Part shown: piece by piece, positions 1 through 64,000 of the stretch
Position numbering within the stretch: the first letter of the stretch is position 1
Layout of the letters: each line of letters opens with the position of its first letter
From: Halobacteriales archaeon QS_4_69_34
GTDB lineage: Archaea; Halobacteriota; Halobacteria; Halobacteriales; Halococcaceae
Direction of reading: 5' to 3'
NCBI GenBank assembly: GCA_003021045.1
Contig: PXRN01000010.1
Span: forward strand, 248,001 to 312,000
Length of the DNA stretch: 64,000 nt
The notes under the pieces: model-generated
What the model saw: the letters and a program-made list of their open reading frames with translations, nothing else
The model's database searches: none
What the model was told of the DNA's origin: nothing
Translations under genes and position numbers: made by a program

Positions 1-23
1 GAGCGTGTGACGGCCGTCGTCGG

Positions 24-44
24 CCGCTCTGGACTCCAGAGCGG
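24..44. repeat. Perfect hairpin near the left edge
   Basis: A 9-bp perfect stem with a 3-nt loop (CCGCTCTGG-act-CCAGAGCGG) lies in the gene-free stretch 1-148 beyond the 3' end of hjc. It could fold in a transcript read on either strand and may mark the end of the hjc transcript or of a gene left of the window. No T-tract follows it, so a terminator role is only a guess. I see nothing else in 1-148. Confidence 0.5.
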
Positions 45-148
45 GCCGTCGATGCCACGCCAGCCGCAGGCCTCAGTGGTCGCCCGACCGGCGGTCGAGA
101 GACGGGAGGAAGGGTCGTCCGGCGTCCCACGTCCCGCGTTTGCCGCCG

Positions 149-664
149 TCAATCGAGCATCGCCGCGGCCTCCTCGACCGACAGCGCGCCCCGCTCGACG
201 GCGGCGACGATCTCGGCGACCTCCCGCCGTCGGTCGTCGGCGACGCCGACCTCGCCGAGCGTGACCTTTGTCGAGTCGCCGACCAGCTCGGGGAAATCGG
301 TGCCCTTGGCGAGGGCGGTCTCGCGCTTGACGCGGTAGTTCCCGCCGTCGGTCGTATAGCAGTCGCCGGGATGGAAGAAGTACCAGCCCTCGCGGTCGAA
401 TCGCACCCCGATGCGGGGCTTCGCGCCGAAGTTTCGCGCGAAGTAAACGAGCGCTGTAACCTCCTCGCCGGTCAGGTAGATCGGGTCGCCCGCCGAGGAC
501 TTGGCCTCGATGGCGTAGAAGGTTTCGCCGTCTCCGGCGAGCACGTCCGGGAGCTCGCGATCGGTGGCCGAGCCCGATGCGGGCGCGCGCATCACCGCAA
601 AGCCCGCCCCGTCGAGCCGGTCGACGAGCTCGCGCTCGCGCCGGTCGCCCTTCGCGTTCGACAT
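149..664 (-). CDS. hjc: Holliday junction resolvase Hjc
   Basis: 171 aa archaeal Holliday-junction resolvase, which resolves four-way junctions during homologous recombination. The N-terminal two thirds carry the nuclease-fold landmarks: an early acidic residue in [10 protein letters not shown], then PDVLA, then the AIEAKSS strand with the catalytic E-x-K, followed by a [18 protein letters not shown] helix. About 40 C-terminal residues beyond the core form an acidic, helix-prone tail ([17 protein letters not shown]), longer than the roughly 120-residue minimal family. The start MSNAKGDRR is the only sensible one, directly before the basic GDRRERE motif. No co-directional neighbour follows, so it is probably a single-gene unit. 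Family assignment is confident; the function of the tail is unknown. Confidence 0.92.
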
Positions 665-911
665 CGCCTGCCCTCCGAGCGCGTGGTACTAAACGGCACC
701 ACTTTGGGTCCTCGATCGGTTCTCGCCCGGCAATCGAGTGCACCCGAAACGGCTACTCGGCCACCGGGGTCGCCACGGCCCGGCACCGATAGGAAAGACG
801 AGCACAATTCCCGCGCCCGAGAGGCGTTCCTTCCCGACGAGTGGGGGCGTGATGACGAAACGATTCACGCCCGATGGTCGGTCTCCGCTGGAGGCGATGG
901 AGCGACCGTGA

Positions 912-1184
912 GTCGTCGATCTCGATACGAGACGTCGGGTGGTGAGTGGCTTCGCCGTGTAGCTCGTCATCGGGCCGTTGTTCTCGTATATCTCGGAGAT
1001 CGTCGCCCCGACGGTCCGGACCACGGCCGTCTCGATGCTGACGAGAGGGCTGCTCGGCGCGTTCGTCGTCCCGATCGTCGTCGGTGGATGAGCGGGCGGG
1101 CTACGGCCGGCGTTCCTGCTCAGGGCTGGCATCGCGCTGCTCGGGGTCGTCTTGGCATACTGGGCACCCGAACCGAGTGGGTGA
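912..1184 (+). pseudogene. Remnant of a membrane transporter C-terminus (MFS-like)
   Basis: Reading one plus frame from 912 to the stop at 1182-1184 gives a coherent hydrophobic protein tail interrupted by two in-frame stops (960-962 and at about 1086-1088). The pieces include VIGPLFSYISEIVAPTVRTT, a glycine-rich helix RGLLGAFVVPIVVGG, and a last helix with LRPAFLLRAGIALLGVVLAY followed by WAPEPSG. The helix-loop-helix layout and the LRPAFLL...GIALLG pattern resemble the last two helices of major facilitator transporters. No intact upstream part is recognisable in 665-911, which otherwise shows nothing. This is a decayed gene; the family assignment is a reading of hydrophobic pattern, not a database match. 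Confidence 0.45.
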
Positions 1185-1338
1185 TCGGCGGGCCGACGTC
1201 GTATTCCTGTAATATCTGCCCACCACCGTCCCTCGCTGTCACTCGAACGATAGGTCTGTCCGGAGCATCGGACGATCGGCGGTCAGCAGAGCCCTCGTCC
1301 ATCCGGTAGCTACTACCGATCCACGATGCCGATCGTTG

Positions 1339-1361
1339 CCGGACGTTTATCGGTCGTCCGG
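1339..1361 (+). promoter_or_regulatory. Leaderless promoter embedded in a dyad
   Basis: A TATA-like box (GTTTATCG, 1345-1352) sits 24-31 bp before the GTG start at 1376, the spacing expected for a leaderless archaeal transcript. The box lies in the 11-bp spacer of a perfect inverted repeat, CCGGAC at 1339-1344 and GTCCGG at 1356-1361. A dimeric regulator bound to this dyad would cover TBP access, so it is a candidate operator. The operator role is inference. Confidence 0.5.
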
Positions 1362-1375
1362 CCCGCTGTGCAACC

Positions 1376-1840
1376 GTGTCCGACCCGAACTTCGACGACT
1401 TTGATCACGAGTCACACATGCGAAGCGCCTTCGAGCTCGCCCGTGAGGCCGCCGACCGCGGTGATCGACCGTTCGGCTCCGTTCTCGTCCGCGGCGATTC
1501 GATCGTCTTCGCCGACTCGAACCGCGTGTTGTCGGAAGACGACATTCGCCACCATCCCGAACTCCATCTCGCATACCGCGCGTGCCGGCAGGTCGATCCC
1601 GACGAACGAGCCGAGATGGTGATGTACACGAGTACGGAGCCATGTCCGATGTGTGCCGGAGGGATGGTTGAAGCCGGCTTTGGGCAGGTCGTCTACGGCG
1701 TTAGTGGGGCGCAACTCGCGGCGTGTGCCGGAGACGACCCCCCGGTCCGATCGTCCGAGATTCTTACCGGGACGACCACCGTTGTCGGCCCGGTCCTAAA
1801 CGAAGAAGGGCGAGAGATCCACCACGAATTCGACTGGTGA
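1376..1840 (+). CDS. Nucleoside/guanine-deaminase-type zinc deaminase
   Basis: 154 aa protein of the CMP/dCMP (cytidine-deaminase-fold) superfamily, closest in layout to guanine deaminase and TadA-like proteins. Zinc and catalytic motifs are complete: an H-x-E element (HPELHLA, about residue 62) that binds zinc and carries the proton-shuttling Glu, and PCPMCAGG (about residues 92-99) supplying two Cys ligands. HPE replaces the commoner HAE. The end (REIHHEFDW) is a usual kind of terminus for free-base deaminases. Start is GTG at 1376, supported by a TATA-like box at leaderless distance. It stands alone, with no nucleotide-metabolism genes beside it. The substrate (guanine, cytosine or a modified base) cannot be read from sequence. 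Confidence 0.85.
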   Translation: MSDPNFDDFDHESHMRSAFELAREAADRGDRPFGSVLVRGDSIVFADSNRVLSEDDIRHHPELHLAYRACRQVDPDERAEMVMYTSTEPCPMCAGGMVEAGFGQVVYGVSGAQLAACAGDDPPVRSSEILTGTTTVVGPVLNEEGREIHHEFDW

Positions 1841-2471
1841 CCTCACTACAGAAAAACCCGGTTTATCAGCGTGAGAGCGACCGTCGAGAGAAACCCGACA
1901 GTAGTGGCGATGGCAGCGCCGGACCGCCTTTGGCGAAGGCTTCGGGCATTGGCATCGGCGAGTGTAGCGAGAACAGTCCCGCCGACGAACGAGTGAATCA
2001 CGGCGGGGTCTGGGAGGCATTCTGAAGGAAAACCGTCACCGGCGACGACCGAGACGAAATACTTCGCGGCGTGCGAGGGCCTCGCGGGCCAAACCGGATT
2101 CCTGTTGGCCGCCACCACCGTCGCTTTCACCCTTTGGCAGGCCGTGATCCGGACAGCCGGTGTGTCGACCCACCGGTTCTCGACGACGTGTAACGGCGAG
2201 TGTCGGGGTTTTAGTCGGGACCGCGGTGCTTCTGACGGCGGGTAGTGCGATCCTGTCCTCGTAGCTCCGCGCTCCGTCCTGCGTAGAAACACCTGTTTCC
2301 CCCCGTAGAGAGCCCGTATTTGCTTATTGCAGCGATCCGGACGGGCGGAGCCGATCTCTGCCCTGACCGCCGCTTCCATCCACTTTCCCGCCCCGATTCC
2401 GCGACTGCCCCGGACGTGGCCGCCCTCGACATGGAAAGGCGCTTGTGCGCGGCCGGGATCGTCGGCGGTGG
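1841..2471. other. Gene-poor stretch with decayed coding sequence
   Basis: No intact gene is supported here. Codon usage is unlike the neighbours (A/T-richer, with stops in all frames over most of it), suggesting decay. The left part holds a minus-strand membrane-protein tail described separately. On the plus strand short hydrophobic runs appear in different frames (GFLLAATTVAFTLWQAVI near 2099-2152; VGVLVGTAVLLTAGSAIL near 2199-2252) but cannot be joined into a gene. Confidence 0.5.
1846..2010 (-). pseudogene. Possible remnant of a ZIP-type metal transporter C-terminus
   Basis: The minus strand encodes two hydrophobic segments, AVIHSFVGGTVLATLADA and GAAIATTVGFLSTVALTLI, separated by a basic loop and ending in a stop at 1846. 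The pattern F-x-G-G-x-x-L-A-x-L-A-D followed by G-x-x-x-x-T-x-G-F resembles the final two helices of ZIP-family (zinc/iron) permeases. Upstream the frame loses protein-like character, so only a tail remains. This is a weak, pattern-based call. Confidence 0.3.
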
Positions 2472-3368
2472 ATGGCCGGCCTCGACGCCTCCCTCGGCGT
2501 GTACGCGCTGCCGTTGCTCACCGCCGTCCTGTGGGGGTTCACGCCGATCCTCGACAGGCGGGGCATGGACGGTGGCGGCAGCTCCCTTCAGGCGTCGCTC
2601 GTCGTGGTCGTCGTCGATTCGACGCTGTACTGGCTCGCGCTGGTGGCGCTCCGCGGGTCGCTTCCCGCCCTCCCGCTCGCAACCCTTGGAATCTTCGCTG
2701 CTGCCGGGGTCGTCGGCACCGCCCTCGGTCGGCTGGCGGTGTTCGCGGGCGTCGCGCGCGTCGGCGCGAGCGTCAGCAGCGCCGGGACGAGCGCCAGACC
2801 GCTGTTCGCGGCGGCGCTCGCGGTCGTCTGGCTCGGCGAACCTATCACCATTCCGACGGCGCTCGGCATCGTGGCCGTCGTCGGCGGGCTCGTCGCCCTA
2901 TCGCTCTCCCGGGGCGGCGATCTGGGCGGGTGGAGCGCCCGCGATCTGGCCTTTCCCGTCGGCGCGGCGGCCTTTTTCGCGGTCGGCAACGTCGTCCGGC
3001 GGTACGGGCTCACCCGGACGGCGATCGATCCGCTCGCGGCCGTGGCGGTCAACGAGACCGCCGCCCTCCTCGCGCTCGCCGGGTACGCGCTCGTCCGCGG
3101 CCGGGGGGACGTCCTGCGCGCACCTGGTCGCACGTACGGGTACTTCGCTGTCAGCGGCGCGCTCACCGCCGTCGCGCTCCTCTCGTTTTTCGCCGCGTTC
3201 GCGCTGCCGGCCGGCCGGGTCGCCCTCGTCGATCCACTCGAAGCGACCGCGCCGCTCTTTACGATCGTCTTCGCCGCCGCCCTGCTCGGCGACGTCGAGC
3301 GGGTCACCCGCGGCGTCGTCGCGGGAGCGGTGCTGGTCGTCGTCGGCGCGGTGCTGGTCACCCTCTGA
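2472..3368 (+). CDS. EamA/DMT-family transporter
   Basis: 298 aa polytopic inner-membrane protein with ten hydrophobic segments in two five-helix halves, the layout of the drug/metabolite transporter (EamA) superfamily. Each half ends with the conserved helix pattern: LGEPITIPTALGIVAVVGG in the first (about residues 118-137) and LGDVERVTRGVVAGAVLVVV in the second, both with the E/D-x-x-x-x-x-x-x-G motif. A GTG nine codons upstream is possible, but ATG at 2472 gives MAGLDASLGVYALPLL, directly ahead of helix 1. Related proteins export amino acids or small metabolites; the substrate here is unknown and no linked gene helps. It is the first intact gene after the decayed region. Confidence 0.85.
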   Translation: MAGLDASLGVYALPLLTAVLWGFTPILDRRGMDGGGSSLQASLVVVVVDSTLYWLALVALRGSLPALPLATLGIFAAAGVVGTALGRLAVFAGVARVGASVSSAGTSARPLFAAALAVVWLGEPITIPTALGIVAVVGGLVALSLSRGGDLGGWSARDLAFPVGAAAFFAVGNVVRRYGLTRTAIDPLAAVAVNETAALLALAGYALVRGRGDVLRAPGRTYGYFAVSGALTAVALLSFFAAFALPAGRVALVDPLEATAPLFTIVFAAALLGDVERVTRGVVAGAVLVVVGAVLVTL

Positions 3369-3544
3369 GGGACACAGCGCCGGTCGCGCTCCCGGGTGGC
3401 GACCGCGCGGTCGTGCGTCGGTCGGCGAACCGGGGACGGCGATCGCGCTCCGGCACACCTCGCGTTCGATCGCACGGTCGGGCTATCCGGTCGAGGGTGG
3501 ATCGGTCGCCGCCGAGCGAACGATCGTCGTGTGTGCCCCGCCGC

Positions 3545-3787
3545 TCACAGGTCGCTTCTGAGGACGATCTCGTCGTCGGTGACGGTTTCGATCTGCTCTT
3601 CGGCGAGTGGATGGGTCTCCTGATCGGAACGCTCCCACCCGAACTTCGCTCCGAACTCTTCGAGGATGTTCGGGTCGGGGTTCACGTAGGCCGTGCCGTG
3701 CTCCACGGACGCGACGATGCCGATCCGCTGCTCGTCGGCGTTGAAGACCGGATTCCCCTCGTGATCGGCCGTGATACCGATGGACAT
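3545..3787 (-). CDS. Small PRC-barrel-like protein
   Basis: 80 aa cytoplasmic protein of the haloarchaeal PRC-barrel type. It shows the beta-barrel pattern VFNADEQRIGIVASVEHGTAYVNPDP, in which a G-x-V turn precedes a strand carrying the aromatic and Pro residues, then a short acidic tail ending in IVLRSDL. Such small barrels occur alone or fused to RNA-processing and photosynthetic-reaction-centre proteins; the role of the stand-alone form is not established. It is transcribed toward the DMT gene and does not obviously join an operon (105 bp from ahcY). The ATG start MSIGITADHEG leaves a complete first strand. Confidence 0.75.
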   Translation of the reverse strand: MSIGITADHEGNPVFNADEQRIGIVASVEHGTAYVNPDPNILEEFGAKFGWERSDQETHPLAEEQIETVTDDEIVLRSDL

Positions 3788-3892
3788 GGTACACCGATGG
3801 ACTGCGAGACCGATAAGCGTTGTCTCGATCGGCGAGTGACCGACCCGACGTGTCGAGCCCGCGCGACGGCAGCGTCGCTCGGTCCGGGCCGT

Positions 3893-5176
3893 TCAGGTCC
3901 CGTGATCCCAGCTACCCATGTACTCGCTCTGTGCGTCGGAGAGCTCGTCGATGGCGAGGCCCTCGGCGTCGAGTTTGGTTCCCGCGACCTCGCGGTCGAG
4001 CGCGTCGGGCACGTCGTGGACACCCGGCTCGTACTCGCCGCCGTCTTCGGCCAGCTCGCGCACGCAGACGGCCTGCACTCCGAAGGACTGGTCCATCACC
4101 TCCACGGGGTGGCCCAGCGCCGTGGGCGAGGCGAGGTTCACCAGCCGCCCCTCGGCGAGCACGTTCAGCCGCGTCCCGTCGGGCAGCTCGTACTCCCGGA
4201 CGCCCGCACGCGCCTCGCGGGTGGCGGTCGCGAGCGCGTCGAGCGCGTCGAGGTCGATCTCGACGTCGAAGTGACCCGCGTTCGCCAGCAGGACGCCGTC
4301 GCGCATCCGCTCGAAGTGCTCGCGGGTGATGACGTCCCGGTTGCCCGTCGTGGTGACGAACACGTCGCCCTCGCGTGCGGCCTCGCGCATGGGCATCACC
4401 TCGTGGCCTTCCATGTGAGCCTCCAGCGCGCGCCGGGGGTCGACCTCGCACACGACGACGCGGGCGTTCTGTCCGGCGGCCTTCTTCGCCACCCCTCGCC
4501 CACAGTAGCCATAGCCCGCTACCACCACCGTCTTGCCGGCGTAGGAGAGGTTGGTGGTCATGGCGATGGCCGCGAGCGACGACTCGCCCGTGCCGTGGAC
4601 GTTGTCGAACAGCCGCTTCATCGGCGTGTCGTTCACCGCGAACACCGGATAATCGAGCGCGCCATCCCTGTCCATCGCGCGCAGGCGGTGGACCCCGGTG
4701 GTGGTCTCCTCACAGCCCCCGACGATCGAGTCGATCAGGCCGGGGTGGTCCTCGTGGATCGCGGCGAGGAGGTCCATGCCGTCGTCGACGGTGATGGATG
4801 GTTCGTGGGCGATCACCGCCTCGATCGCCCGGTAATACGCCGCGTCGTCGATGCCGCGCTCGGCGTAGGAGGTGACGCCCTCGACGGCGTCGAGCGCCGC
4901 GCTCACGTCGTCGTGGGTCGAGAGCGGGTTACAGCCCGTGATCGCCACCGCCGCGCCGCCGGCGGCGAGCGTCTCGGCGAGCGCGGCGGTCTTGGCCTCG
5001 ACGTGCATCGCCATCCCCACCCGCTCGCCGGCGAGTGGCTCCTCGGCTTCGAACCGCTCGTCGAGCGCCGCCAGGATCGGCATGTGCTCTCTGGCCCACT
5101 CGATCTTCCGGCGACCCTCCTCGCGCGCGCTCTCGGGATCGCCGAGGCGCTCGGTGATCGTCCGTACGTCGGTCAT
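3893..5176 (-). CDS. ahcY: S-adenosylhomocysteine hydrolase (adenosylhomocysteinase)
   Basis: 427 aa NAD-dependent enzyme that reversibly splits S-adenosylhomocysteine into adenosine and homocysteine, relieving product inhibition of methyltransferases. Visible landmarks: substrate-domain motifs GCNPLSTHDDV and VNDTPMKRLFDN (conserved Asn/Lys region), the NAD-binding turn GYGYCGRG (bacterial and eukaryotic forms usually have GYGDVGKG), TTTGNRDVI, and a C-terminal GSW segment. Length agrees with archaeal members. The reading frame stays open upstream, but MTDVRTITERL at 5176 is the natural N-terminus. The SAH/MTA deaminase gene lies 46 bp upstream on the same strand, so the pair likely forms a methyl-cycle operon. 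Confidence 0.95.
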   Translation of the reverse strand: MTDVRTITERLGDPESAREEGRRKIEWAREHMPILAALDERFEAEEPLAGERVGMAMHVEAKTAALAETLAAGGAAVAITGCNPLSTHDDVSAALDAVEGVTSYAERGIDDAAYYRAIEAVIAHEPSITVDDGMDLLAAIHEDHPGLIDSIVGGCEETTTGVHRLRAMDRDGALDYPVFAVNDTPMKRLFDNVHGTGESSLAAIAMTTNLSYAGKTVVVAGYGYCGRGVAKKAAGQNARVVVCEVDPRRALEAHMEGHEVMPMREAAREGDVFVTTTGNRDVITREHFERMRDGVLLANAGHFDVEIDLDALDALATATREARAGVREYELPDGTRLNVLAEGRLVNLASPTALGHPVEVMDQSFGVQAVCVRELAEDGGEYEPGVHDVPDALDREVAGTKLDAEGLAIDELSDAQSEYMGSWDHGT

Positions 5177-5222
5177 GAGCGAGCCGAGCACCAGCGCGCT
5201 CAAAACGCTACCGAAGTGCCGT

Positions 5223-6560
5223 TTACTTCGCTCGCTCGGCCCGCTCGACCAGCGCCGCCGCCCGCTCTCCGGCCTCCTCGCACACCCGTTCGGCATCGAG
5301 CGTCAGCACCTCGCGGTCGCGCATGAGTACCTCCCCATCGCAGACCGTGTGGCGCACGTCGCTACCCGAGACGGCGTAAGCGAGGTGGCTCACGGGGTCG
5401 TGGACGGGCGTGAGGTGGGGTGTGTCGAAATCCACGACGGCGAGGTCGGCGTTCGCGCCCGGCTCGATTCGCCCCGAGCCGAGACCCATCGCTCGCGCGC
5501 CCCCCGCGGTCGCCATCTCGACTGCCGTTGCCGCGGGGACCGCGCTCGCGTCGGCGGCGGCAAGCTTGCCTAGCATGGCGGCGTCACGGAGCTCGTCGAA
5601 CATCGAGAGATCGTTGTTCGACGCCGCTCCGTCGGTGCCGATGCCGACCTCGACGCCCGCGTCGAGCAGCCGCTGGATCCCGGCCGCGCCGCTGGCGAGC
5701 TTCATGTTCGAGGCCGGGCAGTGGATCACTGCCGTACCCCGCTCGGCGAGCAGGTCGATCTCCCGCTCGTCGAGGTGAACGCCGTGGGCGAGGAAGGCAC
5801 TCTCCTCCAGCAGCCCCCGCTCGTCGGCGTATTCGAGGGGACGCTTTCCGTACTCTTCGACGATGGGCTCGACTTCGTCGACGGTCTCGTTGGCGTGGTA
5901 GTGCAGCGGCAGGCCGTGTTCGCGTGCGCCCGCGGCGAGCGACGCGAGGTGTGTCTCGCTCACGGTGGTGAGGCTGTGGGGTTGGACGCTCGTCTGCACC
6001 CGTCCGCCCGCCGTGCCGTCGTACTCGCGGGCGAACTCGATGCTCGCTTCGACGTCCGCGTGCGCCGCCTCCTCGTCTTTGCCGACCGTGATCGCGGTAT
6101 GCCCGAGCCGCGCGCGCACGCCGGCGTCCTCGACCGCGCCGGCGATCTCGGGGGCGTGGAAGTACATATCGGAAAAGGCGGTCGTGCCCGAGCGGATCAT
6201 CTCAAGGATACCCAGTTCCGCGCCCGCGCGGACGTCCGCAGGGACGAGTTCCGCTTCGACCGGCCAGACGTCCTCGCGGAGCCACCGATCGAGGGGCTCG
6301 TCGTCGGCGTAGCCCCGCAGGAGCGTCATGGCGACGTGGGTGTGGGCGTTGACCAGCCCCGGGATCACGAGACAGCCGCTCGCGTCGAGTGTGTCGGCCT
6401 CCCCGGAGCCGGTTTCGTCGGAACCGATCCCGCCGTCGGCCCCGGTGGCGTCTCCGACCGCGACGATCTCGCCGGTCTCCCGATCCGCGCGAACGTCCGC
6501 GCGCTCGACGGTCGCGTCCGGGCGGAGCACCCGTCCGCCGACGACTTCGAGGGTGGACAT
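5223..6560 (-). CDS. 5-methylthioadenosine/S-adenosylhomocysteine deaminase (amidohydrolase)
   Basis: 445 aa metal-dependent amidohydrolase of the MTA/SAH deaminase family, expected to deaminate the adenosyl moiety of S-adenosylhomocysteine, methylthioadenosine or 5'-deoxyadenosine to inosyl products. Metal ligands are in place: NAHTHVAMTLLRG, LHYHANE, LAHGVHLDEREIDLL, and GTDGAASNNDLSMFDELRD. The ATG at 6560 (MSTLEVVGGRVL) begins the first strand of the small composite domain; longer in-frame versions add an unstructured Arg-rich segment and are rejected. It is the first gene of a probable pair with ahcY. Together they suggest SAH disposal both by hydrolysis and by deamination to S-inosylhomocysteine, a route described in methanogens; its use here is inference. 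Confidence 0.88.
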   Translation of the reverse strand: MSTLEVVGGRVLRPDATVERADVRADRETGEIVAVGDATGADGGIGSDETGSGEADTLDASGCLVIPGLVNAHTHVAMTLLRGYADDEPLDRWLREDVWPVEAELVPADVRAGAELGILEMIRSGTTAFSDMYFHAPEIAGAVEDAGVRARLGHTAITVGKDEEAAHADVEASIEFAREYDGTAGGRVQTSVQPHSLTTVSETHLASLAAGAREHGLPLHYHANETVDEVEPIVEEYGKRPLEYADERGLLEESAFLAHGVHLDEREIDLLAERGTAVIHCPASNMKLASGAAGIQRLLDAGVEVGIGTDGAASNNDLSMFDELRDAAMLGKLAAADASAVPAATAVEMATAGGARAMGLGSGRIEPGANADLAVVDFDTPHLTPVHDPVSHLAYAVSGSDVRHTVCDGEVLMRDREVLTLDAERVCEEAGERAAALVERAERAK

Positions 6561-6770
6561 ACTGGACCTCCCGCGGCCGGGGGCGTCAATCCACCGGCTC
6601 GGCGGTCCTCGGTCGGCGTTCGCCGCCGGCCCTCGCTCACACGTCCTTCGCGCGAACGCGCGCCGACGGAGCGGCGCGGCACGCGCCACCTGCACCGCGA
6701 CCACACCGCAGCCACCACACTCCGCGGTTGCCGCCTGTCGGTCGCCGTCCCGTCAGTCGTCGCCGGGCGC

Positions 6771-7208
6771 TCAGCGCTCCTCGCTGTCGAGCACGCGGAT
6801 CTGGTCGCCCCGGACGGTGACGGGAATCGGGACGGTCGCCTCGTAGAGCTCGACGGTTACCTGATCTTTCCCTTCGTCGATGCGCTGGACTTGGGCCTTC
6901 TCGCCTTTGAACGGCCCGGCGACGAGTTCGACGATGTCGGCCTCGGCGATGCCCTCGACGTCGGGCGTCGGCGAGAGGAAGTGCTCGACCTCCGCGATCG
7001 AGCTCTCGCCGGGCACCAACGAGCGCGCGTGGGGGATCTCCTCCATCGCGCGCTCGATCGCGGCGTGGCCGTCGGCCTCGACCATCACGTAGCTCGTCAG
7101 CGAATCCGGTGCGAGTGCGGCGTGGATTGCCGATTCCTCCCGGTTCATGATCATGTCTGCGACCGTCCGTTCCTGGCTCGCCGTGGTCTTTACCGCGAAC
7201 ACGCCCAT
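6771..7208 (-). CDS. spt5: Transcription elongation factor Spt5 (NusG homologue)
   Basis: 145 aa archaeal Spt5, which binds the RNA polymerase clamp (with Spt4/RpoE'') and keeps it closed for processive elongation. The N-terminal NGN domain starts immediately (MGVFAVKTTASQERTVADMI) and contains YVMVEADGHAAIERAMEEIPH. The C-terminal KOW domain is present as VAGPFKGEKAQVQRIDEGKD with its following strands. The length is normal for the family. The gene starts 1 bp after the secE stop, so the two are translationally linked, an arrangement conserved in archaea and equivalent to bacterial secE-nusG. Confidence 0.95.
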   Translation of the reverse strand: MGVFAVKTTASQERTVADMIMNREESAIHAALAPDSLTSYVMVEADGHAAIERAMEEIPHARSLVPGESSIAEVEHFLSPTPDVEGIAEADIVELVAGPFKGEKAQVQRIDEGKDQVTVELYEATVPIPVTVRGDQIRVLDSEER

Positions 7209-7209
7209 C

Positions 7210-7383
7210 TCAGACTCCCCCGGGCACGAAGGTCATGATCACGAAGATGATAAAGCCCAGCAGGCCGACGAGGAACACGCCCGCGCCGGCGATGAGCGCG
7301 ACCTGGGAGAACTCCTCCCAGCTCGGCGTGCTGGCGAGCTTCAACACGCGCAGGTAGTCCGAGAGCTCGTACTTGACGTCCAT
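7210..7383 (-). CDS. secE: Protein translocase subunit SecE/Sec61-gamma
   Basis: 57 aa single-span subunit of the SecYE(G/beta) translocon; it clamps the two halves of SecY. It has an amphipathic N-terminal helix (YELSDYLRVLKLASTPSWEE, with the SecE-typical PSWEEF) followed by one transmembrane helix (VALIAGAGVFLVGLLGFIIF) and a very short external end. The upstream frame is open but non-protein-like; MDVKYELSDY at 7383 fits family size. The stop is 1 bp from the spt5 start. In many haloarchaea ftsZ lies just upstream; here the upstream 227 bp are gene-free and a secreted protein follows, so the usual neighbourhood is not seen. Confidence 0.93.
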   Translation of the reverse strand: MDVKYELSDYLRVLKLASTPSWEEFSQVALIAGAGVFLVGLLGFIIFVIMTFVPGGV

Positions 7384-7610
7384 GCCCGCGTTAGTACGCG
7401 GGGGTTTTTGCGTGTTTCCCTCCGTGCTCGCGGAACGCGTCTGCCGGTCTATCGGGCCCGAATCCACCGGGTCGGCACGGTCGCCGGGCGGCCGATCGGC
7501 GGATGCGCGCTCCACGAGCGACGCCTCCGATCCGCCGGTCGCGGTCCGTAGCCGCGTTCCTTTCACGTGCGCCGGTGAACGAGAGGGTAGTGCCTCCCTG
7601 GATCCGTGCG

Positions 7611-9257
7611 TCAGTTCACCTGTTCGAACAGCGACTGAACGTCGACGACGCCGAACTCGTCGTCCCGGTTGAAGTCGAACGCTCCGGGGTTGTTCTGTAC
7701 TGCGGGGTCGTCCCGGTTCGTGAACAACGCTTGCGCGTCGACTACGTCCGCCTCGCCGTCGCCGTTGACGTCCTCGTAGCGCCCGTCGCCGTCGGAGTCG
7801 CGCGGGGGCTGGCCGTTACCCGTGACGTCCGGCGGTCCCCCGTTCGCTGGCGGTCCCCCATCCGAGGACACCTCGCCCTGAACGTAAAAGAGGTTGTTCC
7901 GGTAGGTGGTCGTCGGGTCGTCGGTCGCCCCCTTGTCGTAGACCTCCCGGCCGTAGGTGACGTGGATGCGGTCCTCGGGACCGACCTCGACCTCGAAGAA
8001 GTCCTCGGGTTCGCCGCCGTCCGTGGCGGCGGGCTCGTCGTCGAGCTTGACGAGCGTCCAGCCCGGCGAGCCCGCGCGAGCGTCGGTCGTCACGAGTACG
8101 TAGGGGAACCAGTTCGAGGCCTGGGATCTGTCCGTCGAGTTCTCCGCTACCGGAACGTCCTCGGTAGCGTAGAAAGCGACCGCCACCAACCCCTCGCTGC
8201 CGCCGCTGATCCACTGTTTGGTGAACGATCCCTCGAACGGCGTGATGTCGAGGGTTTCGAAGCCGCCGTCACGACGACGCGTGAAGTTGAGGATTCCCGG
8301 CTCGTCGTCGAAGGGGTCGTCGTCGGCCCAGACGTGGTAGTCGTTGCCCGCGCGGTCGGTCGCGCTCCACGCCGGGAAGGGATCGGACGACGTCGTCTCG
8401 TAGCTGTCGACGATCTCTCGGTCGATGGTCCGCCCGTTGTCGTCGCTCGTGAAGACGGCGAACTTCAGGCCGTCGTCCATCTCGACCGGCGCACCGAAGA
8501 AGACCTCCTCGGCGTTTGCCTTGCTCTCGGCGAGCGAGACGTATTCGCCCGTCTCGAGTGCCTTCCCCGTGGTGAACGTGTTGCCGCCGTCCTCCGAGCG
8601 GTAGAAGTCGATCCGTCCGTCGTACTTGTCCGTCGGGTCGGGCGTGCTGACGCCGTTGTTCCCGAGGTAGTAGACGATTCCGTCGCCGTGGGCGCGGATC
8701 CACGGGCGATCGTCGGCCCGCGCCGTCCCCATCACCTTCTCGAGCTCGAAGACGGGGCCGTCCTCGGTCGCCCGCCAGCGATAGAAGAAGTTGTCGCCGA
8801 GGTCGGTATCACAGTAGTAGATCCCGTCGTTGTCGTCGATGGCGATGTCGCCCTCGAAGGCGAACGACTCCTCTCTGATCCCCGCGGGCGAGGGCATCTC
8901 CTGCCAGGTATCGCCGCCGTCGGCGCTGTACCACATGTAACTCGACAGCTGGGTGCCCTCGTTGGTGACGCTCGCCTTGTGGGCGGTCGAGTAGATGTAC
9001 CCGAACCGGTCGACGTGGACGCTCGGCTCGTAGCCGTAGTCCGGTGGCTCGTTCATCTGCACGGGCTCCCCGAAGCTCGTGCGCGGCCCATCGGCGTTGG
9101 TGCGCTGGGCCGCGACGCTGTCGCTCAGCGGGAACAGTGCAGCTCCCCCCGCTGCTGCCCCGGCGGCCCGCATCACCGACCGGCGGGTCATCCCGCCGTC
9201 GGTTCGCAGTTTGTCCGTCCGGTTCGTGCTGGCGCTCTCGCTCGGTTCGTCCGCCAT
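7611..9257 (-). CDS. Tat-exported BNR/sialidase-like protein with C-terminal dockerin-type domain
   Basis: 548 aa secreted protein. A Tat signal (MTRRSVMRAAGAAAGGAALF) is followed by a long beta-rich region with Asp-box/BNR-like repeats (YSADGGDTWQEMP, YRSEDGGNTF, FTSDDNGRT) typical of six-bladed sialidase-type propellers. The last 62 residues form two EF-hand-like calcium loops, DVNGDGEADVVD and DFNRDDEFGVVD, preceded by an overlapping DSDGDGRYED loop: a dockerin-type domain shared with five other proteins of this window. No catalytic set is clear, so it may be a glycosidase or only a binding propeller. ATG at 9257 (MADEPSES) gives the normal pre-Tat segment; longer starts are Arg-rich shadow. 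It lies upstream of nothing co-directional and is divergent from the ABC permease. Confidence 0.85.
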   Translation of the reverse strand: MADEPSESASTNRTDKLRTDGGMTRRSVMRAAGAAAGGAALFPLSDSVAAQRTNADGPRTSFGEPVQMNEPPDYGYEPSVHVDRFGYIYSTAHKASVTNEGTQLSSYMWYSADGGDTWQEMPSPAGIREESFAFEGDIAIDDNDGIYYCDTDLGDNFFYRWRATEDGPVFELEKVMGTARADDRPWIRAHGDGIVYYLGNNGVSTPDPTDKYDGRIDFYRSEDGGNTFTTGKALETGEYVSLAESKANAEEVFFGAPVEMDDGLKFAVFTSDDNGRTIDREIVDSYETTSSDPFPAWSATDRAGNDYHVWADDDPFDDEPGILNFTRRRDGGFETLDITPFEGSFTKQWISGGSEGLVAVAFYATEDVPVAENSTDRSQASNWFPYVLVTTDARAGSPGWTLVKLDDEPAATDGGEPEDFFEVEVGPEDRIHVTYGREVYDKGATDDPTTTYRNNLFYVQGEVSSDGGPPANGGPPDVTGNGQPPRDSDGDGRYEDVNGDGEADVVDAQALFTNRDDPAVQNNPGAFDFNRDDEFGVVDVQSLFEQVN

Positions 9258-9522
9258 GTCCCTACGGCGAGAGCGGGGCACAAAAGCACCCGGCCTAACG
9301 GATTTGGTGTAGGGCGATCGGGCGACGGCCGGGAGTCCCGGCTCCGAAACGACTATCCGCGAGTGCCCGCTCGTCCGGGCGTGCAGCCAGCACGGCCGGG
9401 CACCGCCGAGCGACCGGGCGTCGACGAGCCGGACTCGCCCGCGGGCCCCTCCCCGTGGGAGCCCGCGGACGGACCGTCGGCCGAGCGACCGTCCGACGCC
9501 GGGCCGCTCGTCTGAGTCGGCG

Positions 9523-11145
9523 ATGGCGACGGACCGATCCACGGGCATCCGCGACCAGTTCGGGCGCGACGGCGAGCTCCCGCTCGGGCCGACCCTGCTC
9601 TCGGGGGCCGTCGTGGCGGCCACGCTCTTCCCGCTGGTCTGGGTCGTCGCCGCCGCACTCGACGCCGAGGGCACGTTGGCGCTGCTCTCCCGACCGGGAA
9701 CCTGGGAGGTGTTCCTCAACAGCGTCGTCCTCGTCGTCGCCGTTACCGCCGCCTGCCTCGTCCTCGGCGTCCCCGCGGCCTACCTCACCGCGCGCACCGA
9801 CCTCCCCTTCCGGCGCGCGTTCGCCGTCCTGCTCGCGCTCCCGCTCGTGATCCCCTCCTACATCGGCGCGTTCACCTTCGTCGCCGCGTTCGGCCCGCGC
9901 GGCACGCTTCAGGATCTCCTTCTCCCGCTCGGGATCGAGCGCCTCCCCTCGATCTACGGGCTGGGCGGCGCGGCGCTCGTCCTGACGCTCTATACCTACC
10001 CGTACGTGTTCGTCACCACCCGCGCGGCGCTGCGCTCGATGGACACCCGGCTCGTCGACGCCGCGCGCACCCTCGGCCACGCTCGGCGGGAGGCGTTCGG
10101 GCGTGTCATCGCCCCCCAGATCGGTCCCGCGGTCGGTGCCGGGAGCCTGCTGTCGGCTCTGTACGCGCTCTCGGATTTCGGGACGCCCGCGATCATGCGC
10201 TTCGACGCGTTCACGCGGGTGATCTACGTGGCCTCCGGCGACGCCCTCGGCGGCGGGCGCGACCTCGCGGCGCTACTCTCTTTGCAGCTCGTGACCGTCG
10301 CGCTGGTGCTTCTCGCGGTCGAGTCGCGGCTGAGCGGCGCGGGCGTGCGGAGCGACCGTACCGACGCGCGAGCGCGGCGTGTTCCGCTCGGGCGCTGGCG
10401 CTGGCCCGCTGCGGCCGCCTGTGGCGTCGTCGTCGCCCTCGCGCTCGCGGTCCCGCTGGCCGTGCTCGGCGATTGGCTGGTTGGCAGTCGCACGGTCGCC
10501 CGGGAGGTGGTCGGATTCACGCCCGCCGCAGTGTTCAACAGCGTCGGCGTGGCGGGTGCGGCGGCGCTCGCGGCGGCGCTCGCGTCGCTGCCGGTCGCGT
10601 ACCTCGCGAACAGGTCGGAATCGCCCGTGGCGCGATTGTTCGAGCGCGCCGCCTACGTCGGCTACGCGGTGCCGGGCGTCGTGATGGGCCTCGCGCTCGT
10701 CTTCTTCGGCGCGGAGTACGGTGGCGCGCTGTATCGGAACGGGGTCGTCCTCCTCCCTCTCCTCGTGTTCGCCTACGTGGTGCGATTCCTCCCCCAGTCT
10801 GTCGGCCCGACGCGTGCCGCCTTCACACAGGTGGGCGCGTCGCTCCCCGAGGCGGCGCGCACGCTCGGGTGCTCGCCGCTGAGGGCCTTTCGCCGGGTGA
10901 CGCTGCCCCTCGTCGCGTCCGGCGTCCTCGGCGGTGCAGCGCTCGTCTTCCTCACGACGATGCGGGAGTTGCCGGCGACGCTCCTCCTGCGGCCGGCGGG
11001 CTTCGAGACACTCGTCACGCGGCTCTGGACCGCCTACCGCGCCGGCTACCCCGCCGAGGCGGCCCTCCCCGCGCTGGCGCTGCTGGTCGTGAGCGCGGCT
11101 TCGATGGCCGTCGTCTTCGGGATGGAGGGCTACGACCTCGGGTGA
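9523..11145 (+). CDS. ABC transporter permease, fused two-domain type (iron(III)/FbpB-like)
   Basis: 540 aa inner-membrane permease with about twelve helices in two homologous halves, each a binding-protein-dependent transport domain. EAA loops that contact the ATPase are visible in both: DAARTLGHARREAFGRVIAP in the first half and EAARTLGCSPLRAFRRVTLP in the second. Fusion of both permease domains in one chain is characteristic of ferric-iron (FbpB/SfuB) and some thiamine or phosphonate systems. The start MATDRSTGIRDQ precedes the first helix directly. Its likely partner is the substrate-binding lipoprotein that converges on it from the minus strand; the ATPase gene is not in the window. Iron as substrate is an inference from fusion type and partner. 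Confidence 0.9.
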   Translation: MATDRSTGIRDQFGRDGELPLGPTLLSGAVVAATLFPLVWVVAAALDAEGTLALLSRPGTWEVFLNSVVLVVAVTAACLVLGVPAAYLTARTDLPFRRAFAVLLALPLVIPSYIGAFTFVAAFGPRGTLQDLLLPLGIERLPSIYGLGGAALVLTLYTYPYVFVTTRAALRSMDTRLVDAARTLGHARREAFGRVIAPQIGPAVGAGSLLSALYALSDFGTPAIMRFDAFTRVIYVASGDALGGGRDLAALLSLQLVTVALVLLAVESRLSGAGVRSDRTDARARRVPLGRWRWPAAAACGVVVALALAVPLAVLGDWLVGSRTVAREVVGFTPAAVFNSVGVAGAAALAAALASLPVAYLANRSESPVARLFERAAYVGYAVPGVVMGLALVFFGAEYGGALYRNGVVLLPLLVFAYVVRFLPQSVGPTRAAFTQVGASLPEAARTLGCSPLRAFRRVTLPLVASGVLGGAALVFLTTMRELPATLLLRPAGFETLVTRLWTAYRAGYPAEAALPALALLVVSAASMAVVFGMEGYDLG

Positions 11146-11221
11146 GCGGTTCGGGGCGGCCGCCGGGACGCCGGTGATAAGGCAGCGAGGACCGCGGGAA
11201 GTAGCGAGCCGGGCCACCGAC

Positions 11222-12400
11222 TCACTCGATCAGACCGACGTCCCGGAGCAGTTCGAGCGTCCCCGCCAGATCGGTGAGATCCGCGGGGCCGATCTCGGGC
11301 GTGTTGATCTCCGAGAGCGCCGGCAGTCCCGGCATCGGGTCGACGCCCTCGATGACCGGGTACTCGTAGCGGTCGGGGATGGCGAAGTACTCCTGGGCCT
11401 CCGCCGACAGCAGGTAGCGTACGAGGCCGGCGGCCGTCTCCGGATCGCGCGCCGAGCCGAGCACGCCCGCGCCAGCGCCCGCGAGCACCGACGCCGAGTC
11501 GTTTTTCGTGAACGTGATGTCGATGGGGGGGTCCGACCGGGCGTCGAGGATGCGCTTGTGATAGTAATGCGTGCTGAAACCGACCGCGACCTCGCCGTCG
11601 GCGACCGCCTTGTTCACGCCGAAGCCGCCGCTGTAGCTCTTGGGATCGAGGTCGATCATCTTCCGGAACCACTGCTTGGTGCGCTCCTCGCCTTCGAGGA
11701 CGCGCATCGCCGTGACGAACGCGTGGAACGTCGCCTTCGCGGGCGGCCAACCGACCGCGTTCTCGAACTGGCTCTGCCCGGGGAAATCGAGGACCGTGTC
11801 GGGGATCTCCTCGGGAGAGATCATGTCGGTGTTGTACGGCACCGCCCGCGCGCGCCCGGAGGTGACGACCCACTGGCCGTCGTCGTCCTGCCACAGCTCC
11901 GGCAGCATCGAAAGTACCGCGTCGGGCAGTCGCGTCGTGCGACCTTTCGACTTCAGCGCGCCGAGCGTCCCGGGGACGTTGATTGAGTAAACCACGTCCG
12001 CGCGGGTGTTCTCGCCCGCCGTGAGCACCCGGTTGGCCAGCCGGCTCGCCGACCCGTAGAGGACGTCGAGTCCGAGCTCGGGGTTGATCGCGGAGATATA
12101 CTCCAGCAGCGGGCGCACCAGCCGCTCGCTGCGGCCCGAAAAGACCGTCAGCGACCCCGAGAGCGGGGGGAGATCCGCCATCGGGGCTCCTCCCGGCTCC
12201 GGCCGGGAGCCGGGCCGTCCCTCGAACGGCGGGGTCGCCCGCGTGCTCGCCGTGGTCGTCGCCCGCGGGGACCGACCGCCGGTGGTGTTTCCGAGACAGC
12301 CCGCGAGCGCGGCGAACGTGCCCGCACCCGTCGCCGCGAGGACGTCGCGCCGTCGTCGGTCGATCGTGCTTCGCCGTGTGTCGTCGGTGTCGCGTGTCAT
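11222..12400 (-). CDS. Substrate-binding lipoprotein of an iron(III)-type ABC transporter
   Basis: 392 aa periplasmic-type binding protein. The N-terminus combines a twin-arginine motif (DRRRRDVLAATGAG) and a lipobox (LAGC, Cys about residue 35), so it should be Tat-exported and lipid-anchored, the usual haloarchaeal solution. A Thr/Pro-rich tether follows, then the extracellular-binding fold starting LTVFSGRSERLVRPLLE, with a two-lobe pattern including DVVYSINVPGTLGAL and the Tyr-containing GFSTHYYHKRIL segment typical of FbpA-like ferric binding proteins. It is encoded head-on to the fused permease 76 bp away instead of in one operon, which is unusual for a transporter. The substrate assignment is tentative. 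Confidence 0.85.
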   Translation of the reverse strand: MTRDTDDTRRSTIDRRRRDVLAATGAGTFAALAGCLGNTTGGRSPRATTTASTRATPPFEGRPGSRPEPGGAPMADLPPLSGSLTVFSGRSERLVRPLLEYISAINPELGLDVLYGSASRLANRVLTAGENTRADVVYSINVPGTLGALKSKGRTTRLPDAVLSMLPELWQDDDGQWVVTSGRARAVPYNTDMISPEEIPDTVLDFPGQSQFENAVGWPPAKATFHAFVTAMRVLEGEERTKQWFRKMIDLDPKSYSGGFGVNKAVADGEVAVGFSTHYYHKRILDARSDPPIDITFTKNDSASVLAGAGAGVLGSARDPETAAGLVRYLLSAEAQEYFAIPDRYEYPVIEGVDPMPGLPALSEINTPEIGPADLTDLAGTLELLRDVGLIE

Positions 12401-12565
12401 CTATCGGTCGGATGGGTCGTGTTCACTGTGGCAGCCGACTCGGCGCGTTCGTCCACTGTGAGCGGACGCTTGCGTCCGAGACTCGACCGCGAGACGGTTC
12501 GACGATCGAACCCGGTGGGCCATCGGTTGCGGCCGTAGCCGGATCGGTCGAGCGGGGGGATGAAC

Positions 12566-14362
12566 TCAGGTGTTCTCGACGAACAGCGCCTGCACGTCGA
12601 CGACGTTCACCGCGTCGTCGCCCGCTGTGCCGCCACTGAAGTCGAACGCGTCGGCGTTGTTCCGAACGCTCGCGTCCCCGCGGTTGGCGAACAGCGCCTG
12701 GACGTCCACCACGTTGGCCTGCACGTCGCCGTTGACGTTCTCGAAGCGCCCGTCGCAGTCGACGTCGGTCGCCGGCTGGCCGTCGCCGGTCACGTCGACG
12801 TTCAGCCCGCCCGCGCTCGGGCCGGCGACCTGCGAGGCGACGTAGGTCTGCTGGGTGTCGATGTCGTCGTCGGGCCGGTCGTCGGTGTAAGCGATGTGGG
12901 CCAACCCCTGCTGGTCGAGCGTCATATAGAAGACGTCCACCAGCTCGCGCCCGCCGGAACACCCGGTACCGCCCTGACAGACCGGGCCGACGTGGACGAC
13001 GTGGTCGCTGGCCTCGACCTGCGAAATCTTCGGCTCGCCGTCGCCGAGCGCGTTCTCGACCTGCGCGAAGTAGACGCGCCACTCCGAGCCCTCGACTTGG
13101 TTGTCCTCGGCCGGCGAGGCGTACCACGTGAAGTTCGCCACGCCGTCTTCGGCGGCGACCCACGGGAAGATGCTCGTGTTCGTCTCCGGGCCCGAATTGA
13201 CCTGTATCCGGTCGCTCCACGTCGTGCCCTTGTCGGTCGAGAACGAGTAGTAGACATTCGAGTTGTCCGACCACGAGACGTAGAGGTTGCCGTCGCTGTC
13301 GATGTCCTGTACCGGGAAGAGGTGGCCGATGCTTCGCCCGCTGGGATCGGTGTGGACCTTGTTGACGGTCCAGGAGTCCGCGCCGTCCGTAGAGACCGAC
13401 ATGTACATCGTGTCCCCTGCGCTCGACTCGCTCCCGTCGTTCGTATCGCCCCAGAGCTGATAGACAGTGCCGTCCTCGCGGTCGGTCCGGATGTTCCCGA
13501 TATCGTTGCCGAGATAGGCTCGTACGAACGACTGAGTGTTTCCGAGCGTCGCGGGCGTCTTGTTGACGAACGTCGTGCCGGCGTCGGTCGTCTTCACGAC
13601 TTGGATCTCGAAGGTCTCGACGTCGTGGAAGGACATGTAGACGGTGCTCTCGCCGAAGGCGTCGATCCACTGGCGGTCGACGCCCTTGAACCCGGCCGAG
13701 CTGAACGGGTTCTGGGTGGTCCACGTCTCGCCCCTGTCCGTCGAGGTCAAAAAAAAAAGGAGATCCCCGAGATAGAGGCTCGCCACGTAGAGGTTCCCCC
13801 CAGGGGTGCCCTCGTAGGGCTCGCCGACGGCCATCGCGATGTCGCCGCCGCCGAGGCCGTCGGTCTCCTGACCGCCAGGGAAGCCGTCGGGCTGGCCGAC
13901 GTACTCCCAGGTCTGCCCGCAGTCGAACGAGCGCCAGACGTCGGAGCCGCCATCGGAGAGGCCGCGGATGCCGCCCGCGAACAGGACTCCTTCGGCGTCG
14001 GAGACGATCTGGGGCTCGACGTCGTCTTGGGTGTCGCCCTCCACGGTGGGAAACGGGTTGATGAGGTGGCGGTTCCTGTCGAAGGCGAGCCCGCCGTCGC
14101 CCGGTGTGACGGGGCGGTCCGGATCGGGCGACGGCTCGAAGTCCTGTTCTTCGGCCGTCGACTTACGCGCCGCGACGGTCCTGGTCGCGAGGCCGGACGC
14201 GCCGACGCCGAGTGCGCTCGCGCCCGCCGCCGCTCCCGTCGTCCGCAGCACCGAGCGCCGGGAGACGTCGCTCGCGTTCTCGGTCCGCTCGTCGTCATCG
14301 GTTTTCTCGCCGTCCTCCGTTGGTCTGAGTGACACACGGACGACGACCGGTCGTAGACTCAT
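12566..14362 (-). CDS. Tat-exported BNR-repeat propeller protein with C-terminal dockerin-type domain
   Basis: 598 aa secreted protein with a Tat motif (SRRSVLRTTGAAAGASALG) and several BNR/Asp-box turns (STDRGETWTTQ, TTDAGTTFVN, STDGADSWTV, STDKGTTWSD) indicating a sialidase-like propeller. The C-terminal 66 residues are the dockerin-type domain, but divergent: the first loop reads DVDCDGRFENVNGDVQANVVD, with V replacing the usual Gly, and the second loop is lengthened and lacks the regular D-x-N-x-D ligand set (FDFSGGTAGDDAVNVVD). A GTG at 14335 (SLRPTEDGEK) is an alternative start closer to the Tat motif. A run of ten T residues in the coding strand near 13749-13758 encodes LLFFL. It lies just downstream of the broken M14 peptidase gene. 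Confidence 0.85.
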   Translation of the reverse strand: MSLRPVVVRVSLRPTEDGEKTDDDERTENASDVSRRSVLRTTGAAAGASALGVGASGLATRTVAARKSTAEEQDFEPSPDPDRPVTPGDGGLAFDRNRHLINPFPTVEGDTQDDVEPQIVSDAEGVLFAGGIRGLSDGGSDVWRSFDCGQTWEYVGQPDGFPGGQETDGLGGGDIAMAVGEPYEGTPGGNLYVASLYLGDLLFFLTSTDRGETWTTQNPFSSAGFKGVDRQWIDAFGESTVYMSFHDVETFEIQVVKTTDAGTTFVNKTPATLGNTQSFVRAYLGNDIGNIRTDREDGTVYQLWGDTNDGSESSAGDTMYMSVSTDGADSWTVNKVHTDPSGRSIGHLFPVQDIDSDGNLYVSWSDNSNVYYSFSTDKGTTWSDRIQVNSGPETNTSIFPWVAAEDGVANFTWYASPAEDNQVEGSEWRVYFAQVENALGDGEPKISQVEASDHVVHVGPVCQGGTGCSGGRELVDVFYMTLDQQGLAHIAYTDDRPDDDIDTQQTYVASQVAGPSAGGLNVDVTGDGQPATDVDCDGRFENVNGDVQANVVDVQALFANRGDASVRNNADAFDFSGGTAGDDAVNVVDVQALFVENT

Positions 14363-14458
14363 CAATGCCGGTCCTAGCTGGATAGGGACTCGGATCGCCC
14401 GTCGATCGTCGGCCGGCCGCCCGTTCGTCGCTTCCGTCGACCGACGCCCCACGCCGCC

Positions 14459-17287
14459 TCAGTCGCCCTCGCCCGGGCCGAAGGTCTTCACGACCTCGCC
14501 GTCGACCCGGCGGACCTGCCAGAAGCCCAGCGCGTTCGTCAGGATAGTGTGACCGAGGAAGGAGACGGCGTAATCGAGCAGGCCAAACGGGTGGAGGTGG
14601 GCCTGGGAGGCCGGCGGCAGGAGTCCCCCGAGCAGGTGGATCGAGCCGCCGCTTTTGTCCCTGCCCGTTCCTGTTCCGTCGTCGGCCGCGAGCGTCCCGG
14701 CGGCGACCAGCCCGTCGGTCGTGCCCGCGACGGTGCCGCCGGCGTCGACGAAGGAGGTCTCGTCGAGCAGCCACATCGGTGCCTCGGTGCCCGTCGAGTA
14801 GCCGAGCGGCGCGATCTTCCAGAGCTCGCGCTGGATCGGTCGCGTGTCCGCGAGTAGCGGGTGTTCGCCGTTGCGCTCGCCGACGTTGGCAATGTAGAGC
14901 TCCTCGCGGATCACGTCGTCCGGTGCGAGGTCCGCGGCGGGGCCGGCGTCCATCGCGCCCGTGAGGGTGATCCCGGAGTCCGTGAGCACGAGGTTCCCGC
15001 CGCCCGCGACGAACGAGTCGAGCGCGTGTCCACGTAGTCTCCGTCTCCGATCCCCTCGTCGTGGATGACGACCGCGTTGTCGTAGTCCGAGAGCGCGCCG
15101 TCGGCGACCTCGGCGATCGTGACCGGTTCGACGGGCCCGTCGACGTCGGCGGCGTACTCCTCGAAGTAGCGCAACGGCGTCACCTCGTAGGGCCGCTGCT
15201 CGTAGCCGAGCACCTCGCGCGGGTCGGGATTCGTCCCCGACACCCGGAGGGTGGTGAACTCGACGGCGACCGGCGCGACGGCGGTCCCGACCGTGTCGGC
15301 CGTCGCCGCGTCGGTCCCGGCGTCGGTGGCCGAACTATCCGTCACGGCCGGCCGAGCGAGTTCGACCGTCCATGTCCCGGCTGCCGGCTCCGCGACCGTC
15401 CAGTCAGCCATCCCACAGCAGCGCGCGCCCGGCCGGTCGCCCCCCGGGCGCGGACTCCCGGACCGTCGTCCCGTCGGGAGCGACGAGCCGCGCGGCGACG
15501 AGCGCGCGCTCGGCGTGTGGATGGATCGAGAGCGTCCGTGTCCCCGTCGGCACTCCTGTGGCGACGCTCGTCGACTCGCCGCTCGCGAGCCGTGTGCCCT
15601 CCGTGCTCGTCGCGGTGCTCGTCGCGCCGAAGTCGAGGTCGGCTGACCGACGGGTGAGCGCGTCGGTCGTCACGTAAGCCGTCGACGCGCCGCCCGACTC
15701 GATCGTCGAGGTGACCTCTCGGGTGGCGTAGGCCGCGAGCGTCCGGATCGCGGTGCGATAGCCCGTCACCTGCATCTCGACCAGCTCGGGATCGTAGACG
15801 TTCGCGCCGACGATATGGGAGTAGGCCATCTCGAAGTCCAGCGAGATCAGATCGAACCCACCCACTGCCTCGGGCTGGGGGAGCCAATCCCCCAAAAATC
15901 CCGTCCCGGAGTAGCCGATGGTGTCCCAGACGGCCGCGTAGTCGAACGCCTGCTCGGGGAGGGTACCGAACCCGAGCGGCGCGACGTTGGTGTCGCCCGT
16001 GACCGTCTCCTGGGCGTCGCCCGCGGCCGTCCACGTGTCGAGGGCGTCCTCGAGGGTGCCGTCGATCGCCAAGCACAGCTGATAGAGCTCGTGGAACTCC
16101 CCGTTGTCGAACTTCCCCTGGCCGATGAGCCCCTCGACGAAGTTCGAGGAGTTGATCGCGCCGTGCAGGTCGGTCCCGTACTCCAGATTCTCGTAGCTCC
16201 GGAGGTGCTCGACGAGCGCCAGCGCGTCCGGCGCGCGCGTTCCCGTCCGCTCGGGTACGTCACCGTCGACGCCGGGCTCGTCGTCGGCGAGGTTCGCGCC
16301 CTCGGGATCGGCGGGGTAGTGAGCGGGATCGATCCACCCGACGGCGGGGTACTGGCGGTTGGTGTCGTACACCGCGGCGTTGCCACGCTCGTAGAAGGGC
16401 GCGACGGGTGCGCCGCCGTCCGGCCCGAGGAACTGCCAGCCCGACTCGTACTGGGGGTACTTGGCGACCCAGCCGTCCGGGTTCGGGTAAACGAACACCA
16501 ACACCACGTCGTCGAGCAGCGCTTCGGTCTCGCCCTCGGTGCCACGGAGAAGTCCCTCGATGAACCGCGAGCCCGCTTCGGCTCCGGCGCGTTCGAGGCC
16601 GTGTAGCGAGAGGCTGTAGAGCACCTTCGTCTTCTCGCGGAAGCTCTCCGCGTCGTCGACGTCGTTCGTCACCTCGGCGACGTGGACGCCCTGGGGTCCT
16701 CGCGCGCGCTGACCTCGTTGTAGTGGCCGGGACTCTCCCCGACCGAGTAAAAGCGGAGCTGGTCGGGGTGCTCGGCTTCGAGATGCGAGAGCCCGCTCAC
16801 CATCTGCTCGTAGTCGACGAAGCCCGTCGAGCGCCGGGGCTCTGGAAACACCCCGAGCGGGTAGTAGTCGAGCCGCCAGAACGGGTTCGAACCCGGCGAG
16901 TGCGAAAGCGTCTCCGAGGTCGGCAGTTCCGCGACCCCGGCGGCCTGTGTCGTCGTCAGCTTCGCGTAGGCCGCGGGGCGGGGCTCGGTCGTGGTGAAGA
17001 CCTCGCCGTCGACCGCCGCGTCCATCGCGTCGGGGCTCGAGGCGTCGGCGAAGGTGACGAGCGTCGGCACCGCGTACTCGGGGGGCGTGTGATTGAGGAC
17101 GTACTCGTACTCGGCGTCCATCGCGCTCGCCGAGACGCTCGCGGTGGCGTTGGCCGGCAGCGCGAGCGCGCCCGCCGTCGCGGCCGCGAGCCGCGCGAAG
17201 TCGCGCCGGCTGACGCCGACGCCCGAAAACCGATCGCGGTCGTCTCCGTTCGGAGCGTCCGTCGATCCACCGTCGTGGTGGACCCAT
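14459..17287 (-). pseudogene. Zinc carboxypeptidase (M14) gene broken by several frameshifts
   Basis: The minus strand encodes a Tat-signal M14 peptidase spread over alternating frames. A Tat segment (SRRDFARLAAATAGALALP) and N-terminal domain run to about 16696, where a G4 run (C4 in the gene) seems one base short; the next frame carries the zinc motif HGLERAGAE, the DLHGAINSSNF His and the SLDFEMAYSHI acidic motif. It stops at 15404 and the protein resumes at MADWTVAEPAAGTWTVEL in another frame, then shifts again near 15027-15031 (DYVD then ALDSFVAGGGN). The last part resembles a glutamine-amidotransferase-like tail. No start codon is in frame with the Tat segment, implying a further shift near 17270. 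Catalytic motifs survive, so loss is recent or the errors are technical. There is no dockerin domain. Confidence 0.8.
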
Positions 17288-17446
17288 CAAAGAACCACAC
17301 CCTAACTGGTTAGGGTCCACGGGCTTCCGGCGGACCGGACGGCCGCTCGCGCCGCCAGCCTGTCGACGGGATGGAAGGGACGGCCGTCTACCCTCCGGAG
17401 ACGGCACGACGCCGGAGACAGCGCTCCCGGTCGGTTTCTTCCCCCA

Positions 17447-19066
17447 TCAGGCCACTTCGCCGAACAGCCGCTGGATGTCCACCACGTCGAACGTACCATC
17501 GCCGTTGAAGTCGAACGCCCCGGGGTGCTCGCGCACCGTTCCGCTCTCGCGGTTGGCGAAGAGCGCCTGCACGTCCACGACCGTACACTCGCCGTCGCCG
17601 TCGACGTCCTCGTACTTTCCATCGTCATCGGGGTCGGTCGCGCGCCGGAAGGACGGATCAACCGGCCCGAACGGCGCACATCCGGCCTTGATGTCCGTAC
17701 AGTCGTGTTCGGTGCCGTCGCGCTCCGGGAACGCTCGCGCCGATTCGTAGTAGAAGCTCAGCCGATCGCGCCACTCGGCGTCGGCGAGCAGCCGCGCGTC
17801 GGCGCTCTCGTAGCCCTGTTCGCCGGGTTCCTTCAGCCAGCGGTCGAGCCACGCCAGCGAGTAGTGATCGGCCAGCGGGTTGCCGAACCCGCCGTCGCCG
17901 CCGGGGTCCCACGCGGTCGCCGGGAAGGTCGGCACGAGCGACCACTCGTAGTGGGTGCCCCCGCGGATCTGGAGCTGGTAGGTGGGAACGCCCGCCGCGC
18001 GCCACCGCTGGAACCCGCCCTTCTTCGCCGCGGGGTCGGGCGGCTCCTCTTTGGGCTGGGGCGTCAGGTAGTAGTCGGCCGATTGGCCCATCGCCGGGAC
18101 CCGAGGAACGACCTCGTAGCTCAGCTGGTCGGTCACGTCGTCCGCGAGGTTATCCCACGCGACGGCGGCGTCGACGGGGTTCGTCGCGTCGAGCCGACCC
18201 GGCCACGGCTCCAGTCCCTGCACGACGCTCGCGCCCGCCGCGCCAAGCGAGTGCCCGACGGCCCCCAACCTACTGGGATCGATCCGCTCGGCGAAGGGAT
18301 TGTGCGTCACGACTGGCGCGGGCACGTCGGTGTGGCCCTCGTTGTAGGGGTAGTGTGTTTCGGGCGTCGAACGGAAGAAGTCGATGGCGTCGACCTGGTT
18401 GGTCACGAACACGTCGGGGTTCGCGTTCGTGCCGCGCTCGCCGTCCGGCGTCGTCGTGTCCGAGCGCCCCTGCCCCCGCGGATCGTAGGTGAGCACGACG
18501 TAGCCGTTCGCGACCAAGGTCAGGGCGAACCACCAGTAGGCCGTCTCGGGGGCCTGCACCGAGCCGTTCGTGACGACGACCCCGGGGAGGGCGTCGCCCG
18601 GTCCCGAGTCGGCGGGAGCCCACACCCGCCCGGAGAGGCGTGCGCCCCCGCGGTCGCGGAACGCGACGCGCTCGCGCTCGCCCACGCCACCGTAGAAGGA
18701 ATCGCCGTCGTAGAGGGGCTCGGTCGCCGGGTAGAGATAGGGATCGCCGGTACACTGCTCGGCCCACTCCCGACAGAGGTTGCCCTCGCTCCGCCAGCCC
18801 GGTTCCTCGACCGTCCGCCGCTCGTACTCGGCGACGTTCAGTTCGCTCTGTTCGCGCCAGCGCTCTTGGAAGACCGGGTTCTGTTGCTCCGCGGGGGCTT
18901 CCCCCGTCTTCGCGTAGTTCCGCTCCTCGCGGGCGAACCACGCCGGCGAGGGGTACTCGGGTTCGTCCCCGCTCTCGGCCGCGCTCGCGGGTCCGGCAGC
19001 GACGAGGCCGGCCGCGCCGGTCGTTCTGATCGCTTTCAGCAGCGTCCGTCGGGTGGGATCGTTCAT
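17447..19066 (-). CDS. Tat-exported alpha/beta hydrolase with C-terminal dockerin-type domain
   Basis: 539 aa secreted hydrolase. The N-terminal Tat motif is TRRTLLKAIRTTGAAGLVAA. The catalytic domain has the dienelactone-hydrolase/esterase landmarks: YDPRGQGRSDT (oxyanion region), the nucleophile elbow GHSLGAAGAS, a late Asp region and GGTHYEWS supplying the probable catalytic His. The C-terminal 62 residues hold the dockerin-type domain in near-canonical form, DVDGDGECTVVD and DFNGDGTFDVVD, preceded by the overlapping DPDDDGKYED loop. ATG at 19066 (MNDPTRRTLL) places the twin arginines normally. It lies 14 bp downstream of the penicillin-acylase gene, so the two are likely cotranscribed. 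The substrate (ester, lactone or peptide) is not determined by sequence. Confidence 0.88.
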   Translation of the reverse strand: MNDPTRRTLLKAIRTTGAAGLVAAGPASAAESGDEPEYPSPAWFAREERNYAKTGEAPAEQQNPVFQERWREQSELNVAEYERRTVEEPGWRSEGNLCREWAEQCTGDPYLYPATEPLYDGDSFYGGVGERERVAFRDRGGARLSGRVWAPADSGPGDALPGVVVTNGSVQAPETAYWWFALTLVANGYVVLTYDPRGQGRSDTTTPDGERGTNANPDVFVTNQVDAIDFFRSTPETHYPYNEGHTDVPAPVVTHNPFAERIDPSRLGAVGHSLGAAGASVVQGLEPWPGRLDATNPVDAAVAWDNLADDVTDQLSYEVVPRVPAMGQSADYYLTPQPKEEPPDPAAKKGGFQRWRAAGVPTYQLQIRGGTHYEWSLVPTFPATAWDPGGDGGFGNPLADHYSLAWLDRWLKEPGEQGYESADARLLADAEWRDRLSFYYESARAFPERDGTEHDCTDIKAGCAPFGPVDPSFRRATDPDDDGKYEDVDGDGECTVVDVQALFANRESGTVREHPGAFDFNGDGTFDVVDIQRLFGEVA

Positions 19067-19080
19067 TGTGCTGTCCCCTC

Positions 19081-21924
19081 TCAGTTCCCCTGTTCCTCGA
19101 CGAACAGCGCCTGCACGTCCACGACGTCGACCTCGCCGTTCGAGGCGTCGAAGTTGAACGCGCTCGGGTTGTTCTGTACGGTCTCGCCGTCGCGGTTGGC
19201 GAACAGCGCCTGTACGTCCACGATGTCGAAGCTGCCGTCGCCGTTGACGTCCTCGAACTTCCCGTCGCAGTCGGGATCGTTCGGCGGGTTCTCCGACGAA
19301 CCGACCGGCTCGTCGGGACCGTCCTCGCCGGCGTTGGGGTCCCGGATAGTGAGCGTCTGGCTCGTCGTCGTCACCGCCTCGACACCCGCGCGGGTGGAGG
19401 GCAGCGGCCGGTACTCGAAGCTCCGGTAGCGCCCGAGCTGGTCGGTGAGTCGATCGGGCTCGGTGCCGGTGGCCTGGAGGGTCGCCAGCTCCTCGGGCGA
19501 GATGTACCCCGAGTTCGACGGTGGGATGATCCCCCGCGAGTTCTCGAGGCCCGGCTGGTCGAGCGCGACCACCTGATTCCAGCTGCCGCGGTTGACCATC
19601 TCGATCTCGTTCTGCTTCGCTGCGCCGATCGGCATGAACTTGCTTGTGTGCTCTTCGAGCAGCCACTGGCTGGGCAGCGGCGAGCCGAACTGCTCGGTCA
19701 GCGTGTCGGCCGCCGCTTCGAGCGCGTCGCGGAGGACCTCCCCGCGGGTCTCGTCCCCGGCGGTCTCCACGTCGTCGAACCAGTTGCGGTTCGTCGTCCC
19801 TTCTAGAGCGTCGACGAGTGTCACCATCTTGTCCGCGCGGCCGTGGTCGGCGGCGTGGCGGGTCACCGGGGGCTCGAAGTCCAGAGAGCGAACCCGATCG
19901 CCGAGCTCGTCGCCGAAGGTGCGCGCCAGCAGCTCGTGCATCGTCTCGTCGTAGATCGCGTGACCGGGATCGTCGTAGCGGCCGTCATCGTCCTCGTCGC
20001 GCCACGCGTAGCCCGTCTCGGTCCAGGCTTCGAGCTCGTCGGCCATCGCGTTCAACTGTGGATCGCTGCTCGCGCGTGCGGCCTCGATTATGTGTGGTAC
20101 GGGCCCGAAGGCGACCGAGTCGTGGGTCGCCGCCGATCGGAGGATCGCCCTGACGTCGTCGAGCGCGAGGCTGTCGCCGGTGTCATCGAGGCGCTTCCGA
20201 ACGAATCGGTCGAGCACCTCGGCGCGGTGGATCGACCCCCAGTTCTGTGGCATGTCGCCCGCGCGCCACCCCTTGGCCGGCCCGTTGTTCCAGTTGGCGA
20301 CGTAGCCCTTCGAGGGATTCCTGACGACCGTCCCCAGATCGAGTCCGACGAGCCCGTCGAGCCACTCGTGGCCGGTGTCGGTCCGGGGCAGCCGGAAGTC
20401 CGGGCCCGGCTCGCGGTCGGGGACGTCCGCGAGGTGGTAGTAGGCGATGTCCTCGTCGTCGGCGTAGAGGAAGTTGAAACTGAACGAAAAGTCCGAGAGT
20501 GCCTCCTCGAAGCCGTCTCGGTCGTCGCGCCGGCCGAGGGTAACCCACTCGAACGCCCCGGTCAGGAGCTTGTCCCGGACCGTGGTCCGCTGGACCCACG
20601 CGACGTTCGCCTCGGCGTTGCGCGCGATGACGGTCATCTCGTCGCCCTCCTCGGTGATCCGGCAGACCTCCTGTTCGACTACGCGCGGGTCGCCCCCGCC
20701 GATGGCGTCGCCCACCGGCGAGCCGTTGTGGGTCACGGTTCGGCAGTCCATCTCGTGCCACTCGCCCTTCCAGCGATAGCGGTGTTTGTCGTCCGGATCG
20801 AGTTCGACGGCGATCGTGTCGACCATGTCCTCGCGGGCGCTCGTGACCGACCACGCGAAGTCGGGGGTGCGGCCGATGAGCACACCCGGCGCGCCCGGGA
20901 CGCCGAAGCCCACGACGTCGTAGCCTGCGCCGTGGAGTCCCACCTCGTAGATCGCCGGCGGCTTGAAGTGGCCCAGCTGGGGGCCGCCGAACATCATCGG
21001 CTGGCCCGTCTCGGTGTGCTCGCCGTCGACGACGAGCGCGTTGCTGCCCCACTTGAACCCCTCCATGATCCCTTGACCGGTGCGCTCGCCGTTCAGGACC
21101 GCCTCGGAGAGCTGGACGTCCGCCTCGATGCCCCAGATCTCCGCGCCGGGGGCGGCGTCGGCGCGCGCGAGCTGCTCGTCGGGCACCTCCTCGTAGGGGA
21201 TGACCCCCTCGCCGCCCTCGACGACCTTGTCCGACTCGTCGATCGAGGTGTAGTGGCTGTCCCGCGTTCGGAGCCAGTTGAAGTCCTCGTAGGCGTCGTA
21301 GGCCGCCCGTTCCGAGCCCAGCGTCTCCCTCAACTTGGCGAAGTCCTTCGCGTTGCCGAGCTCGCTGCCGCCGGCGACGCCGAAGATGCCGATCAGGTAG
21401 GCGACCACCGCCATCGTGTCGACGGGCTCCCACGGCTCGGGGGCGTGGCCGATCGCCCCGAACTCGCCCGGCAGATCCCCGGTGGCCGCGAGCTCCGTCA
21501 TCTTCCTGTTGATGCCCGCGCTGTACCCGCGGATCATCTGTTTCGCCTCCGGCGAGGCCTTCTCGAACTGCGCTTGGAGCTTCTCGCGGCTGTAGAGGTC
21601 GCGTTTCACCTGGACGTCCGAGGGGATCTGCGAGGAGCCGAGCACTTCCGCGGAGTTGCCGAAGCCGACGTGCCGGAGGACGTCCATCTCGAACAGCCGG
21701 TCGCGGGCCTGCACGTAGCCGTTGCCGTAGCCAAGCGCGTAGACGTCCTCCGCGCCGTAGACGTGGCTCACCTCGCGGTCGTCGGTCAGGATCTCGATCT
21801 CGTCGAGCGTGCAGTCCGGGTTCGGCGTGCCCGCCTGTGCGCCGGCGGTGTCGATGCCCCCGTTTAGCAGCCCGGCACCCGCCGTCCCGGCGAGCGCGGA
21901 CTTCACGAAGGTTCGTCGTTGCAT
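19081..21924 (-). CDS. Tat-exported penicillin-acylase-family Ntn hydrolase with dockerin-type domain
   Basis: 947 aa secreted Ntn hydrolase of the penicillin amidase (S45) family. A Tat signal (MQRRTFVKSALAGTAGAGLL) precedes the alpha-chain region (VYALGYGNGYVQARDRLFEM, a family hallmark), a spacer, and the autocleavage site KWGSNALVV, where Ser becomes the N-terminal nucleophile of the beta chain (SNAW/SNAL). The beta chain shows FGGPQLGHFKPPAIYEVGLH and GVPGAPGVLIGRTPDFAWSV. The family hydrolyses amide bonds in beta-lactams, N-acyl-homoserine lactones and acyl-peptides; substrate here is unknown. The final 65 residues are the dockerin-type domain (DVNGDGSFDIVD; second loop altered to NFDASNGEVDVVD). 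It is the middle gene of a three-gene co-directional set. Confidence 0.92.
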   Translation of the reverse strand: MQRRTFVKSALAGTAGAGLLNGGIDTAGAQAGTPNPDCTLDEIEILTDDREVSHVYGAEDVYALGYGNGYVQARDRLFEMDVLRHVGFGNSAEVLGSSQIPSDVQVKRDLYSREKLQAQFEKASPEAKQMIRGYSAGINRKMTELAATGDLPGEFGAIGHAPEPWEPVDTMAVVAYLIGIFGVAGGSELGNAKDFAKLRETLGSERAAYDAYEDFNWLRTRDSHYTSIDESDKVVEGGEGVIPYEEVPDEQLARADAAPGAEIWGIEADVQLSEAVLNGERTGQGIMEGFKWGSNALVVDGEHTETGQPMMFGGPQLGHFKPPAIYEVGLHGAGYDVVGFGVPGAPGVLIGRTPDFAWSVTSAREDMVDTIAVELDPDDKHRYRWKGEWHEMDCRTVTHNGSPVGDAIGGGDPRVVEQEVCRITEEGDEMTVIARNAEANVAWVQRTTVRDKLLTGAFEWVTLGRRDDRDGFEEALSDFSFSFNFLYADDEDIAYYHLADVPDREPGPDFRLPRTDTGHEWLDGLVGLDLGTVVRNPSKGYVANWNNGPAKGWRAGDMPQNWGSIHRAEVLDRFVRKRLDDTGDSLALDDVRAILRSAATHDSVAFGPVPHIIEAARASSDPQLNAMADELEAWTETGYAWRDEDDDGRYDDPGHAIYDETMHELLARTFGDELGDRVRSLDFEPPVTRHAADHGRADKMVTLVDALEGTTNRNWFDDVETAGDETRGEVLRDALEAAADTLTEQFGSPLPSQWLLEEHTSKFMPIGAAKQNEIEMVNRGSWNQVVALDQPGLENSRGIIPPSNSGYISPEELATLQATGTEPDRLTDQLGRYRSFEYRPLPSTRAGVEAVTTTSQTLTIRDPNAGEDGPDEPVGSSENPPNDPDCDGKFEDVNGDGSFDIVDVQALFANRDGETVQNNPSAFNFDASNGEVDVVDVQALFVEEQGN

Positions 21925-22002
21925 GGGTGGTGTTCTCGTGTATCAGTCGGTGTCGTACGTACGATTCGTCGGCGACTTCCGGGATCGAGCGGCGACCGCG
22001 CC

Positions 22003-23847
22003 TCAGGAGACCTCCCGGAACAGCCGCTGGACGTCGACCACGTCGAACCCGCCGTCCTCGTTGAAGTCGAACGCCCCCGGACTGCGCCGGACGGTCTCGC
22101 CCTCTCGATTGGCAAACAGCCGCTGGACGTCGATCACGTCGGCCTCGCAGTTCCCGGTGACGTCCTCGTACTCGCCGTCGGTGTCTGGGTCCGCGGCCGG
22201 TTCGCCCTGCGGGCCGACGACGCCGGGGCCGCTCGCGCGCGCCGGAACGGTCAGCGAGGCGGGCCGCTCCGCGGAGTGGTGGATCGTCGCGCCGGCTCCT
22301 TGGGGTTCCGGGCGAAAGCCAGCGATGGAGTTGCCGTCCTGTACCGTCGCCACCCGCAGCCGAAGCGTCTCGCACGGTTCGATCCGGCGCTGGACCCCGA
22401 TCAGGTCGAGTTCGATGCGTCCGGACTCGGCTACTTCTGTCGCCGCGAGCTGGTTGTCGAACGGGCCGATCTCCGTGCCGTCCGGTTTCACCCGGTAGAG
22501 CCCGAACAGCAGGTTCTCCGTGGCCCCGATCGGCTCGATTTCGGCGCTAAACTGGGAGATCCCGAAGATCTCCGTCTCGCGGTCGATGGGGTAATCGAAG
22601 GCCACGCCCGACCGGCCGTCGGCGTCCGTGACACGCGTCGAGCCCTTCTCCCTGTTCGTCGCGTCGGCGAGCGAGAACTCGCGTCGCTCGGTGTCCGACG
22701 GCGGGAAGCCGTCGGCAGTGCGGAACTCCTCCGATTGCACCTCGTAGAAGCTCACCTTCGGGAGGTCCGCCGGCGGGCCGCCACCGACGTGTTCGTCGAT
22801 CCACCGGAGCGCCCGCCGGTCGTTGTAGGACTTCTGGCGATCGCCGGCCATCCGGGTCGCGGTGTGTCCGCCCTCGAAGAAGACGAAGCGGGTGGGCACG
22901 CCGCTGGCTTCGAGGTCGCGGGCGTTGTAGACCGGCTCGTTCGGGACGAACAGCGTGTCGGGCCAGCCTTGGACGAAGAGTGTGGGTGCCGTAATGTCCC
23001 GCGCCGAGCCGAGCCCGGTGTCGTACCGCGGCGAGCGCTTCTCAAAGTACGTCCGTGTCTCCGCCGAGAGGTCGCCGGTCGCCTGCCCTTCGAGGTAGAA
23101 CTGGTACAACTGCGAGTCCTGCCCGCCGAGGCGGTCCTCGATGGAGCCCTGATCGCGCGAACCCTCCGCCCCGAACGCCAACAGGAGGGTCTGCCATCCG
23201 CTCTTGTAGACGCTGTTGGGCGCGAGCGAGTACGTCAGGTCCCACCACGCCCACCGCGGGACGATGGCGTCGATCCGGTCGTCGCTCTCGGCCAACCCTT
23301 TTCCCGCGCCCTCGGCCGCGGCGGTGTTGAGCTGGATGCCTCCCGCGTAGGAGAGCCCGTCCATCCCGACGCGTGGGTCCTGTGGCCCGTCGTTTTCGAC
23401 GCTCGCCACGTCCTCGGCGAGGTAGGTGATGAGCCGCTGGGCGTCCTTGATCTCCTTGGGACCGTCGACGTTTACCTCGCCGCCGGAGGTGCCAAAGCCC
23501 CGGGAGTCGTACGTGAGTACGACGTAGCCGTTCTTCGCGTACATCGACGCCCACGGGTCGACGCTCGACCGGTCGGCACCGTAGCCGTGGGTCATCAGCA
23601 TGGCTGGATGTGGGCCCCCGGAGTTCGGCTCGTAGATGCTGGCGGCGAGCATCGTCCCGTCCCACGACTCGATATCGACGTCCTCGACGGTGAACGACTC
23701 CCCGCCCGACTGGGCGACGGCGCTCCCCGCTCCGGCCCCGGTTCCGGCCGCCGCGAGCGCGGCCGTCCCGCCGAGCAGCCGGAGCGCCTCGCGGCGCGTT
23801 CGCTTCCCGGTGTGTGCGCCACCGCTGTCGAGTTCGGTTCGTGTCAT
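22003..23847 (-). CDS. Tat-exported CocE/X-Pro-peptidase-type hydrolase with dockerin-type domain
   Basis: 614 aa secreted hydrolase of the CocE/NonD (peptidase S15) family. A Tat segment (KRTRREALRLLGGTAALAAA) leads into the alpha/beta-hydrolase domain: MLMTHGYGADRSSVDPWASM, YDSRGFGTSGGE, the S15 nucleophile motif GLSYAGG, VQGWPDTLFVPNE with the acidic residue and FFEGGHTATR with the His. A beta-sandwich PepX_C-like domain follows (DYPIDRETEIFGISQFSAEI). The C-terminal 62 residues are the dockerin-type domain, but its first canonical loop is degenerate (DVTGNCEADVID) whereas the second is intact (DFNEDGGFDVVD). ATG at 23847 is chosen over a start seven codons upstream because it leaves a normal pre-Tat region. 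It is first of three co-directional exoenzyme genes. Confidence 0.9.
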   Translation of the reverse strand: MTRTELDSGGAHTGKRTRREALRLLGGTAALAAAGTGAGAGSAVAQSGGESFTVEDVDIESWDGTMLAASIYEPNSGGPHPAMLMTHGYGADRSSVDPWASMYAKNGYVVLTYDSRGFGTSGGEVNVDGPKEIKDAQRLITYLAEDVASVENDGPQDPRVGMDGLSYAGGIQLNTAAAEGAGKGLAESDDRIDAIVPRWAWWDLTYSLAPNSVYKSGWQTLLLAFGAEGSRDQGSIEDRLGGQDSQLYQFYLEGQATGDLSAETRTYFEKRSPRYDTGLGSARDITAPTLFVQGWPDTLFVPNEPVYNARDLEASGVPTRFVFFEGGHTATRMAGDRQKSYNDRRALRWIDEHVGGGPPADLPKVSFYEVQSEEFRTADGFPPSDTERREFSLADATNREKGSTRVTDADGRSGVAFDYPIDRETEIFGISQFSAEIEPIGATENLLFGLYRVKPDGTEIGPFDNQLAATEVAESGRIELDLIGVQRRIEPCETLRLRVATVQDGNSIAGFRPEPQGAGATIHHSAERPASLTVPARASGPGVVGPQGEPAADPDTDGEYEDVTGNCEADVIDVQRLFANREGETVRRSPGAFDFNEDGGFDVVDVQRLFREVS

Positions 23848-24042
23848 CGATCGTCTATGGAGCATCACGGACCGACGACCTAATAGTCCGATGCCTAATC
23901 ACTGTGGGTCCGCCGGAGACCTGGCCGTGGACCGCGCCACGACGGCGGGCGATCGACACGGCGGCGGGCCACGACGGGGGCGGAGGGACCGGCGTCGAGC
24001 CGTCGTCCCCGCAGTTCGCGCCGGCACGCCGGACGGGGCCCG

Positions 24043-24050
24043 GATTTATG
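24043..24050 (+). promoter_or_regulatory. TATA-like box of the crotonase gene
   Basis: GATTTATG lies 26-33 bp before the ATG at 24076, consistent with a leaderless or nearly leaderless transcript divergent from the dockerin-hydrolase gene. Confidence 0.4.
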
Positions 24051-24075
24051 CCCGACGGCGACGACACCGGAATCG

Positions 24076-24816
24076 ATGATCGACTACGAGCGCCATGGAT
24101 CGGTCGCGGTGATCACCATCGACCGACCGGAGCGACGCAACGCGATCGACCGCGAGGCCGCCGAGCGCCTCGGCGAGGCGTGGGAGCGCTTCGACGCCGA
24201 CGACGACGTCGCGGTCGGCGTGCTCACCGGCGCTGGCGGGACCTTCTCCGCCGGGGCCGACCTGCAAGCGATGGATCTAGAGGACGGCCCGGAGGGCTAT
24301 CTGGGGTTCACCCGCACGCGGGCCGGGAAGCCGACGATCGCGGCCGTCGAGGGCCACTGCGTCGCGGGCGGGCTGGAGATGGCGCTGTGGTGTGACCTCC
24401 GGGTTGCGGGCGAATCCTCGAAATTCGGCTGCTTCGAGCGGCGCTTCGGCGTCCCGCTGGTCGACGGCGGCACGCAGCGACTGCCCCGCGTGGTGGGGCT
24501 CGGCCGCGCCAACGAGATGATCCTCACGGGGAGGGCGGTCGAGGCTCCGGAAGCACACGACTGGGGACTCGTCAACCGGGTGGTCGCCGAGGGCGAGGCG
24601 CTCGACACAGCCCTCGCGCTCGGCGAGTCCATCGCCGAGTTCCCCCAGAAGACGGTGCGCACCGACCGCGCGGCGACCTACGACGGGATCGGCGAGCCGC
24701 TCGACGCGGGACTGACAATCGAAGCGTGGCACGGCTCGCGTGTGTTCGATACGGCGACGGAGGGTGCCGAACGCTTCGCGGGTGGCGAGGGGCGCGGCGG
24801 CGCGGGCGTCGAGTGA
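24076..24816 (+). CDS. Enoyl-CoA hydratase/isomerase (crotonase) family protein
   Basis: 246 aa crotonase-fold enzyme acting on acyl-CoA thioesters. Oxyanion-hole elements are visible: GGTFSAGADLQAMD (first backbone NH) and EGHCVAGGLEMALWCDLRVAG (second), followed by FGCFERRFGVPLVDGGTQRLPR. In the position where hydratases usually carry a catalytic Glu (about residue 131-139) the segment is FERRFGVPLVDGG, so whether it is a true hydratase or an isomerase/hydrolase member is open. The gene stands alone between the exoenzyme cluster (divergent) and a GNAT gene (convergent, 12 bp). No other beta-oxidation gene is near, except an acyl-CoA ligase 16 kb away. Confidence 0.88.
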   Translation: MIDYERHGSVAVITIDRPERRNAIDREAAERLGEAWERFDADDDVAVGVLTGAGGTFSAGADLQAMDLEDGPEGYLGFTRTRAGKPTIAAVEGHCVAGGLEMALWCDLRVAGESSKFGCFERRFGVPLVDGGTQRLPRVVGLGRANEMILTGRAVEAPEAHDWGLVNRVVAEGEALDTALALGESIAEFPQKTVRTDRAATYDGIGEPLDAGLTIEAWHGSRVFDTATEGAERFAGGEGRGGAGVE

Positions 24817-24828
24817 GGGCCGGCCGGG

Positions 24829-25443
24829 CTACGAGAGCCGGATCGACATCTCGATCTCGAAGCTGTCGGTCCCGCAGGTCTCGAAGCCGACCTTGTGATA
24901 GAGCGCGATCGCCACCCCGTTCCAGCGCTCGACGGTGAGCCAGACCCGCTCGACGCCCTCCTGTTGGCCCTGACCGAGCAGCGCCGCGATCAGGCGCGAG
25001 CCGATGCCCGCGCCCTGATGGGTGTGGAGCACGAAGATGGCCAGCTCGGCGGCCCCCTTGCCGTCGGGCACGAGCGTCGCGTGACCCACGGCTCGGCCGT
25101 CGACGACGGCGATGACGTCCTGTCCGCCGCCGAGGATCCGATCGAGCCACTCGCGGATCCGCTCCTCACCCGGTGGCGGGATGCCCTGGGCGCGGTCGGC
25201 GGGATCGAAGTCGACGTACATCGCCACGAGCGCCGCGAACGCGTCCTCGGGGGCGAACGCTCCGTCGGATTCGGGGGACGGACCCGAGGGCGGAGAGCGG
25301 TCCCGCGAGTCGGTTCCCTCTCGACGCCCCTCGTAGGCGTACAGCTCCACCGGGCGTCCATCCGCGTCGGTAAACGAGATCGGCGGGCGCTCGAAGCGCT
25401 CGGCGGGCTCGTCGGGGTACGGTCGCTCGCGGCCGGGACTCAT
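24829..25443 (-). CDS. GNAT-family N-acetyltransferase
   Basis: 204 aa acetyltransferase. The acetyl-CoA binding region is clear: AAELAIFVLHTHQGAGIGSRL (Q/R-x-x-G-x-G/A, about residues 137-157) followed by VERVWLTVERWNGVAIALYH and the terminal KVGFETCGTDSFEIEMSI strand. The N-terminal 60 residues are polar and acidic. Start MSPGRERPYP overlaps the stop of the upstream Usp gene by ATGA, indicating translational coupling. The acceptor substrate is unknown; such overlaps suggest a shared stress-related role but do not prove it. Confidence 0.85.
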   Translation of the reverse strand: MSPGRERPYPDEPAERFERPPISFTDADGRPVELYAYEGRREGTDSRDRSPPSGPSPESDGAFAPEDAFAALVAMYVDFDPADRAQGIPPPGEERIREWLDRILGGGQDVIAVVDGRAVGHATLVPDGKGAAELAIFVLHTHQGAGIGSRLIAALLGQGQQEGVERVWLTVERWNGVAIALYHKVGFETCGTDSFEIEMSIRLS

Positions 25444-25799
25444 CGGACGATCGTCACCGAGGTTCGGGAGTTCAGCAGGACGAACTCGGCGATTTCGTCG
25501 ATCTCGACCTTGCCGAGCGGGCTGCGCGCGCCGCCGTCGAGCACGAGCCGGTCGAACCCCTCCTGTTCGGCCATCTCGACGAGCCGGCTCCCGCCGTGGC
25601 CCGGGACCCGGCGGATCTGCGCGCCGACACCGACCGACGCGACGAGATCGCGGACGTACCGTTCGAGCTCCTCGGTCGCGGCGTCCCCCTCCGGGGAGTC
25701 GACGACGGCGACGGTGAGGTCGTCGCCGATCCGGGCGGCCTCCTCGATCGCCCGATCGAGCGCCCCGTCCTCGCCGCCGATCCCCAACAGCACCTTCAT
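25440..25799 (-). CDS. Universal stress protein (UspA)-like
   Basis: 119 aa protein with the Rossmann-like Usp fold, shorter than the usual 140-150 residues. It starts with MKVLLGIGGEDGAL (first strand), then a helix ALDRAIEEAARIGDDLTVAVV and the C-terminal VLDGGARSPLGKV turn, where the ATP-binding form would have G-x2-G-x9-G(S/T). Only part of that nucleotide motif is recognisable, so ATP binding is uncertain. It overlaps the downstream GNAT start by 4 bp and was likely cotranscribed with it. Confidence 0.75.
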   Translation of the reverse strand: MKVLLGIGGEDGALDRAIEEAARIGDDLTVAVVDSPEGDAATEELERYVRDLVASVGVGAQIRRVPGHGGSRLVEMAEQEGFDRLVLDGGARSPLGKVEIDEIAEFVLLNSRTSVTIVR

Positions 25800-25919
25800 G
25801 GGCTGGGCTGGCCGCCCCGCGACAAAACCGTTGTGCCGCCGAACCGTGTTCGGTCGGGGGCGAGAGGCGAGCGACGAACAACGGACGTCCCTTTCGTCCG
25901 ACCGACGCCAGGTCGGCCT

Positions 25920-26681
25920 TCAGTTCCGGGCCTGGTCGATCCAGTCCCGCGCTCGCTTCCCGGAAACCTCGGCGCTCTCGGCGACCCGCTCGGCGTCGGC
26001 CGCGGCGAGGTCGTCGACGGACTCGATGCCGTCCTCGCGCAGCCGCTCGGCGTAGGTCGTGCCGAGTCCGTCGACCGTCTTCACGTCCAGACCCGCCTCG
26101 CGCTCGCTTTCGTCTTCGGCTCCGGGCTCGCCCTCGGTCCCGTCCGCAGCGGCGTCGTGTTCGCGCTCCGTCGGGGCGGACTCGGTATCGTCGGGTGCGG
26201 TTTCGGCGGCGATTTCGACGTCGCGGCCGCTGCCTACGGCCTCCTTTGGGAGTCGGACCGTCAGCACGCCGTTGGTGTGGGTGGCGCTCGCGCTCTCCTC
26301 CTCGATGGCCTCGGGCAACGAGATCGAGCGGTTGGCCACCGACCGCCGGCGCTCGCGCCGGGCGTAGCTTCCCTTCTCGCCGGCCTCGCTCGTGACTTCG
26401 CGATCGGCGCTGATGCGGAGTGTCCGCTCGTTCGCCGAGACGTCGATGTTCTCGCGGTCGTAGCCCGGCAGGTCGACCGTCACGACGAACTCGTCGACCC
26501 GGTCCTCGACGTCCACTGCGGGCGAGCGGTCAGCTCCGGGAACGAGTTCGACCGCGCTTCCGGAGGCGAGGTCGCCGATCGGCCCGGGGAGCTGCCCGAG
26601 CTCCCGACCGATCCTGTCTACGTCCCTGTCCACCCGGTCGAGGAGCTCCTCGAGCTCTCGGAGTGGATCCCTGCGTGACAT
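25920..26681 (-). CDS. Small heat-shock protein (Hsp20) fused to a helix-hairpin-helix domain
   Basis: 253 aa protein. Residues about 55-150 form an alpha-crystallin domain: AVDVEDRVDEFVVTVDLPGY, NIDVSANERTLRISADREV, SISLPEAIEEESASATHTNG with the A-x-x-x-n-G-v-L signature (GVLTVRLPK). A 50-residue acidic linker follows, then a C-terminal helix-hairpin-helix unit (VDGLGTTYAERLREDGIESV ... AESAEVSGKRARDWIDQARN), the type used for DNA contact in RadA, ligases and topoisomerase tails. Stand-alone Hsp20 chaperones lack this. The ATG at 26681 is preceded by a TATA-like TTTTAAGC about 30 bp away. The fusion suggests a chaperone targeted to DNA or to a DNA-binding partner; this is inference. Confidence 0.85.
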   Translation of the reverse strand: MSRRDPLRELEELLDRVDRDVDRIGRELGQLPGPIGDLASGSAVELVPGADRSPAVDVEDRVDEFVVTVDLPGYDRENIDVSANERTLRISADREVTSEAGEKGSYARRERRRSVANRSISLPEAIEEESASATHTNGVLTVRLPKEAVGSGRDVEIAAETAPDDTESAPTEREHDAAADGTEGEPGAEDESEREAGLDVKTVDGLGTTYAERLREDGIESVDDLAAADAERVAESAEVSGKRARDWIDQARN

Positions 26682-26839
26682 GAGCGTTCGAGCACGCGTA
26701 TGCGGGGGCCAAGCTTAAAACCGGTGGTCGGCAGAGGCCCCACTAGTCGCGATCGCGGGCGATCGACGGGCCATCGACCCCCAGCGACGCCGGCTCTCGA
26801 GGCCGGTACGTTTTTTCGCACCCGCCGGCAAGCGCAGCC

Positions 26840-27811
26840 ATGCCCGAGGAGCCCGCCGCACGCACCGACCCGGAGGACCCTCCCGACACAGCCCCCGACG
26901 ACAGTTCCGACGCCGGCGACGCGGACGCGAACGCAACGGCTGCAGATGCGACGGATGGGGACGTCGAGCGCGGCGTAGGACAAGGGGAGAACCCGGACGA
27001 CACGGGCTCGGCAGCGGGATCGGGCGGGGCGAAAGCGGACGAGCCGAACGCGGACTCGGCGGCCCCCGGGACGGCGGCCGAGCCCGACGCGGACGCCCCT
27101 GTCGACGCGAACGGTCCGGCCGACGCGGACGTCCCCGCCGACGTGCGACGCTACGAGCGCTTCTCGCGGATGGACGGCGCGCGCTACGAGCGCGTCAACG
27201 ACTTCCTCCGCGACCGGACCTACGTCACCGCCCGCGAGTGGGCCATCGCGCGGCTGTGTGCGGACTTCCGGACCGAGACGGGCGTCGAGATGACGAAGGT
27301 CGGCGAGCACCTGCCCGAGCTGGTCCCTTTCATGACCGACAGCTACACGCCCCAAGCGGTCAATCAGGCACGCTCGGCCTTCGAGGACAAGGTCCGGAAG
27401 GCGGGCGCGACGTTCGTCTACGGGGCGATGAGCGACTTCTTCACCGCCGAGGGGCTGGACGACGTGATGTACGAAGCGACCGAGGTCGCGAAGTTCCTTC
27501 TCGAAGTCGAGGGCGTCGACCTCGCCGTCGAGGAGGAGCTGGCCGCCGAGGAGCGCATCTCCAGTACGATGCGCGAGGTGCGCGAGAAGAGCGCGGCGCT
27601 GCGCCACGACGGCATCGAGTGTCCCCACTGCGGCCACGAGTTCGCGGCCGACGGGGAGGGCGAGCACCACGCCGACGAGGCCGACGGAGCGAGTGAAACT
27701 GGGGCAAAGAGCGGGAACGCCGAGGGAAGCGAAGACGGCGGGGACGCGAGCGGAACTGGCGACTCGGACGCGAGCGACCGTACGACGGACGGGGCGGACG
27801 CGACGGAGTAA
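26840..27811 (+). CDS. Conserved haloarchaeal protein with acidic N-terminus and CxxC knuckle
   Basis: 323 aa cytoplasmic protein. The first 100 residues and the last 50 are low-complexity Asp/Ala/Gly-rich. The middle (about residues 103-250) is an ordered helical domain (RFSRMDGARYERVNDFLRDR, YVTAREWAIARLCADFRTET, MTKVGEHLPELVPFMTDSYT) followed by a CPHCGHEF knuckle that could bind zinc with another residue or chain. The domain looks like a haloarchaeal protein family of unknown function; the helical core with REWAIARLC could be a nucleic-acid-binding element, but I do not recognise a characterised relative. A T-rich stretch (GTTTTTTCGC) about 30 bp before the ATG may be its promoter. Confidence 0.8.
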   Translation: MPEEPAARTDPEDPPDTAPDDSSDAGDADANATAADATDGDVERGVGQGENPDDTGSAAGSGGAKADEPNADSAAPGTAAEPDADAPVDANGPADADVPADVRRYERFSRMDGARYERVNDFLRDRTYVTAREWAIARLCADFRTETGVEMTKVGEHLPELVPFMTDSYTPQAVNQARSAFEDKVRKAGATFVYGAMSDFFTAEGLDDVMYEATEVAKFLLEVEGVDLAVEEELAAEERISSTMREVREKSAALRHDGIECPHCGHEFAADGEGEHHADEADGASETGAKSGNAEGSEDGGDASGTGDSDASDRTTDGADATE

Positions 27812-28148
27812 GAGACGGGGCGTGCCAGGTTCGCACGCGACGGCGACACGGCGATCGCGGTGTGGGGTCGAGCGAGGCTACGACGGTGGATGCTGGGTCG
27901 AGCGAGACCACGAGAACCGCGAGCCGCCGGTACACACGAGAGACCGCACTGCCCCGCACCCGCTCCGTCTCGCTACCGCTCCGCCCCGCCACCGCGCCAC
28001 ACACCTCCCCAGCCGATTCGCTCGCTCGGGTCACTCCACCGCACCGCCACGCCGGCCCTCGCTCTCCCATCCCTCGCGGGGAGCGCGCTTCCACCGCAGC
28101 GCGTTCCGCGCCGACGGCTCCACACCGCTCCCCCGGGCGCCCGGTCCG
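27812..28148. other. Gene-free stretch of 337 bp
   Basis: No protein-like frame on either strand. It contains one arm of the 46-nt dispersed repeat (27898-27943), preceded by a related short motif GGGTCGAGCGAGG at 27866-27877, and then a C-rich, purine-poor tract. It separates two convergent genes. Confidence 0.6.
27898..27943 (+). repeat. 46-nt dispersed repeat, copy 1
   Basis: This 46-nt sequence (begins TCGAGCGAGACCACGAG, ends ACACACGAGAGA) recurs in inverted orientation at 29702-29747 with a single mismatch. Both copies are intergenic and flank the RNA methyltransferase gene pair. Internal self-complementarity is weak, so it is not a simple hairpin terminator. Confidence 0.85.
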
Positions 28149-29000
28149 CTACAGTTCGTCTGCGTCGTCGGTCCGTCCCGTTCCATCGACGCCGGTCTGC
28201 CCGACCCGTTCGTCTTCACCACCTCTCGCTGCCAGCACCGCCGCGCGCCGGAGCACGCCCCGCAGGGTGGTGACCTCCCGGCCGGTGGGATGGGCGCGCC
28301 CGAGCAGCCGCCGGAACAGCCGCTCGGTCTTCGCGCGCTTCTCCGCGGGATGGTCGATCGCGGCCAACAGCCCGCCGAACTGCTCGTGGAGCGCCTCGAC
28401 GGCGGACTGGGGGGCGCGCTCGTGGACGCCTCCCGGCTGCTGGGTGTCGGCGAGCGCGAGCCCGCGGAGCTCGTAGAGGACCACCGTCGCGGCCTGTCCG
28501 AGATTCAGTACTGGATACTCGGGGTTCGCGGGGATCGAGCACACCTGATCGATCCGGGCGAGCTCCTCGTTCGAGAGGCCGACCCGCTCGCGCCCGAACA
28601 CGAGCGCGGTGTCGGCGTCGAGGGCCGCGAGATCCGCGGCGAGCTCGGCCGGCGTCGAGAAGGGATACCGGACGTGCTTTCGCTCGTCGCGATTGGTGTG
28701 GGCGGTGAAGCCGACGGTGTGGTGGGTCGCCACGAGCTCCTCGAAGGTCGTCTCCTCGTGGTTCGGGAGCACGTCCTCGCGGGCCTGCCCGGCGAAGCCG
28801 TAGGCTTCCCCCTCCGGATCGAGGGCAGGCGGATCGACCAGCAGCAGTTCGGCAAAGCCGAAGTTCTTCATCGCGCGGGCGACGGTGCCGATGTTGCCCG
28901 GCTGGTCGGGCTCGACGACCGCGACGGCGGGCGCGTCCGCAGCTCCCTCGTGGTCGCTCGACGATTCCTCTGGCGCGTCCCTGCCGTTCGGCGCGGTCAT
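28149..29000 (-). CDS. trmJ: SpoU/TrmH-family RNA 2'-O-methyltransferase (TrmJ-like)
   Basis: 283 aa SPOUT-class methyltransferase, predicted to methylate a ribose 2'-OH in tRNA. The three SpoU motifs are complete: VVEPDQPGNIGTVARAMKNF (motif 1, Asn and Arg), ALVFGRERVGLSNEELARID (motif 2), and IPANPEYPVLNLGQAATVVL (motif 3, with knot-forming Asn-Leu). The C-terminal third (VHERAPQSAVEALHEQFGGL ... RLFRRLLGRAHPTGREVTTL) is the helical extension seen in archaeal TrmJ. The start overlaps the stop of the preceding gene by ATGA. Archaeal TrmJ targets C32 of tRNA; that specificity is family knowledge, not visible here. Confidence 0.9.
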   Translation of the reverse strand: MTAPNGRDAPEESSSDHEGAADAPAVAVVEPDQPGNIGTVARAMKNFGFAELLLVDPPALDPEGEAYGFAGQAREDVLPNHEETTFEELVATHHTVGFTAHTNRDERKHVRYPFSTPAELAADLAALDADTALVFGRERVGLSNEELARIDQVCSIPANPEYPVLNLGQAATVVLYELRGLALADTQQPGGVHERAPQSAVEALHEQFGGLLAAIDHPAEKRAKTERLFRRLLGRAHPTGREVTTLRGVLRRAAVLAARGGEDERVGQTGVDGTGRTDDADEL

Positions 29001-29521
29001 CACCGGGCGTCGCTGTCCTCGAAGTCGAGGTCGTCGAGGTCGGCGTCCATCGCGTCGAGCTCGTCTTCGAGTGCGGACGTGGGCTCGCTCGGATCGGGTG
29101 CCTCCGGGAGCGATGCAGGATCGGTGTCGACGTGCTCGATGCCGCCGTAGTCCTTTGGCGCGCGCCCACCGTCGGCGAACCACTCGTGAAACGCGTCCCG
29201 GAACCCCTCCTCGCCGCGGCGCGCGCTGCCGCCCGCCTCGCGGAACCAGTAGAGAAAGTCCGGCTCGTGGGTTTCACAGAGGACGACCTCCGAGAGGGGC
29301 TCGCCGTAGACGGCCTCGGCGACGTTGCACCGCCGCTTTTCGGCCTCGCCGTGGAGCAGAAAGCACGCGTCACAGGGCCGTTCGGCGACGACCATGAGCC
29401 GGGCGACGCGCTGGCGGACCGCCGGCTCCATCTCGGGGAGCGGCCGCACCTCGCCCGCCTCGGTGAACACCTCGCTCTCCTCGAAGCGCCAGCCCCGAAG
29501 CCCGATACTGACCTTGCCCAT
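29000..29521 (-). CDS. Conserved haloarchaeal protein with probable zinc-binding cysteines
   Basis: 173 aa protein of unknown function, in an overlapping pair with the downstream TrmJ-like gene. The core contains four cysteines and a histidine arranged as [23 protein letters not shown] and [11 protein letters not shown], plausibly a zinc site. The C-terminal 40 residues are acidic ([18 protein letters not shown]). ATG at 29521 ([19 protein letters not shown]) opens an ordered region; longer starts add Arg/Pro-rich shadow sequence. Coupling to an RNA methyltransferase hints at an RNA-related or tRNA-related role, which is inference. Confidence 0.78.
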
Positions 29522-29701
29522 GGTCCCGACTATCCGCCTCGCGGGTAAAAGTCGTGCGTCCGCCACCGGACTACCGACGGACGACGATCGTCCCGACGAA
29601 CCGGGTCGAAACCGGCGGGGCCGTGCGGTTGACGCGCGGACTCGTGTGAGAGACGGGTGGAGCGAGGGCCGTGGTCGCGGAGCGAGGTGGTCGCGGGGGG
29701 A

Positions 29702-29747
29702 TCTCTCGTGTGTACCGGCGGCTCGCGGTTCTCGTGATCTCGCTCGA
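29702..29747 (-). repeat. 46-nt dispersed repeat, copy 2 (inverted)
   Basis: Reverse complement of 27898-27943 with one mismatch (T for C at position 11 of the unit). Together the two arms enclose about 1.76 kb holding the TrmJ-like gene and its partner. It lies in a 292-bp gene-free stretch (29522-29813) in which I see no other feature. Confidence 0.85.
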
Positions 29748-29813
29748 CACGACATGGAGGTTGCCGTCGTCGCGCTCGCGTGAGCCGCGTTCCTCGACTC
29801 GCACCCGACGCTT

Positions 29814-30929
29814 TCAGAGCGCGTCGAGCAGCGCGTCGACGTCGCTCTCGGCGTTGAAGACGTGAACGGACGCCCGGACGGCCGCGGGATCGGGCAGCGA
29901 GCGGATCACCACGCCGGCCTCCTTCAGTCGCGTGACGGTCGCTTCGGGGTCTTCGACGGCGAACGTCACCAGTCCGGACTCGTACTCGTGCGGGCTCAGC
30001 AGCGCACACTCCTCCTGCTCGATCAGCCCCGTCTTGAGTCGGTCGGTGAGCCGCTCGACGTGATCCCCGATCGTCCCCAACCCCACGTCTTCGATCACCG
30101 AGAGCGCCGCCGCGAGGCCGGCGTGGGGCGCGGGCGAGGTCGAGCCGATTTCGAGCCGGCGCGCGCCCGGCGCGAGCTCGTACTCCGGCGCGTCCGCGTC
30201 GGTGACGCCCCGGTAGCCGGCCGTCCGGGGTTCGAGCATCGCTTCGGCCCCCTCGCGGACGTGGAGAAAGCCCGCCCCCCACGGGCCGAGCAGCCACTTG
30301 TGGCCCGCGCCGACGGTGAAGTCCGCGCCCCACGCATCGAGGTCTACGTCCACCTGTCCGGGCGACTGCACCGCGTCCACGAGCACGCGCGCGCCGGCGT
30401 CGTGGGCGATCTCGACGGCGTCCTCCACCGGGAGGCACGTCCCGTAGTTCCACGTGAGCGAGCTGAGACAGAGCAGGTCGGCCCCGGCAACGGCTTCGGC
30501 GAGCGCGTCGAGGTCGAGCCGGCCGCGGTCGGTTTCGACGACGCGGACCTCGATCCCGGCAGTGTCACCGAGTCGCCGCCACGGGAGGACTCCCGCCGGA
30601 TGCTCGCAGTCGGTCCGGACCACGACGTCGCCCGCTTCGAAGGGCAGCGCGCCCGCGACCCGACAGATCCCGTCGGCGGTACTCTCGGTCAGCGCGATCT
30701 CCCCGGACGCGACCCCGAGGAAGTCGGCGATGGCCTCGCGTGCGGCCCCGAAGGCGTCGTAGACGGCCCAGTACGTCCCTTCACGCGCCGGTGCGACCGT
30801 CTGCTGGTACTCGATGCACTCGGCCGCGGCGCGGACGACGCGGCGCGGGCTGGGGCTGCCCGCGCCCGTGTTGAGGTAGGCGACTTCCTCGGCGACGGGG
30901 ACGTCGGCTCTGAGTTCGGCGGGCTCCAT
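29814..30929 (-). CDS. Class V aminotransferase (cysteine desulfurase/isopenicillin-epimerase-like)
   Basis: 371 aa PLP-dependent enzyme of aminotransferase fold type I, class V. Visible: N-terminal [20 protein letters not shown], the cofactor-binding [13 protein letters not shown] and [16 protein letters not shown], the Asp-x-x-Q element [15 protein letters not shown], and the Schiff-base lysine in [19 protein letters not shown]. The C-terminal domain ends without the Cys loop expected of a true cysteine desulfurase, so a lyase, epimerase or transaminase role is likelier. ATG at 30929 ([11 protein letters not shown]) is at the usual distance from NTGAGSPSP. It is divergent from a creatininase-family gene; no pathway can be assigned. 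Confidence 0.88.
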
Positions 30930-31028
30930 GCTCCGGGCACGAGCGGGACGGGTTTGAACGGCCCGCTCGTGGCGGACGGTACGGGCGCTGGGCGAACCGC
31001 CGGACCGAGCCCTGCCGAGTCGGACAGC

Positions 31029-31035
31029 GTTATAC
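31029..31035 (+). promoter_or_regulatory. TATA-like box of the creatininase-family gene
   Basis: GTTATAC ends 22 bp before the ATG at 31058, fitting a leaderless archaeal promoter in the 128-bp divergent intergenic region. Confidence 0.45.
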
Positions 31036-31057
31036 ATCCCTGTGCCGGGAATCGAGT

Positions 31058-31852
31058 ATGTACCTCGCGGACAAAGCGTGGCCCGAACTGGGTGACTACG
31101 TGGCCGAGGAGTCGCTCGCGGTCGTGCCGCTGGGCTCGACCGAGCAGCACGGCCCGCACCTCCCGCTCGCCACCGATCACCTGATCGCCGAGTCGCTCGC
31201 CCGGGCGGCCACCGAGGAGACGGGAGTGCTGTGTACGCCGGCGGTGAAGATCGGCGTGAGTCCCCACCACCGCCAGTTCCACGGGACGATGTGGGTCGAC
31301 GCGCCCGCATTCCGGGACTACGTCGAGAGCCTCGCGCGCAACCTCACCTACCACGGCGTCGAGAAGCTGGTGTTCGTCAACGCCCACGGTGGCAACGTCG
31401 AACCCCTCCGAGAGGTGGGTCGGCGGCTCCACGACGACGGGACGGCCTTCGCGATCGAGTGGATGTGGGACGACTCGATCCCCGGGCTCGTCGACGATCT
31501 CTTCGAGAACAACGGTCCCCACGGCGGCCCCAAGGAGACCGCGATGATCATGCACGTCGCGCGCGAGCTGGTCCGCGAGGACCAGCTTGCGGCGGCCCGC
31601 GACGGCGGGATCGCCGAGATCGATATGGACGAGGCGCTCGTCCACGGCGCACGGACCTTCTACGACGCGGCGGACAACACCGACAGCGGCGTGCTCGGCG
31701 ACCAGACCGAGGCCACTCCCGAGAAGGGCGCGCGGCTGTTCGCGGCCGCGACCGAGCAGCTGGCGGCGCTACTGGGGTGGCTCGACGACCGCTCGCTCGA
31801 CGGTCTGCTGGCGAAACCTCACGTCGACCCACAGCCCGGCAGCCGGCGGTGA
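31058..31852 (+). CDS. Creatininase-family amidohydrolase
   Basis: 264 aa metal-dependent amidohydrolase of the creatininase family, which includes creatinine amidohydrolase, the archaeal FAPy deformylase ArfB of riboflavin/F420 synthesis and mycofactocin peptidase MftE. Metal-ligand motifs are complete: PLGSTEQHGPHLPLATDH (Glu, His, Asp, about residues 24-41), VNAHGGNVEPLRE, and HGGPKETAMIMH with the Glu ligand. The ATG at 31058 has a leaderless TATA-like box. Because haloarchaea need F420 and flavins, ArfB is a reasonable candidate role, but no riboflavin gene lies nearby. It precedes mre11 by 136 bp in the same direction, probably a separate transcript. Confidence 0.87.
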   Translation: MYLADKAWPELGDYVAEESLAVVPLGSTEQHGPHLPLATDHLIAESLARAATEETGVLCTPAVKIGVSPHHRQFHGTMWVDAPAFRDYVESLARNLTYHGVEKLVFVNAHGGNVEPLREVGRRLHDDGTAFAIEWMWDDSIPGLVDDLFENNGPHGGPKETAMIMHVARELVREDQLAAARDGGIAEIDMDEALVHGARTFYDAADNTDSGVLGDQTEATPEKGARLFAAATEQLAALLGWLDDRSLDGLLAKPHVDPQPGSRR

Positions 31853-31948
31853 CGGCCCTCCTCCGGGCTGGAGGGCCGCGAGAGCGGTGGTGTTCGGCGG
31901 CCGAGAACGCGTGGTCGGCTACATTAGTTCCGCCCCGGTCAACCCACA

Positions 31949-31956
31949 CTTATTAC
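31949..31956 (+). promoter_or_regulatory. TATA-like box before the mre11-herA operon
   Basis: CTTATTAC sits 33-40 bp before the GTG at 31989, giving a short leader of roughly 8 nt if transcription starts about 25 bp downstream. The preceding 90 bp show no gene. Confidence 0.4.
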
Positions 31957-31988
31957 TGAGGCCCGTCTCACGGCACGGCAACGAAGCC

Positions 31989-33518
31989 GTGACCACGATC
32001 CTTCACGTCAGCGACACCCACCTCGGCAAGCGCCAGTACGGCAGCGATGTCCGTCGGGAGGACTTCGCGGCGGCGTTCGAGCAGGTGGTGGCGATCGCCG
32101 TCGGCGAGCACCCCGACCACGACGCCGGCCCCGTCGATGCGGTGATCCACACGGGCGATCTCTTCGACTCGCGGACGCCGCCGCTGCCTGAGATCACCCG
32201 GAGCGTAGGAACGCTCCGCCGACTGGCCGACGCCGGGGTTCCCTTCTACGCCATCGTCGGCAACCACGACCGGAAGCTCGACACCCAGTGGCTCGACCTC
32301 ATCGCCGAGACGGGAACGGCAAAGCGACTCGGGCGAACCCCGACGATAGTGGGCGAGGGCCGCGACGCCGTCGCGCTCTACGGCGTCGACTCGGTCACGA
32401 AGCCCGCGTGGGACGACGCCGAGTTCGGCCTCGTCGAGCCCGAGACAGCCGACGACGGTGGCGACGAGATGGACGAAGTCGACGGAGACGGCAGTTCAGG
32501 ACCGTTCCGGCTGCTCTGTCTCCACCAGCTGCTCCACCCGCCGGTGCCGGAGATCATGGCCGACTACTCGACCGGGGAGGCGCTCTCGAAGGCCGGCATC
32601 GACGTGGACGCGCTCGCGCTCGGCGACTACCACGCGCCCGAGGAGACGGTCGTCGACGGGACGCCGGTCTGGTACGCCGGCTCAACCGAGCGCTGTAGCG
32701 CGGGCGAGGAAGCCACCAGGAGCGTGCGCCTGCTCGACATCGAGGCCGGCGACATCGAGCGGACGCGGCTTGAACTCGATACGCGCGCGTTCCGGTCGGT
32801 CCGAATCGAGTTCGCGGCGGGCGACGGACACGGCCACGCCGAACGCGAACTCGACCGCCACGACCTCTCGGGGGCGGTCGCTCGCATAGGACTACTGGGC
32901 GAGCGGACGTCGCTCGCGTCGAGCGCGGTCTACGAGCTGGCGATGGAGCGTGGCGCGGCGGTCTGTACGGTCACCGACGACCGTGGGCGCGACGACATCG
33001 ACACCGAAAGCGGGCCGACGGGCGCGGTCAAGCGCCCCGACACGCTGATCGAGGAGCGCCTCGCCGAGGCCGAGCTCAGCGACGCGACCCGCGGGATCGA
33101 GGCACGCGCCCGCGGCGACGCCGACCTCGCCACGAGCCGGGTCGACGCGTGGGCCGAGGAGCGCATCAGGGCGGCACAGGCCGCGGCGTTCGGCGAGGGC
33201 AACCCCGAGGGCGTGAACTCCGGCTCCGGGGGCGACGTGGAGGCCGATCCCGAGGAGAATGGGACTGCCGACGAAACCGATTGGCCCGACGAGCAGGGGG
33301 CCGACCCCGACCCGGCATCCGACGCGAGCGCCGCCGGCGACAACGGCGGAGCAGCCACCGCTGGAACGGCCGACGCCGACGCGACGGTCGACGCCGACGC
33401 GACGGCCGACACTGATTCCGTGACGGAGGGCGAATCGGGGACCGACGACGCCGACGCGACGGCCGGAGCCGACGCCGAGGCGAACGCGACGCTCGGCGAC
33501 TGGGGGGAGCGCTCGTGA
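31989..33518 (+). CDS. mre11: DNA double-strand break repair nuclease Mre11
   Basis: 509 aa manganese-dependent nuclease subunit of the Mre11-Rad50 complex, which processes DNA ends. All phosphodiesterase motifs are present: HVSDTHLGKRQYG (about residue 6), IHTGDLFDSR, VGNHDRKLD, LCLHQLLHPP and LGDYHAPEE. After about residue 390 the protein is low-complexity (GSGGDVEADPEENG onward, Ala/Asp/Gly-rich), a disordered acidic tail longer than in characterised archaeal Mre11. GTG at 31989 gives TTILHVSDTHLG at the very N-terminus, as is standard. Its TGA overlaps the rad50 start. It is first of four overlapping genes. Confidence 0.95.
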   Translation: MTTILHVSDTHLGKRQYGSDVRREDFAAAFEQVVAIAVGEHPDHDAGPVDAVIHTGDLFDSRTPPLPEITRSVGTLRRLADAGVPFYAIVGNHDRKLDTQWLDLIAETGTAKRLGRTPTIVGEGRDAVALYGVDSVTKPAWDDAEFGLVEPETADDGGDEMDEVDGDGSSGPFRLLCLHQLLHPPVPEIMADYSTGEALSKAGIDVDALALGDYHAPEETVVDGTPVWYAGSTERCSAGEEATRSVRLLDIEAGDIERTRLELDTRAFRSVRIEFAAGDGHGHAERELDRHDLSGAVARIGLLGERTSLASSAVYELAMERGAAVCTVTDDRGRDDIDTESGPTGAVKRPDTLIEERLAEAELSDATRGIEARARGDADLATSRVDAWAEERIRAAQAAAFGEGNPEGVNSGSGGDVEADPEENGTADETDWPDEQGADPDPASDASAAGDNGGAATAGTADADATVDADATADTDSVTEGESGTDDADATAGADAEANATLGDWGERS

Positions 33519-36500
33519 GAATCGAGCGTCTCAGCCTCGAAAACATCCGGAGCTACTCGGCGGAGACCGTCGAGTTCCCCGAGGGGACGATCCTGGTCTA
33601 CGGCGAGAACGGGGCCGGAAAGACCTCGCTTCTGATGGGCGTCTTCGGCGGCCTGTTCCTCTCGGCGGTTACGGGCGTCGGTTCCCGACGGTTCACCCTC
33701 GCGGACCTCGTGCGCCGTGGCGAGGAGGCCGGACGGGTCGAGCTCGTCTTCGCGGTCGGCGGCTCCGAGTACACCACGGCGTGGACGATCTACGCCGGCG
33801 ACCGCGCCTCGGAGGCCGAGCTCACCTCGCCCGCGCTCGCCGCGCCCGTCACGGGTGTCCGGGACGTGCGCGCGGCGGTGGTCGACCTGCTCGGGATGGA
33901 CGCCGAGGCGTTCGCCAGCTCGGTCTACGTCAGACAGGGCGAGATCGATCGGCTCATCGACGCCGACGACCGGACCGAGGTCATCGACGATCTGCTCGGG
34001 CTCGATGCAATCGACGACTACCGCGAGCGCATGAAGCTCGCACGCCGGGCGGCCGGCCGGGTCCGGGACGCGAACGCCGAGCGCCGACAGGGACATCGGG
34101 AAGAGCTCGCGGGATACGACCACGACGGAGCGGGCTTCGAGCGCGCGATCACCGAGCTCACCGAGGACATCGAGGACACCGAAGACGACATCGAGACCGC
34201 CGAGGAGTACCTCGAACGGCTCAGAGAGCACAGACGCGAGAAGCAATCGGCGCTCGACAGCTACGACGAACTGGTCGAGCAAGCGCGCGAGACCGCCGAG
34301 CGGATCGAGAGCGTCGAGAGAAAGCGCGACGAACAGCGCGCGCGCATCGAGGCCGCCGAGGAGGAGATCGGGAGCGCCGAAAGGGAGATCGAGAGCCACG
34401 AGGCCGAGATAGCGGCGCTCGACGGCGAGGTAGACCACGAGCTCGCAGACGAGGAGAGTGCACGGGCCGCGCGCGAGGCGGTCGGGGAGGCGCTCACGGA
34501 GGCCCGAACCGAGCAAGCGACCCGCGAGAGCGCGCTCGAAACCGCCCGCGAGGAGCGCGAACGCCTCGCCGATGAGCTCGAAGCGGCCGAAACCGAGGTG
34601 GGCGAGCTTCGGGACGAACGCGACACTCTCGACGCACGGCGCGAGGAAGCCGAGGCGACGCTCGGCGACGCACGGGACTCGCTCGTCGCGGCCGTCGAGG
34701 AGCGGAACCGGCTGACTGCCGAGTTCCTGTCCGATTCCGGAGCCACCGAGGCGATCGATTCGCCCGAGGCGGTGACCGACGAGCACCGCGAGGCCGTCGC
34801 GGCGCGGCTGGACGCGCTCGCCGAGGAGCGCGAGACGGCGACCACCGCGCTCGCGCAGGCGCGGACGAAGCGGGACCTGCTGTGCTCGAACCGTGCCGAC
34901 GCGGAAACGCGGCTCGCGGAGGCACGCGAGGAGCTCGAATCCCTCCGCGATGAGCACTCGGCGGCACGGAAGGCTGTCGAGGAGGCGACCGCGGAGGTGG
35001 CGGCCGCCGAACGGGAGCTCGCGGCGCGTATCGAGGAGCTCACCGAGCGGGGAAAGCGGTTCGGCATCGACGTGCCGACGGGCGACGCCGAGACGAGGGC
35101 CGGCGACACGGAGGCGGCCGAGGCCGCCGGGAGCGACGCCGAGTCGGCCGCCGGCACGCCGGTCGGGAACACCCTCGACGCGGTGGCGAGCGAGCGAATC
35201 CCGGAGCACCGGGAGGCGCTCACCGACGAACTCGGCGAGTACGGCGGGGAGCTGACCGCGCTCGATGCCGCCGAGGAGCACCACGAAGCGGAACTCGACG
35301 AACTGCGGGATCTCGACGGAAAGGGAACCTGCCCGACCTGCGGGCAGCCGGTCTCCGAGTCCCACGTCGCCGCCGAGATCGACGCGGTCGAGGCAGATCT
35401 CGGAGACGTCCGCGAGCGCCGCGCCGCGCTCGCCGAGGAACGAGCCGCACTCGCCGAGGAGCGCGACGCGCTCGATGCGTTCCGGGAGGCGCTCGCCGAC
35501 GCCATCGAGTACCGCGAGGAGGTGCTCGACGCGCGCCGCAAGGCGTTCGCCGAGCACCGTGAACGCGCGAGCGAACTGGAGGTCGAGGCCGCCGAACTGG
35601 ACGAGGAGATCGAGGAGACGGAGGCCGAGGCCGCGCGGCTCGATGGCGAGATCGACGACCTCGACGCGCGCATCGAGGCGCTCGACGCCGAGGAGGGGGC
35701 AGCCCGTGATGCGGTCGCGACCGGCGAGCGGGTCGTCGAGGCGTTCGAGGCCGTCGAGGAGCACCGCGAGACCGTCGGGGACGCCGAAGCGGAGCACGAT
35801 CGGCTCGACGAGGAGCACGCAGAGATCGAGGGAGAGATCGAAGCCGCCGAGCGCGAGATCGAGGACCTCGAAGGCGAGATCGAGGAGTGCAAGGCAACCA
35901 TCGAGGAGCGCGAGGCGGCGCTCGAAGCGGCCGCCGAGCGAGTCGAAGGAACCGAGGCGGCGAAGCAAGCCGTCGAGCGCGCCGTCGAACACCACGACGC
36001 GGTCGACGACTGCCGGACGCGGATCGGCAGCGAACGCCAGCGTGTCGCGGCGGCCCGGGAGGCAATCGAGGGCCACAACGAGCAGCTCGCTCGACTGGCG
36101 GCCGAAGAGGAGGAGATCGAGGAAGCGCTCGGCGAGCAGGCCCCCGGTGAACTCCGCGAGGAGATACGGGCGACGAACGAGCGGATCGAGGAGCGCGAGG
36201 CGACCCGCGAGGAGCTCGCGGCGCGGGCGCGCCGGCTCCGCGACGAGCGCAGCCGACTCGAAGTCGAGCTCGAAAACCTCCAGGGACTCGAAACACGCAT
36301 CGAGCGCTGCGAGCTCAAGGAGCAGTGGGCCGACGGAGTCCACGGCGAGATCGAGTCGGTGCTGTCGATATACGGACGGGTGAAATCGGAGCTCCGCGAG
36401 GAGTATCTCGCGTACATCACCGAGTACACCAACGACGTCTTCCGGCGGGTGTATCGCGGCGGAGGCTACCAGCAGGTGCTGATCGAGGAAGTCCACGACG

Positions 36501-36973
36501 AGCGCCGGGGCTACGAGTACGCCATCTCCCTGCTGCGCGATGACGGCACGACCGAGGACCCGGCGAACGCGAGCGGGGGCGAGCGCGCGGTGGTCAACCT
36601 CGCGCTCCGAGCGGGCATCTACCGACTCATCGCCGAGACGGGCGGCGACCGGGGGACGCTCCCGCCGTTTATCCTCGACGAGCCGACGACCTTTCTCGAC
36701 GAGGGTCACGTCGGCGAGCTCGAAAAGCTGCTGGAGGCGCTCGACGGCTGGGACGTCCCGCAGGTGCTCGTGGTGAGCCACGACGAGCGCCTGATCGCCG
36801 GGGCAGACCACGCCTGCCTCGTCACAAAGGATTCCGCGACGGGGACCAGCCGAGTCGAACTCCACGCCGCCAACGAGCTCGTCGGCCGCGGAGTCGACAC
36901 CGGGAGCAGTAGTGCCGACGATCCCGACACCGAGCTCGCCGACGCTCTCGCCGGGTCCGGGGATGACGACTGA
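33515..36973 (+). CDS. rad50: DNA double-strand break repair ATPase Rad50
   Basis: 1152 aa SMC-like ATPase. The N-terminal half of the head has Walker A GENGAGKTS (residues 30-38) and a Q-loop region. A long antiparallel coiled coil (Glu/Arg/Ala heptads) carries the zinc hook CPTC (Cys606 and Cys609) at its apex, through which two Rad50 molecules dimerise. The C-terminal half has the ABC signature ASGGERAVVNLALR (about 1018) and Walker B FILDEPTTFLDEG (about 1052) followed by the D-loop and VVSHDERLI switch His. Size is slightly above typical archaeal Rad50 (850-1000 aa) because of the coil and an acidic tail. It overlaps mre11 by 4 bp and nurA by 1 bp. Confidence 0.96.
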   Translation: MRIERLSLENIRSYSAETVEFPEGTILVYGENGAGKTSLLMGVFGGLFLSAVTGVGSRRFTLADLVRRGEEAGRVELVFAVGGSEYTTAWTIYAGDRASEAELTSPALAAPVTGVRDVRAAVVDLLGMDAEAFASSVYVRQGEIDRLIDADDRTEVIDDLLGLDAIDDYRERMKLARRAAGRVRDANAERRQGHREELAGYDHDGAGFERAITELTEDIEDTEDDIETAEEYLERLREHRREKQSALDSYDELVEQARETAERIESVERKRDEQRARIEAAEEEIGSAEREIESHEAEIAALDGEVDHELADEESARAAREAVGEALTEARTEQATRESALETAREERERLADELEAAETEVGELRDERDTLDARREEAEATLGDARDSLVAAVEERNRLTAEFLSDSGATEAIDSPEAVTDEHREAVAARLDALAEERETATTALAQARTKRDLLCSNRADAETRLAEAREELESLRDEHSAARKAVEEATAEVAAAERELAARIEELTERGKRFGIDVPTGDAETRAGDTEAAEAAGSDAESAAGTPVGNTLDAVASERIPEHREALTDELGEYGGELTALDAAEEHHEAELDELRDLDGKGTCPTCGQPVSESHVAAEIDAVEADLGDVRERRAALAEERAALAEERDALDAFREALADAIEYREEVLDARRKAFAEHRERASELEVEAAELDEEIEETEAEAARLDGEIDDLDARIEALDAEEGAARDAVATGERVVEAFEAVEEHRETVGDAEAEHDRLDEEHAEIEGEIEAAEREIEDLEGEIEECKATIEEREAALEAAAERVEGTEAAKQAVERAVEHHDAVDDCRTRIGSERQRVAAAREAIEGHNEQLARLAAEEEEIEEALGEQAPGELREEIRATNERIEEREATREELAARARRLRDERSRLEVELENLQGLETRIERCELKEQWADGVHGEIESVLSIYGRVKSELREEYLAYITEYTNDVFRRVYRGGGYQQVLIEEVHDERRGYEYAISLLRDDGTTEDPANASGGERAVVNLALRAGIYRLIAETGGDRGTLPPFILDEPTTFLDEGHVGELEKLLEALDGWDVPQVLVVSHDERLIAGADHACLVTKDSATGTSRVELHAANELVGRGVDTGSSSADDPDTELADALAGSGDDD

Positions 36974-38367
36974 TGGACGGGCGCGCGCTCGGCGTCGTCA
37001 GGAACCTGTTCGCCCACGTCGACGCGAGCCTACCCCGGGAGACGGCCACCCAGTCCGAGCACGCCCGCCGGCTGTTCGCCGCGCTCGGGCGCGAGGGCGG
37101 ACAGGTGGAGGCGTTCGGGGACGTCGAGTGTATGAAAACACGAACGGCCGATCTCGGGACGTGGAGCGAGGACCCGTGGCCGGGCCCGACCTACGGACTC
37201 GACGCGAGCAGCACACGTCCCATCGAGTACACCAACGGGCTGGTGCTCGACACCGCCCACGCGAAGCTCGGCGTCGCCGGCGGCGCGGGTGGCGACGGAT
37301 CGAGTTCGGGGGCCGAGCGGGCGGACGGCGGGCAGGCGAACGCCACGGGCGCGGGCGTGACCACGGGACACACGACGGCGAGCGCGCCGACCGACCGCGC
37401 CATCGAGGCCGACGGCACGGTGGTGACCGTAGCGTACTTCGACGACCCCGAGAGCGGGTTCTACTCGCGCTCCTTTACCACTGACGGCGGGCGCGTCGAC
37501 GGCGAGGTGCTCGCCGTTCCGGGCTCGGTCGGGCGGACGGCGAACGTCTCGCGGCGGGTCTCGACGGCAGCCCAGCGCCTCGCCGAGGGCCGCCACGCCG
37601 CCGAACGAGTGCAGGCGATCGACGGTGTGCTCTTTCTCGACGGATCGGTCTACCCGCTCGGCGTGCTCTACTGGCTCATGCTCGACGCCGTCGGGCGGAG
37701 CTCGCTCGCGTCGGCGTGGAAGAAGCCCCGGGAGATCGTCGGCCACTACGTCGACCTCGTGGACACCCAGTACGAGCGAGGAGTACCGGTCATCGGTGTC
37801 GTGAAGACCTCGACGACCGGGCAGGTGCTCGACGCGCTCGAAGCGAAGATCGACGCCCACGAGCTGACCGACGCTCGGGGAAATCGGCTCGCGGTGCCGT
37901 GGCGGCGCGACCACGGGTTCGTCGGGGAGGTGCTCCGCGACAGTAGCTTGGACCATCTCACGTACACCTCGTGGTTCGTCCAGCAGGGCGTCACCGTCGA
38001 CAGCCGCTCGTTCGAGCCGCTCTCGCCGGTCGCCGACCGGCTCACCCACGGCGATCCGGCCGACTACCGCCGGGCCTTCTTTTACGCCCGACTGCCGAAG
38101 ACGGGGGCCGTGCTCCGCGTCGAGACGCCGCTGCTGTTGCTCGAAGACGAGCGGCTGGGGCCGGCGATCCGGTGGAAGGCGCTCTCGGAGATCGCCCGTC
38201 GCGGTGACGTTCCGGGCGCGGTCGCCCGGGCCGACCGGCTCGCGCGCATCAGCCCGGACAACCGCGAGCGCATCCGCGGCCTCATCACCGCTGCCGAGCG
38301 CTATCACGATTACAATCGCGACGGCCGCTGGAAGCACGTCGAGGACCCGAGCGAGATCGACCGATGA
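36973..38367 (+). CDS. nurA: 5'-3' resection nuclease NurA
   Basis: 464 aa NurA-domain nuclease that, with the HerA motor, resects DNA ends 5' to 3' after Mre11-Rad50. The RNase-H-like core shows the catalytic DGS motif in VLFLDGSVYPLG (about residue 222) and VGVVKTS... in PVIGVVKTSTTGQVLD, with an Asp-containing C-terminal region. A Gly/Ala/Ser/Thr-rich insertion of about 45 residues (near 102-146) interrupts the N-terminal part. The ATG shares a base with the rad50 stop, and its own stop overlaps the herA start by 4 bp, so stoichiometric coexpression is likely. Confidence 0.9.
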   Translation: MDGRALGVVRNLFAHVDASLPRETATQSEHARRLFAALGREGGQVEAFGDVECMKTRTADLGTWSEDPWPGPTYGLDASSTRPIEYTNGLVLDTAHAKLGVAGGAGGDGSSSGAERADGGQANATGAGVTTGHTTASAPTDRAIEADGTVVTVAYFDDPESGFYSRSFTTDGGRVDGEVLAVPGSVGRTANVSRRVSTAAQRLAEGRHAAERVQAIDGVLFLDGSVYPLGVLYWLMLDAVGRSSLASAWKKPREIVGHYVDLVDTQYERGVPVIGVVKTSTTGQVLDALEAKIDAHELTDARGNRLAVPWRRDHGFVGEVLRDSSLDHLTYTSWFVQQGVTVDSRSFEPLSPVADRLTHGDPADYRRAFFYARLPKTGAVLRVETPLLLLEDERLGPAIRWKALSEIARRGDVPGAVARADRLARISPDNRERIRGLITAAERYHDYNRDGRWKHVEDPSEIDR

Positions 38368-40448
38368 GCGAGAACCCACTCGACGACGACCCGTTCGCCG
38401 AACCGGCCGACGGAACCGGCGACGATCCGACTGCCGAAGCCGACGATCCGAATGGCGGAGCGGATGGCGACGCCACGCCGGCCGAGAGCGACGGCACGGA
38501 CGAGGAGGGCGCGGCGGCAGACGCCGACGCCGCCGTCGGCGACGCCGACGCCACCGACGGCGGCCCGGCGGGCGGGCTCGCGGAGACGAGCGTCCCGAGT
38601 TCGGCAACCGAACTCGACGACGGCGAGGTGGGCCACGTGCTCGCCAGCGAGGGCATCCACGTCAGCCGGGGCGAGTACACGGTCAACGCCTTCGTCGCCA
38701 CCGGGCGACGCGACGCGGTGCGCGTCGGCGACTACGTGCGGGTGCCCTATCCCGGGAGCGGGGACGCGCTGTTCGCGGTCGTCGACGGGCTGCGCTACGA
38801 GCCTTACACCGACCTCGACGACCGCTCGGACGCCCACAACCTGATCAGCCGCGAGCGCCCGCTCAACGAGGGCGAGTTCGTCCTCGTCGCCGAACTCGAA
38901 CCGATCACGATCCTCTCGGCGGAGGACGACGCGAACGCGACGAGTGGTAGAACCGCAGGGAACAGCGGAGCGGCGGGGAGCAGTAGAACGGCGAAACCGG
39001 GTGGAGCGGGGGGTATCGACGACGCCGACGCGCTCTCGCGGGGCATCGTCAACCAGGTCCCGAAGCCGAACACGCGGGTCGCGCTCGCCACCCGCGAGGC
39101 GGTCCTGCGCGAGGGGCTGAACCTCCCGGGCGAGGGTGTCTTCTGTGGATACCTCGCAGTCGGCGGCGACCGGATGACGGTCCGGGGCGGCGAGCCGTTC
39201 CCTTACTACCTCGCAAATCCCGGTATCGATCCCGACACCGGGGAGACCGAATCGGGCGAGCCGGCAGTCTTCCGGCACACCCTCGTCGCCGGATCGACCG
39301 GGAAGGGCAAGACCCACTTCACGAAGAACCTGCTGCGCCAGTTCGTGGGCGGGAAGCGCTACCCCGTCGAGAGCCACGCGACCGGCGACACCGAGCGGAG
39401 CCGGCTGAACGTCGTCGTGCTCGACCCCGAGAACGAATACTGGCAGATGCGCGACGACGGCGACCTCCCCGACGCGGCGACCCGCCGGCTGGAGCGTGCG
39501 GGCGTCGAGGTCGGCGGCGTCGAGGATCTCGAAGTGTTCGTCCCGAGCGTGGCGAACACGACCGACCCCGCGACGGGCGCGAGCAAGTCGTTCTCGATAC
39601 CCTTCTCGCTGGTCGAGTCCCGCCCGGAGCTGCTGATGCCCTACACGCCGACCGAGGTGACCCGCGGTGCGCTCGAAGGCTGTCTGTCCTCCTATTTCGG
39701 CCGGCGCGGCAGTGACGGCCCGCCGACATACGAGGGCTTTCGCGCCTACCTCGACGCGAACGCCGAGGAGGACAGCCCGCTGCGGACTCGCCACGAGATC
39801 GCCGACGGGACGTGGAGTGCCATCATGCGTCGCGTGAAGGGCGGCGTCTTCGGGGACGTCTTCGACGGCGGTAACGCCAGCGCTGGCAGCGGCGGCAGCG
39901 CTGGCGCGAGCGGGACGAACCCCCTCCCCGAGGTTTCGGGACGGATGTTCCGCGAGGGACAGGTGACGGTGATCCCGACCGGGCATCTGCGCGGCGGCAA
40001 GGAAGAGCTCGTCGTGCTTTCGATCCTGTCGTACGTCATCGAGAACAACGTCTCCGACCACGACGTCGACCCCCACCTCAAGGACACCCCGATGCTGGTC
40101 GCCGTCGACGAGGCCCATAACTACCTCGCTGGCGCGGAGACCCTTCGGGGCGAGTACATCGTCGGCCGGGCGCGCGAGGCCGCCAAACAGGGCCGCAAGG
40201 ACCAGCTGGGACTCATGCTCATCACTCAGAACCCCGAGGACGTCGACGCCGACGTCCTCAAACAGACCAACACGAACGTCTTCCTCGGGCTCCGCGAGGA
40301 GGTCGTCGAGAAGGTCCCGTCGGTGCCCACCGAGTTCAAGCGCGACATCCCGCGGTTCGGCAAGGGCCAGGCCGTCGTCAAGGCCCCCGACGTCGAGGCC
40401 GTCGAGGTCGTCGGGCTGCCGTACTGTCTGACGCGCCACGACAACTGA
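38364..40448 (+). CDS. herA: Bipolar DNA helicase/translocase HerA
   Basis: 694 aa FtsK/VirB4-like hexameric ATPase. The first 75 residues are acidic low-complexity, followed by the HAS-barrel (VGHVLASEGIHVSRGEYTVN, GDYVRVPYP). The motor has Walker A GSTGKGKTHFTKN (about residue 311) and Walker B MLVAVDEAHNYL (about 578), then the sensor region QLGLMLITQNPEDVDADVLK and the terminal GQAVVKAPDVEAVEVVG. A Ser/Gly-rich insertion near residue 190-215 and another near 510 interrupt the domains. HerA pumps DNA through NurA during end resection. It is last in the mre11-rad50-nurA-herA operon. Confidence 0.95.
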   Translation: MSENPLDDDPFAEPADGTGDDPTAEADDPNGGADGDATPAESDGTDEEGAAADADAAVGDADATDGGPAGGLAETSVPSSATELDDGEVGHVLASEGIHVSRGEYTVNAFVATGRRDAVRVGDYVRVPYPGSGDALFAVVDGLRYEPYTDLDDRSDAHNLISRERPLNEGEFVLVAELEPITILSAEDDANATSGRTAGNSGAAGSSRTAKPGGAGGIDDADALSRGIVNQVPKPNTRVALATREAVLREGLNLPGEGVFCGYLAVGGDRMTVRGGEPFPYYLANPGIDPDTGETESGEPAVFRHTLVAGSTGKGKTHFTKNLLRQFVGGKRYPVESHATGDTERSRLNVVVLDPENEYWQMRDDGDLPDAATRRLERAGVEVGGVEDLEVFVPSVANTTDPATGASKSFSIPFSLVESRPELLMPYTPTEVTRGALEGCLSSYFGRRGSDGPPTYEGFRAYLDANAEEDSPLRTRHEIADGTWSAIMRRVKGGVFGDVFDGGNASAGSGGSAGASGTNPLPEVSGRMFREGQVTVIPTGHLRGGKEELVVLSILSYVIENNVSDHDVDPHLKDTPMLVAVDEAHNYLAGAETLRGEYIVGRAREAAKQGRKDQLGLMLITQNPEDVDADVLKQTNTNVFLGLREEVVEKVPSVPTEFKRDIPRFGKGQAVVKAPDVEAVEVVGLPYCLTRHDN

Positions 40449-40538
40449 GCGCGGTCGGAACGGGGCCGGCCGGACGACGGAGCCGCGTTTCCTGCCCGGG
40501 CGAATCGAGCCGCGACCGGACGGGCCGTACCCGAGGGT

Positions 40539-42185
40539 TCAGAGCCGCTCGCCCGACGTGAGCGGCCCGTCGAGCCGTCCCGCAGCGTCGTCTTCGAGCT
40601 TGAAGCGCTGGACCTTCTGGGTCGCGCTCCTGGGGAGTTCGTCGACGAAAAAGACCCGGCGGGGATGGGCGTAGCTGGCGACGTGATCGAGAGTGAACTC
40701 CCGGAGCTCCTCCTCGCCGAGGTCCGTGCTCTCGTCGGCGACCACGAACGCCACGGGCGCCTGGCCCTTGACCTCGTGGTCGGCGGCGACGACGGCGGCC
40801 TCCGCGACGTCGGGGTGGTCGTAGAGGGCGTCCTCGACCTCCGAGGGATAGACGTTCTCGCCGCCGACGATCATCATGTCGTCGGCGCGCTCGACCATCC
40901 AGAAGTAGCCATCACTATCGACCCGCTGGATGTCCTCGGTGTAGAACCAGCCCTCCTCGTCGAACACCTGCTCGGTCTTTTCGGGTCGGTTGTGGTAGCC
41001 GACGAAGACGTTCGGGCCGCGGATGGCGATCTCGCCGGTGACGCGCTCGGGGTCCTCGTAGTCGATCTCCGGGTCGGGTCTGGGTTCGAGTTCGTCGGCC
41101 GAGAGGCGCGTCTCCCTCGTTTCGGGGTCGACGAGCTTCAGTTCGACGCCCGGAACGGGGATGCCCACACAGCCCGCCTCCTTGTTGGCCCCGCGAGCGG
41201 GAAGGAAGGTGCCCGCGGGAGAGGTCTCGGTCATGCCCCAGCCGCCGGCCATCGGCACGTCCCATGCGTCCTCGATCTCCCGGCGGGTGGCCTCGGCCAG
41301 CGGCGCGGCCGCACAGGTGACCTCCTCCAGCGAGGAGAGGTCGTAGGCGTCGGGGTCGCTCGCGTACTCGCGTTGCATCATCGTATACATCGCCGGCACG
41401 CCCGCGAAGGAGGTCAGTTCGTGGGCTTCGATGGCTTCGAGCATCGGCTCCGGTTCGGGACGGGGCTGAAGCACCATCGACCCGCCCTTATAGAGGAACG
41501 TACCGAGCAGCGCGTTGAGCGCGTAGATGTGAAAGAGCGGCAACACCAGCAGGATCGACTCGTCGGGGTCGATCCGGAGCGGCGTCTTCGAGTAGCTCTC
41601 GATCGTCGAGAGGAGGTTCTCGTGGGTGAGGAGGACGCCCTTGGGCCGGCCGGTCGTCCCGGAGGTGTAGGGCTGGCAGGCGACGTCGTCGTAGGCGCGT
41701 TCCGGTCGGTCGTCGAGCTCGCCGCTTGCCTCCTCGAGCGCGTGGGAGTAGTTGACGATCCCCTCGCCGGAGACGCCGGCGAGGAACGTCGTCCCGACCT
41801 CCGCGGCGGCCGCGAGGTTCTTGGTCTCGTCGGCGAGCAGCGGCGAGCCGATCAGGTGTTCGACCTCGCTGTCGCCGAGGACGAACACGAGCGTCTCCGG
41901 GTCCATCCGGAGGTTCAGCGGGACCGGGACCGCACCCGCCCGCATCGCGCCGAAGTACGCGCTCGGAAACTGGAGGCTGTTCGGGACGAACAGCCCGACT
42001 CGGTCGTCGGGTTCGACTCCGTGATCGAGTAGCACGTTCGCCACCCGGTTGGCCTCGTCGTCGAGCTCGGTGAACGACTGGGTTTGGCCGAAGGCGGTGA
42101 GTGCAGTCCGGTCGCCGTAGCGGTGGGCCGCCATCGCCGGCAGGTCGCCCATGTGTCGCAACGGATCACCGTCGTAGTACTCCAT
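40539..42185 (-). CDS. Acyl-CoA synthetase (AMP-forming, long/medium-chain fatty-acid type)
   Basis: 548 aa member of the ANL superfamily, activating a carboxylate to acyl-AMP and then to acyl-CoA. Motifs: ATP P-loop YTSGTTGRPKGVLLTHEN, A5 GWGMTETSPAG, A7 YTEDIQRVDSDGYF, A8 hinge VERADDMMIVGGENVYPSEVE, and the catalytic Lys in SATQKVQRFKLE. The ATG at 42185 (MEYYDGDPLRHMGDLPAMAA) opens a typical N-terminal helix. It is monocistronic and convergent with herA. A crotonase at 24 kb might act on related CoA esters but is not linked. Chain-length preference cannot be read. Confidence 0.92.
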   Translation of the reverse strand: MEYYDGDPLRHMGDLPAMAAHRYGDRTALTAFGQTQSFTELDDEANRVANVLLDHGVEPDDRVGLFVPNSLQFPSAYFGAMRAGAVPVPLNLRMDPETLVFVLGDSEVEHLIGSPLLADETKNLAAAAEVGTTFLAGVSGEGIVNYSHALEEASGELDDRPERAYDDVACQPYTSGTTGRPKGVLLTHENLLSTIESYSKTPLRIDPDESILLVLPLFHIYALNALLGTFLYKGGSMVLQPRPEPEPMLEAIEAHELTSFAGVPAMYTMMQREYASDPDAYDLSSLEEVTCAAAPLAEATRREIEDAWDVPMAGGWGMTETSPAGTFLPARGANKEAGCVGIPVPGVELKLVDPETRETRLSADELEPRPDPEIDYEDPERVTGEIAIRGPNVFVGYHNRPEKTEQVFDEEGWFYTEDIQRVDSDGYFWMVERADDMMIVGGENVYPSEVEDALYDHPDVAEAAVVAADHEVKGQAPVAFVVADESTDLGEEELREFTLDHVASYAHPRRVFFVDELPRSATQKVQRFKLEDDAAGRLDGPLTSGERL

Positions 42186-42381
42186 TGGTACTCGTTCACA
42201 CCACTGTTCCCACCGGCTAATAAAGTTTGAGCCGGGTGCCGCGACCGACCGGAGCTCCGGTGTACGGGCGGACCGTGGCAATCGGTGGAGCGGGGTGGCC
42301 GGGCCCACCCCTCGGGGCCGTCGCTTTCGGGCGGGAAGAGTCGCTCCCGGCCCCTCGTCGATCGAGCGCTCCGTCTCCTCC

Positions 42382-43269
42382 CTATAGATACGAGTCGTCG
42401 TATGCCTCGCCGGAGCGCTCCGCGTGGGTGTTGCCACACGCGCCGCACTCGATCCGGCCCATGTCGTCTTCCGTCGGGTCGAGCGACCCGCAGTTGGCAC
42501 AGTAGTAGCCGAACCGCTCGGTGTGGTCCTCGTCGGCGTAGGTGACGAGGAAGGGCCGTTCAGTCCCGGACTCGCCCTCTCCTCGGTCGACGTACAGCCG
42601 CCGGCCGTCCGCGGCGGTCGCGGTCGTGACGCCGCCGTGGCTCTCGACGTCCGGGAGGTCCTCGACCGCGATCGCCTCGGCGTCGGCTGCCGTCGCCTGC
42701 TCTTTCTCGCTCGCCGATCCGTCGTCGGCCCCTTCGGCGTAGACGTGCTCGACGAGCGATTCGTCGCCGACCTCGATGTGGCGCTGTTCGACCCGCCCGA
42801 ACCCGAACCGCTCGAAGAACTGCTCGCCCTCCGCGTTGGCTTCGAGCGTCGACGCCACCACCTGATTCGCCCCGCGCTCGCCCAGCGCCTCGGTCGCGCC
42901 TTCGAACAGCTCCGTGCCGATCCCCCGACCGCGGTGCTCCGGATCGACGAACAGCCAGCGCACCTCGCCCCGGCCGTCGACCACCTCACCCTCGACGAGA
43001 CCGGCGACGGTGTCGCCGTCGTCGTCATCGCTCCCACCGCCCCCGCCGTGCTCGCTCGATTCCGCAACGAGGACGACCGTCTCCGAGCCGTCGAACGTCC
43101 GCGCGAGGCGATCCTCGTCGAACTGTTCCTCGACGATCGCGTCGAGCTGTTGGGGGCTGAGGGCGTACGAGGCGGTCATCGCGGTACGCACGAGCTCGCG
43201 CAGCCGCCCCATATCGGTCGTGTCGGCCTCTCGGAGTTCCATGCTCTCCCTGTCCGTGCGCGCCGACAT
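42382..43269 (-). CDS. GNAT acetyltransferase fused to a zinc-ribbon domain
   Basis: 295 aa two-domain protein. Residues about 10-165 are a GNAT domain, with an acetyl-CoA loop in VRWLFVDPEHRGRGIGTELF and a terminal GEQFFERFGFGRVEQRHIEV. A Gly/Asp-rich loop (GGGGGSDDDDGD) is inserted in the middle strand. After a linker, residues about 215-290 form a beta-rich unit (GRRLYVDRGEGESGTERPFL) ending in a four-cysteine ribbon (YYCANCGS and RIECGACGNTH), likely zinc-bound. The ATG at 43269 or the one at 43242 (MELREADTT) may be the true start. The ribbon could recruit the enzyme to a nucleic acid or protein; substrate unknown. Confidence 0.85.
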   Translation of the reverse strand: MSARTDRESMELREADTTDMGRLRELVRTAMTASYALSPQQLDAIVEEQFDEDRLARTFDGSETVVLVAESSEHGGGGGSDDDDGDTVAGLVEGEVVDGRGEVRWLFVDPEHRGRGIGTELFEGATEALGERGANQVVASTLEANAEGEQFFERFGFGRVEQRHIEVGDESLVEHVYAEGADDGSASEKEQATAADAEAIAVEDLPDVESHGGVTTATAADGRRLYVDRGEGESGTERPFLVTYADEDHTERFGYYCANCGSLDPTEDDMGRIECGACGNTHAERSGEAYDDSYL

Positions 43270-43373
43270 AAATCACGGGCTGGCATTCGACGCCGCAGGG
43301 GTAGTGGGTTCGTGTGGCGTGTTCCGCTGTGGTGTGGAACTGTCGCCATCGGCGCTCCTCCCCGAACGGCGGT

Positions 43374-43733
43374 TCAGCGCTCCGTCGGTCGACGCCGGCC
43401 GACGTATCGGAACTCGATTACGTCGACGACCGTCCCCCCGTTCCACGCACCGTCGCCGTTGATCTCCCGCCACGCGTCGCGGAACTCCGTGAGCGTGTAG
43501 CCGCCTTCCGCCCGGGCGTCGGCCTCGTCCATCGCGCCCAGGGGCTGGCGGTAGACGTCCTCGATCGCGATGTAGCAGTCACACTCGTCGTCGCTCGTGA
43601 ACGGCTCCGTCACCGCCATCCGAACCGACCCCACGGCCGGGCGGCCGTAGGCTTCGGCCCAGTCCCGGCGCGTGGCCGTCTTCGTGCCCGCCCGAATCGA
43701 CTCGACGTGCTCGGGCTGGAACAGCAGGCTCAC
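43374..43733 (-). CDS. ASCH-domain protein
   Basis: 119 aa protein with the ASCH (PUA-like) beta-barrel fold, expected to bind RNA or a nucleoside. It starts GTG at 43733 (SLLFQPEHVESIRAGTKTAT), with the hallmark KTATRRDWAEAYGRP basic patch, then GSVRMAVTEPF, CDCYIAIEDVYRQPLG and FRDAWREINGDGAWNGGTVV followed by VDVIEFRYV. The GTG choice follows the family layout, in which the K-T-x-T-x-R motif comes near residue 20; any longer N-terminus would be Arg-rich shadow. Some ASCH proteins are amidohydrolases for modified cytidine, but most are uncharacterised. It is monocistronic. Confidence 0.83.
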   Translation of the reverse strand: MSLLFQPEHVESIRAGTKTATRRDWAEAYGRPAVGSVRMAVTEPFTSDDECDCYIAIEDVYRQPLGAMDEADARAEGGYTLTEFRDAWREINGDGAWNGGTVVDVIEFRYVGRRRPTER

Positions 43734-44170
43734 GTCCCGAGCCGCGTCCGCGAGTGGGAAAACGCTGGCGGGCCACCAGCGGCCGGGCGGCCGTCGTCGC
43801 GGAACCGCGCGAGGCCCGCGCTGCCGACCCCGGACTCGCCATCGGGACCCGCGACGTCGAGCGCCGGGCTGCCCCCGGCGACCGTCACCCGCTCCGCTAC
43901 GAGGAACGCCGGCGGACGGACGGCGAGCGGATCGGCAGGTCAGCACTGTCCTCGACGAGAACACGACGACGCGCCCGCCGGCCTGTCGCGGGTCCATCTC
44001 CAGGGGACGTGACCGTCCGCGTCGTGGACTCACCCGAAGGCGTGCCGGTAGGAGAGTGCACCGCGAGTTCAGCGGTCGCACCGCCGCGGCGTCGCCGGCT
44101 CCGTCGCCAGCGCCTCGGCGTCGCGGTTCCGGGCGAACGCCGAAGACGAGCGCTTTTGCGAGCGGCGCGA
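43734..44170. other. Gene-free stretch upstream of the PhnP-like gene
   Basis: I see no supportable gene on either strand. The sequence is GC-rich, and open frames there have no protein-like composition. A plus-frame segment near 44008-44062 (DVTVRVVDSPEGVPVGECT) looks vaguely protein-like but has no clear start or continuation. The stretch continues into the tandem repeats at 44171-44268. Confidence 0.5.
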
Positions 44171-44268
44171 GACGTCGGGACGGGGAAAGAATGGGACCGA
44201 CCGACACCGGGAGCCAGGGAAAGGGTGGGACCGACCGACGTCGGGAACGGATCGGCGGGACCCCGACC
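44171..44268 (+). repeat. Three imperfect tandem repeats (32-34 bp) before the PhnP-like gene
   Basis: Units at 44171-44202, 44203-44236 and 44237-44268 share GAC(G/A)(T/C)CGGGA at the start and G(G/C)GACC(CC)GACC at the end with a variable purine-rich middle. The array ends 11 bp before the ATG of the next gene, so it overlaps the expected promoter zone and replaces a recognisable TATA box. Too few units and no unique spacers, so it is not CRISPR. Confidence 0.6.
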
Positions 44269-44279
44269 GAGGAACGGGG

Positions 44280-45152
44280 ATGAAACTCGAGTTCCTCGGC
44301 TCGGGCGGGAACTCGCCGATCCCGACGCCGACGTGTCGCTGTGAGGTCTGTGCCGAGGCACGGACCGAGGGCGTCCCGTACGCCCGCCACGGAAACTCGA
44401 TGTACCTCCACGACCTGAACGCGCTGATCGACGCCCCCGAATACGCCTTCTCGAGCCTGAACCGGGCGGGGATCGATCGGCTGGAGTACGTGTTTCTCAC
44501 ACACTGGCATCCCGATCACGTGAACGGGCTGCGGGTCGTACAGTCCCGGGACCTCCGATCGTTCTTCCGGAACCCGGACCGGGGGTTGCTCGATGCCGCC
44601 AGCGAGGACCGCCCCACGCTCGTCACGACCCGGGCGGTCTACGAGCGGACCTGCGAGACCCTCGGCTCGCTCCGACACTTCGTCGAGGCGGCCGGCTTCG
44701 CCGACACGCACTTTCTCGACGAGGAGCCGCTGTCCGTCGGCGACTACGAGGTTTCGGCGATCCCCTACCCGCTCGAAGACGCCGACACGGAGCCCGATGC
44801 CACGGCCTTCGTCATCGAATCCGGCGGACGGACGCTCCTGATCGCGTCCGACGACGCCCGGTACCTCGACGAGTCCCGGCTCCCCGGCGCGGATCTCGCG
44901 GTCTTCGAGTGCGGGCTGTTCGAGGCGCTGCCCGACGGCACGCCCCTGCTGACCGACGCCGACCGGTCGTTCCTCGCCGACGAGCTCCGCCACGAGGAGG
45001 TCATAGAGCGCATCGAGCGGGTCGATCCCGAGAGAGCGGTGCTCACGGAGATCGAACACCTCTACGCGCGCGGCGCCGACGAGTACGCCCGTCTCGAAGC
45101 CGACTACGACTCGATCCGCTTCGCCTACGACGGGCTGGTGGTCGAACTCTGA
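44280..45152 (+). CDS. PhnP-like metallo-beta-lactamase-fold phosphodiesterase
   Basis: 290 aa MBL-fold hydrolase. The N-terminal MKLEFLGSGGNSPIPTPTC is followed by a CRCEVC cysteine cluster (structural zinc, the PhnP hallmark), the HxHxDH metal motif as THWHPDHVNG, the late Asp/His elements LLIASDDARYLDES and EIEHLYARG. PhnP proteins hydrolyse cyclic phosphodiesters such as ribosyl-1,2-cyclic phosphate, and relatives act in tRNA 3' maturation; which applies here is unknown. The canonical final His may be in EIEHLYARG. There are no phosphonate-pathway genes nearby. Confidence 0.88.
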   Translation: MKLEFLGSGGNSPIPTPTCRCEVCAEARTEGVPYARHGNSMYLHDLNALIDAPEYAFSSLNRAGIDRLEYVFLTHWHPDHVNGLRVVQSRDLRSFFRNPDRGLLDAASEDRPTLVTTRAVYERTCETLGSLRHFVEAAGFADTHFLDEEPLSVGDYEVSAIPYPLEDADTEPDATAFVIESGGRTLLIASDDARYLDESRLPGADLAVFECGLFEALPDGTPLLTDADRSFLADELRHEEVIERIERVDPERAVLTEIEHLYARGADEYARLEADYDSIRFAYDGLVVEL

Positions 45153-45154
45153 GG

Positions 45155-45168
45155 ACGACGGCCGTCGT
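45155..45168. repeat. 14-bp perfect palindrome after the PhnP-like gene
   Basis: ACGACGGCCGTCGT begins 3 bp after the TGA of the preceding gene. It could be a binding site or transcript-end hairpin; by chance such palindromes are uncommon but not rare in GC-rich DNA. Confidence 0.35.
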
Positions 45169-45349
45169 GATCCCGCCGGGAGCGACCGGTTCGGCCGTGG
45201 CGGTCGGCGACTGCTGGCCGCGGACTTCGCCTCCCTGCTACGGCGGTTCTACGGACCGTGGACCGTTCCGCTCCGAGGCCCGTCGATATCGATGGACGGC
45301 ACGCCGGAAAAGAGGTGGTGTGGCTGTACTCGGGAAGCCGATCCGCGGA

Positions 45350-46168
45350 TTAGCCTATCTTCGCCTTGCCGTTGCCTCCTTGCTTCGCTTTGCCACCGTC
45401 GTCACCGTCGCTCGGAGTAGCCGTGTCCTTGGCCTCTCCGCCCGTACCGTCGTCGCCGTCAGTACCGTCGTCGCTCGGTGCTCCCGTGGTGGTTGCTCCA
45501 CCGTCTTCCGAGGTAGTGGTTTCGGCGGTCGTGTCCTCAGTTATCACGGTCGTCGTCGGCTCCTCGGTCATAGTCTCGCTATCGTCCTCGGTCGTCGGTC
45601 GCGGACCTTCTGTTACTGTTTCGATCGTCGCGGTCGTATCCCCCTCAGTCGTCATTGTCGGCGAGGTCATCGTCGGACTATCCGGTCCCTCAGTTGTCGT
45701 CTCTGGCACGACAGTCGCCTCACATTCAGCGGCTGTCGAGAGAGACACGGCATCAATAGTGCCGTTCTCGAAAACCTCCGCGTTGGTCTGAACTGTGTTG
45801 CAGTCGAATGGTGGCTGTTCAAATGCTACTTCGTCGCTACTGGTGCTTATGACGCCAGAGTAGTTACCCGGCTCGTAGATTTCGACACTCAGTGTTTCGT
45901 TCGGTGCGAACGTTCTGGTTTCGTTGAATACAGGTTCGTCGGAGGTCTCGTTTGAGAGAGTCAGACCGATCTCCTGCTCGGACGATCCGACATTCTCGAT
46001 TGATACGAAGTGAGGATCGAGCGAGTCATCAAGTTCCGATTCTTCGCCAATGGTTACTGTCGTCTCGTTCCCGTCCTGTGCGAACACACTGCCTTCTGCT
46101 ACAAGTAGTCCACCCGCCACTACCAACAGCAGCAGCGCCATCGTACTGACTGGCCTGATTCGTGCCAT
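45350..46168 (-). CDS. Secreted threonine-rich protein of unknown function
   Basis: 272 aa protein with a classical Sec signal (MARIRPVSTMALLLLVVAGG, cleavage near EGSVFAQ). Residues about 35-155 form a beta-rich domain (SIENVGSSEQEIGLTLSNET, FAPNETLSVEIYEPGNYSGV) with several N-glycosylation sites (NET, NYS, NGT) and two cysteines (FDCNTVQ, AECEATV) that may pair. From about 155 it is a Thr/Ser/Glu/Pro stalk suitable for dense O-glycosylation, ending GGNGKAKIG without a transmembrane anchor. Codon usage is markedly more A/T than neighbours, pointing to transfer. No homologous family is recognised. It lies between the PhnP-like gene and tRNA-Gln. Confidence 0.75.
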   Translation of the reverse strand: MARIRPVSTMALLLLVVAGGLLVAEGSVFAQDGNETTVTIGEESELDDSLDPHFVSIENVGSSEQEIGLTLSNETSDEPVFNETRTFAPNETLSVEIYEPGNYSGVISTSSDEVAFEQPPFDCNTVQTNAEVFENGTIDAVSLSTAAECEATVVPETTTEGPDSPTMTSPTMTTEGDTTATIETVTEGPRPTTEDDSETMTEEPTTTVITEDTTAETTTSEDGGATTTGAPSDDGTDGDDGTGGEAKDTATPSDGDDGGKAKQGGNGKAKIG

Positions 46169-46401
46169 ACCCCTCTCCCTACCGCGCGTATCGAGTTATA
46201 GCTGAGGTAGCCTCAAAAAGCCATTTCACTTTGATCATCCCACATATTCGACCGAGAATCGCGGGAAGGACGAACCGCCAGAAAAGAGGGTGTACGTCCC
46301 AAACTGCCTGACTCGGTACACTCGACCGTAACGTATGGGCCCATCTCGGTTTCTCCTACCGAGGTCCTGAAAACTGCCGATAGAATCCCTGAAAACCCGT
46401 A

Positions 46402-46474
46402 TAGTCCCGGGCAGATTCGAACTGCCGTCAACGGCTCCAAAGGCCGCTATGATTGGCCACTACACCACGGGACT
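46402..46474 (-). tRNA. tRNA-Gln(UUG)
   Basis: A 73-nt cloverleaf on the minus strand. The acceptor stem pairs AGTCCCG (46468-46474) with CGGGACT (46403-46409); the anticodon loop CTTTGGA carries UUG (46438-46440) in a GCGGC/GCCGT stem; the T arm is GGCAG-TTCGAAT-CTGCC. The discriminator is A. No intron and no encoded CCA. Flanking sequence 46169-46401 has no supportable gene. Left of it lies a lower-GC secreted-protein gene, so the tRNA is a candidate integration site, but no 3'-end duplication was found. Confidence 0.93.
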
Positions 46475-46633
46475 TCTCGGTTCACCGCTCGCCCCGCGAG
46501 CATCGAAGACGCCGCGTGTCTTGATGTCGCGGAGTGGCGAACGAACGTACCGACGGAGCACACTTGAACGCTTCGAGAGGCCGAATCCCGGGTCGGGCCG
46601 GCGTTCGATCCCACTCCCGGGTCCACCAGACCT

Positions 46634-47725
46634 ATGTCCCGCTCGCGCGAACCGCGGTCGATGACCGACGAGCACGACGGAAGCGACCGGAGCGGCGGGG
46701 AGGGCGGGAGCGACCGGGACGACGGAAACGGAACGGCGTTGTTCCTCCGAAGCGACGAGCTCGCGGGGCTCGCGGCTCCCGAGGAGTACGTCGACGCGGT
46801 GCGGGAGGGCTACCGCCAGCGCGGCGCGGGCGCACCGGCGGCCCCGCGGACGACGCTGGCGAACGAGGACCCGCCCGGGATGCTCACGGGCTATCTCGCC
46901 GTCCTGCCCGAGACGGGCGCGATGGGCGGGTACACCTACGCCGCGGGCTTCGGGGGCCGGGACGCCCACTTCTTCCTGCCGCTGTTCGACGCCGAATCGG
47001 GGAACCCGCTCGCGCTGCTCGACGGCGCGAGTCTCAACCCCTTCAAGACCGGGGCGGCGGGTGCGGTGGGCGTCGACGCGCTCGCGCGCGAGGACGCGAG
47101 CACGCTCGCCGTGATCGGCAGCGGCGCGCAGGCGCGCGGCCAGCTCCGGGCGACGGCGACGGTCCGGGCGTTCGACACCGTCGAGGTCTACTCGCCGACC
47201 GCCGCCCACCGCGAGGCCTTCGCCGCCGCGATGAACGACCAGCTGGAGGCGACCGTCGCGGCCGTCGCCTCCAGTGCGGCCGCGGTCGAGGGCGCGGACG
47301 TCGTAGTGACGGCGACCAGTAGCGACGAGCCGGTCTTCGACGGCGACCTGCTCGAACCGGGCACGCACGTCACGGCGATGGGTCAGTATGACAGAGAGAA
47401 ACGCGAGCTCGACGCGACGACGATCGAGCGCGCGACGTACGTCCCCGACCTCCGCGAGCGCGTCGCCCAGGACGCGGGCTCGTTCATCCACGCCCTCGAG
47501 GCGGGCGTCGTGGGCGAGGGACACGTCCGCGCCGAGCTCGGCGAAATCGTCGCCGGCACCGCACCGGGCCGCGAGTCCGCGGCGGAGATCACGGTGTTCG
47601 ACTCCGGGGGTACGGCCATCGAGACCGTCGCCGCGGCCCACCTCCTCTACGAGCGGGCGCGCGAGCAGGGCCTCGGCGAGGAGATCGAGTTCGCACCGGC
47701 GAGCGAGGCACTCACCGGGGAGTGA
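46634..47725 (+). CDS. Ornithine cyclodeaminase/mu-crystallin-family NAD(P)-dependent protein
   Basis: 363 aa Rossmann-fold enzyme of the ornithine cyclodeaminase/archaeal alanine dehydrogenase family. It has the N-terminal LFLRSDELAGLAAPEEYVDA domain, MGGYTYAAGFGGRDAHFFLP, the substrate Lys region LNPFKTGAAGAVGVDALA, and nucleotide fold STLAVIGSGAQARGQLRAT. In place of the Asp that OCD uses for ornithine it has TSSDEPVFDGDLLEPGTHVT, compatible with Ala dehydrogenase or a ketimine reductase. The Asp/Gly-rich N-terminal 30 residues are unlike the family and make the second ATG at 46661 equally possible. It lies 160 bp downstream of tRNA-Gln and convergent with the presenilin-type gene. Confidence 0.87.
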   Translation: MSRSREPRSMTDEHDGSDRSGGEGGSDRDDGNGTALFLRSDELAGLAAPEEYVDAVREGYRQRGAGAPAAPRTTLANEDPPGMLTGYLAVLPETGAMGGYTYAAGFGGRDAHFFLPLFDAESGNPLALLDGASLNPFKTGAAGAVGVDALAREDASTLAVIGSGAQARGQLRATATVRAFDTVEVYSPTAAHREAFAAAMNDQLEATVAAVASSAAAVEGADVVVTATSSDEPVFDGDLLEPGTHVTAMGQYDREKRELDATTIERATYVPDLRERVAQDAGSFIHALEAGVVGEGHVRAELGEIVAGTAPGRESAAEITVFDSGGTAIETVAAAHLLYERAREQGLGEEIEFAPASEALTGE

Positions 47726-47753
47726 ACAATCTGACACGAGTGCTCGCCGACCA

Positions 47754-48884
47754 TCAGAGATACGGCCCGAGCCCGAGCGCCCGCACGAGTGGGATCCCAC
47801 TCGCGAGCGCGCCGAGGAGGTAGCCGCCGATCGCGCCGCCGTTCAGGAGGGGCAACCCGGCGTGCGCGCGACCACGCAACACCAGCCAGAGCAGCACACC
47901 GAGCCCCGCGAGCGTACCGACCATCGCCGAGAGCGCCGGGAGCGTGAGCGCCGGGAGCCACGACACGCCGAGCGAGGGCGCGGGCGCGAAGGCGGCCGCG
48001 CTGGCGACCATCACGGTAGGCATCACCGCGTCGCCCAGCCCGACGAAGAGCGCGTCGCGCTCGGCGACCGTGGGGCGGTCACCGGCGTCCGCGCTCTCGT
48101 TCGCCGTCGCGCTCCTCTCGTCGTCGCTCTCGCCGCCGTCGGGCGTGGCCGGGGTGTCCCGCTCGTCGGTGCGAGCGGTCGCGTTCTCGCCATCCGCGCC
48201 CTCGGCGGTCGTGCTCTCGGCAGTTCCGCTCTCGGCACCCTCGTCCTCGGCGCTCGCGTCCCCGGCCCCGCCGTCGAGAAACGAGTACGAGAGCGCGAGC
48301 GGGACGACGAGCACCACCGGGAGTTTCAGCTCCATCACGCCGTCGGCGAGCGCCAGCATGTGCTCGGTGCCGTAGACCGAGACGGCGTCGTAGACCGCGA
48401 GCGCGGCGAGCAGGGCGATCGCCGGCAGGAGGCCGAAGCTGATCCCGAAGAGCGCGGCCGCGCCCGCGCCCATCACGACGCCCGCCGCGTCGATGACGTA
48501 CCACTCGGGATAGCGATAGAGCGCGAGCACCAGCCCCCCGGCCGCGGCGAACGCGGGGACGTTCACCCCGCCCGCGATTTCGAGGGCGAGCCACGGCGGG
48601 AGCAACACCAGAAAGACGTACAGTGCCATGAGTCCCGACGCGAAGAGGACGACCCCGCGGAGCAGCCAGCGCGCGCCGAGCCTGATGGCCCCGAGCATCG
48701 CCGCGGTGGCGACGAGGATCACCCCGAGGTAGAGCGCGCTGTTGGTGGGGTCCGAGGGATCCTCGGTCGCCTGGAAGCCGGCGGCGTCGAACGGCGCGAC
48801 GAGCGCGAGCGCGCCGAGCTGCACGAGGAGGAAGAGCCCGACCGTCGCGGCGGCGGCCGCGAGCGCCCGCCGACGTTGCTGCAT
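47754..48884 (-). CDS. Presenilin-type intramembrane aspartyl protease (PSH family)
   Basis: 376 aa membrane protein with about nine helices, archaeal presenilin/signal-peptide-peptidase homologue. The two catalytic Asp motifs are present: YD in LAVYDAVSVYGTEHML (helix 6) and GxGD in FVGLGDAVMPTVMV (helix 7); the C-terminal PAL region may be AGLPLLNGGAIGG, with L for A. Between helices 6 and 7 is a hydrophilic insertion of about 75 residues, Asp/Glu/Ala/Thr-rich, matching the cytoplasmic loop that is cleaved in presenilins but longer than in the crystallised archaeal PSH. It is the last gene of a probable srp19-gar1-PSH set. Confidence 0.85.
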   Translation of the reverse strand: MQQRRRALAAAAATVGLFLLVQLGALALVAPFDAAGFQATEDPSDPTNSALYLGVILVATAAMLGAIRLGARWLLRGVVLFASGLMALYVFLVLLPPWLALEIAGGVNVPAFAAAGGLVLALYRYPEWYVIDAAGVVMGAGAAALFGISFGLLPAIALLAALAVYDAVSVYGTEHMLALADGVMELKLPVVLVVPLALSYSFLDGGAGDASAEDEGAESGTAESTTAEGADGENATARTDERDTPATPDGGESDDERSATANESADAGDRPTVAERDALFVGLGDAVMPTVMVASAAAFAPAPSLGVSWLPALTLPALSAMVGTLAGLGVLLWLVLRGRAHAGLPLLNGGAIGGYLLGALASGIPLVRALGLGPYL

Positions 48885-49007
48885 ACCATCGCGTCCGCCG
48901 GCGTGGCCTTTGCCGTTTCGCTCTCGGCCGGTCGGCCGAACCCGGCGACGCTCGGGACCTCTCTCGTCCCTTCGTCCTCTCTACCGGGGGAGTCGACGCG
49001 AACGGGA

Positions 49008-49229
49008 CTACTCGCCGTAGAGTTTCGTCCCGAGTAGCCCCGCCGGCCGGTCGTGGGGATCGACGGCGAGATACGGCCGCTCGACGGGACCGAACACGTC
49101 CACGACACGGCCCACGGAGGCGAGCCCCTCGTCGACGACGGACGTGCCGATCTCGGGGTAGTGCTCGTCGGGCGAACGTACGATCGCGAGCCCCTGTGCC
49201 GTCCGGACGACCTCGCCGACGCGTCTCAT
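49008..49229 (-). CDS. gar1: H/ACA ribonucleoprotein subunit Gar1
   Basis: 73 aa six-stranded barrel subunit of the H/ACA pseudouridylation complex; it binds the thumb loop of Cbf5 and aids turnover. The Gar1 pattern is readable throughout: VGEVVRTAQGLAIVR, PEIGTSVVDEGLASVGRVVD, VFGPVERPYLAVDP and GTKLY. The upstream frame extends but lacks protein character, so MRRVGEVVRT at 49229 is chosen; 73 aa is normal for archaeal Gar1. It lies 97 bp downstream of srp19, a common archaeal pairing. Confidence 0.92.
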   Translation of the reverse strand: MRRVGEVVRTAQGLAIVRSPDEHYPEIGTSVVDEGLASVGRVVDVFGPVERPYLAVDPHDRPAGLLGTKLYGE

Positions 49230-49326
49230 CCTCTCGTTCCTCCCGCTCGGCCCGCCGTCGACGAGCGGCCGCCGCGGACCACCGGCGGTGCGCTTCGGTG
49301 TGCCATGCTCGCCGCCCGTCCGGGCA

Positions 49327-49605
49327 TCACTCGCGCAGCGCGGCGACGTAGGCCGCCACCGCCTGGAGCAGGTCGGACTTGCCGGCGCCGTCGGCGTTCT
49401 CGACGCGGACGTAGCCACGGGCGTCGAACTCGCGGGGGTAGGTCTTCCCGCGCTCGACGGCCGCGTCGTAGCCGACCTGCCCGGCTGCCCGTGCGATCTC
49501 CTCGACCGTGGGCTCCGGGACGGCCATCGAGCGGGGGACGCGCCGGCCCTCGCTCCGGGTCAATCCGGCGTCGAGGTAGGCCGGCCAGATGACGTTCTCG
49601 ACCAT
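49327..49605 (-). CDS. srp19: Signal recognition particle 19 kDa protein SRP19
   Basis: 92 aa SRP19, which binds helices 6 and 8 of 7S RNA and prepares it for SRP54. Motifs: [20 protein letters not shown] (the family-defining N-terminus with R-R-x-P), [20 protein letters not shown] and a short [11 protein letters not shown] before the terminal helix. ATG at 49605 yields [10 protein letters not shown], standard for archaea; upstream extensions are basic shadow. It heads the srp19-gar1-PSH run, linking membrane-protein targeting with an intramembrane protease. Confidence 0.95.
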
Positions 49606-49864
49606 GCCGGGAGGGCGAGCCGGGCGGGTAAATGTCTCACGGGCCGCGATCGGCGGGAGGAGAGACGCCGACCGTGGGGGCCGATGCACCCAAGAGACAC
49701 ACCGCGATCGCATTGCGACTACGATACACCACACGTTTCCCCGCCTTCGCTCCCGGCAGGCCACGGCTGCGACCCCGCTCTCACACGCCGTCCGCCGCTC
49801 GACCGTCGCCCGGCGGCGTCGGACGCCGCCGGGGACACACGGCGCCCAGCCCCACCACGGAGCG

Positions 49865-50011
49865 TCAGCCGTCCACCCAGCGGGTCAGCGCGAGCAGCAC
49901 GCCGTAGCCGACGAGCCCGACGACGAAGACCGTCGCGGGGATGAGAAACGGACCGAACGTCGTCACGAGCGCCTCGATCAGCGCCCGGATCGGCGCGAGA
50001 GGACCACCCAT
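49865..50011 (-). CDS. Small single-span membrane protein
   Basis: 48 aa protein. After a short N-terminus ([20 protein letters not shown]) comes one hydrophobic helix ([20 protein letters not shown]) ending in ALTRWVDG with the positive residue on the inner face. It has a clear start, stop and codon bias, and is of a small haloarchaeal membrane-protein type with no known function. It stands alone between srp19 and the MTH865-like gene, same strand as both. Confidence 0.65.
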
Positions 50012-50178
50012 GACCGTTTCACGGCCGGCCGACGGTTAAGTCCGTCCGCCGGCGTCGGGCGATCGGTGCTCCTTTCGCCGCCGGGGACCAGCCGCCGTCG
50101 CCGGCCAACCGGCCGTGGACGCGCCGCTGGCAACGGTCGCTTTCGAAGAAGTCGGACGGGTCCCGGGTGCCGTTGCAG

Positions 50179-50430
50179 CTAGATGTGGTCCTCTTCTTTC
50201 AGCTCCTCGATGATGTCGTCGACGAAGTCCTCGGGCGCGTCGTAGGGGAAGTCCCCGCCCGAGAGCTTCGTGTTGAGTTCCATCGCCGTCATCGAGAAGT
50301 CGCCCGACTCGAACGTCGTCGAGGGGCCGTTCGGGAGCGCCGGGACGAGGTCCATCGGGCTCGAGATCGGGTAGTCCGCACCTTCGAACGCGTCGACCAT
50401 CTGCTCTCTGAGTTCTTGCTCGTCGGCCAT
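50179..50430 (-). CDS. MTH865-like (EF-hand-like) small protein
   Basis: 83 aa acidic cytoplasmic protein of the MTH865 family, known from a methanogen structure with an EF-hand-like helix arrangement but no established function. Recognisable elements: ELREQMVDAFEGADYPISSP, the FESGDFSMTAMEL turn, FPYDAPEDFVDDIIEELKEE. Length is typical. It is monocistronic; no role can be assigned. Confidence 0.8.
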   Translation of the reverse strand: MADEQELREQMVDAFEGADYPISSPMDLVPALPNGPSTTFESGDFSMTAMELNTKLSGGDFPYDAPEDFVDDIIEELKEEDHI

Positions 50431-50586
50431 AGCCGAGCGACCGTTCAGACACGAGCGACAAAAGCGTTTGGAAACGGGCGACCCGAGAGGCCGCGTTGTC
50501 CTGGAGTGTCGCCCATGAGCAGTCGGCCGCGTCCGCGAGCGGGGCCGACGGGCGGCGGTGGGGCCACAAGGGCGGTCGGCGGACGC

Positions 50587-51375
50587 TCACGTCCCCTCGT
50601 CGAGGAGCGTCCCGACCTCGCCGAGCGAATCGAGCACGTGATCGGGCTGGACGGTGGCGTCGTCGAGGTCGGCCCGGTCGGCGACGCCCGTCAGGACGAG
50701 CGCGGTGGTCATCCCCTCGCGCTCGCCCATCGCGATATCGGTGTCGAGGCGATCGCCGATCAGGAGACACCCCGCGGGATCGACGCCGAGGGTCCGTGCC
50801 ACGGCGCTGGCGGTTTCGGCGGAGGGTTTGCCGAGCACGCGGTCGGGTTCGCGGTCGGTGACGCCCGCGACCGCCCGGACGATCGCCCCCGAGCCCGGCA
50901 CCGGGCCGTCGGGCCCCGGGATCGTCCGGTCGGGATCGGTGCCGACGAACGCCGCCCCCGCCTCGATCGCCCGGAGTGCCACAGTCAGCCGGTCGTAGTC
51001 GAATCCCCGGTCGTAGGAGGCCACGAGCACGTCCGTGCCGAGAGGATCGTCGGTCAGGGCGCAGCCGGCCGCGCGGAACTGTGCTTCGAGGCCCGAGGAG
51101 CCGACGACGAACAGCCGGGCCTCGGGATACTCGCGTGTGAGGAACGCGGCTGTGACGGTGCCGGCGGCGACGACCCGCTCGGGCTCGATCGTGAGTCCCA
51201 TCCCCGCGAGGCGCTCGACGAACGCCGTCGGCGAGCGCGTCGGGTCGTTCGAGACGGCGGCCACCTCCACGTCCGCGGCCCGGAGCGCGTCGAGGCCTGC
51301 CGCTGCGCCCGGGATGAGCGTTCCACCCCGGTAGACCGTCCCGTCGAGGTCGACGACAGCGCCGCGATAGCTCAT
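50587..51375 (-). CDS. HAD-IIA family sugar-phosphate phosphatase (NagD/PGP-like)
   Basis: 262 aa haloacid-dehalogenase phosphatase of subfamily IIA. Motif I VVDLDGTVYRGG with nucleophile Asp, motif II VSNDPTRSP (Asn-x-x-x), motif III Lys in GKPSAE, and motif IV LLIGDRLDTDIAMG. The C2-type cap lies between motifs II and III (TVTAAFLTREYPEARLFVVG). Such enzymes dephosphorylate glycerol-phosphate, p-nitrophenyl-phosphate or nucleotides. ATG at 51375 (MSYRGAVVDLDG) starts immediately before motif I. In haloarchaea some serve archaeal lipid precursor handling; that is not shown here. Confidence 0.9.
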   Translation of the reverse strand: MSYRGAVVDLDGTVYRGGTLIPGAAAGLDALRAADVEVAAVSNDPTRSPTAFVERLAGMGLTIEPERVVAAGTVTAAFLTREYPEARLFVVGSSGLEAQFRAAGCALTDDPLGTDVLVASYDRGFDYDRLTVALRAIEAGAAFVGTDPDRTIPGPDGPVPGSGAIVRAVAGVTDREPDRVLGKPSAETASAVARTLGVDPAGCLLIGDRLDTDIAMGEREGMTTALVLTGVADRADLDDATVQPDHVLDSLGEVGTLLDEGT

Positions 51376-51547
51376 GGCCGTGGGACGCGCCGAGCCGCCG
51401 TAAGCGTGGCCCCGTCGGCGAACGCCCTTCCCCGCTCTCACCGTCGGCGGGCCGCGCTTCCGTGGATCGGGTCGCTCCCGGTGGCCCCGCCACCCGGGTC
51501 ACGGCGATCGGGAGCGGCCCTCCTCGGCTTCGACTGTCGCGGCTCGC

Positions 51548-53530
51548 TCACCCGAGCAGCGTGCCGAACAGCGCCTGGACGTCGACGACGTCCGCCCGAT
51601 CGTCGCCGTTGAAATCGAACGCCGTGGCGTCGTCCTGCACGGCCGCGCCGTCGCGGTTGACGAACAGCGCCTGGACGTCGATGACGTCCCCCGACCCGTC
51701 GCCGTTGACGTCCTCGTAGGCACCGTCGTCGTCGAGATCGCGTGGCGGGTTCTGGAAGCTCCCCACCGTGGAGGGGCCGTCGACCCCGGCGGCCTCGACC
51801 GGTCCGCCGTCGAGGGTGACCGTCGCGTCGCCGTCGACGTCGATCGAGCGGAGCTCGCCGCCGAAGACGTAGCTGTCGTGGCCGCCCTTCCCTACCTGCC
51901 CGGTCGCGGTCGTCCCCGAGATCACGTCGTTGGGGTCGACCGTGGCGTCGTTTTCGACTGTCCGCAGGAAGAGGTCGGCGTCCACCTCGAGCCGGTAGGT
52001 CGACCGGCCGCCGTTGCTGGCGATCGTCAGCGTATGGGAGGGGCCGATGCCGACCGGGTCGGGCGCGGGACAGCTCCCCGCGGTCCGGTTGCCGCTCGTC
52101 CGCACCGTCGCGCCGTCACGGACGATCGGCTGTCCCCCGACGTCGATCGTCGTGTCCCTGATCGTGTAGCCGTCGCCGCCGAGGAGGAACACGCCGTTGC
52201 GACCGTCGCTCGGCTGCCGGATACAACAGCTCTCGATCACGGAGCTCGGGCGCTCGCGGAGTTCGACGACCGAGTCGGTGCGATCGCCCCCGACGGCGGG
52301 GGCGTTCCCGGTGATGCTCACGCCGCGCAGCCGCCCGCCGTGAGGCTCCGGTGGGGGGTCGTAGTTCGGCCCGCCGTCGGGGCGTTTCGCGATCACACCG
52401 CGAACGCCACCGACGTCGACGCGGATCCGGGTGTTCGCCACGAGGAACTCGCCGACGGTGCCGTTGGCGACCACGCCGCCGTCGGCGTGGGGCGTCGCCG
52501 CGATCGTCACCTCGCAGTCGCGGACGGCGGGCCACCCCGACTCGACCTTCGCGGCCTCGAAGCGGACGCCGCGCTGGTTGAGCGCGTCCTCGGGGTTCGG
52601 GCTGTTCGAGGTAGCGGCGTCGACGGCGATCGTCGCGCCCCGGACGTAGCTGCCGTCCGAGCCGATGCGGATCTGCGAGATGTCGTTGTTCGCGTACGTC
52701 CCGCCCTTGATCCGGACGGTACCGTTCGTCCGTGAGGCGTACACCCCGTTGCCCGGAAAGCCCGAGAACTCACAGTTCTTCAGGGTGAGCGTTCCCTTCA
52801 TGCTGATACCGACCCAGACGCCGCCCCGGGTGTAGGCCCCCATCAGTCCCGCGTTGTGCGCGACCACGTTCTGCAGTCGTCCAGTGCCGTCGGGCGAGCG
52901 CACGATCGGGTAGAGCGCGTTGAACACGTCGGGATTCTCGTTACAACCCGGGCGGGCGGTGTTGCCACAGGTCTGGGGCTGGCTGTCGGGGTGGATGCCC
53001 TGCCCGCGGAACTCGACGTCGTGGATCTCCAGATCGTCCTCGACGGCGAGGTGGAGCCCCGGCGTCGCGCCCTTCGCGGTGAGGTCGATCGTGATGTTCT
53101 CGAACAGCAGCCCCGTCCCCCGGTCGATCATCAACAGCTTGTCGTTGAACCGCTCGGGGACGACGAAGCTCGCGTCACCCCGCCCGAGGAGGCCGAGGTT
53201 CGCGTGATCGAGCAGCACCGTCCGCTCGGTAAAGCGGTACTCGCCGTCTGGAAAGACGAGCAGCGTGTAGTCCGCGGCGGCCCGCTCGAGCTGTTCGTCG
53301 CAGGGCTCCTCGCCCGTGGGATCACAGCCCGCGTCCTCGACCATGTTCACGACGTGCTCGAAGCGGATACCGTGGCGCTCGGCGGCCGGCTCCGCTGCCC
53401 CCCGCCCCGCGAGCAGCGACAGCGAGCCCGCCGTGGCCCCGGCGACCTTCAGATACGACCGCCGATCGATCGAAACCCGCCCCGGTCCCCCCGGATCGTG
53501 CCGCCCCCCTCCCCCAGTGTGCTCCCCCAT
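51548..53530 (-). CDS. Tat-exported right-handed beta-helix protein with C-terminal dockerin-type domain
   Basis: 660 aa secreted protein. After a Gly-rich start the Tat motif is DRRSYLKVAGATAGSLSLLA. The body (about residues 60-470) is a right-handed parallel beta-helix: short repeats such as GTLTLKNCEFSGFPGNGVYA, GTVRIKGGTYANNDISQIRI, GYTIRDTTIDVGGQ, with the PbH1 pattern of alternating turns. Pectate-lyase-like folds degrade polysaccharides, but no lyase Lys/Arg triad is evident. A beta-sandwich segment with SHTLTIASNGGRSTYRLEVD follows. The final 63 residues are a canonical dockerin-type domain (DVNGDGSGDVID, DFNGDDRADVVD, preceded by DLDDDGAYED). It is 28 kb from the main dockerin cluster. 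Confidence 0.88.
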   Translation of the reverse strand: MGEHTGGGGRHDPGGPGRVSIDRRSYLKVAGATAGSLSLLAGRGAAEPAAERHGIRFEHVVNMVEDAGCDPTGEEPCDEQLERAAADYTLLVFPDGEYRFTERTVLLDHANLGLLGRGDASFVVPERFNDKLLMIDRGTGLLFENITIDLTAKGATPGLHLAVEDDLEIHDVEFRGQGIHPDSQPQTCGNTARPGCNENPDVFNALYPIVRSPDGTGRLQNVVAHNAGLMGAYTRGGVWVGISMKGTLTLKNCEFSGFPGNGVYASRTNGTVRIKGGTYANNDISQIRIGSDGSYVRGATIAVDAATSNSPNPEDALNQRGVRFEAAKVESGWPAVRDCEVTIAATPHADGGVVANGTVGEFLVANTRIRVDVGGVRGVIAKRPDGGPNYDPPPEPHGGRLRGVSITGNAPAVGGDRTDSVVELRERPSSVIESCCIRQPSDGRNGVFLLGGDGYTIRDTTIDVGGQPIVRDGATVRTSGNRTAGSCPAPDPVGIGPSHTLTIASNGGRSTYRLEVDADLFLRTVENDATVDPNDVISGTTATGQVGKGGHDSYVFGGELRSIDVDGDATVTLDGGPVEAAGVDGPSTVGSFQNPPRDLDDDGAYEDVNGDGSGDVIDVQALFVNRDGAAVQDDATAFDFNGDDRADVVDVQALFGTLLG

Positions 53531-53732
53531 CGGTACCGTGCCCGAATCGCTGTAAAAAGACCCTTCTGGCTGATTTCTCGCACGAACGGGCGGGATACTC
53601 CCCAGTTAGTAACGCCGCCGGGCGGGATCCGGAGCGTCATGGAACGCCCGCTTCGGTCCGGTCACGCTCGATCCGTCTCCCGGGGTGACCCGGCGCGAGA
53701 CGGTGTCCGAACCCGACGGCTGTTCGACGGCC

Positions 53733-54311
53733 CTACCGGCCATCGAGCAGCCGTCGCGCCGTCGCGGCCGTCCAGCCCGCGAGGACGACCGCGCCGACGA
53801 TCTCGGGGAGCGCGAGGCCCGCGCGGCGCAGGTCGCCGCCGGCGGTCCAGACGACCCACGCGGCGACGTTGACGCCCCCGAGACCGACGGTCGCCAGCCC
53901 GCGGGCGCGTGCCCCGGCGAGCGCTTCGCCCGCGCCGTAGATCCACAGCGAGAGCGACAGGAGGAGATAGAAGCCGACGGCGACCGGGAGATGCTCGGGA
54001 GTCCCGAGCGGGAAGACGCCGATCAGCCCCAGCGAGACCGCGGTGAGCGCGAACAGCGCGATCCCGGCGCGTTCGAGGGGGTGGTCGCTCGCGGTCCACA
54101 GCGCGGGCCCGAACCCCAGCGCGAGCAGACCACCGAGGATCAAGCCACCGTTGAAGAGGGGCGCGGTCGGCTCGCCGGGGGCCCCGAGGTTCGAGAGCGC
54201 ACTCCCCGTCCACGAGAAGGTCGGCGAGAGCAGCGTGGCGAGGAAGATCGCCCCCAGCGAGGCGACCGGCGCGGCGAGGCCGGCCAGCGCGCTCGCGCGT
54301 CTCGGCTGCAT
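53733..54311 (-). CDS. DUF998-type integral membrane protein
   Basis: 192 aa protein with six hydrophobic helices. DUF998 markers are visible: LSPTFSWTGSALSNLGAPGE in the first loop (the S-W-T-x-x-A-L-S-x-L-G motif) and GVFPLGTPEHLPVAVGFYLL. ATG at 54311 (MQPRRASALAGLAAP) is chosen over an Ala-rich start 15 codons upstream. The function of DUF998 proteins is unknown. It follows the DUF3179 lipoprotein gene by 82 bp on the same strand and may be cotranscribed. Confidence 0.85.
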   Translation of the reverse strand: MQPRRASALAGLAAPVASLGAIFLATLLSPTFSWTGSALSNLGAPGEPTAPLFNGGLILGGLLALGFGPALWTASDHPLERAGIALFALTAVSLGLIGVFPLGTPEHLPVAVGFYLLLSLSLWIYGAGEALAGARARGLATVGLGGVNVAAWVVWTAGGDLRRAGLALPEIVGAVVLAGWTAATARRLLDGR

Positions 54312-54393
54312 GGCCGCAGCTACCGCCTCGATGGCAAAGGCTTGCCGTCTCGGCACGACACGCGATGGGTCGATCGCCTCCCGGGGCGCCCGA

Positions 54394-55701
54394 CTACGCC
54401 CCGTAGACCTCGGTGTCGGGGTGGAACTCCAGCCACGCGAAGAAGAACTCCGGGGAGACCTCGTTGGCCTGCTGGAGGACTGTGCCCTCGTAGGGACCGT
54501 CGACGGCCCGCCCCGAGAGGATCTCCCAGCGCGACCCGCCGCCGGTCATGTGCGCCTCGCCGTCGGGCGCGAATTCCGGAGTCCCGCCGTCCGCGCGGCG
54601 TTCCCGCGCGGCGGTCGCGCGGGTGTTCGGGGCGACTTCGCCGACCCGGCGCTCGTAGGCGACGAGCGTCCCGCCGGGGCCGACGGCGACCACCACTGGG
54701 AGTTCGTCCACGGTATCGTTGATCACACCCGCCTCCGTCACGGCGTCGAGCGGATACGCGCGGGCCACGCCGTCGCTCGTGACGCCGATCACGGTCGTCT
54801 TGGGGTGGAGCCGATCGTCCTCGAACTCGCCGCCGATGCCGATGCGGGCCGACTCGTCGTACCCGAGGTAGGGAGAGCGCTCGTAGTCGCGGGTGACCTC
54901 CCCCGCCACCGTCCCCGAGATCGGCGGGGGCAGGAGCACTTCGCCGTCGGGGTGGGCCTCGCGCCACCCGCCCCACGTCGTCAGCGTCGAGGGCACCAGT
55001 TCGAGGGTCTCGCCCGTTCGAGGTCCGCGGATCGCGGTCGCCGAGATCTGGTTCCAGAGGCTGCCGGTCGCGCGGTCGTACATCACGAGGTTCGAGCGCC
55101 AGAGGTAGCCCGAGACGCCGAACGTCGTCTCCGCGCCGGCCACCCGACGTCGGGCGACGAGCCCGCTGCCACAGAGCGGACAGTACGTGACTAGGAGCGG
55201 TCCTCCAAAGCTGTCGTTGACGATCTCGTGCCAGTCGAGCACCGCCAACGGGTACGCGCGCGCCCGACCGTCGCGCTCGACGCCGATGATCGTCTCCCCG
55301 TCGTCGAGGCTGGGGACGGTGGTGTACTCGATGCCCGAGCGATCCCGAACGCTACGCGATTCGAGGTCGCTCCAGTCCCGGCCGAACTGCGGGTCGACGA
55401 TCGCCGGGATGGCGTCCTTGGGTGCGCCGCGACGGAGCTCGCTCTCGGGAAGCGGGAGCTCGACGCCGCCGATCGCGGCCACGTCGCCGGGATTCGACGC
55501 GTTCGGCCCGCCAGTCGCCGCCCCGGGGGTCGCCGACCCGCCGGTCCGTGATTCGGCCGGCGTCCGGTCTGTCGATGCCTCCCCGTCGATGCCGGTCGTC
55601 CCCGACGGCCCGCCGTCGCCCGAGTCGCCGATGGCCGCACAGCCCGCGAGCCCGGCGAGCGTCCCCGCGGCGAGCGCCGAGAGGTAGCGCCGTCGGTTCA
55701 T
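54394..55701 (-). CDS. DUF3179 lipoprotein
   Basis: 435 aa lipoprotein: a twin-arginine-like RRRYLSALAAGTLAGLAGC gives both Tat export and the lipobox (LAGC, Cys about residue 21). A Gly/Thr-rich linker precedes the DUF3179 domain, with IVDPQFGRDWSDLESRSVRD, VERDGRARAYPLAVLDWHEI, a CPLC motif in VTYCPLCGSGLV and two copies of the YP-L-x-x-x-x-x-E-x-x-N-D pattern. The CPLC pair could bind metal or be redox-active. It is divergent from a TlpA-like/CcdA-like pair, so an extracytoplasmic thiol or redox role is possible; not established. Confidence 0.87.
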   Translation of the reverse strand: MNRRRYLSALAAGTLAGLAGCAAIGDSGDGGPSGTTGIDGEASTDRTPAESRTGGSATPGAATGGPNASNPGDVAAIGGVELPLPESELRRGAPKDAIPAIVDPQFGRDWSDLESRSVRDRSGIEYTTVPSLDDGETIIGVERDGRARAYPLAVLDWHEIVNDSFGGPLLVTYCPLCGSGLVARRRVAGAETTFGVSGYLWRSNLVMYDRATGSLWNQISATAIRGPRTGETLELVPSTLTTWGGWREAHPDGEVLLPPPISGTVAGEVTRDYERSPYLGYDESARIGIGGEFEDDRLHPKTTVIGVTSDGVARAYPLDAVTEAGVINDTVDELPVVVAVGPGGTLVAYERRVGEVAPNTRATAARERRADGGTPEFAPDGEAHMTGGGSRWEILSGRAVDGPYEGTVLQQANEVSPEFFFAWLEFHPDTEVYGA

Positions 55702-55800
55702 GGCTCCCCGACGGGCTGTCGGGACTTAGCCGGCGCGGGCTCGTGCGCCGGCCGCTCACAATCGCCGCACGGATTTAGCCGTCCCGTGCCGAAGGCCACC

Positions 55801-56325
55801 ATGAACGGCGACACCCGTGGTCGCGCCCGTCGGGCGTTTCTCGGGAGCGGGCTGGCCGCGGCGGGCGCGCTCGCGGGCTGTCTCGGGGGAATCACCGGCT
55901 CCGAGGCGAAGAAAGAGGACGGACTCGCGCTCGACACCGTCGCAGTCGCCGGCTCGCCGGGCGGGACGATGGCGGTGAAGCCGGCCGGCGAGCCCGCGCT
56001 GCTCGATTTCTTCGCGACGTGGTGTGCGCCCTGCAAGCCACAGATGGCCGAGCTCCGCGCCGTCCGCGAGGAGTTCCCCGACCTCCACATGCTCTCGATC
56101 ACCTTCGAGGAGGATCCGGGACTCGTCGAGTCGTTCTGGACCGAATACGAGGGACGGTGGCCGGTCGCCACCGACCCCGCGGTGCGCACGGGCGAACGCT
56201 ACGGCGTCCAGCGCATCCCGACGCTGCTCGTGCTCGCCCCCGACGGGACCGAGGAGTGGCGACACGTCGGTCTGGCGAGCGCCGCGGGGATCGGAGAGCA
56301 GGTCGAGCAGGCACGGGAACGGTAG
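55801..56325 (+). CDS. TlpA/ResA-like thioredoxin-fold lipoprotein
   Basis: 174 aa membrane-anchored thiol-disulfide protein. The N-terminus has a Tat-type RARRAFLGSGLAAAGALAGC with lipobox Cys. The thioredoxin domain follows, with active site FFATWCAPCKPQ (WCAPC, about residues 72-76) and the cis-Pro loop RIPTLLVLAPDG. ATG at 55801 (MNGDTRGRARRAFL) is favoured over one five codons upstream because a TATA-like GGATTTAG lies about 30 bp before it. The start of the CcdA-like gene is 19 bp downstream, so the two form a redox operon. Confidence 0.88.
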   Translation: MNGDTRGRARRAFLGSGLAAAGALAGCLGGITGSEAKKEDGLALDTVAVAGSPGGTMAVKPAGEPALLDFFATWCAPCKPQMAELRAVREEFPDLHMLSITFEEDPGLVESFWTEYEGRWPVATDPAVRTGERYGVQRIPTLLVLAPDGTEEWRHVGLASAAGIGEQVEQARER

Positions 56326-56344
56326 GTAGAGAGGAAAGACGCAC

Positions 56345-57097
56345 GTGATCGACCTCGATGCGCTCCGGCTGGGCTTTGCCTTTTCGGCCGGCGTCGCCAC
56401 CTTCTTCGCGCCCTGTGCGTACCCGCTGCTGCCGGGCTACGTCGCCTACTACCTCGGCCGTGGCGCGAGTAATACAAACGGAGCGGCCGGGAGCGCGAAC
56501 GGCGCTGGGAGTGTGACGAGCGCTGGAGGGACGACCGGCGCGCGCCTGCGCCGGGCGGCGTTCGTCGGGCTGCTCGTGAGCGCCGGGTTCGTGCTCGTCT
56601 ACGCCGCGCTCGCGGGCGTGGTGCTGGCCGCCGGCGCGCGGCTGCTCTCGAACGTCGCGGTCCTCGAACTCGTCGTCGGCACGCTGCTCGTCGTCCTCGG
56701 GGTGGCGATGGCGCTCGGGCGCGGTCCCCGGCTGGGCCACCTCGCGCTCCCGGAGCGGCGGCGCTCGGCCGTGGGATTCGTCGCGTTCGGCGTCGTCTAC
56801 GCCGCCGCGGCGGCGGGCTGTACGGCACCGGTGTTCGTCGCCGTCGCGCTCGCCGCGCTCTCGGGCGGGCCGGCGACCGCCCTCGCCACCCTCGGCGCGT
56901 ACGCTGCCGGCATGAGCCTCCTGATGGTCGCGGTGACCGTCGCCTCGGCGCTCGGGCGCGACGCGCTCTTCCGGCGGCTCCCGGACCCGGGGCGCGTCTC
57001 GCGGGCCGCCGGCGCACTGCTCGCGCTCGCCGGCGTCGCCCAGATCTACCTGTTCGTGTTCGCGTTCGACGGCCTCGCGACGCTCGGTCTGGCGTGA
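56345..57097 (+). CDS. CcdA/DsbD-type transmembrane thiol-electron carrier
   Basis: 250 aa six-helix membrane protein of the CcdA/DsbD-gamma family. The paired cysteines face each other across two homologous halves: FFAPCAYPLLPGY in helix 1 (the A-P-C-x-x-P motif, Cys about residue 24) and AAAAGCTAPVFVA in helix 4. GTG at 56345 starts the frame. It would carry electrons from cytoplasmic thioredoxin to the adjacent TlpA-like lipoprotein for cytochrome c maturation or disulfide reduction. A short Asn/Gly/Ser-rich loop lies between helices 1 and 2. Confidence 0.87.
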   Translation: MIDLDALRLGFAFSAGVATFFAPCAYPLLPGYVAYYLGRGASNTNGAAGSANGAGSVTSAGGTTGARLRRAAFVGLLVSAGFVLVYAALAGVVLAAGARLLSNVAVLELVVGTLLVVLGVAMALGRGPRLGHLALPERRRSAVGFVAFGVVYAAAAAGCTAPVFVAVALAALSGGPATALATLGAYAAGMSLLMVAVTVASALGRDALFRRLPDPGRVSRAAGALLALAGVAQIYLFVFAFDGLATLGLA

Positions 57098-57216
57098 ACG
57101 ACCTCTCGGCGCTCGCCCACACGTCGTGGTCCACTCGTCGAGCGGAGCGACGAGAGCCGGGGGGGGGGTCGACCCGGGTCGACCGTCGTCCCGGATTCGC
57201 TCGGGCGTGGCGGAAC

Positions 57217-57224
57217 GGTTAACC
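57217..57224 (+). promoter_or_regulatory. TATA-like box of the pantoate kinase gene
   Basis: GGTTAACC, a perfect 8-bp palindrome, ends 24 bp before the ATG at 57249, consistent with a leaderless transcript. Confidence 0.4.
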
Positions 57225-57248
57225 GGGTGGCTGCGCTCGGGCGAGCCG

Positions 57249-58082
57249 ATGACCGACGGCGAGCCGGTGCGGGCGTTCGTCCCCGGTCACGTCACCGGTC
57301 TCTTCAGCGTCCACCCGCACGAGGACCCCCGCCGGGCGGGTTCGCGCGGGGCCGGATGCTGTCTCTCCGCGGGCGTCACGGTTTCGGTCCGCCCCGACCG
57401 ATCCGGCGAGGTCGTCCTCGGCGGTCGCGCGGTCGAGCTGGAGGCCGCGACGCGCGTCCTCGACGCCCTCGGCGTCGAGGCAGGGGTGTGTGCCGAGACC
57501 GCCCTCCCCGTGAGCGCCGGCTTCGGCGTATCGGGCGCGACCGCGCTCGGGACGGCGCTGGCCGCGAACACGCGCTTCGAGCTGGCACGCACCGAAAACG
57601 AGCTGGTGGGGATCGCCCACGCCGCGGAGGTCGCGGCCGGCACCGGACTGGGCGATGTGGTCGCACAGGCCCGGGGCGGCGTGCCGATCCGGGTGGAGCC
57701 GGGCGCACCCGCACACGGGGAACTCGATTGCATCCCCGCCCGAGGGAGAATCGAGCACGTCACGTTCGGCGAGCTCTCGACCGCCGACGTCCTCGGCGGG
57801 AGCACGGGGGGGCTCTCGCGGGCGGGCGAGCGCGCCCTCTCGACCGTTCTCGACGGACCGACGTTCGAACGGCTGCTGGCCGCGTCGCGCACGTTCGCCG
57901 ACGAGGCCGACCTCCTGACCCCGCCGGTCCGGGAGGCCATCGACGCGGTCGGCGCGGCCGGCGGCGAGGCCGTGATGGCGATGCTCGGCGACACGGTGGT
58001 GGCGCGCGGCACTGGCCTCTCCGACGCCGGCTACGACGCCGCGACCTGTACGATCGATCCCACCGGGGCGACGCTGCTGTAG
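57249..58082 (+). CDS. Pantoate kinase (archaeal CoA biosynthesis)
   Basis: 277 aa GHMP-superfamily kinase that phosphorylates pantoate, the archaeal route to coenzyme A. GHMP motif 1 VPGHVTGLFSVH starts at residue 11; motif 2 (glycine/serine-rich ATP loop) is VSAGFGVSGATALGTALAAN (about residues 90-109); a late GDVVAQARGGVPIRVEPG provides the Asp/Gly substrate loop. ATG at 57249 has a leaderless TATA-like box; a longer frame exists but is not protein-like. Its partner, phosphopantoate-beta-alanine ligase, lies 30 bp downstream with its own T-rich promoter, so the two CoA steps are adjacent. Confidence 0.9.
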   Translation: MTDGEPVRAFVPGHVTGLFSVHPHEDPRRAGSRGAGCCLSAGVTVSVRPDRSGEVVLGGRAVELEAATRVLDALGVEAGVCAETALPVSAGFGVSGATALGTALAANTRFELARTENELVGIAHAAEVAAGTGLGDVVAQARGGVPIRVEPGAPAHGELDCIPARGRIEHVTFGELSTADVLGGSTGGLSRAGERALSTVLDGPTFERLLAASRTFADEADLLTPPVREAIDAVGAAGGEAVMAMLGDTVVARGTGLSDAGYDAATCTIDPTGATLL

Positions 58083-58090
58083 GTTTTTAC
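58083..58090 (+). promoter_or_regulatory. TATA-like box of the phosphopantothenate synthetase gene
   Basis: GTTTTTAC lies directly after the pantoate kinase stop and 23-30 bp before the ATG at 58113, giving the second gene its own leaderless start. Confidence 0.45.
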
Positions 58091-58112
58091 GCGCCCCTCC
58101 GCAAGGGCGGCC

Positions 58113-58859
58113 ATGACCGACGGTGACGTGCCCGAGAGCCACCCGCGGAGCGAGTCGCTCGCCGTCCGCCACCGCCTCGAAGCGGGCGTCGAACGCGGCA
58201 TCACCCATACCCAGGGGCTGCTCGCTCACGGCCGCGGCGAGGCGTTCGACTATCTGCTGGGCGAGCGCACCATCGAGAGCGCTGCCCGCGCCGAGCGGAG
58301 CGCGGCCGCCCACCTCCTGCTCGCCGACCGTCCCGTGCTCTCGGTCAACGGCAACGTCGCCGCGCTCGTCCCCGAGGGGATCGTCGAACTCGCCGCGGCG
58401 ACGGACGCGGCGATCGAGGTGAACCTGTTCAATCGCACCGACGAGCGGCTGGCTGCGATCGCCGAGCACCTCCGCGAGCACGGCGCGCACGAGGTCCTCG
58501 GACTCGACGCGGACGCGCGGCTCCCGGGCCTCGACCACGAGCGCGCGAAAGTCGACGCCGCGGGCATCCCGGCGGCGGACGTCGTCCTCGTACCCCTGGA
58601 GGACGGCGACCGCGCCGAGGCGCTCGCGGCGCTGGGGAAAGTCGAGATCGTCGTCGACCTCAACCCCCTCTCGCGCTCGGCGCAGGCCGCCGACGTCCCC
58701 GTCGTCGACGACATCGTCCGGGCGATCCCGGCGGTCGCCGAACACGCCCGCGAGCTGGCCGGGGCTCCGAACGGGGAACTCGAACGCATCATCGCCGCGT
58801 TCGATCGCGAGCGGGCGCTCGAAGCGGCCGAACGGACCATCCGCACCGGCGACGGGTAA
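58113..58859 (+). CDS. 4-phosphopantoate-beta-alanine ligase (phosphopantothenate synthetase)
   Basis: 248 aa archaeal enzyme that joins 4-phosphopantoate and beta-alanine using ATP, replacing the bacterial PanC/CoaA order. Family landmarks: SLAVRHRLEAGVERGITHTQ, GEAFDYLLGERTIESA, VNGNVAALVPEGIVELAAAT, VNLFNRTDERLAAIAEHLRE and VVDLNPLSRSAQAADVPVVD. Length matches characterised archaeal members. It follows the pantoate kinase gene, and together they supply 4'-phosphopantothenate. Confidence 0.93.
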   Translation: MTDGDVPESHPRSESLAVRHRLEAGVERGITHTQGLLAHGRGEAFDYLLGERTIESAARAERSAAAHLLLADRPVLSVNGNVAALVPEGIVELAAATDAAIEVNLFNRTDERLAAIAEHLREHGAHEVLGLDADARLPGLDHERAKVDAAGIPAADVVLVPLEDGDRAEALAALGKVEIVVDLNPLSRSAQAADVPVVDDIVRAIPAVAEHARELAGAPNGELERIIAAFDRERALEAAERTIRTGDG

Positions 58860-59087
58860 GCCGGAGACCGGCCCCGGTCCGGGACCTACAGCGGGGAACG
58901 CCGGGCGTCCGTAGGAGGGGACGCCCGACCGCCGTCTCCCGCGCTGGACTGGCGGTCGTCGTAGGACGGAAGTCCCTCGTCGGGTCCGTCGGCACGGGCC
59001 GACGAGTGTGCACCGGTTCCGTCCGGCAGCACTACGTCGGTAGAGCGGGGACGAGCGTGCAACGGAGCGCGGGCGCTGTGAGTCCGC

Positions 59088-59483
59088 TCAGGCGTGGCCG
59101 TGGCCGTCGTGATGGTCGTGCTCGGCAGGGCACTCCTCGGTGGCGTGGTCGGGATCGTGACACCAGCAGTCGGGGCCACAGTCGGCGTGGGAGGCCTCGA
59201 ACCCCTGGATGGCGGCGAACTCGTCGGCGAACCGGCGTTTCGCCTCCCGCTCGCCTTCCTCGGTGAACACGTAGCCGTGGGCGGTGTCCCGGACGTACGC
59301 ACGCTCGGCGAGGTCCGCGAAGGTGTCTTCGAGGACGCCCGGCGGTGCGTCGAGAAAGCCCCGCAGGTCCGCGGGCGCGATCGCCTCCTCGATGCCCTCG
59401 CCGAGCATCCAGTAGGTGGCCTCGAGTACCTCGTCGCGCCAGAACAGCTCGTCGTGCTCCGGCGCGGACAGCGTGTCGCTCAT
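59088..59483 (-). CDS. Winged-helix-like protein with Cys/His-rich metal-binding tail
   Basis: 131 aa protein. The first 95 residues are helix-turn-helix-like (WRDEVLEATYWMLGEGIEEA, DLRGFLDAPPGVLEDTFADL, YVFTEEGEREAKRRFADEF), consistent with a small winged helix. The tail is a metal sink: DCGPDCWCHDPDHATEEC followed by PAEHDHHDGHGHA, giving four Cys and at least eight His in about 30 residues. This suggests sensing or chaperoning of Ni, Zn, Cu or Co. ATG at 59483 (MSDTLSAPEHDELFW) is preferred; longer starts are shadow. No metal transporter is adjacent. Function is inferred from composition only. Confidence 0.75.
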   Translation of the reverse strand: MSDTLSAPEHDELFWRDEVLEATYWMLGEGIEEAIAPADLRGFLDAPPGVLEDTFADLAERAYVRDTAHGYVFTEEGEREAKRRFADEFAAIQGFEASHADCGPDCWCHDPDHATEECPAEHDHHDGHGHA

Positions 59484-59612
59484 GCCCCCTGGTACCCGTT
59501 GTCGAGGCAAAAGCCTTCCCACCGCACCGAGGCCACGGGTAGCGTAGTAGTTCACGAAGCGAGAACCGGAGCAGACGACCGGAAAGCCCCCGGCGCGCTC
59601 GGGCTTCTGCTC

Positions 59613-59760
59613 GCGGGCTCGCCCGCTCGCACGGCCCGCGGAACCGTCGGTTCCGCGCTGCCCGCGGCTCGCTGCGGTCCTCGGCGTCGCCTGCGGTCCT
59701 TGCGTCGTCATCAGAAACCGACAGTTTCTGATCGGCCCGAAAATCGCGGAGCGATTTTCG
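59613..59760. repeat. Cluster of four perfect hairpins
   Basis: Four inverted repeats without mismatches lie within 148 bp: GCGGGC-tc-GCCCGC (59613-59626), GCGGAACC-gtc-GGTTCCGC (59638-59656), ATCAGAAAC-cgaca-GTTTCTGAT (59710-59732) and CGAAAATCGC-gga-GCGATTTTCG (59738-59760). The last two are A/T-rich for this genome. They could form a structured RNA, a multi-part regulatory site, or a MITE-like palindromic element. Confidence 0.8.
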
Positions 59761-60016
59761 AACGCCGGGGTTCGCCGAGCGGCCGGCCCCTTTCAGTCCC
59801 GCCCCACGGCGGTTTTTCGGCCGGCCGCCGCTTACCTCACTACTGCCGTGCCGGGGGCGGTAAACCGGCTGCGGAGCAAAGGCTCGCGATCGCCATTTCC
59901 ACTCCAGCGTTTTTCGTTGCGACGTTCGAGGATCGGCTCGTGGCTCTCAGTACTGCCTTCGACTCGCTTCGCCGCGTGCCACTCCCTTCCAGCCGGTAGA
60001 ACGATTCCGACCCACA

Positions 60017-60024
60017 TCTATATC
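60017..60024 (+). promoter_or_regulatory. TATA-like box of a small membrane-protein gene
   Basis: TCTATATC lies 24-31 bp before the ATG at 60048, the clearest TATA element in the window, giving a leaderless transcript. Confidence 0.55.
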
Positions 60025-60047
60025 GCGGTCGCGGCCGATCCGTCTAC

Positions 60048-60368
60048 ATGGTCGATGCAGAACTGCCGAGCGGAACGATTCTCCGGCGAGGGGTGGCGGC
60101 CCTCGGCCCGACGACGATGGCGGCCAGCATCGCGTTCGTGCTCCTCTCGGTCGAGCTGACCGGCGCGGCTCGGCAGTCGACCCCGTGGCCCCAGTTCCTG
60201 CTGTTCGGCGCCGGGCCGTCGGTCGCGGGCTTTCTCACCTACTGGTCGGACCGGGGCGAGCGATACGACGCGCTCGCGCGGTGGTTCGCCCTCAGCGCCG
60301 CGTTGCTCCTCTCGCTGGCGGTGGTGGCGTTTCTCGGGCAGTTCGGCGGCGGTGCCGTGCCTCTCTAG
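60048..60368 (+). CDS. Small haloarchaeal membrane protein
   Basis: 106 aa protein with three predicted helices (TTMAASIAFVLLSVEL, FLLFGAGPSVAGFLTYW, WFALSAALLLSLAVVAFLG) and a short basic loop (SDRGERYDALAR) between helices 2 and 3. A strong TATA-like box precedes the ATG. I do not recognise the family; it looks like one of the small uncharacterised membrane proteins common in haloarchaea. The MFS gene starts 131 bp downstream with its own promoter. Confidence 0.75.
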   Translation: MVDAELPSGTILRRGVAALGPTTMAASIAFVLLSVELTGAARQSTPWPQFLLFGAGPSVAGFLTYWSDRGERYDALARWFALSAALLLSLAVVAFLGQFGGGAVPL

Positions 60369-60467
60369 ACGCTCGCACCGCGTGATCGAGCCGGAGTCCC
60401 GGCACGCCGTCCGCAAAGCGTTCTCGAACCGTACCGCTGCCGGCCACAGTTCCCGCTCGACTAACGG

Positions 60468-60475
60468 CTTTATCA
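60468..60475 (+). promoter_or_regulatory. TATA-like box of the MFS gene
   Basis: CTTTATCA ends 24 bp before the GTG at 60500, fitting a leaderless start and supporting GTG as the initiator. Confidence 0.5.
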
Positions 60476-60499
60476 GTCGCCAGCGACGATCCGTAGACG

Positions 60500-61792
60500 G
60501 TGTCGGAGACCGCCGGAGGGTCGCTCGCCCTCCTCAGAAACAGGGAGTTCCTCGCGCTGTCGAGCACCGCCTTCGCCCGCTCACAGGCGTACTCGACCAT
60601 CCTCATCGCGCTCGCGCTCTACGCCGACGTCTTCGGGACCACCGGAACCGTCGAGGGCCTCTTCGGGACGGCGTTCGCGCTCGTCCAGCTGGCCATCGTC
60701 CTGCCGCTCGGGCGGGCCATCGACACCGGTAACGCCAAGCGATACCTGCTCGCCGGACTCGCCATCAACGTCTGTGTGTTCGTCGGCTTCTCGCTCGTGG
60801 GCGACGTTCTCGGCGTGATCGCCGTGCGGATCGTGCAGGGCTTCGGCGCGAGCCTGCTCTGGATCACCGGTTCGACGGTCGTCGGCGAGCTCAGCCCCGA
60901 CACCGAGCGGGGGGGCTGGCTGGGCACCTACAACCAGGTTGGCGCGTTCTCCAGCCTCGCGGGCGATATCGTCGGCGGGCTGCTCCTGTTCGTCTACGGC
61001 TTCACGGTCACCTATGCGGTTCTGAGCGCGGTCACCCTGATCGCCGGACTGGCCGTGCTCGCCTTCCTGCGCGACGCGCCGGGCGGGCGCGCGGACTCCG
61101 AGGCGGCCACGGGCATCGAGACGCTGCGGGCGCTGCTCGGGCGCACGGCCATCCGGGCGCTCGTCGTCTTCCGGTTCGGGCTCAGCTTCGGGAAGATGGC
61201 CGTCATCATCTTCCTGCCGATCTATGCGCGCACGGAGTTCGGGATGAATCCCTTTCTCGTCGGTGGGATCCTCGCCGGCGGCAAGCTCACCAAGACCGCC
61301 TTCCAGGGGATCGTCGGGCGCTACACCGACCGCGTGGGACACAGGCAGTACTTCGTGGCCGCCGGTGCGCTCGTCTACGCGCTCGGGACGACGCTCATCC
61401 CGCTGGCGGGGTACGCCGAGGGAAGCCTTCCCCCGATTTCCGTCGGTGCCGCCGGCGCGTCCGCGACGGTCGGGCCCGCCGCGGTCGTCCTCTTCGCGGC
61501 CTTCGCGGTCTGTGGGGTCGGCGACAGCCTCCGGCTGCCGGCGAGCATGGCGCTGTTCGTCGAGGAGGGCGAGGGGTTCGACGCCGTGGCGGGCAGCCTC
61601 TCGCTGCGCTCGATGGCGTGGAAGGTCGGGCAGGTCGCCGGTCCGGTCTCGGTGGGCGCGATCTGGGACGCGACTTCCGTCCTCACCGCGTTCCTGACCG
61701 CCGCGGGGTTCATCGCTCTCGCCACGGGCGTGTTCGTGTCTCTCTACAGCGTCGATCCCGCGCCCGACGTCGCGGTCGCGCCCGGCGACTGA
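60500..61792 (+). CDS. MFS transporter
   Basis: 430 aa major-facilitator protein with twelve helices. Motif A-like loops are RAIDTGNAKRYLLAG (between helices 2 and 3) and GRYTDRVGHRQYFVAAG (between 8 and 9); RIVQGFGASLLWITGSTVVG resembles motif B. The start is GTG at 60500 with a leaderless TATA-like box. No linked enzyme defines the substrate; the family exports drugs or takes up sugars and acids. It is convergent with the HTH-CBS regulator gene 24 bp away. Confidence 0.9.
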   Translation: MSETAGGSLALLRNREFLALSSTAFARSQAYSTILIALALYADVFGTTGTVEGLFGTAFALVQLAIVLPLGRAIDTGNAKRYLLAGLAINVCVFVGFSLVGDVLGVIAVRIVQGFGASLLWITGSTVVGELSPDTERGGWLGTYNQVGAFSSLAGDIVGGLLLFVYGFTVTYAVLSAVTLIAGLAVLAFLRDAPGGRADSEAATGIETLRALLGRTAIRALVVFRFGLSFGKMAVIIFLPIYARTEFGMNPFLVGGILAGGKLTKTAFQGIVGRYTDRVGHRQYFVAAGALVYALGTTLIPLAGYAEGSLPPISVGAAGASATVGPAAVVLFAAFAVCGVGDSLRLPASMALFVEEGEGFDAVAGSLSLRSMAWKVGQVAGPVSVGAIWDATSVLTAFLTAAGFIALATGVFVSLYSVDPAPDVAVAPGD

Positions 61793-61816
61793 GCGCGGCA
61801 GTCCGGCCGTAGCGGG

Positions 61817-62356
61817 TCAGAGACGGGCGGCGACGTCGGCTTCGGTGACGATGCCGGCGATCGTGCCGTGCTCGATGACGATGACGGCACCGTGGTGGTC
61901 GAGCGTGGCGTCGACCTCGTCGAGCGTCGCGTCGGGGGCCACCGTGGTGATCGACTCGTGCATCAGGTCCGCGACGGGGAGCGCGGCGGCGTCCTCGGCT
62001 TCCGCCCGCCGGACGTCGCTATTGCTGATGATGCCGGCCGGGTAGCCGTCGCGCACGACCGGCAGCTGCGAGTAGCCCTCGTCGGCCATCACGTCGATCG
62101 CTCGCCGGACGCTGTCGTCGGGCGCGACCGCGACCACCGGCTCGTGCATCAGGTCCGCGGCGCGCAAGAGTCCGCCCTCCGCTTCCTCGAGCGCGGTGAC
62201 GATCCGCCGGAGCGTCGACAGCCGCGGATCGACGTCGCCGCCCTCGATGCGCGCGATCAGCGGCTGGGAGACCTCGGCCCGTTCGGCGAGTTCGCTCTGG
62301 GTGAGCTCCAGCTCCGTCCGGCGCTCGCGCAGGTCGTTCGGCGTCGGCAGGTTCAC
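61817..62356 (-). CDS. HTH-CBS transcriptional regulator
   Basis: 179 aa protein combining an N-terminal helix-turn-helix of the XRE type (LRERRTELELTQSELAERAE, with SQPLIARIEGGDVDPRLSTL) and two CBS domains (ADLMHEPVVAVAPDDSVRRA; VADLMHESITTVAPDATLDE) that bind adenosyl ligands. This architecture is typical of archaeal regulators sensing energy charge or SAM. The start is GTG at 62356, with a TATA-like box at leaderless distance. It may regulate its divergent neighbours, which is unproven. Confidence 0.9.
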   Translation of the reverse strand: MNLPTPNDLRERRTELELTQSELAERAEVSQPLIARIEGGDVDPRLSTLRRIVTALEEAEGGLLRAADLMHEPVVAVAPDDSVRRAIDVMADEGYSQLPVVRDGYPAGIISNSDVRRAEAEDAAALPVADLMHESITTVAPDATLDEVDATLDHHGAVIVIEHGTIAGIVTEADVAARL

Positions 62357-62375
62357 GACGGTAGATAACCCTTGG

Positions 62376-62385
62376 TAATAAAAAG
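62376..62385 (-). promoter_or_regulatory. TATA-like box of the HTH-CBS gene
   Basis: On the minus strand CTTTTTATTA, preceded by purines of a BRE-like AAGC, lies about 20-29 bp before the GTG at 62356. This is one of the best promoters here. The rest of 62386-62618 is a G-rich polypurine tract with no gene. Confidence 0.6.
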
Positions 62386-62618
62386 GCTTACGCCCCGCCG
62401 GGTCCCCCGGCGCGTTCGCGCCTGTAGTAGTGGAATGGCCGCGAGCTCTCTCCTCTCTCGTCCCCTCTTTCGCGTGCGGCGGGAGGGGAAAGGGGGGGAG
62501 GCCCGCGAACGGACGCGGCCCCAGAGCGGGTATCGGCGGTCGAACGCGGCGCGTGAGCGCAGTCGAGCACGGCGCGCGAGCGCACCGTCGCAGCGAGGCC
62601 CCCGGCCAGCGAGCCCCC

Positions 62619-63281
62619 TCAACCGAAGTTCTCGACTTTCGCACGATCGGGGTCGCCACCGGCCGCCGCGACGGCGTCGGTCGCCGCGTCCAAGAAGTCC
62701 GCGAAGCCGTAGACGAACAGCTGTCGGTCGTCGGCCTCGCTTCCGTCCCTACGTTCGCCCGCGAGCGCCCTCTCGACCGGGGGCGTCAGCTCCTCGTCCG
62801 CGCCGACGATCGCGACGTGCGCGCCGCGCTCGCTGAGGGCGTCGAGGCGCTCCCGGTGGGCCGGCTCGCCGTCGCGATAGACGATCGCCGTCTCGCCGCC
62901 GTCGTCGAGGGTGCGCTCGGCGATCCCCACCGCGGGGCCGACGCCGGGCCCGCCGGCGAGGATCACGGTGTGGGGTTCGTCCTCGTAGTAGGCGTTGCCG
63001 AACGGGCCGGCCATCGTGAGCGTCGCGCCCGACTCCAGCTCGGCGAGGTGGGGCCCGAGGTCGCCGTCGGGGTTGATCTCGACGGTGACTTCGAGGGCGT
63101 CCGCGGCGTCGGGCGAGGAGAGGGTATAGAAGCGCGAGCGCCGCTCGCTCCCGACGTCGAGCGAGAGCTTGACGAACTGGCCCGGACGGGCGGCGAACCC
63201 GGCAGGGGGTTCGAGGTCGAGGGCGATCGTGCTCGGGCCGACGTCGCGGACGGCCCGCACCGGCGTTTCCGTCGGGTCCAT
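62619..63281 (-). CDS. FAD-dependent ferredoxin/flavodoxin reductase-like oxidoreductase
   Basis: 220 aa FNR-family flavoprotein. FAD-binding RSRFYTLSSPD (R-x-Y-S/T), then PFGNAYYEDEPHTVILAGGP (dinucleotide Gly-rich turn AGGPGVGPAVGIAERTLDD), AIVYRDGEPAHRERLDALSE, and a C-terminal LFVYGFADFLDAATDAVAAA that ends in ENFG, as in FNR/flavohaemoglobin reductase domains. No iron-sulfur Cys cluster is present, so it is the reductase module alone. ATG at 63281 (MDPTETPVRAVRDVG) begins the beta-barrel; longer starts are shadow. It is divergent from korA and could pass electrons to or from ferredoxin. Confidence 0.88.
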   Translation of the reverse strand: MDPTETPVRAVRDVGPSTIALDLEPPAGFAARPGQFVKLSLDVGSERRSRFYTLSSPDAADALEVTVEINPDGDLGPHLAELESGATLTMAGPFGNAYYEDEPHTVILAGGPGVGPAVGIAERTLDDGGETAIVYRDGEPAHRERLDALSERGAHVAIVGADEELTPPVERALAGERRDGSEADDRQLFVYGFADFLDAATDAVAAAGGDPDRAKVENFG

Positions 63282-63462
63282 AACCCGCGTTCGATCGGTA
63301 CCGGGCAAAGGGACTTCGATCCGCCGGCGCTGGCGGGAGCTCATGGACCGGCTCACGGCGAAGCCGGCCACCGCGCGAGCCGACGACGGCAGGCGTGGGC
63401 CGCCGCGCTGAAAACACATGCAGAAGCCTTTTCGTCGGTGGGAGGGTATCGGGAGCCGGTAT

Positions 63463-64000
63463 ATGGCAGACGACCTGAACTGGGCCATCGGCGGGGAGGC
63501 CGGGGACGGGATCAACTCCACCGGGAAGATCTTCGCCCAAGCGCTCTCGCGGGCGGGCCGACACGTCTTCACCTCCAAGGACTTCGCCTCGCGCATCCGC
63601 GGGGGCTACACCGCCTACAAGGTCCGCAACGCCGTCGAGAACGTCGAGAGCGTCGTCGACCGCCTCGACGTGCTGATCGCGCTCACACAACGCACCGTCG
63701 AGGAGAACATGGACGAGCTCCACGAGGGCTCAGTCATCATCTACGACGGCGAGCGCACGATGATGGAGGACTTCGAGGCTCCCGAGGGGATGATCGGCCT
63801 CTCGGTGCCCCTCAAGCGACTCGCCGAGGACGCCGGCGGCGCGATCATGCAGAACATCGTCGCGCTCGGCGCGGCCTGCGAGGTGACGAACTTCCCGATC
63901 GAGAACTTGGACGAGGCCCTCGAAAAGCGGTTCGGCGACAAGGGCGAGTCCATCGTCAGGAACAACAAGGAGGCTGCCAGGCTCGGCGAGGAGTACGTCG
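63463..64000 (+). CDS. korA: 2-oxoacid:ferredoxin oxidoreductase alpha subunit, partial (KorA-like)
   Basis: The first 179 codons are in the window; the gene runs off the right edge. The N-terminal gamma-type domain is clear: MADDLNWAIGGEAGDGINST, KDFASRIRGGYTAYKVR, LIALTQRTVEENMDELHEGS, GLSVPLKRLAEDAGGAIMQN. This is the fused alpha/gamma architecture of archaeal 2-oxoglutarate (or pyruvate) ferredoxin oxidoreductase, which oxidises a 2-oxoacid to acyl-CoA while reducing ferredoxin. The beta subunit is expected just beyond the edge. Whether it uses 2-oxoglutarate or another acid cannot be read. Confidence 0.9.
   Translation, partial: MADDLNWAIGGEAGDGINSTGKIFAQALSRAGRHVFTSKDFASRIRGGYTAYKVRNAVENVESVVDRLDVLIALTQRTVEENMDELHEGSVIIYDGERTMMEDFEAPEGMIGLSVPLKRLAEDAGGAIMQNIVALGAACEVTNFPIENLDEALEKRFGDKGESIVRNNKEAARLGEEYV

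Follow-up and report, generated by a model that had tools for sequence, protein, structure and literature searches.

A divergent dockerin-type tail on clustered exported enzymes of a haloarchaeon and its probable cohesin-like partner

The window, i.e., the whole 64,000-nucleotide stretch of haloarchaeal DNA analysed here, encodes five exported proteins between 7611 and 23847 and a sixth at 51548-53530, all of which end in a common domain, designated here the type B dockerin. The features are the following:

7611..9257, minus strand: Tat-exported putative beta-propeller (BNR/sortilin-like), 548 aa, with a C-terminal dockerin
7617..7826 (genome C10:255617-255826), minus strand: type B dockerin domain of the 7611 protein (E 9e-33)
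12566..14362, minus strand: Tat-exported putative beta-propeller, 598 aa, with a C-terminal dockerin (BNR_2 below cut-off)
12572..12793, minus strand: type B dockerin domain with a 4-residue insertion in the second loop (E 2.4e-26)
14459..17286, minus strand: M14 carboxypeptidase-like gene, split over several frames (PF00246 in 15404-16672)
17447..19066, minus strand: Tat-exported alpha/beta hydrolase, 539 aa, with a C-terminal dockerin
17453..17659, minus strand: type B dockerin domain, the copy modelled with AlphaFold2 (E 7.9e-32; PF00404 above cut-off)
19081..21924, minus strand: Tat-exported penicillin-amidase-type Ntn hydrolase, 947 aa, with a C-terminal dockerin (PF01804, 389 bits)
19093..19305, minus strand: type B dockerin domain with a 1-residue insertion in the second loop (E 1.8e-31)
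22003..23847, minus strand: Tat-exported CocE/S15 hydrolase (alpha/beta-hydrolase fold), 614 aa, with a C-terminal dockerin (PF02129, TIGR00976)
22009..22218, minus strand: type B dockerin domain of the 22003 protein (E 4.8e-31)
51548..53530, minus strand: Tat-exported putative right-handed beta-helix protein, 660 aa, with a C-terminal dockerin (PF13229 just below cut-off)
51560..51766, minus strand: type B dockerin domain of the 51548 protein (E 1.4e-29)

The common C-terminal domain of ~62 residues with two calcium loops, reported in a preliminary description of this DNA, was found at the end of all six proteins. The constant internal spacing attributed to it was observed as far as the AF pair, which occupies residues 40-41 from the first Asp in every copy, and stops there, with the second calcium loop being interrupted in two of the six domains, by four additional residues in 12566-14362 and by one in 19081-21924. 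Each of the six N-termini presented an RR motif ahead of a hydrophobic stretch, a heuristic pattern consistent with the proposed Tat export. The five clustered proteins represent three folds instead of the four initially counted, with 17447 and 22003 both matching alpha/beta-hydrolase families; the matches of the two propellers (7611 and 12566) to BNR_2 and Sortilin-Vps10 stayed under the curated cut-offs. The M14 carboxypeptidase-like gene lies inside the same-strand run without a dockerin, being a neighbour and not a bearer of the domain.

The suggestion that this tail is dockerin-like was upheld by sequence profiles and by the predicted fold, which identify it as a divergent type I dockerin. 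Comparison with Pfam Dockerin_1 (PF00404, gathering cut-off of 22.9 bits) returned weak to moderate matches: 14 across the genome exceeded the cut-off, while among the six window proteins 17447 alone passed in the whole-protein scan, and two of the six passed as isolated domains. An alignment of 28 paralogs, together with the AlphaFold secondary structure, showed that the ~60 residues form two units of a 12-residue calcium loop and a subsequent helix. Profile A6 matched the solved dockerins 2mte, 1daq, 2yik, 2ccl and 1ohz (E 5e-5 to 3e-3) in a PDB comparison in which EF-hand proteins such as 1jfj scored higher. Moreover, the AlphaFold model of the dockerin at 17453-17659 reached a pLDDT of 90, and a Foldseek search of the PDB placed dockerins at all of ranks 1-10 (TM 0.43-0.54 by query), with a best E of 0.29 because the domain is small. 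The canonical dockerins of two other haloarchaeal genomes (G043 and G210) were considered as kin of the window set and ruled out, since they belong to a different subclass.

The window holds a small part of this set. In the genome (2.57 Mb, 79% complete), a domain search yielded 36 matched stretches corresponding to about 33 dockerin domains, and some thirty secreted proteins end in the type B dockerin, six of them in the window. The co-location noticed beforehand is real and beyond chance, the set being far larger than the window: 13 neighbouring pairs were observed within 5 kb against 2.1 expected, a number reached in none of 20,000 random placements, and five dockerins in 15 kb occurred in 0.12% of random placements. 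The cargo, in which enzymes acting on plant polysaccharides do not predominate, comprises subtilases, the acylase, esterase-like hydrolases, phosphatases, a nuclease, beta-helix proteins, a GMC oxidoreductase and a few glycosidase-like proteins.

The search for a partner initially produced a negative picture, in which Pfam Cohesin (PF00963) had no match in the genome at E <= 10, and the canonical haloarchaeal cohesin profile A2 found none in the genome and none convincing in its family. An orphan dockerin without a cohesin was therefore the first result, and it was dropped once profile A3 found divergent modules. Genome-wide, five divergent cohesin-like modules were found in four secreted proteins, with none in the window and at most two per protein (on contig C13). 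The remark that no cohesin is visible holds for the window, but the probable partner is encoded in other parts of the genome and is too divergent for Pfam. Alignment with hhalign of the divergent and canonical haloarchaeal cohesins gave 94.6-96.4%. Run against the PDB, the small profile A3 retrieved a sole, irrelevant match (8fjf, 0.0009), and the broader profile A5, used afterwards, matched the Clostridium perfringens NagJ cohesin over almost its full length (E 4.7e-5). The AlphaFold model of the module presented a pLDDT of 95, and the best 50 PDB matches listed for its fold, with TM values as high as 0.78 and E values as low as 5.5e-10, were all cohesins, among them Archaeoglobus fulgidus 2xdh and the non-cellulosomal cohesins of C. 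perfringens. On this predicted fold, the module is cohesin-like and stands outside Pfam Cohesin membership, although PF00963 matched one divergent relative (G153) at 1.2e-7.

Two of the cohesin proteins, referred to here as socket proteins, carry ends suggestive of surface attachment. In the one on contig C24 (L096, 212 aa), a signal peptide and a single cohesin are followed by a tail reading GPGFG, a hydrophobic segment and RR, which is PGF-CTERM-like by eye and unrecognised by NCBIfam TIGR04126, a model that its relative L111 passes at 30.5 bits. The second (C10:29.7k) presents a hydrophobic segment followed by RRR at its C-terminal end. Archaeosortase A, which processes PGF-CTERM-type tails and thereby attaches proteins to the surface, is present in the genome (TIGR04125, 328 bits). 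An NCBIfam scan of the four cohesin proteins found no binding module.

Across 394 haloarchaeal genomes, the divergent cohesin and the type B dockerin occurred together in 155, alone in 16 and 11, and neither in 212. The resulting odds ratio was 187, against 1.8 for Pfam Cohesin, in plain counts that ignore phylogeny and to which fusions contribute trivial co-occurrence, the first cohesin profile having been built mostly from dockerin-bearing proteins. The two genes frequently lie side by side or are fused, and a dockerin protein with a cohesin protein forms a recurrent two-gene unit: at 29 loci chosen by dockerin alone, a divergent cohesin lay within about 4 kb in 14, as a separate ORF in 10. 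Dockerins with a QA/RA dyad at loop positions 10-11 adjoin one well-supported cohesin clade and those with a VG dyad another, in a comparison of few, related loci in which cohesin classes were taken from tree clades. The subclasses of both partners appear to change together.

These observations bear on whether the domain might instead be an autonomous calcium-stabilised cap, protecting the protein in high salt without any partner. Such a role would agree with the calcium-loop residues being among the most conserved positions, and with the 14 genomes that, after a re-search, kept a dockerin without a detected divergent cohesin, including G090 (a single contig with five dockerins) and G080, which has several. 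However, the helix Q, L and F outside the loops are nearly invariant too, the subclass-specific dyad tracks the adjacent cohesin clade, and a cap would leave it unexplained that a cohesin fold is found in the same genomes and in neighbouring genes, which makes a partnerless cap improbable. We regard as equally doubtful a surface-retention tag read by another partner (e.g., the S-layer or a transpeptidase-like enzyme), with the cohesin-like module serving another purpose. The low cohesin count and the strict C-terminal position in nearly all carriers would suit a sorting tag, but one carrier (L047:6573-7739) has the domain internally, no hydrophobic segment or processing motif was found C-terminal to it, and the recurrent two-gene unit favours a direct pair. 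Least probable is a substrate-binding accessory module holding enzymes on an insoluble polymer as a carbohydrate-binding module does. Two recent papers assign this role to the type I dockerins of haloarchaea (PMC10963439, followed by PMC13260240), with no test described alongside, and it would be compatible with the glycoside hydrolases among the carriers elsewhere. Against it, the carriers have no common substrate, ranging from subtilases and an acylase to phosphatases, a nuclease, beta-helix proteins and a GMC oxidoreductase; in addition, the domain has the predicted fold of a dockerin and co-occurs with a cohesin-like partner.

We therefore consider it likely that the type B tail, as a divergent type I dockerin, has its partner in the divergent cohesin-like module on other secreted proteins of the cell. 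The best reading is a non-cellulosomal cohesin-dockerin system, with predicted binding, that would keep secreted hydrolases at the cell surface. Tat would carry the enzymes across the membrane in folded form, and the dockerin, once on the far side and ordered by its two calcium loops, would plug into a cohesin-like socket, such as that of the C24 protein, presumably surface-attached by its PGF-CTERM-like tail. In high salt, about 30 hydrolases may be retained at the surface and would have to compete for the small number of socket types; assembly would not go beyond pairs, on the C13 protein with its two cohesins. Since the genome has matching cohesin-like sockets, the enzymes are probably clipped onto surface proteins and not lost to the brine. 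The preliminary description had proposed either a multi-enzyme complex or a shared calcium-dependent anchor or export tail. The anchor is the best-supported half, since cohesin-like modules are encoded in the genome, some of them in proteins with surface-anchor-like C-termini; a complex is weakly supported, because no protein in the genome has more than two cohesin modules; and an export role is unlikely, given that the proteins already carry Tat or Sec signals at their N-termini. A cellulosome was ruled out by this maximum of two cohesins per protein and by the mixed cargo. The imbalance of five cohesin modules to about 33 dockerins, in a genome that is 79% complete, counts against the surface-docking reading, as do the 14 genomes with a dockerin and no detected cohesin.

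The proposed system resembles several known ones in part. It shares with the A. fulgidus gene pair AF2375/AF2376 an archaeal and non-cellulosomal nature, a matching cohesin fold (2xdh) and gene adjacency, with a cohesin-plus-dockerin protein beside a cohesin at L104, L107, L108 and L126-L128; it differs in having about 33 dockerin domains in a single genome, a cohesin that Pfam does not detect and, on some socket proteins, PGF-CTERM-like anchors. The NagJ cohesin of C. perfringens (X82 module; 2jh2, 2ozn, 2w1n) was the best profile match among solved structures, and its system joins secreted enzymes without a cellulosome, as proposed here. In that species, however, a secreted enzyme carries the cohesin, whereas here it is on mostly non-enzymatic, partly anchored proteins, and type B dockerins are of a different subclass. 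The type I cellulosome of Clostridium thermocellum (1ohz, 1aoh, 4fl4) has the same fold in both partners, two symmetric calcium-loop repeats and a variable dyad at loop positions 10-11, but the present genome yielded no scaffoldin combining several cohesins with a carbohydrate-binding module, and the cargo consists of mixed hydrolases. The canonical clusters of other haloarchaea (G043, G210, G365; L041-L044) likewise belong to the class Halobacteria and present PGF-CTERM-like cohesin proteins and dockerin-bearing subtilase-like proteins, although with Pfam-recognisable cohesins, another dockerin subclass and as many as 12 matches to Pfam Cohesin in a genome. ANME archaea also have many dockerin-bearing proteins whose function is inferred only; unlike this genome, they are anaerobic methanotrophs, and scaffoldin-like proteins reported from them have up to five cohesins (PMC9012536).

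Haloarchaeal proteins carry dockerin annotations without a named partner, which a cohesin-like partner missed by Pfam would explain. It would also give a mechanism for retaining exoenzymes at the cell in brine and provide a salt-stable, orthogonal cohesin-dockerin toolkit; cultivable Haloferax species have the same two-gene unit, making the proposal testable there. More tentatively, and with somewhat less than even confidence, haloarchaea may widely use this unrecognised cohesin family, subclass-paired with dockerins, as a modular surface docking of the secretome. In some species, such as Halomicroarcula rubra F13 (L109), the docking would apparently have two levels: enzymes would bind scaffold cohesins through dockerins with a VG dyad, and the scaffolds would in turn bind another multi-cohesin protein through dockerins with a VV/IV dyad. 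Such an arrangement would be cellulosome-like, but evolved on a different cohesin branch. Regarding the same dyad in the genome studied here, 30 of the 31 tabulated dockerins are devoid of QA/RA, and most have VV, IV, VI or AV.

The six C-terminal domains of the window, which spans 248001-312000 of contig C10, were confirmed on the sequences, and Tat-like N-termini were recognized on all six proteins bearing them, in line with the Tat export put forward for five of them in the preliminary description. The constant internal spacing claimed there held for the AF pair, placed at residues 40-41 in 6/6 domains, but not for the second loop, which has insertions in two of the six. Alignment with 22 more paralogs of this genome, G000 (2.57 Mb, 38 contigs, 79% complete), gave the consensus DxDxDGxYEDVNGDGxxDVVDVQALF ... 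AFDFNxDGxxDVVDVQxLF. Pfam placed the bearers in Penicil_amidase, Peptidase_S15/CocE, a second alpha/beta hydrolase, a beta-helix and two weakly matched propellers; since both hydrolases share a fold, the 16-kb set holds three folds instead of the four unrelated ones initially counted. An M14 carboxypeptidase-like gene without dockerin (14459-17286, minus strand), lying within a same-strand run of dockerin genes, is broken across at least three frames, being either a pseudogene or the result of assembly errors. Between dockerin genes (9523-12400), an ABC-type permease gene (plus strand) and a solute-binding protein gene (minus strand) suggest that hydrolysis products are taken up.

The dockerin identity proposed earlier was borderline by the Pfam scores of the window copies but agreed with the fold matches of an AlphaFold2 model (pLDDT 90), the best ten of which were all dockerins of cohesin-dockerin complexes, with E-values that are weak because the domain is small. 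In profile comparison with solved structures, dockerins were among the significant matches and ordinary EF-hands ranked higher. Judged from sequence and model, the shared tail is classed as a divergent type I dockerin, which we call 'type B'.

In the whole of G000, Pfam Dockerin_1 gave 26 matches and a broader profile (A6) 36 stretches, corresponding to about 33 domains, with 13 neighbour pairs at most 5 kb apart versus 2.1 expected by chance. Among the cargo outside the window were four subtilases, two phosphatases (one purple acid, one PhoD), a nuclease, NosD/beta-helix proteins, a glycosidase-like protein, an MmgE/PrpD protein and a GMC oxidoreductase. The last two, in which no signal peptide was seen, belong to a second cluster of five dockerin proteins (L047:6573-17512), one of which has its dockerin internally. 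Three small proteins, possibly adaptors or competitors, have nothing besides their dockerin but a Sec-type signal and an acidic linker:
L058:8929-9291, 120 aa
L052:10938-11378, 146 aa
L048:10087-10593, 168 aa

Pfam Cohesin found no match in G000, and in 18 Halococcaceae genomes, the family of G000, no match passed the cut-off; the canonical haloarchaeal cohesin profile likewise gave nothing convincing there. Elsewhere in the class, canonical cohesins were common, exceeding the cut-off in 140/394 genomes; with an odds ratio of 1.8, their presence hardly followed that of the type B dockerin. In other haloarchaea, a distinct beta-sandwich of ~135 residues was found on or beside type B dockerin proteins. 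One member reached Pfam Cohesin (1.2e-7), and the profile built without it still aligned over its length with canonical cohesins (94.6%); the best solved relative by sequence profile was the C. perfringens NagJ cohesin. This divergent cohesin-like module was detected in 166/394 genomes with profile A3, including five copies in G000 that were confirmed with profile A5 and are spread over four proteins:
Contig C24, L096:5568-6206, 212 aa, one module and a PGF-CTERM-like tail
Contig C10, L097:4935-6179, 414 aa, hydrophobic C-terminus
Contig C13, L095:5404-6810, 468 aa, two modules, without a visible C-terminal anchor
Contig C36, L053:8022-9197, 391 aa, adjoining a dockerin gene
An archaeosortase A gene is also present. 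When the C24 module was modelled with AlphaFold2 (pLDDT 95), the 50 PDB matches listed were only cohesins, the best at E 5.5e-10 (TM 0.77) and A. fulgidus 2xdh at 2.3e-8.

Type B dockerin and divergent cohesin occurred together in 155 of the 394 genomes, dockerin alone in 16, cohesin alone in 11 and neither in 212, counts that disregard relatedness and in which fusions account for part of the association. A repeated search of the 16 with A5 recovered the cohesin in two, one weakly. Two near-complete genomes, G080 and G090, carry seven and five type B dockerins, with no divergent cohesin found by A5, and their dockerins may have a further partner. In Halococcaceae, where the two domains are unfused, the cohesin gene comes directly after a dockerin gene in 6/6 loci with both called (L053, L098, L099, L100, L102, L103); at L101 a gene was called for the dockerin alone, the cohesin match coming from the A3 search. 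Among loci picked by dockerin alone, 14/29 had a cohesin within ~4 kb, as a separate ORF in 10. Haloferax gibbonsii, H. prahovense and Haloferax sp. Q22 present a cohesin-dockerin protein followed by a cohesin with a PGF-type tail. Outside haloarchaea, the divergent cohesin stands beside or fused to a type B-like dockerin in Candidatus Acetothermia, Methanogenium cariaci and an uncultured Methanomicrobiales archaeon (L138, L144, L148).

From these components, their predicted folds and their genomic association, a mechanism can be proposed in which the enzyme would be exported folded via Tat, calcium would order the dockerin outside the cell, and docking on a surface cohesin would retain the enzyme there. 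Surface display with occasional pairing describes this better than a cellulosome, because there are at most two cohesins per protein in G000. Archaeal non-cellulosomal cohesin-dockerin pairs are already known; a search of openly licensed papers turned up no account of haloarchaeal dockerins having a cohesin partner, and an earlier one may exist elsewhere.

The dyad at loop positions 10-11, where the specificity of type I dockerins is known to reside, is VV-like in almost all G000 dockerins; a two-gene dockerin and cohesin unit (family f1) has QA/RA instead, and a third set has VG. Next to QA/RA dockerins stand cohesins of one clade (support 100/99), next to VG dockerins those of another (99/99), a pairing drawn from few and related loci. 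Three loci (L109, L078, L113) encode, in order, an enzyme with a VG-dyad dockerin, a two-cohesin scaffold with an IV/VV-dyad dockerin and a protein that bears two or three cohesins, which suggests a two-level arrangement. Canonical cohesin-dockerin clusters with subtilase-like proteins in G043, G210 and G365 (L041-L044), whose cohesin proteins reach ~2000 aa and have PGF-CTERM-like tails, constitute a separate haloarchaeal scaffoldin system.
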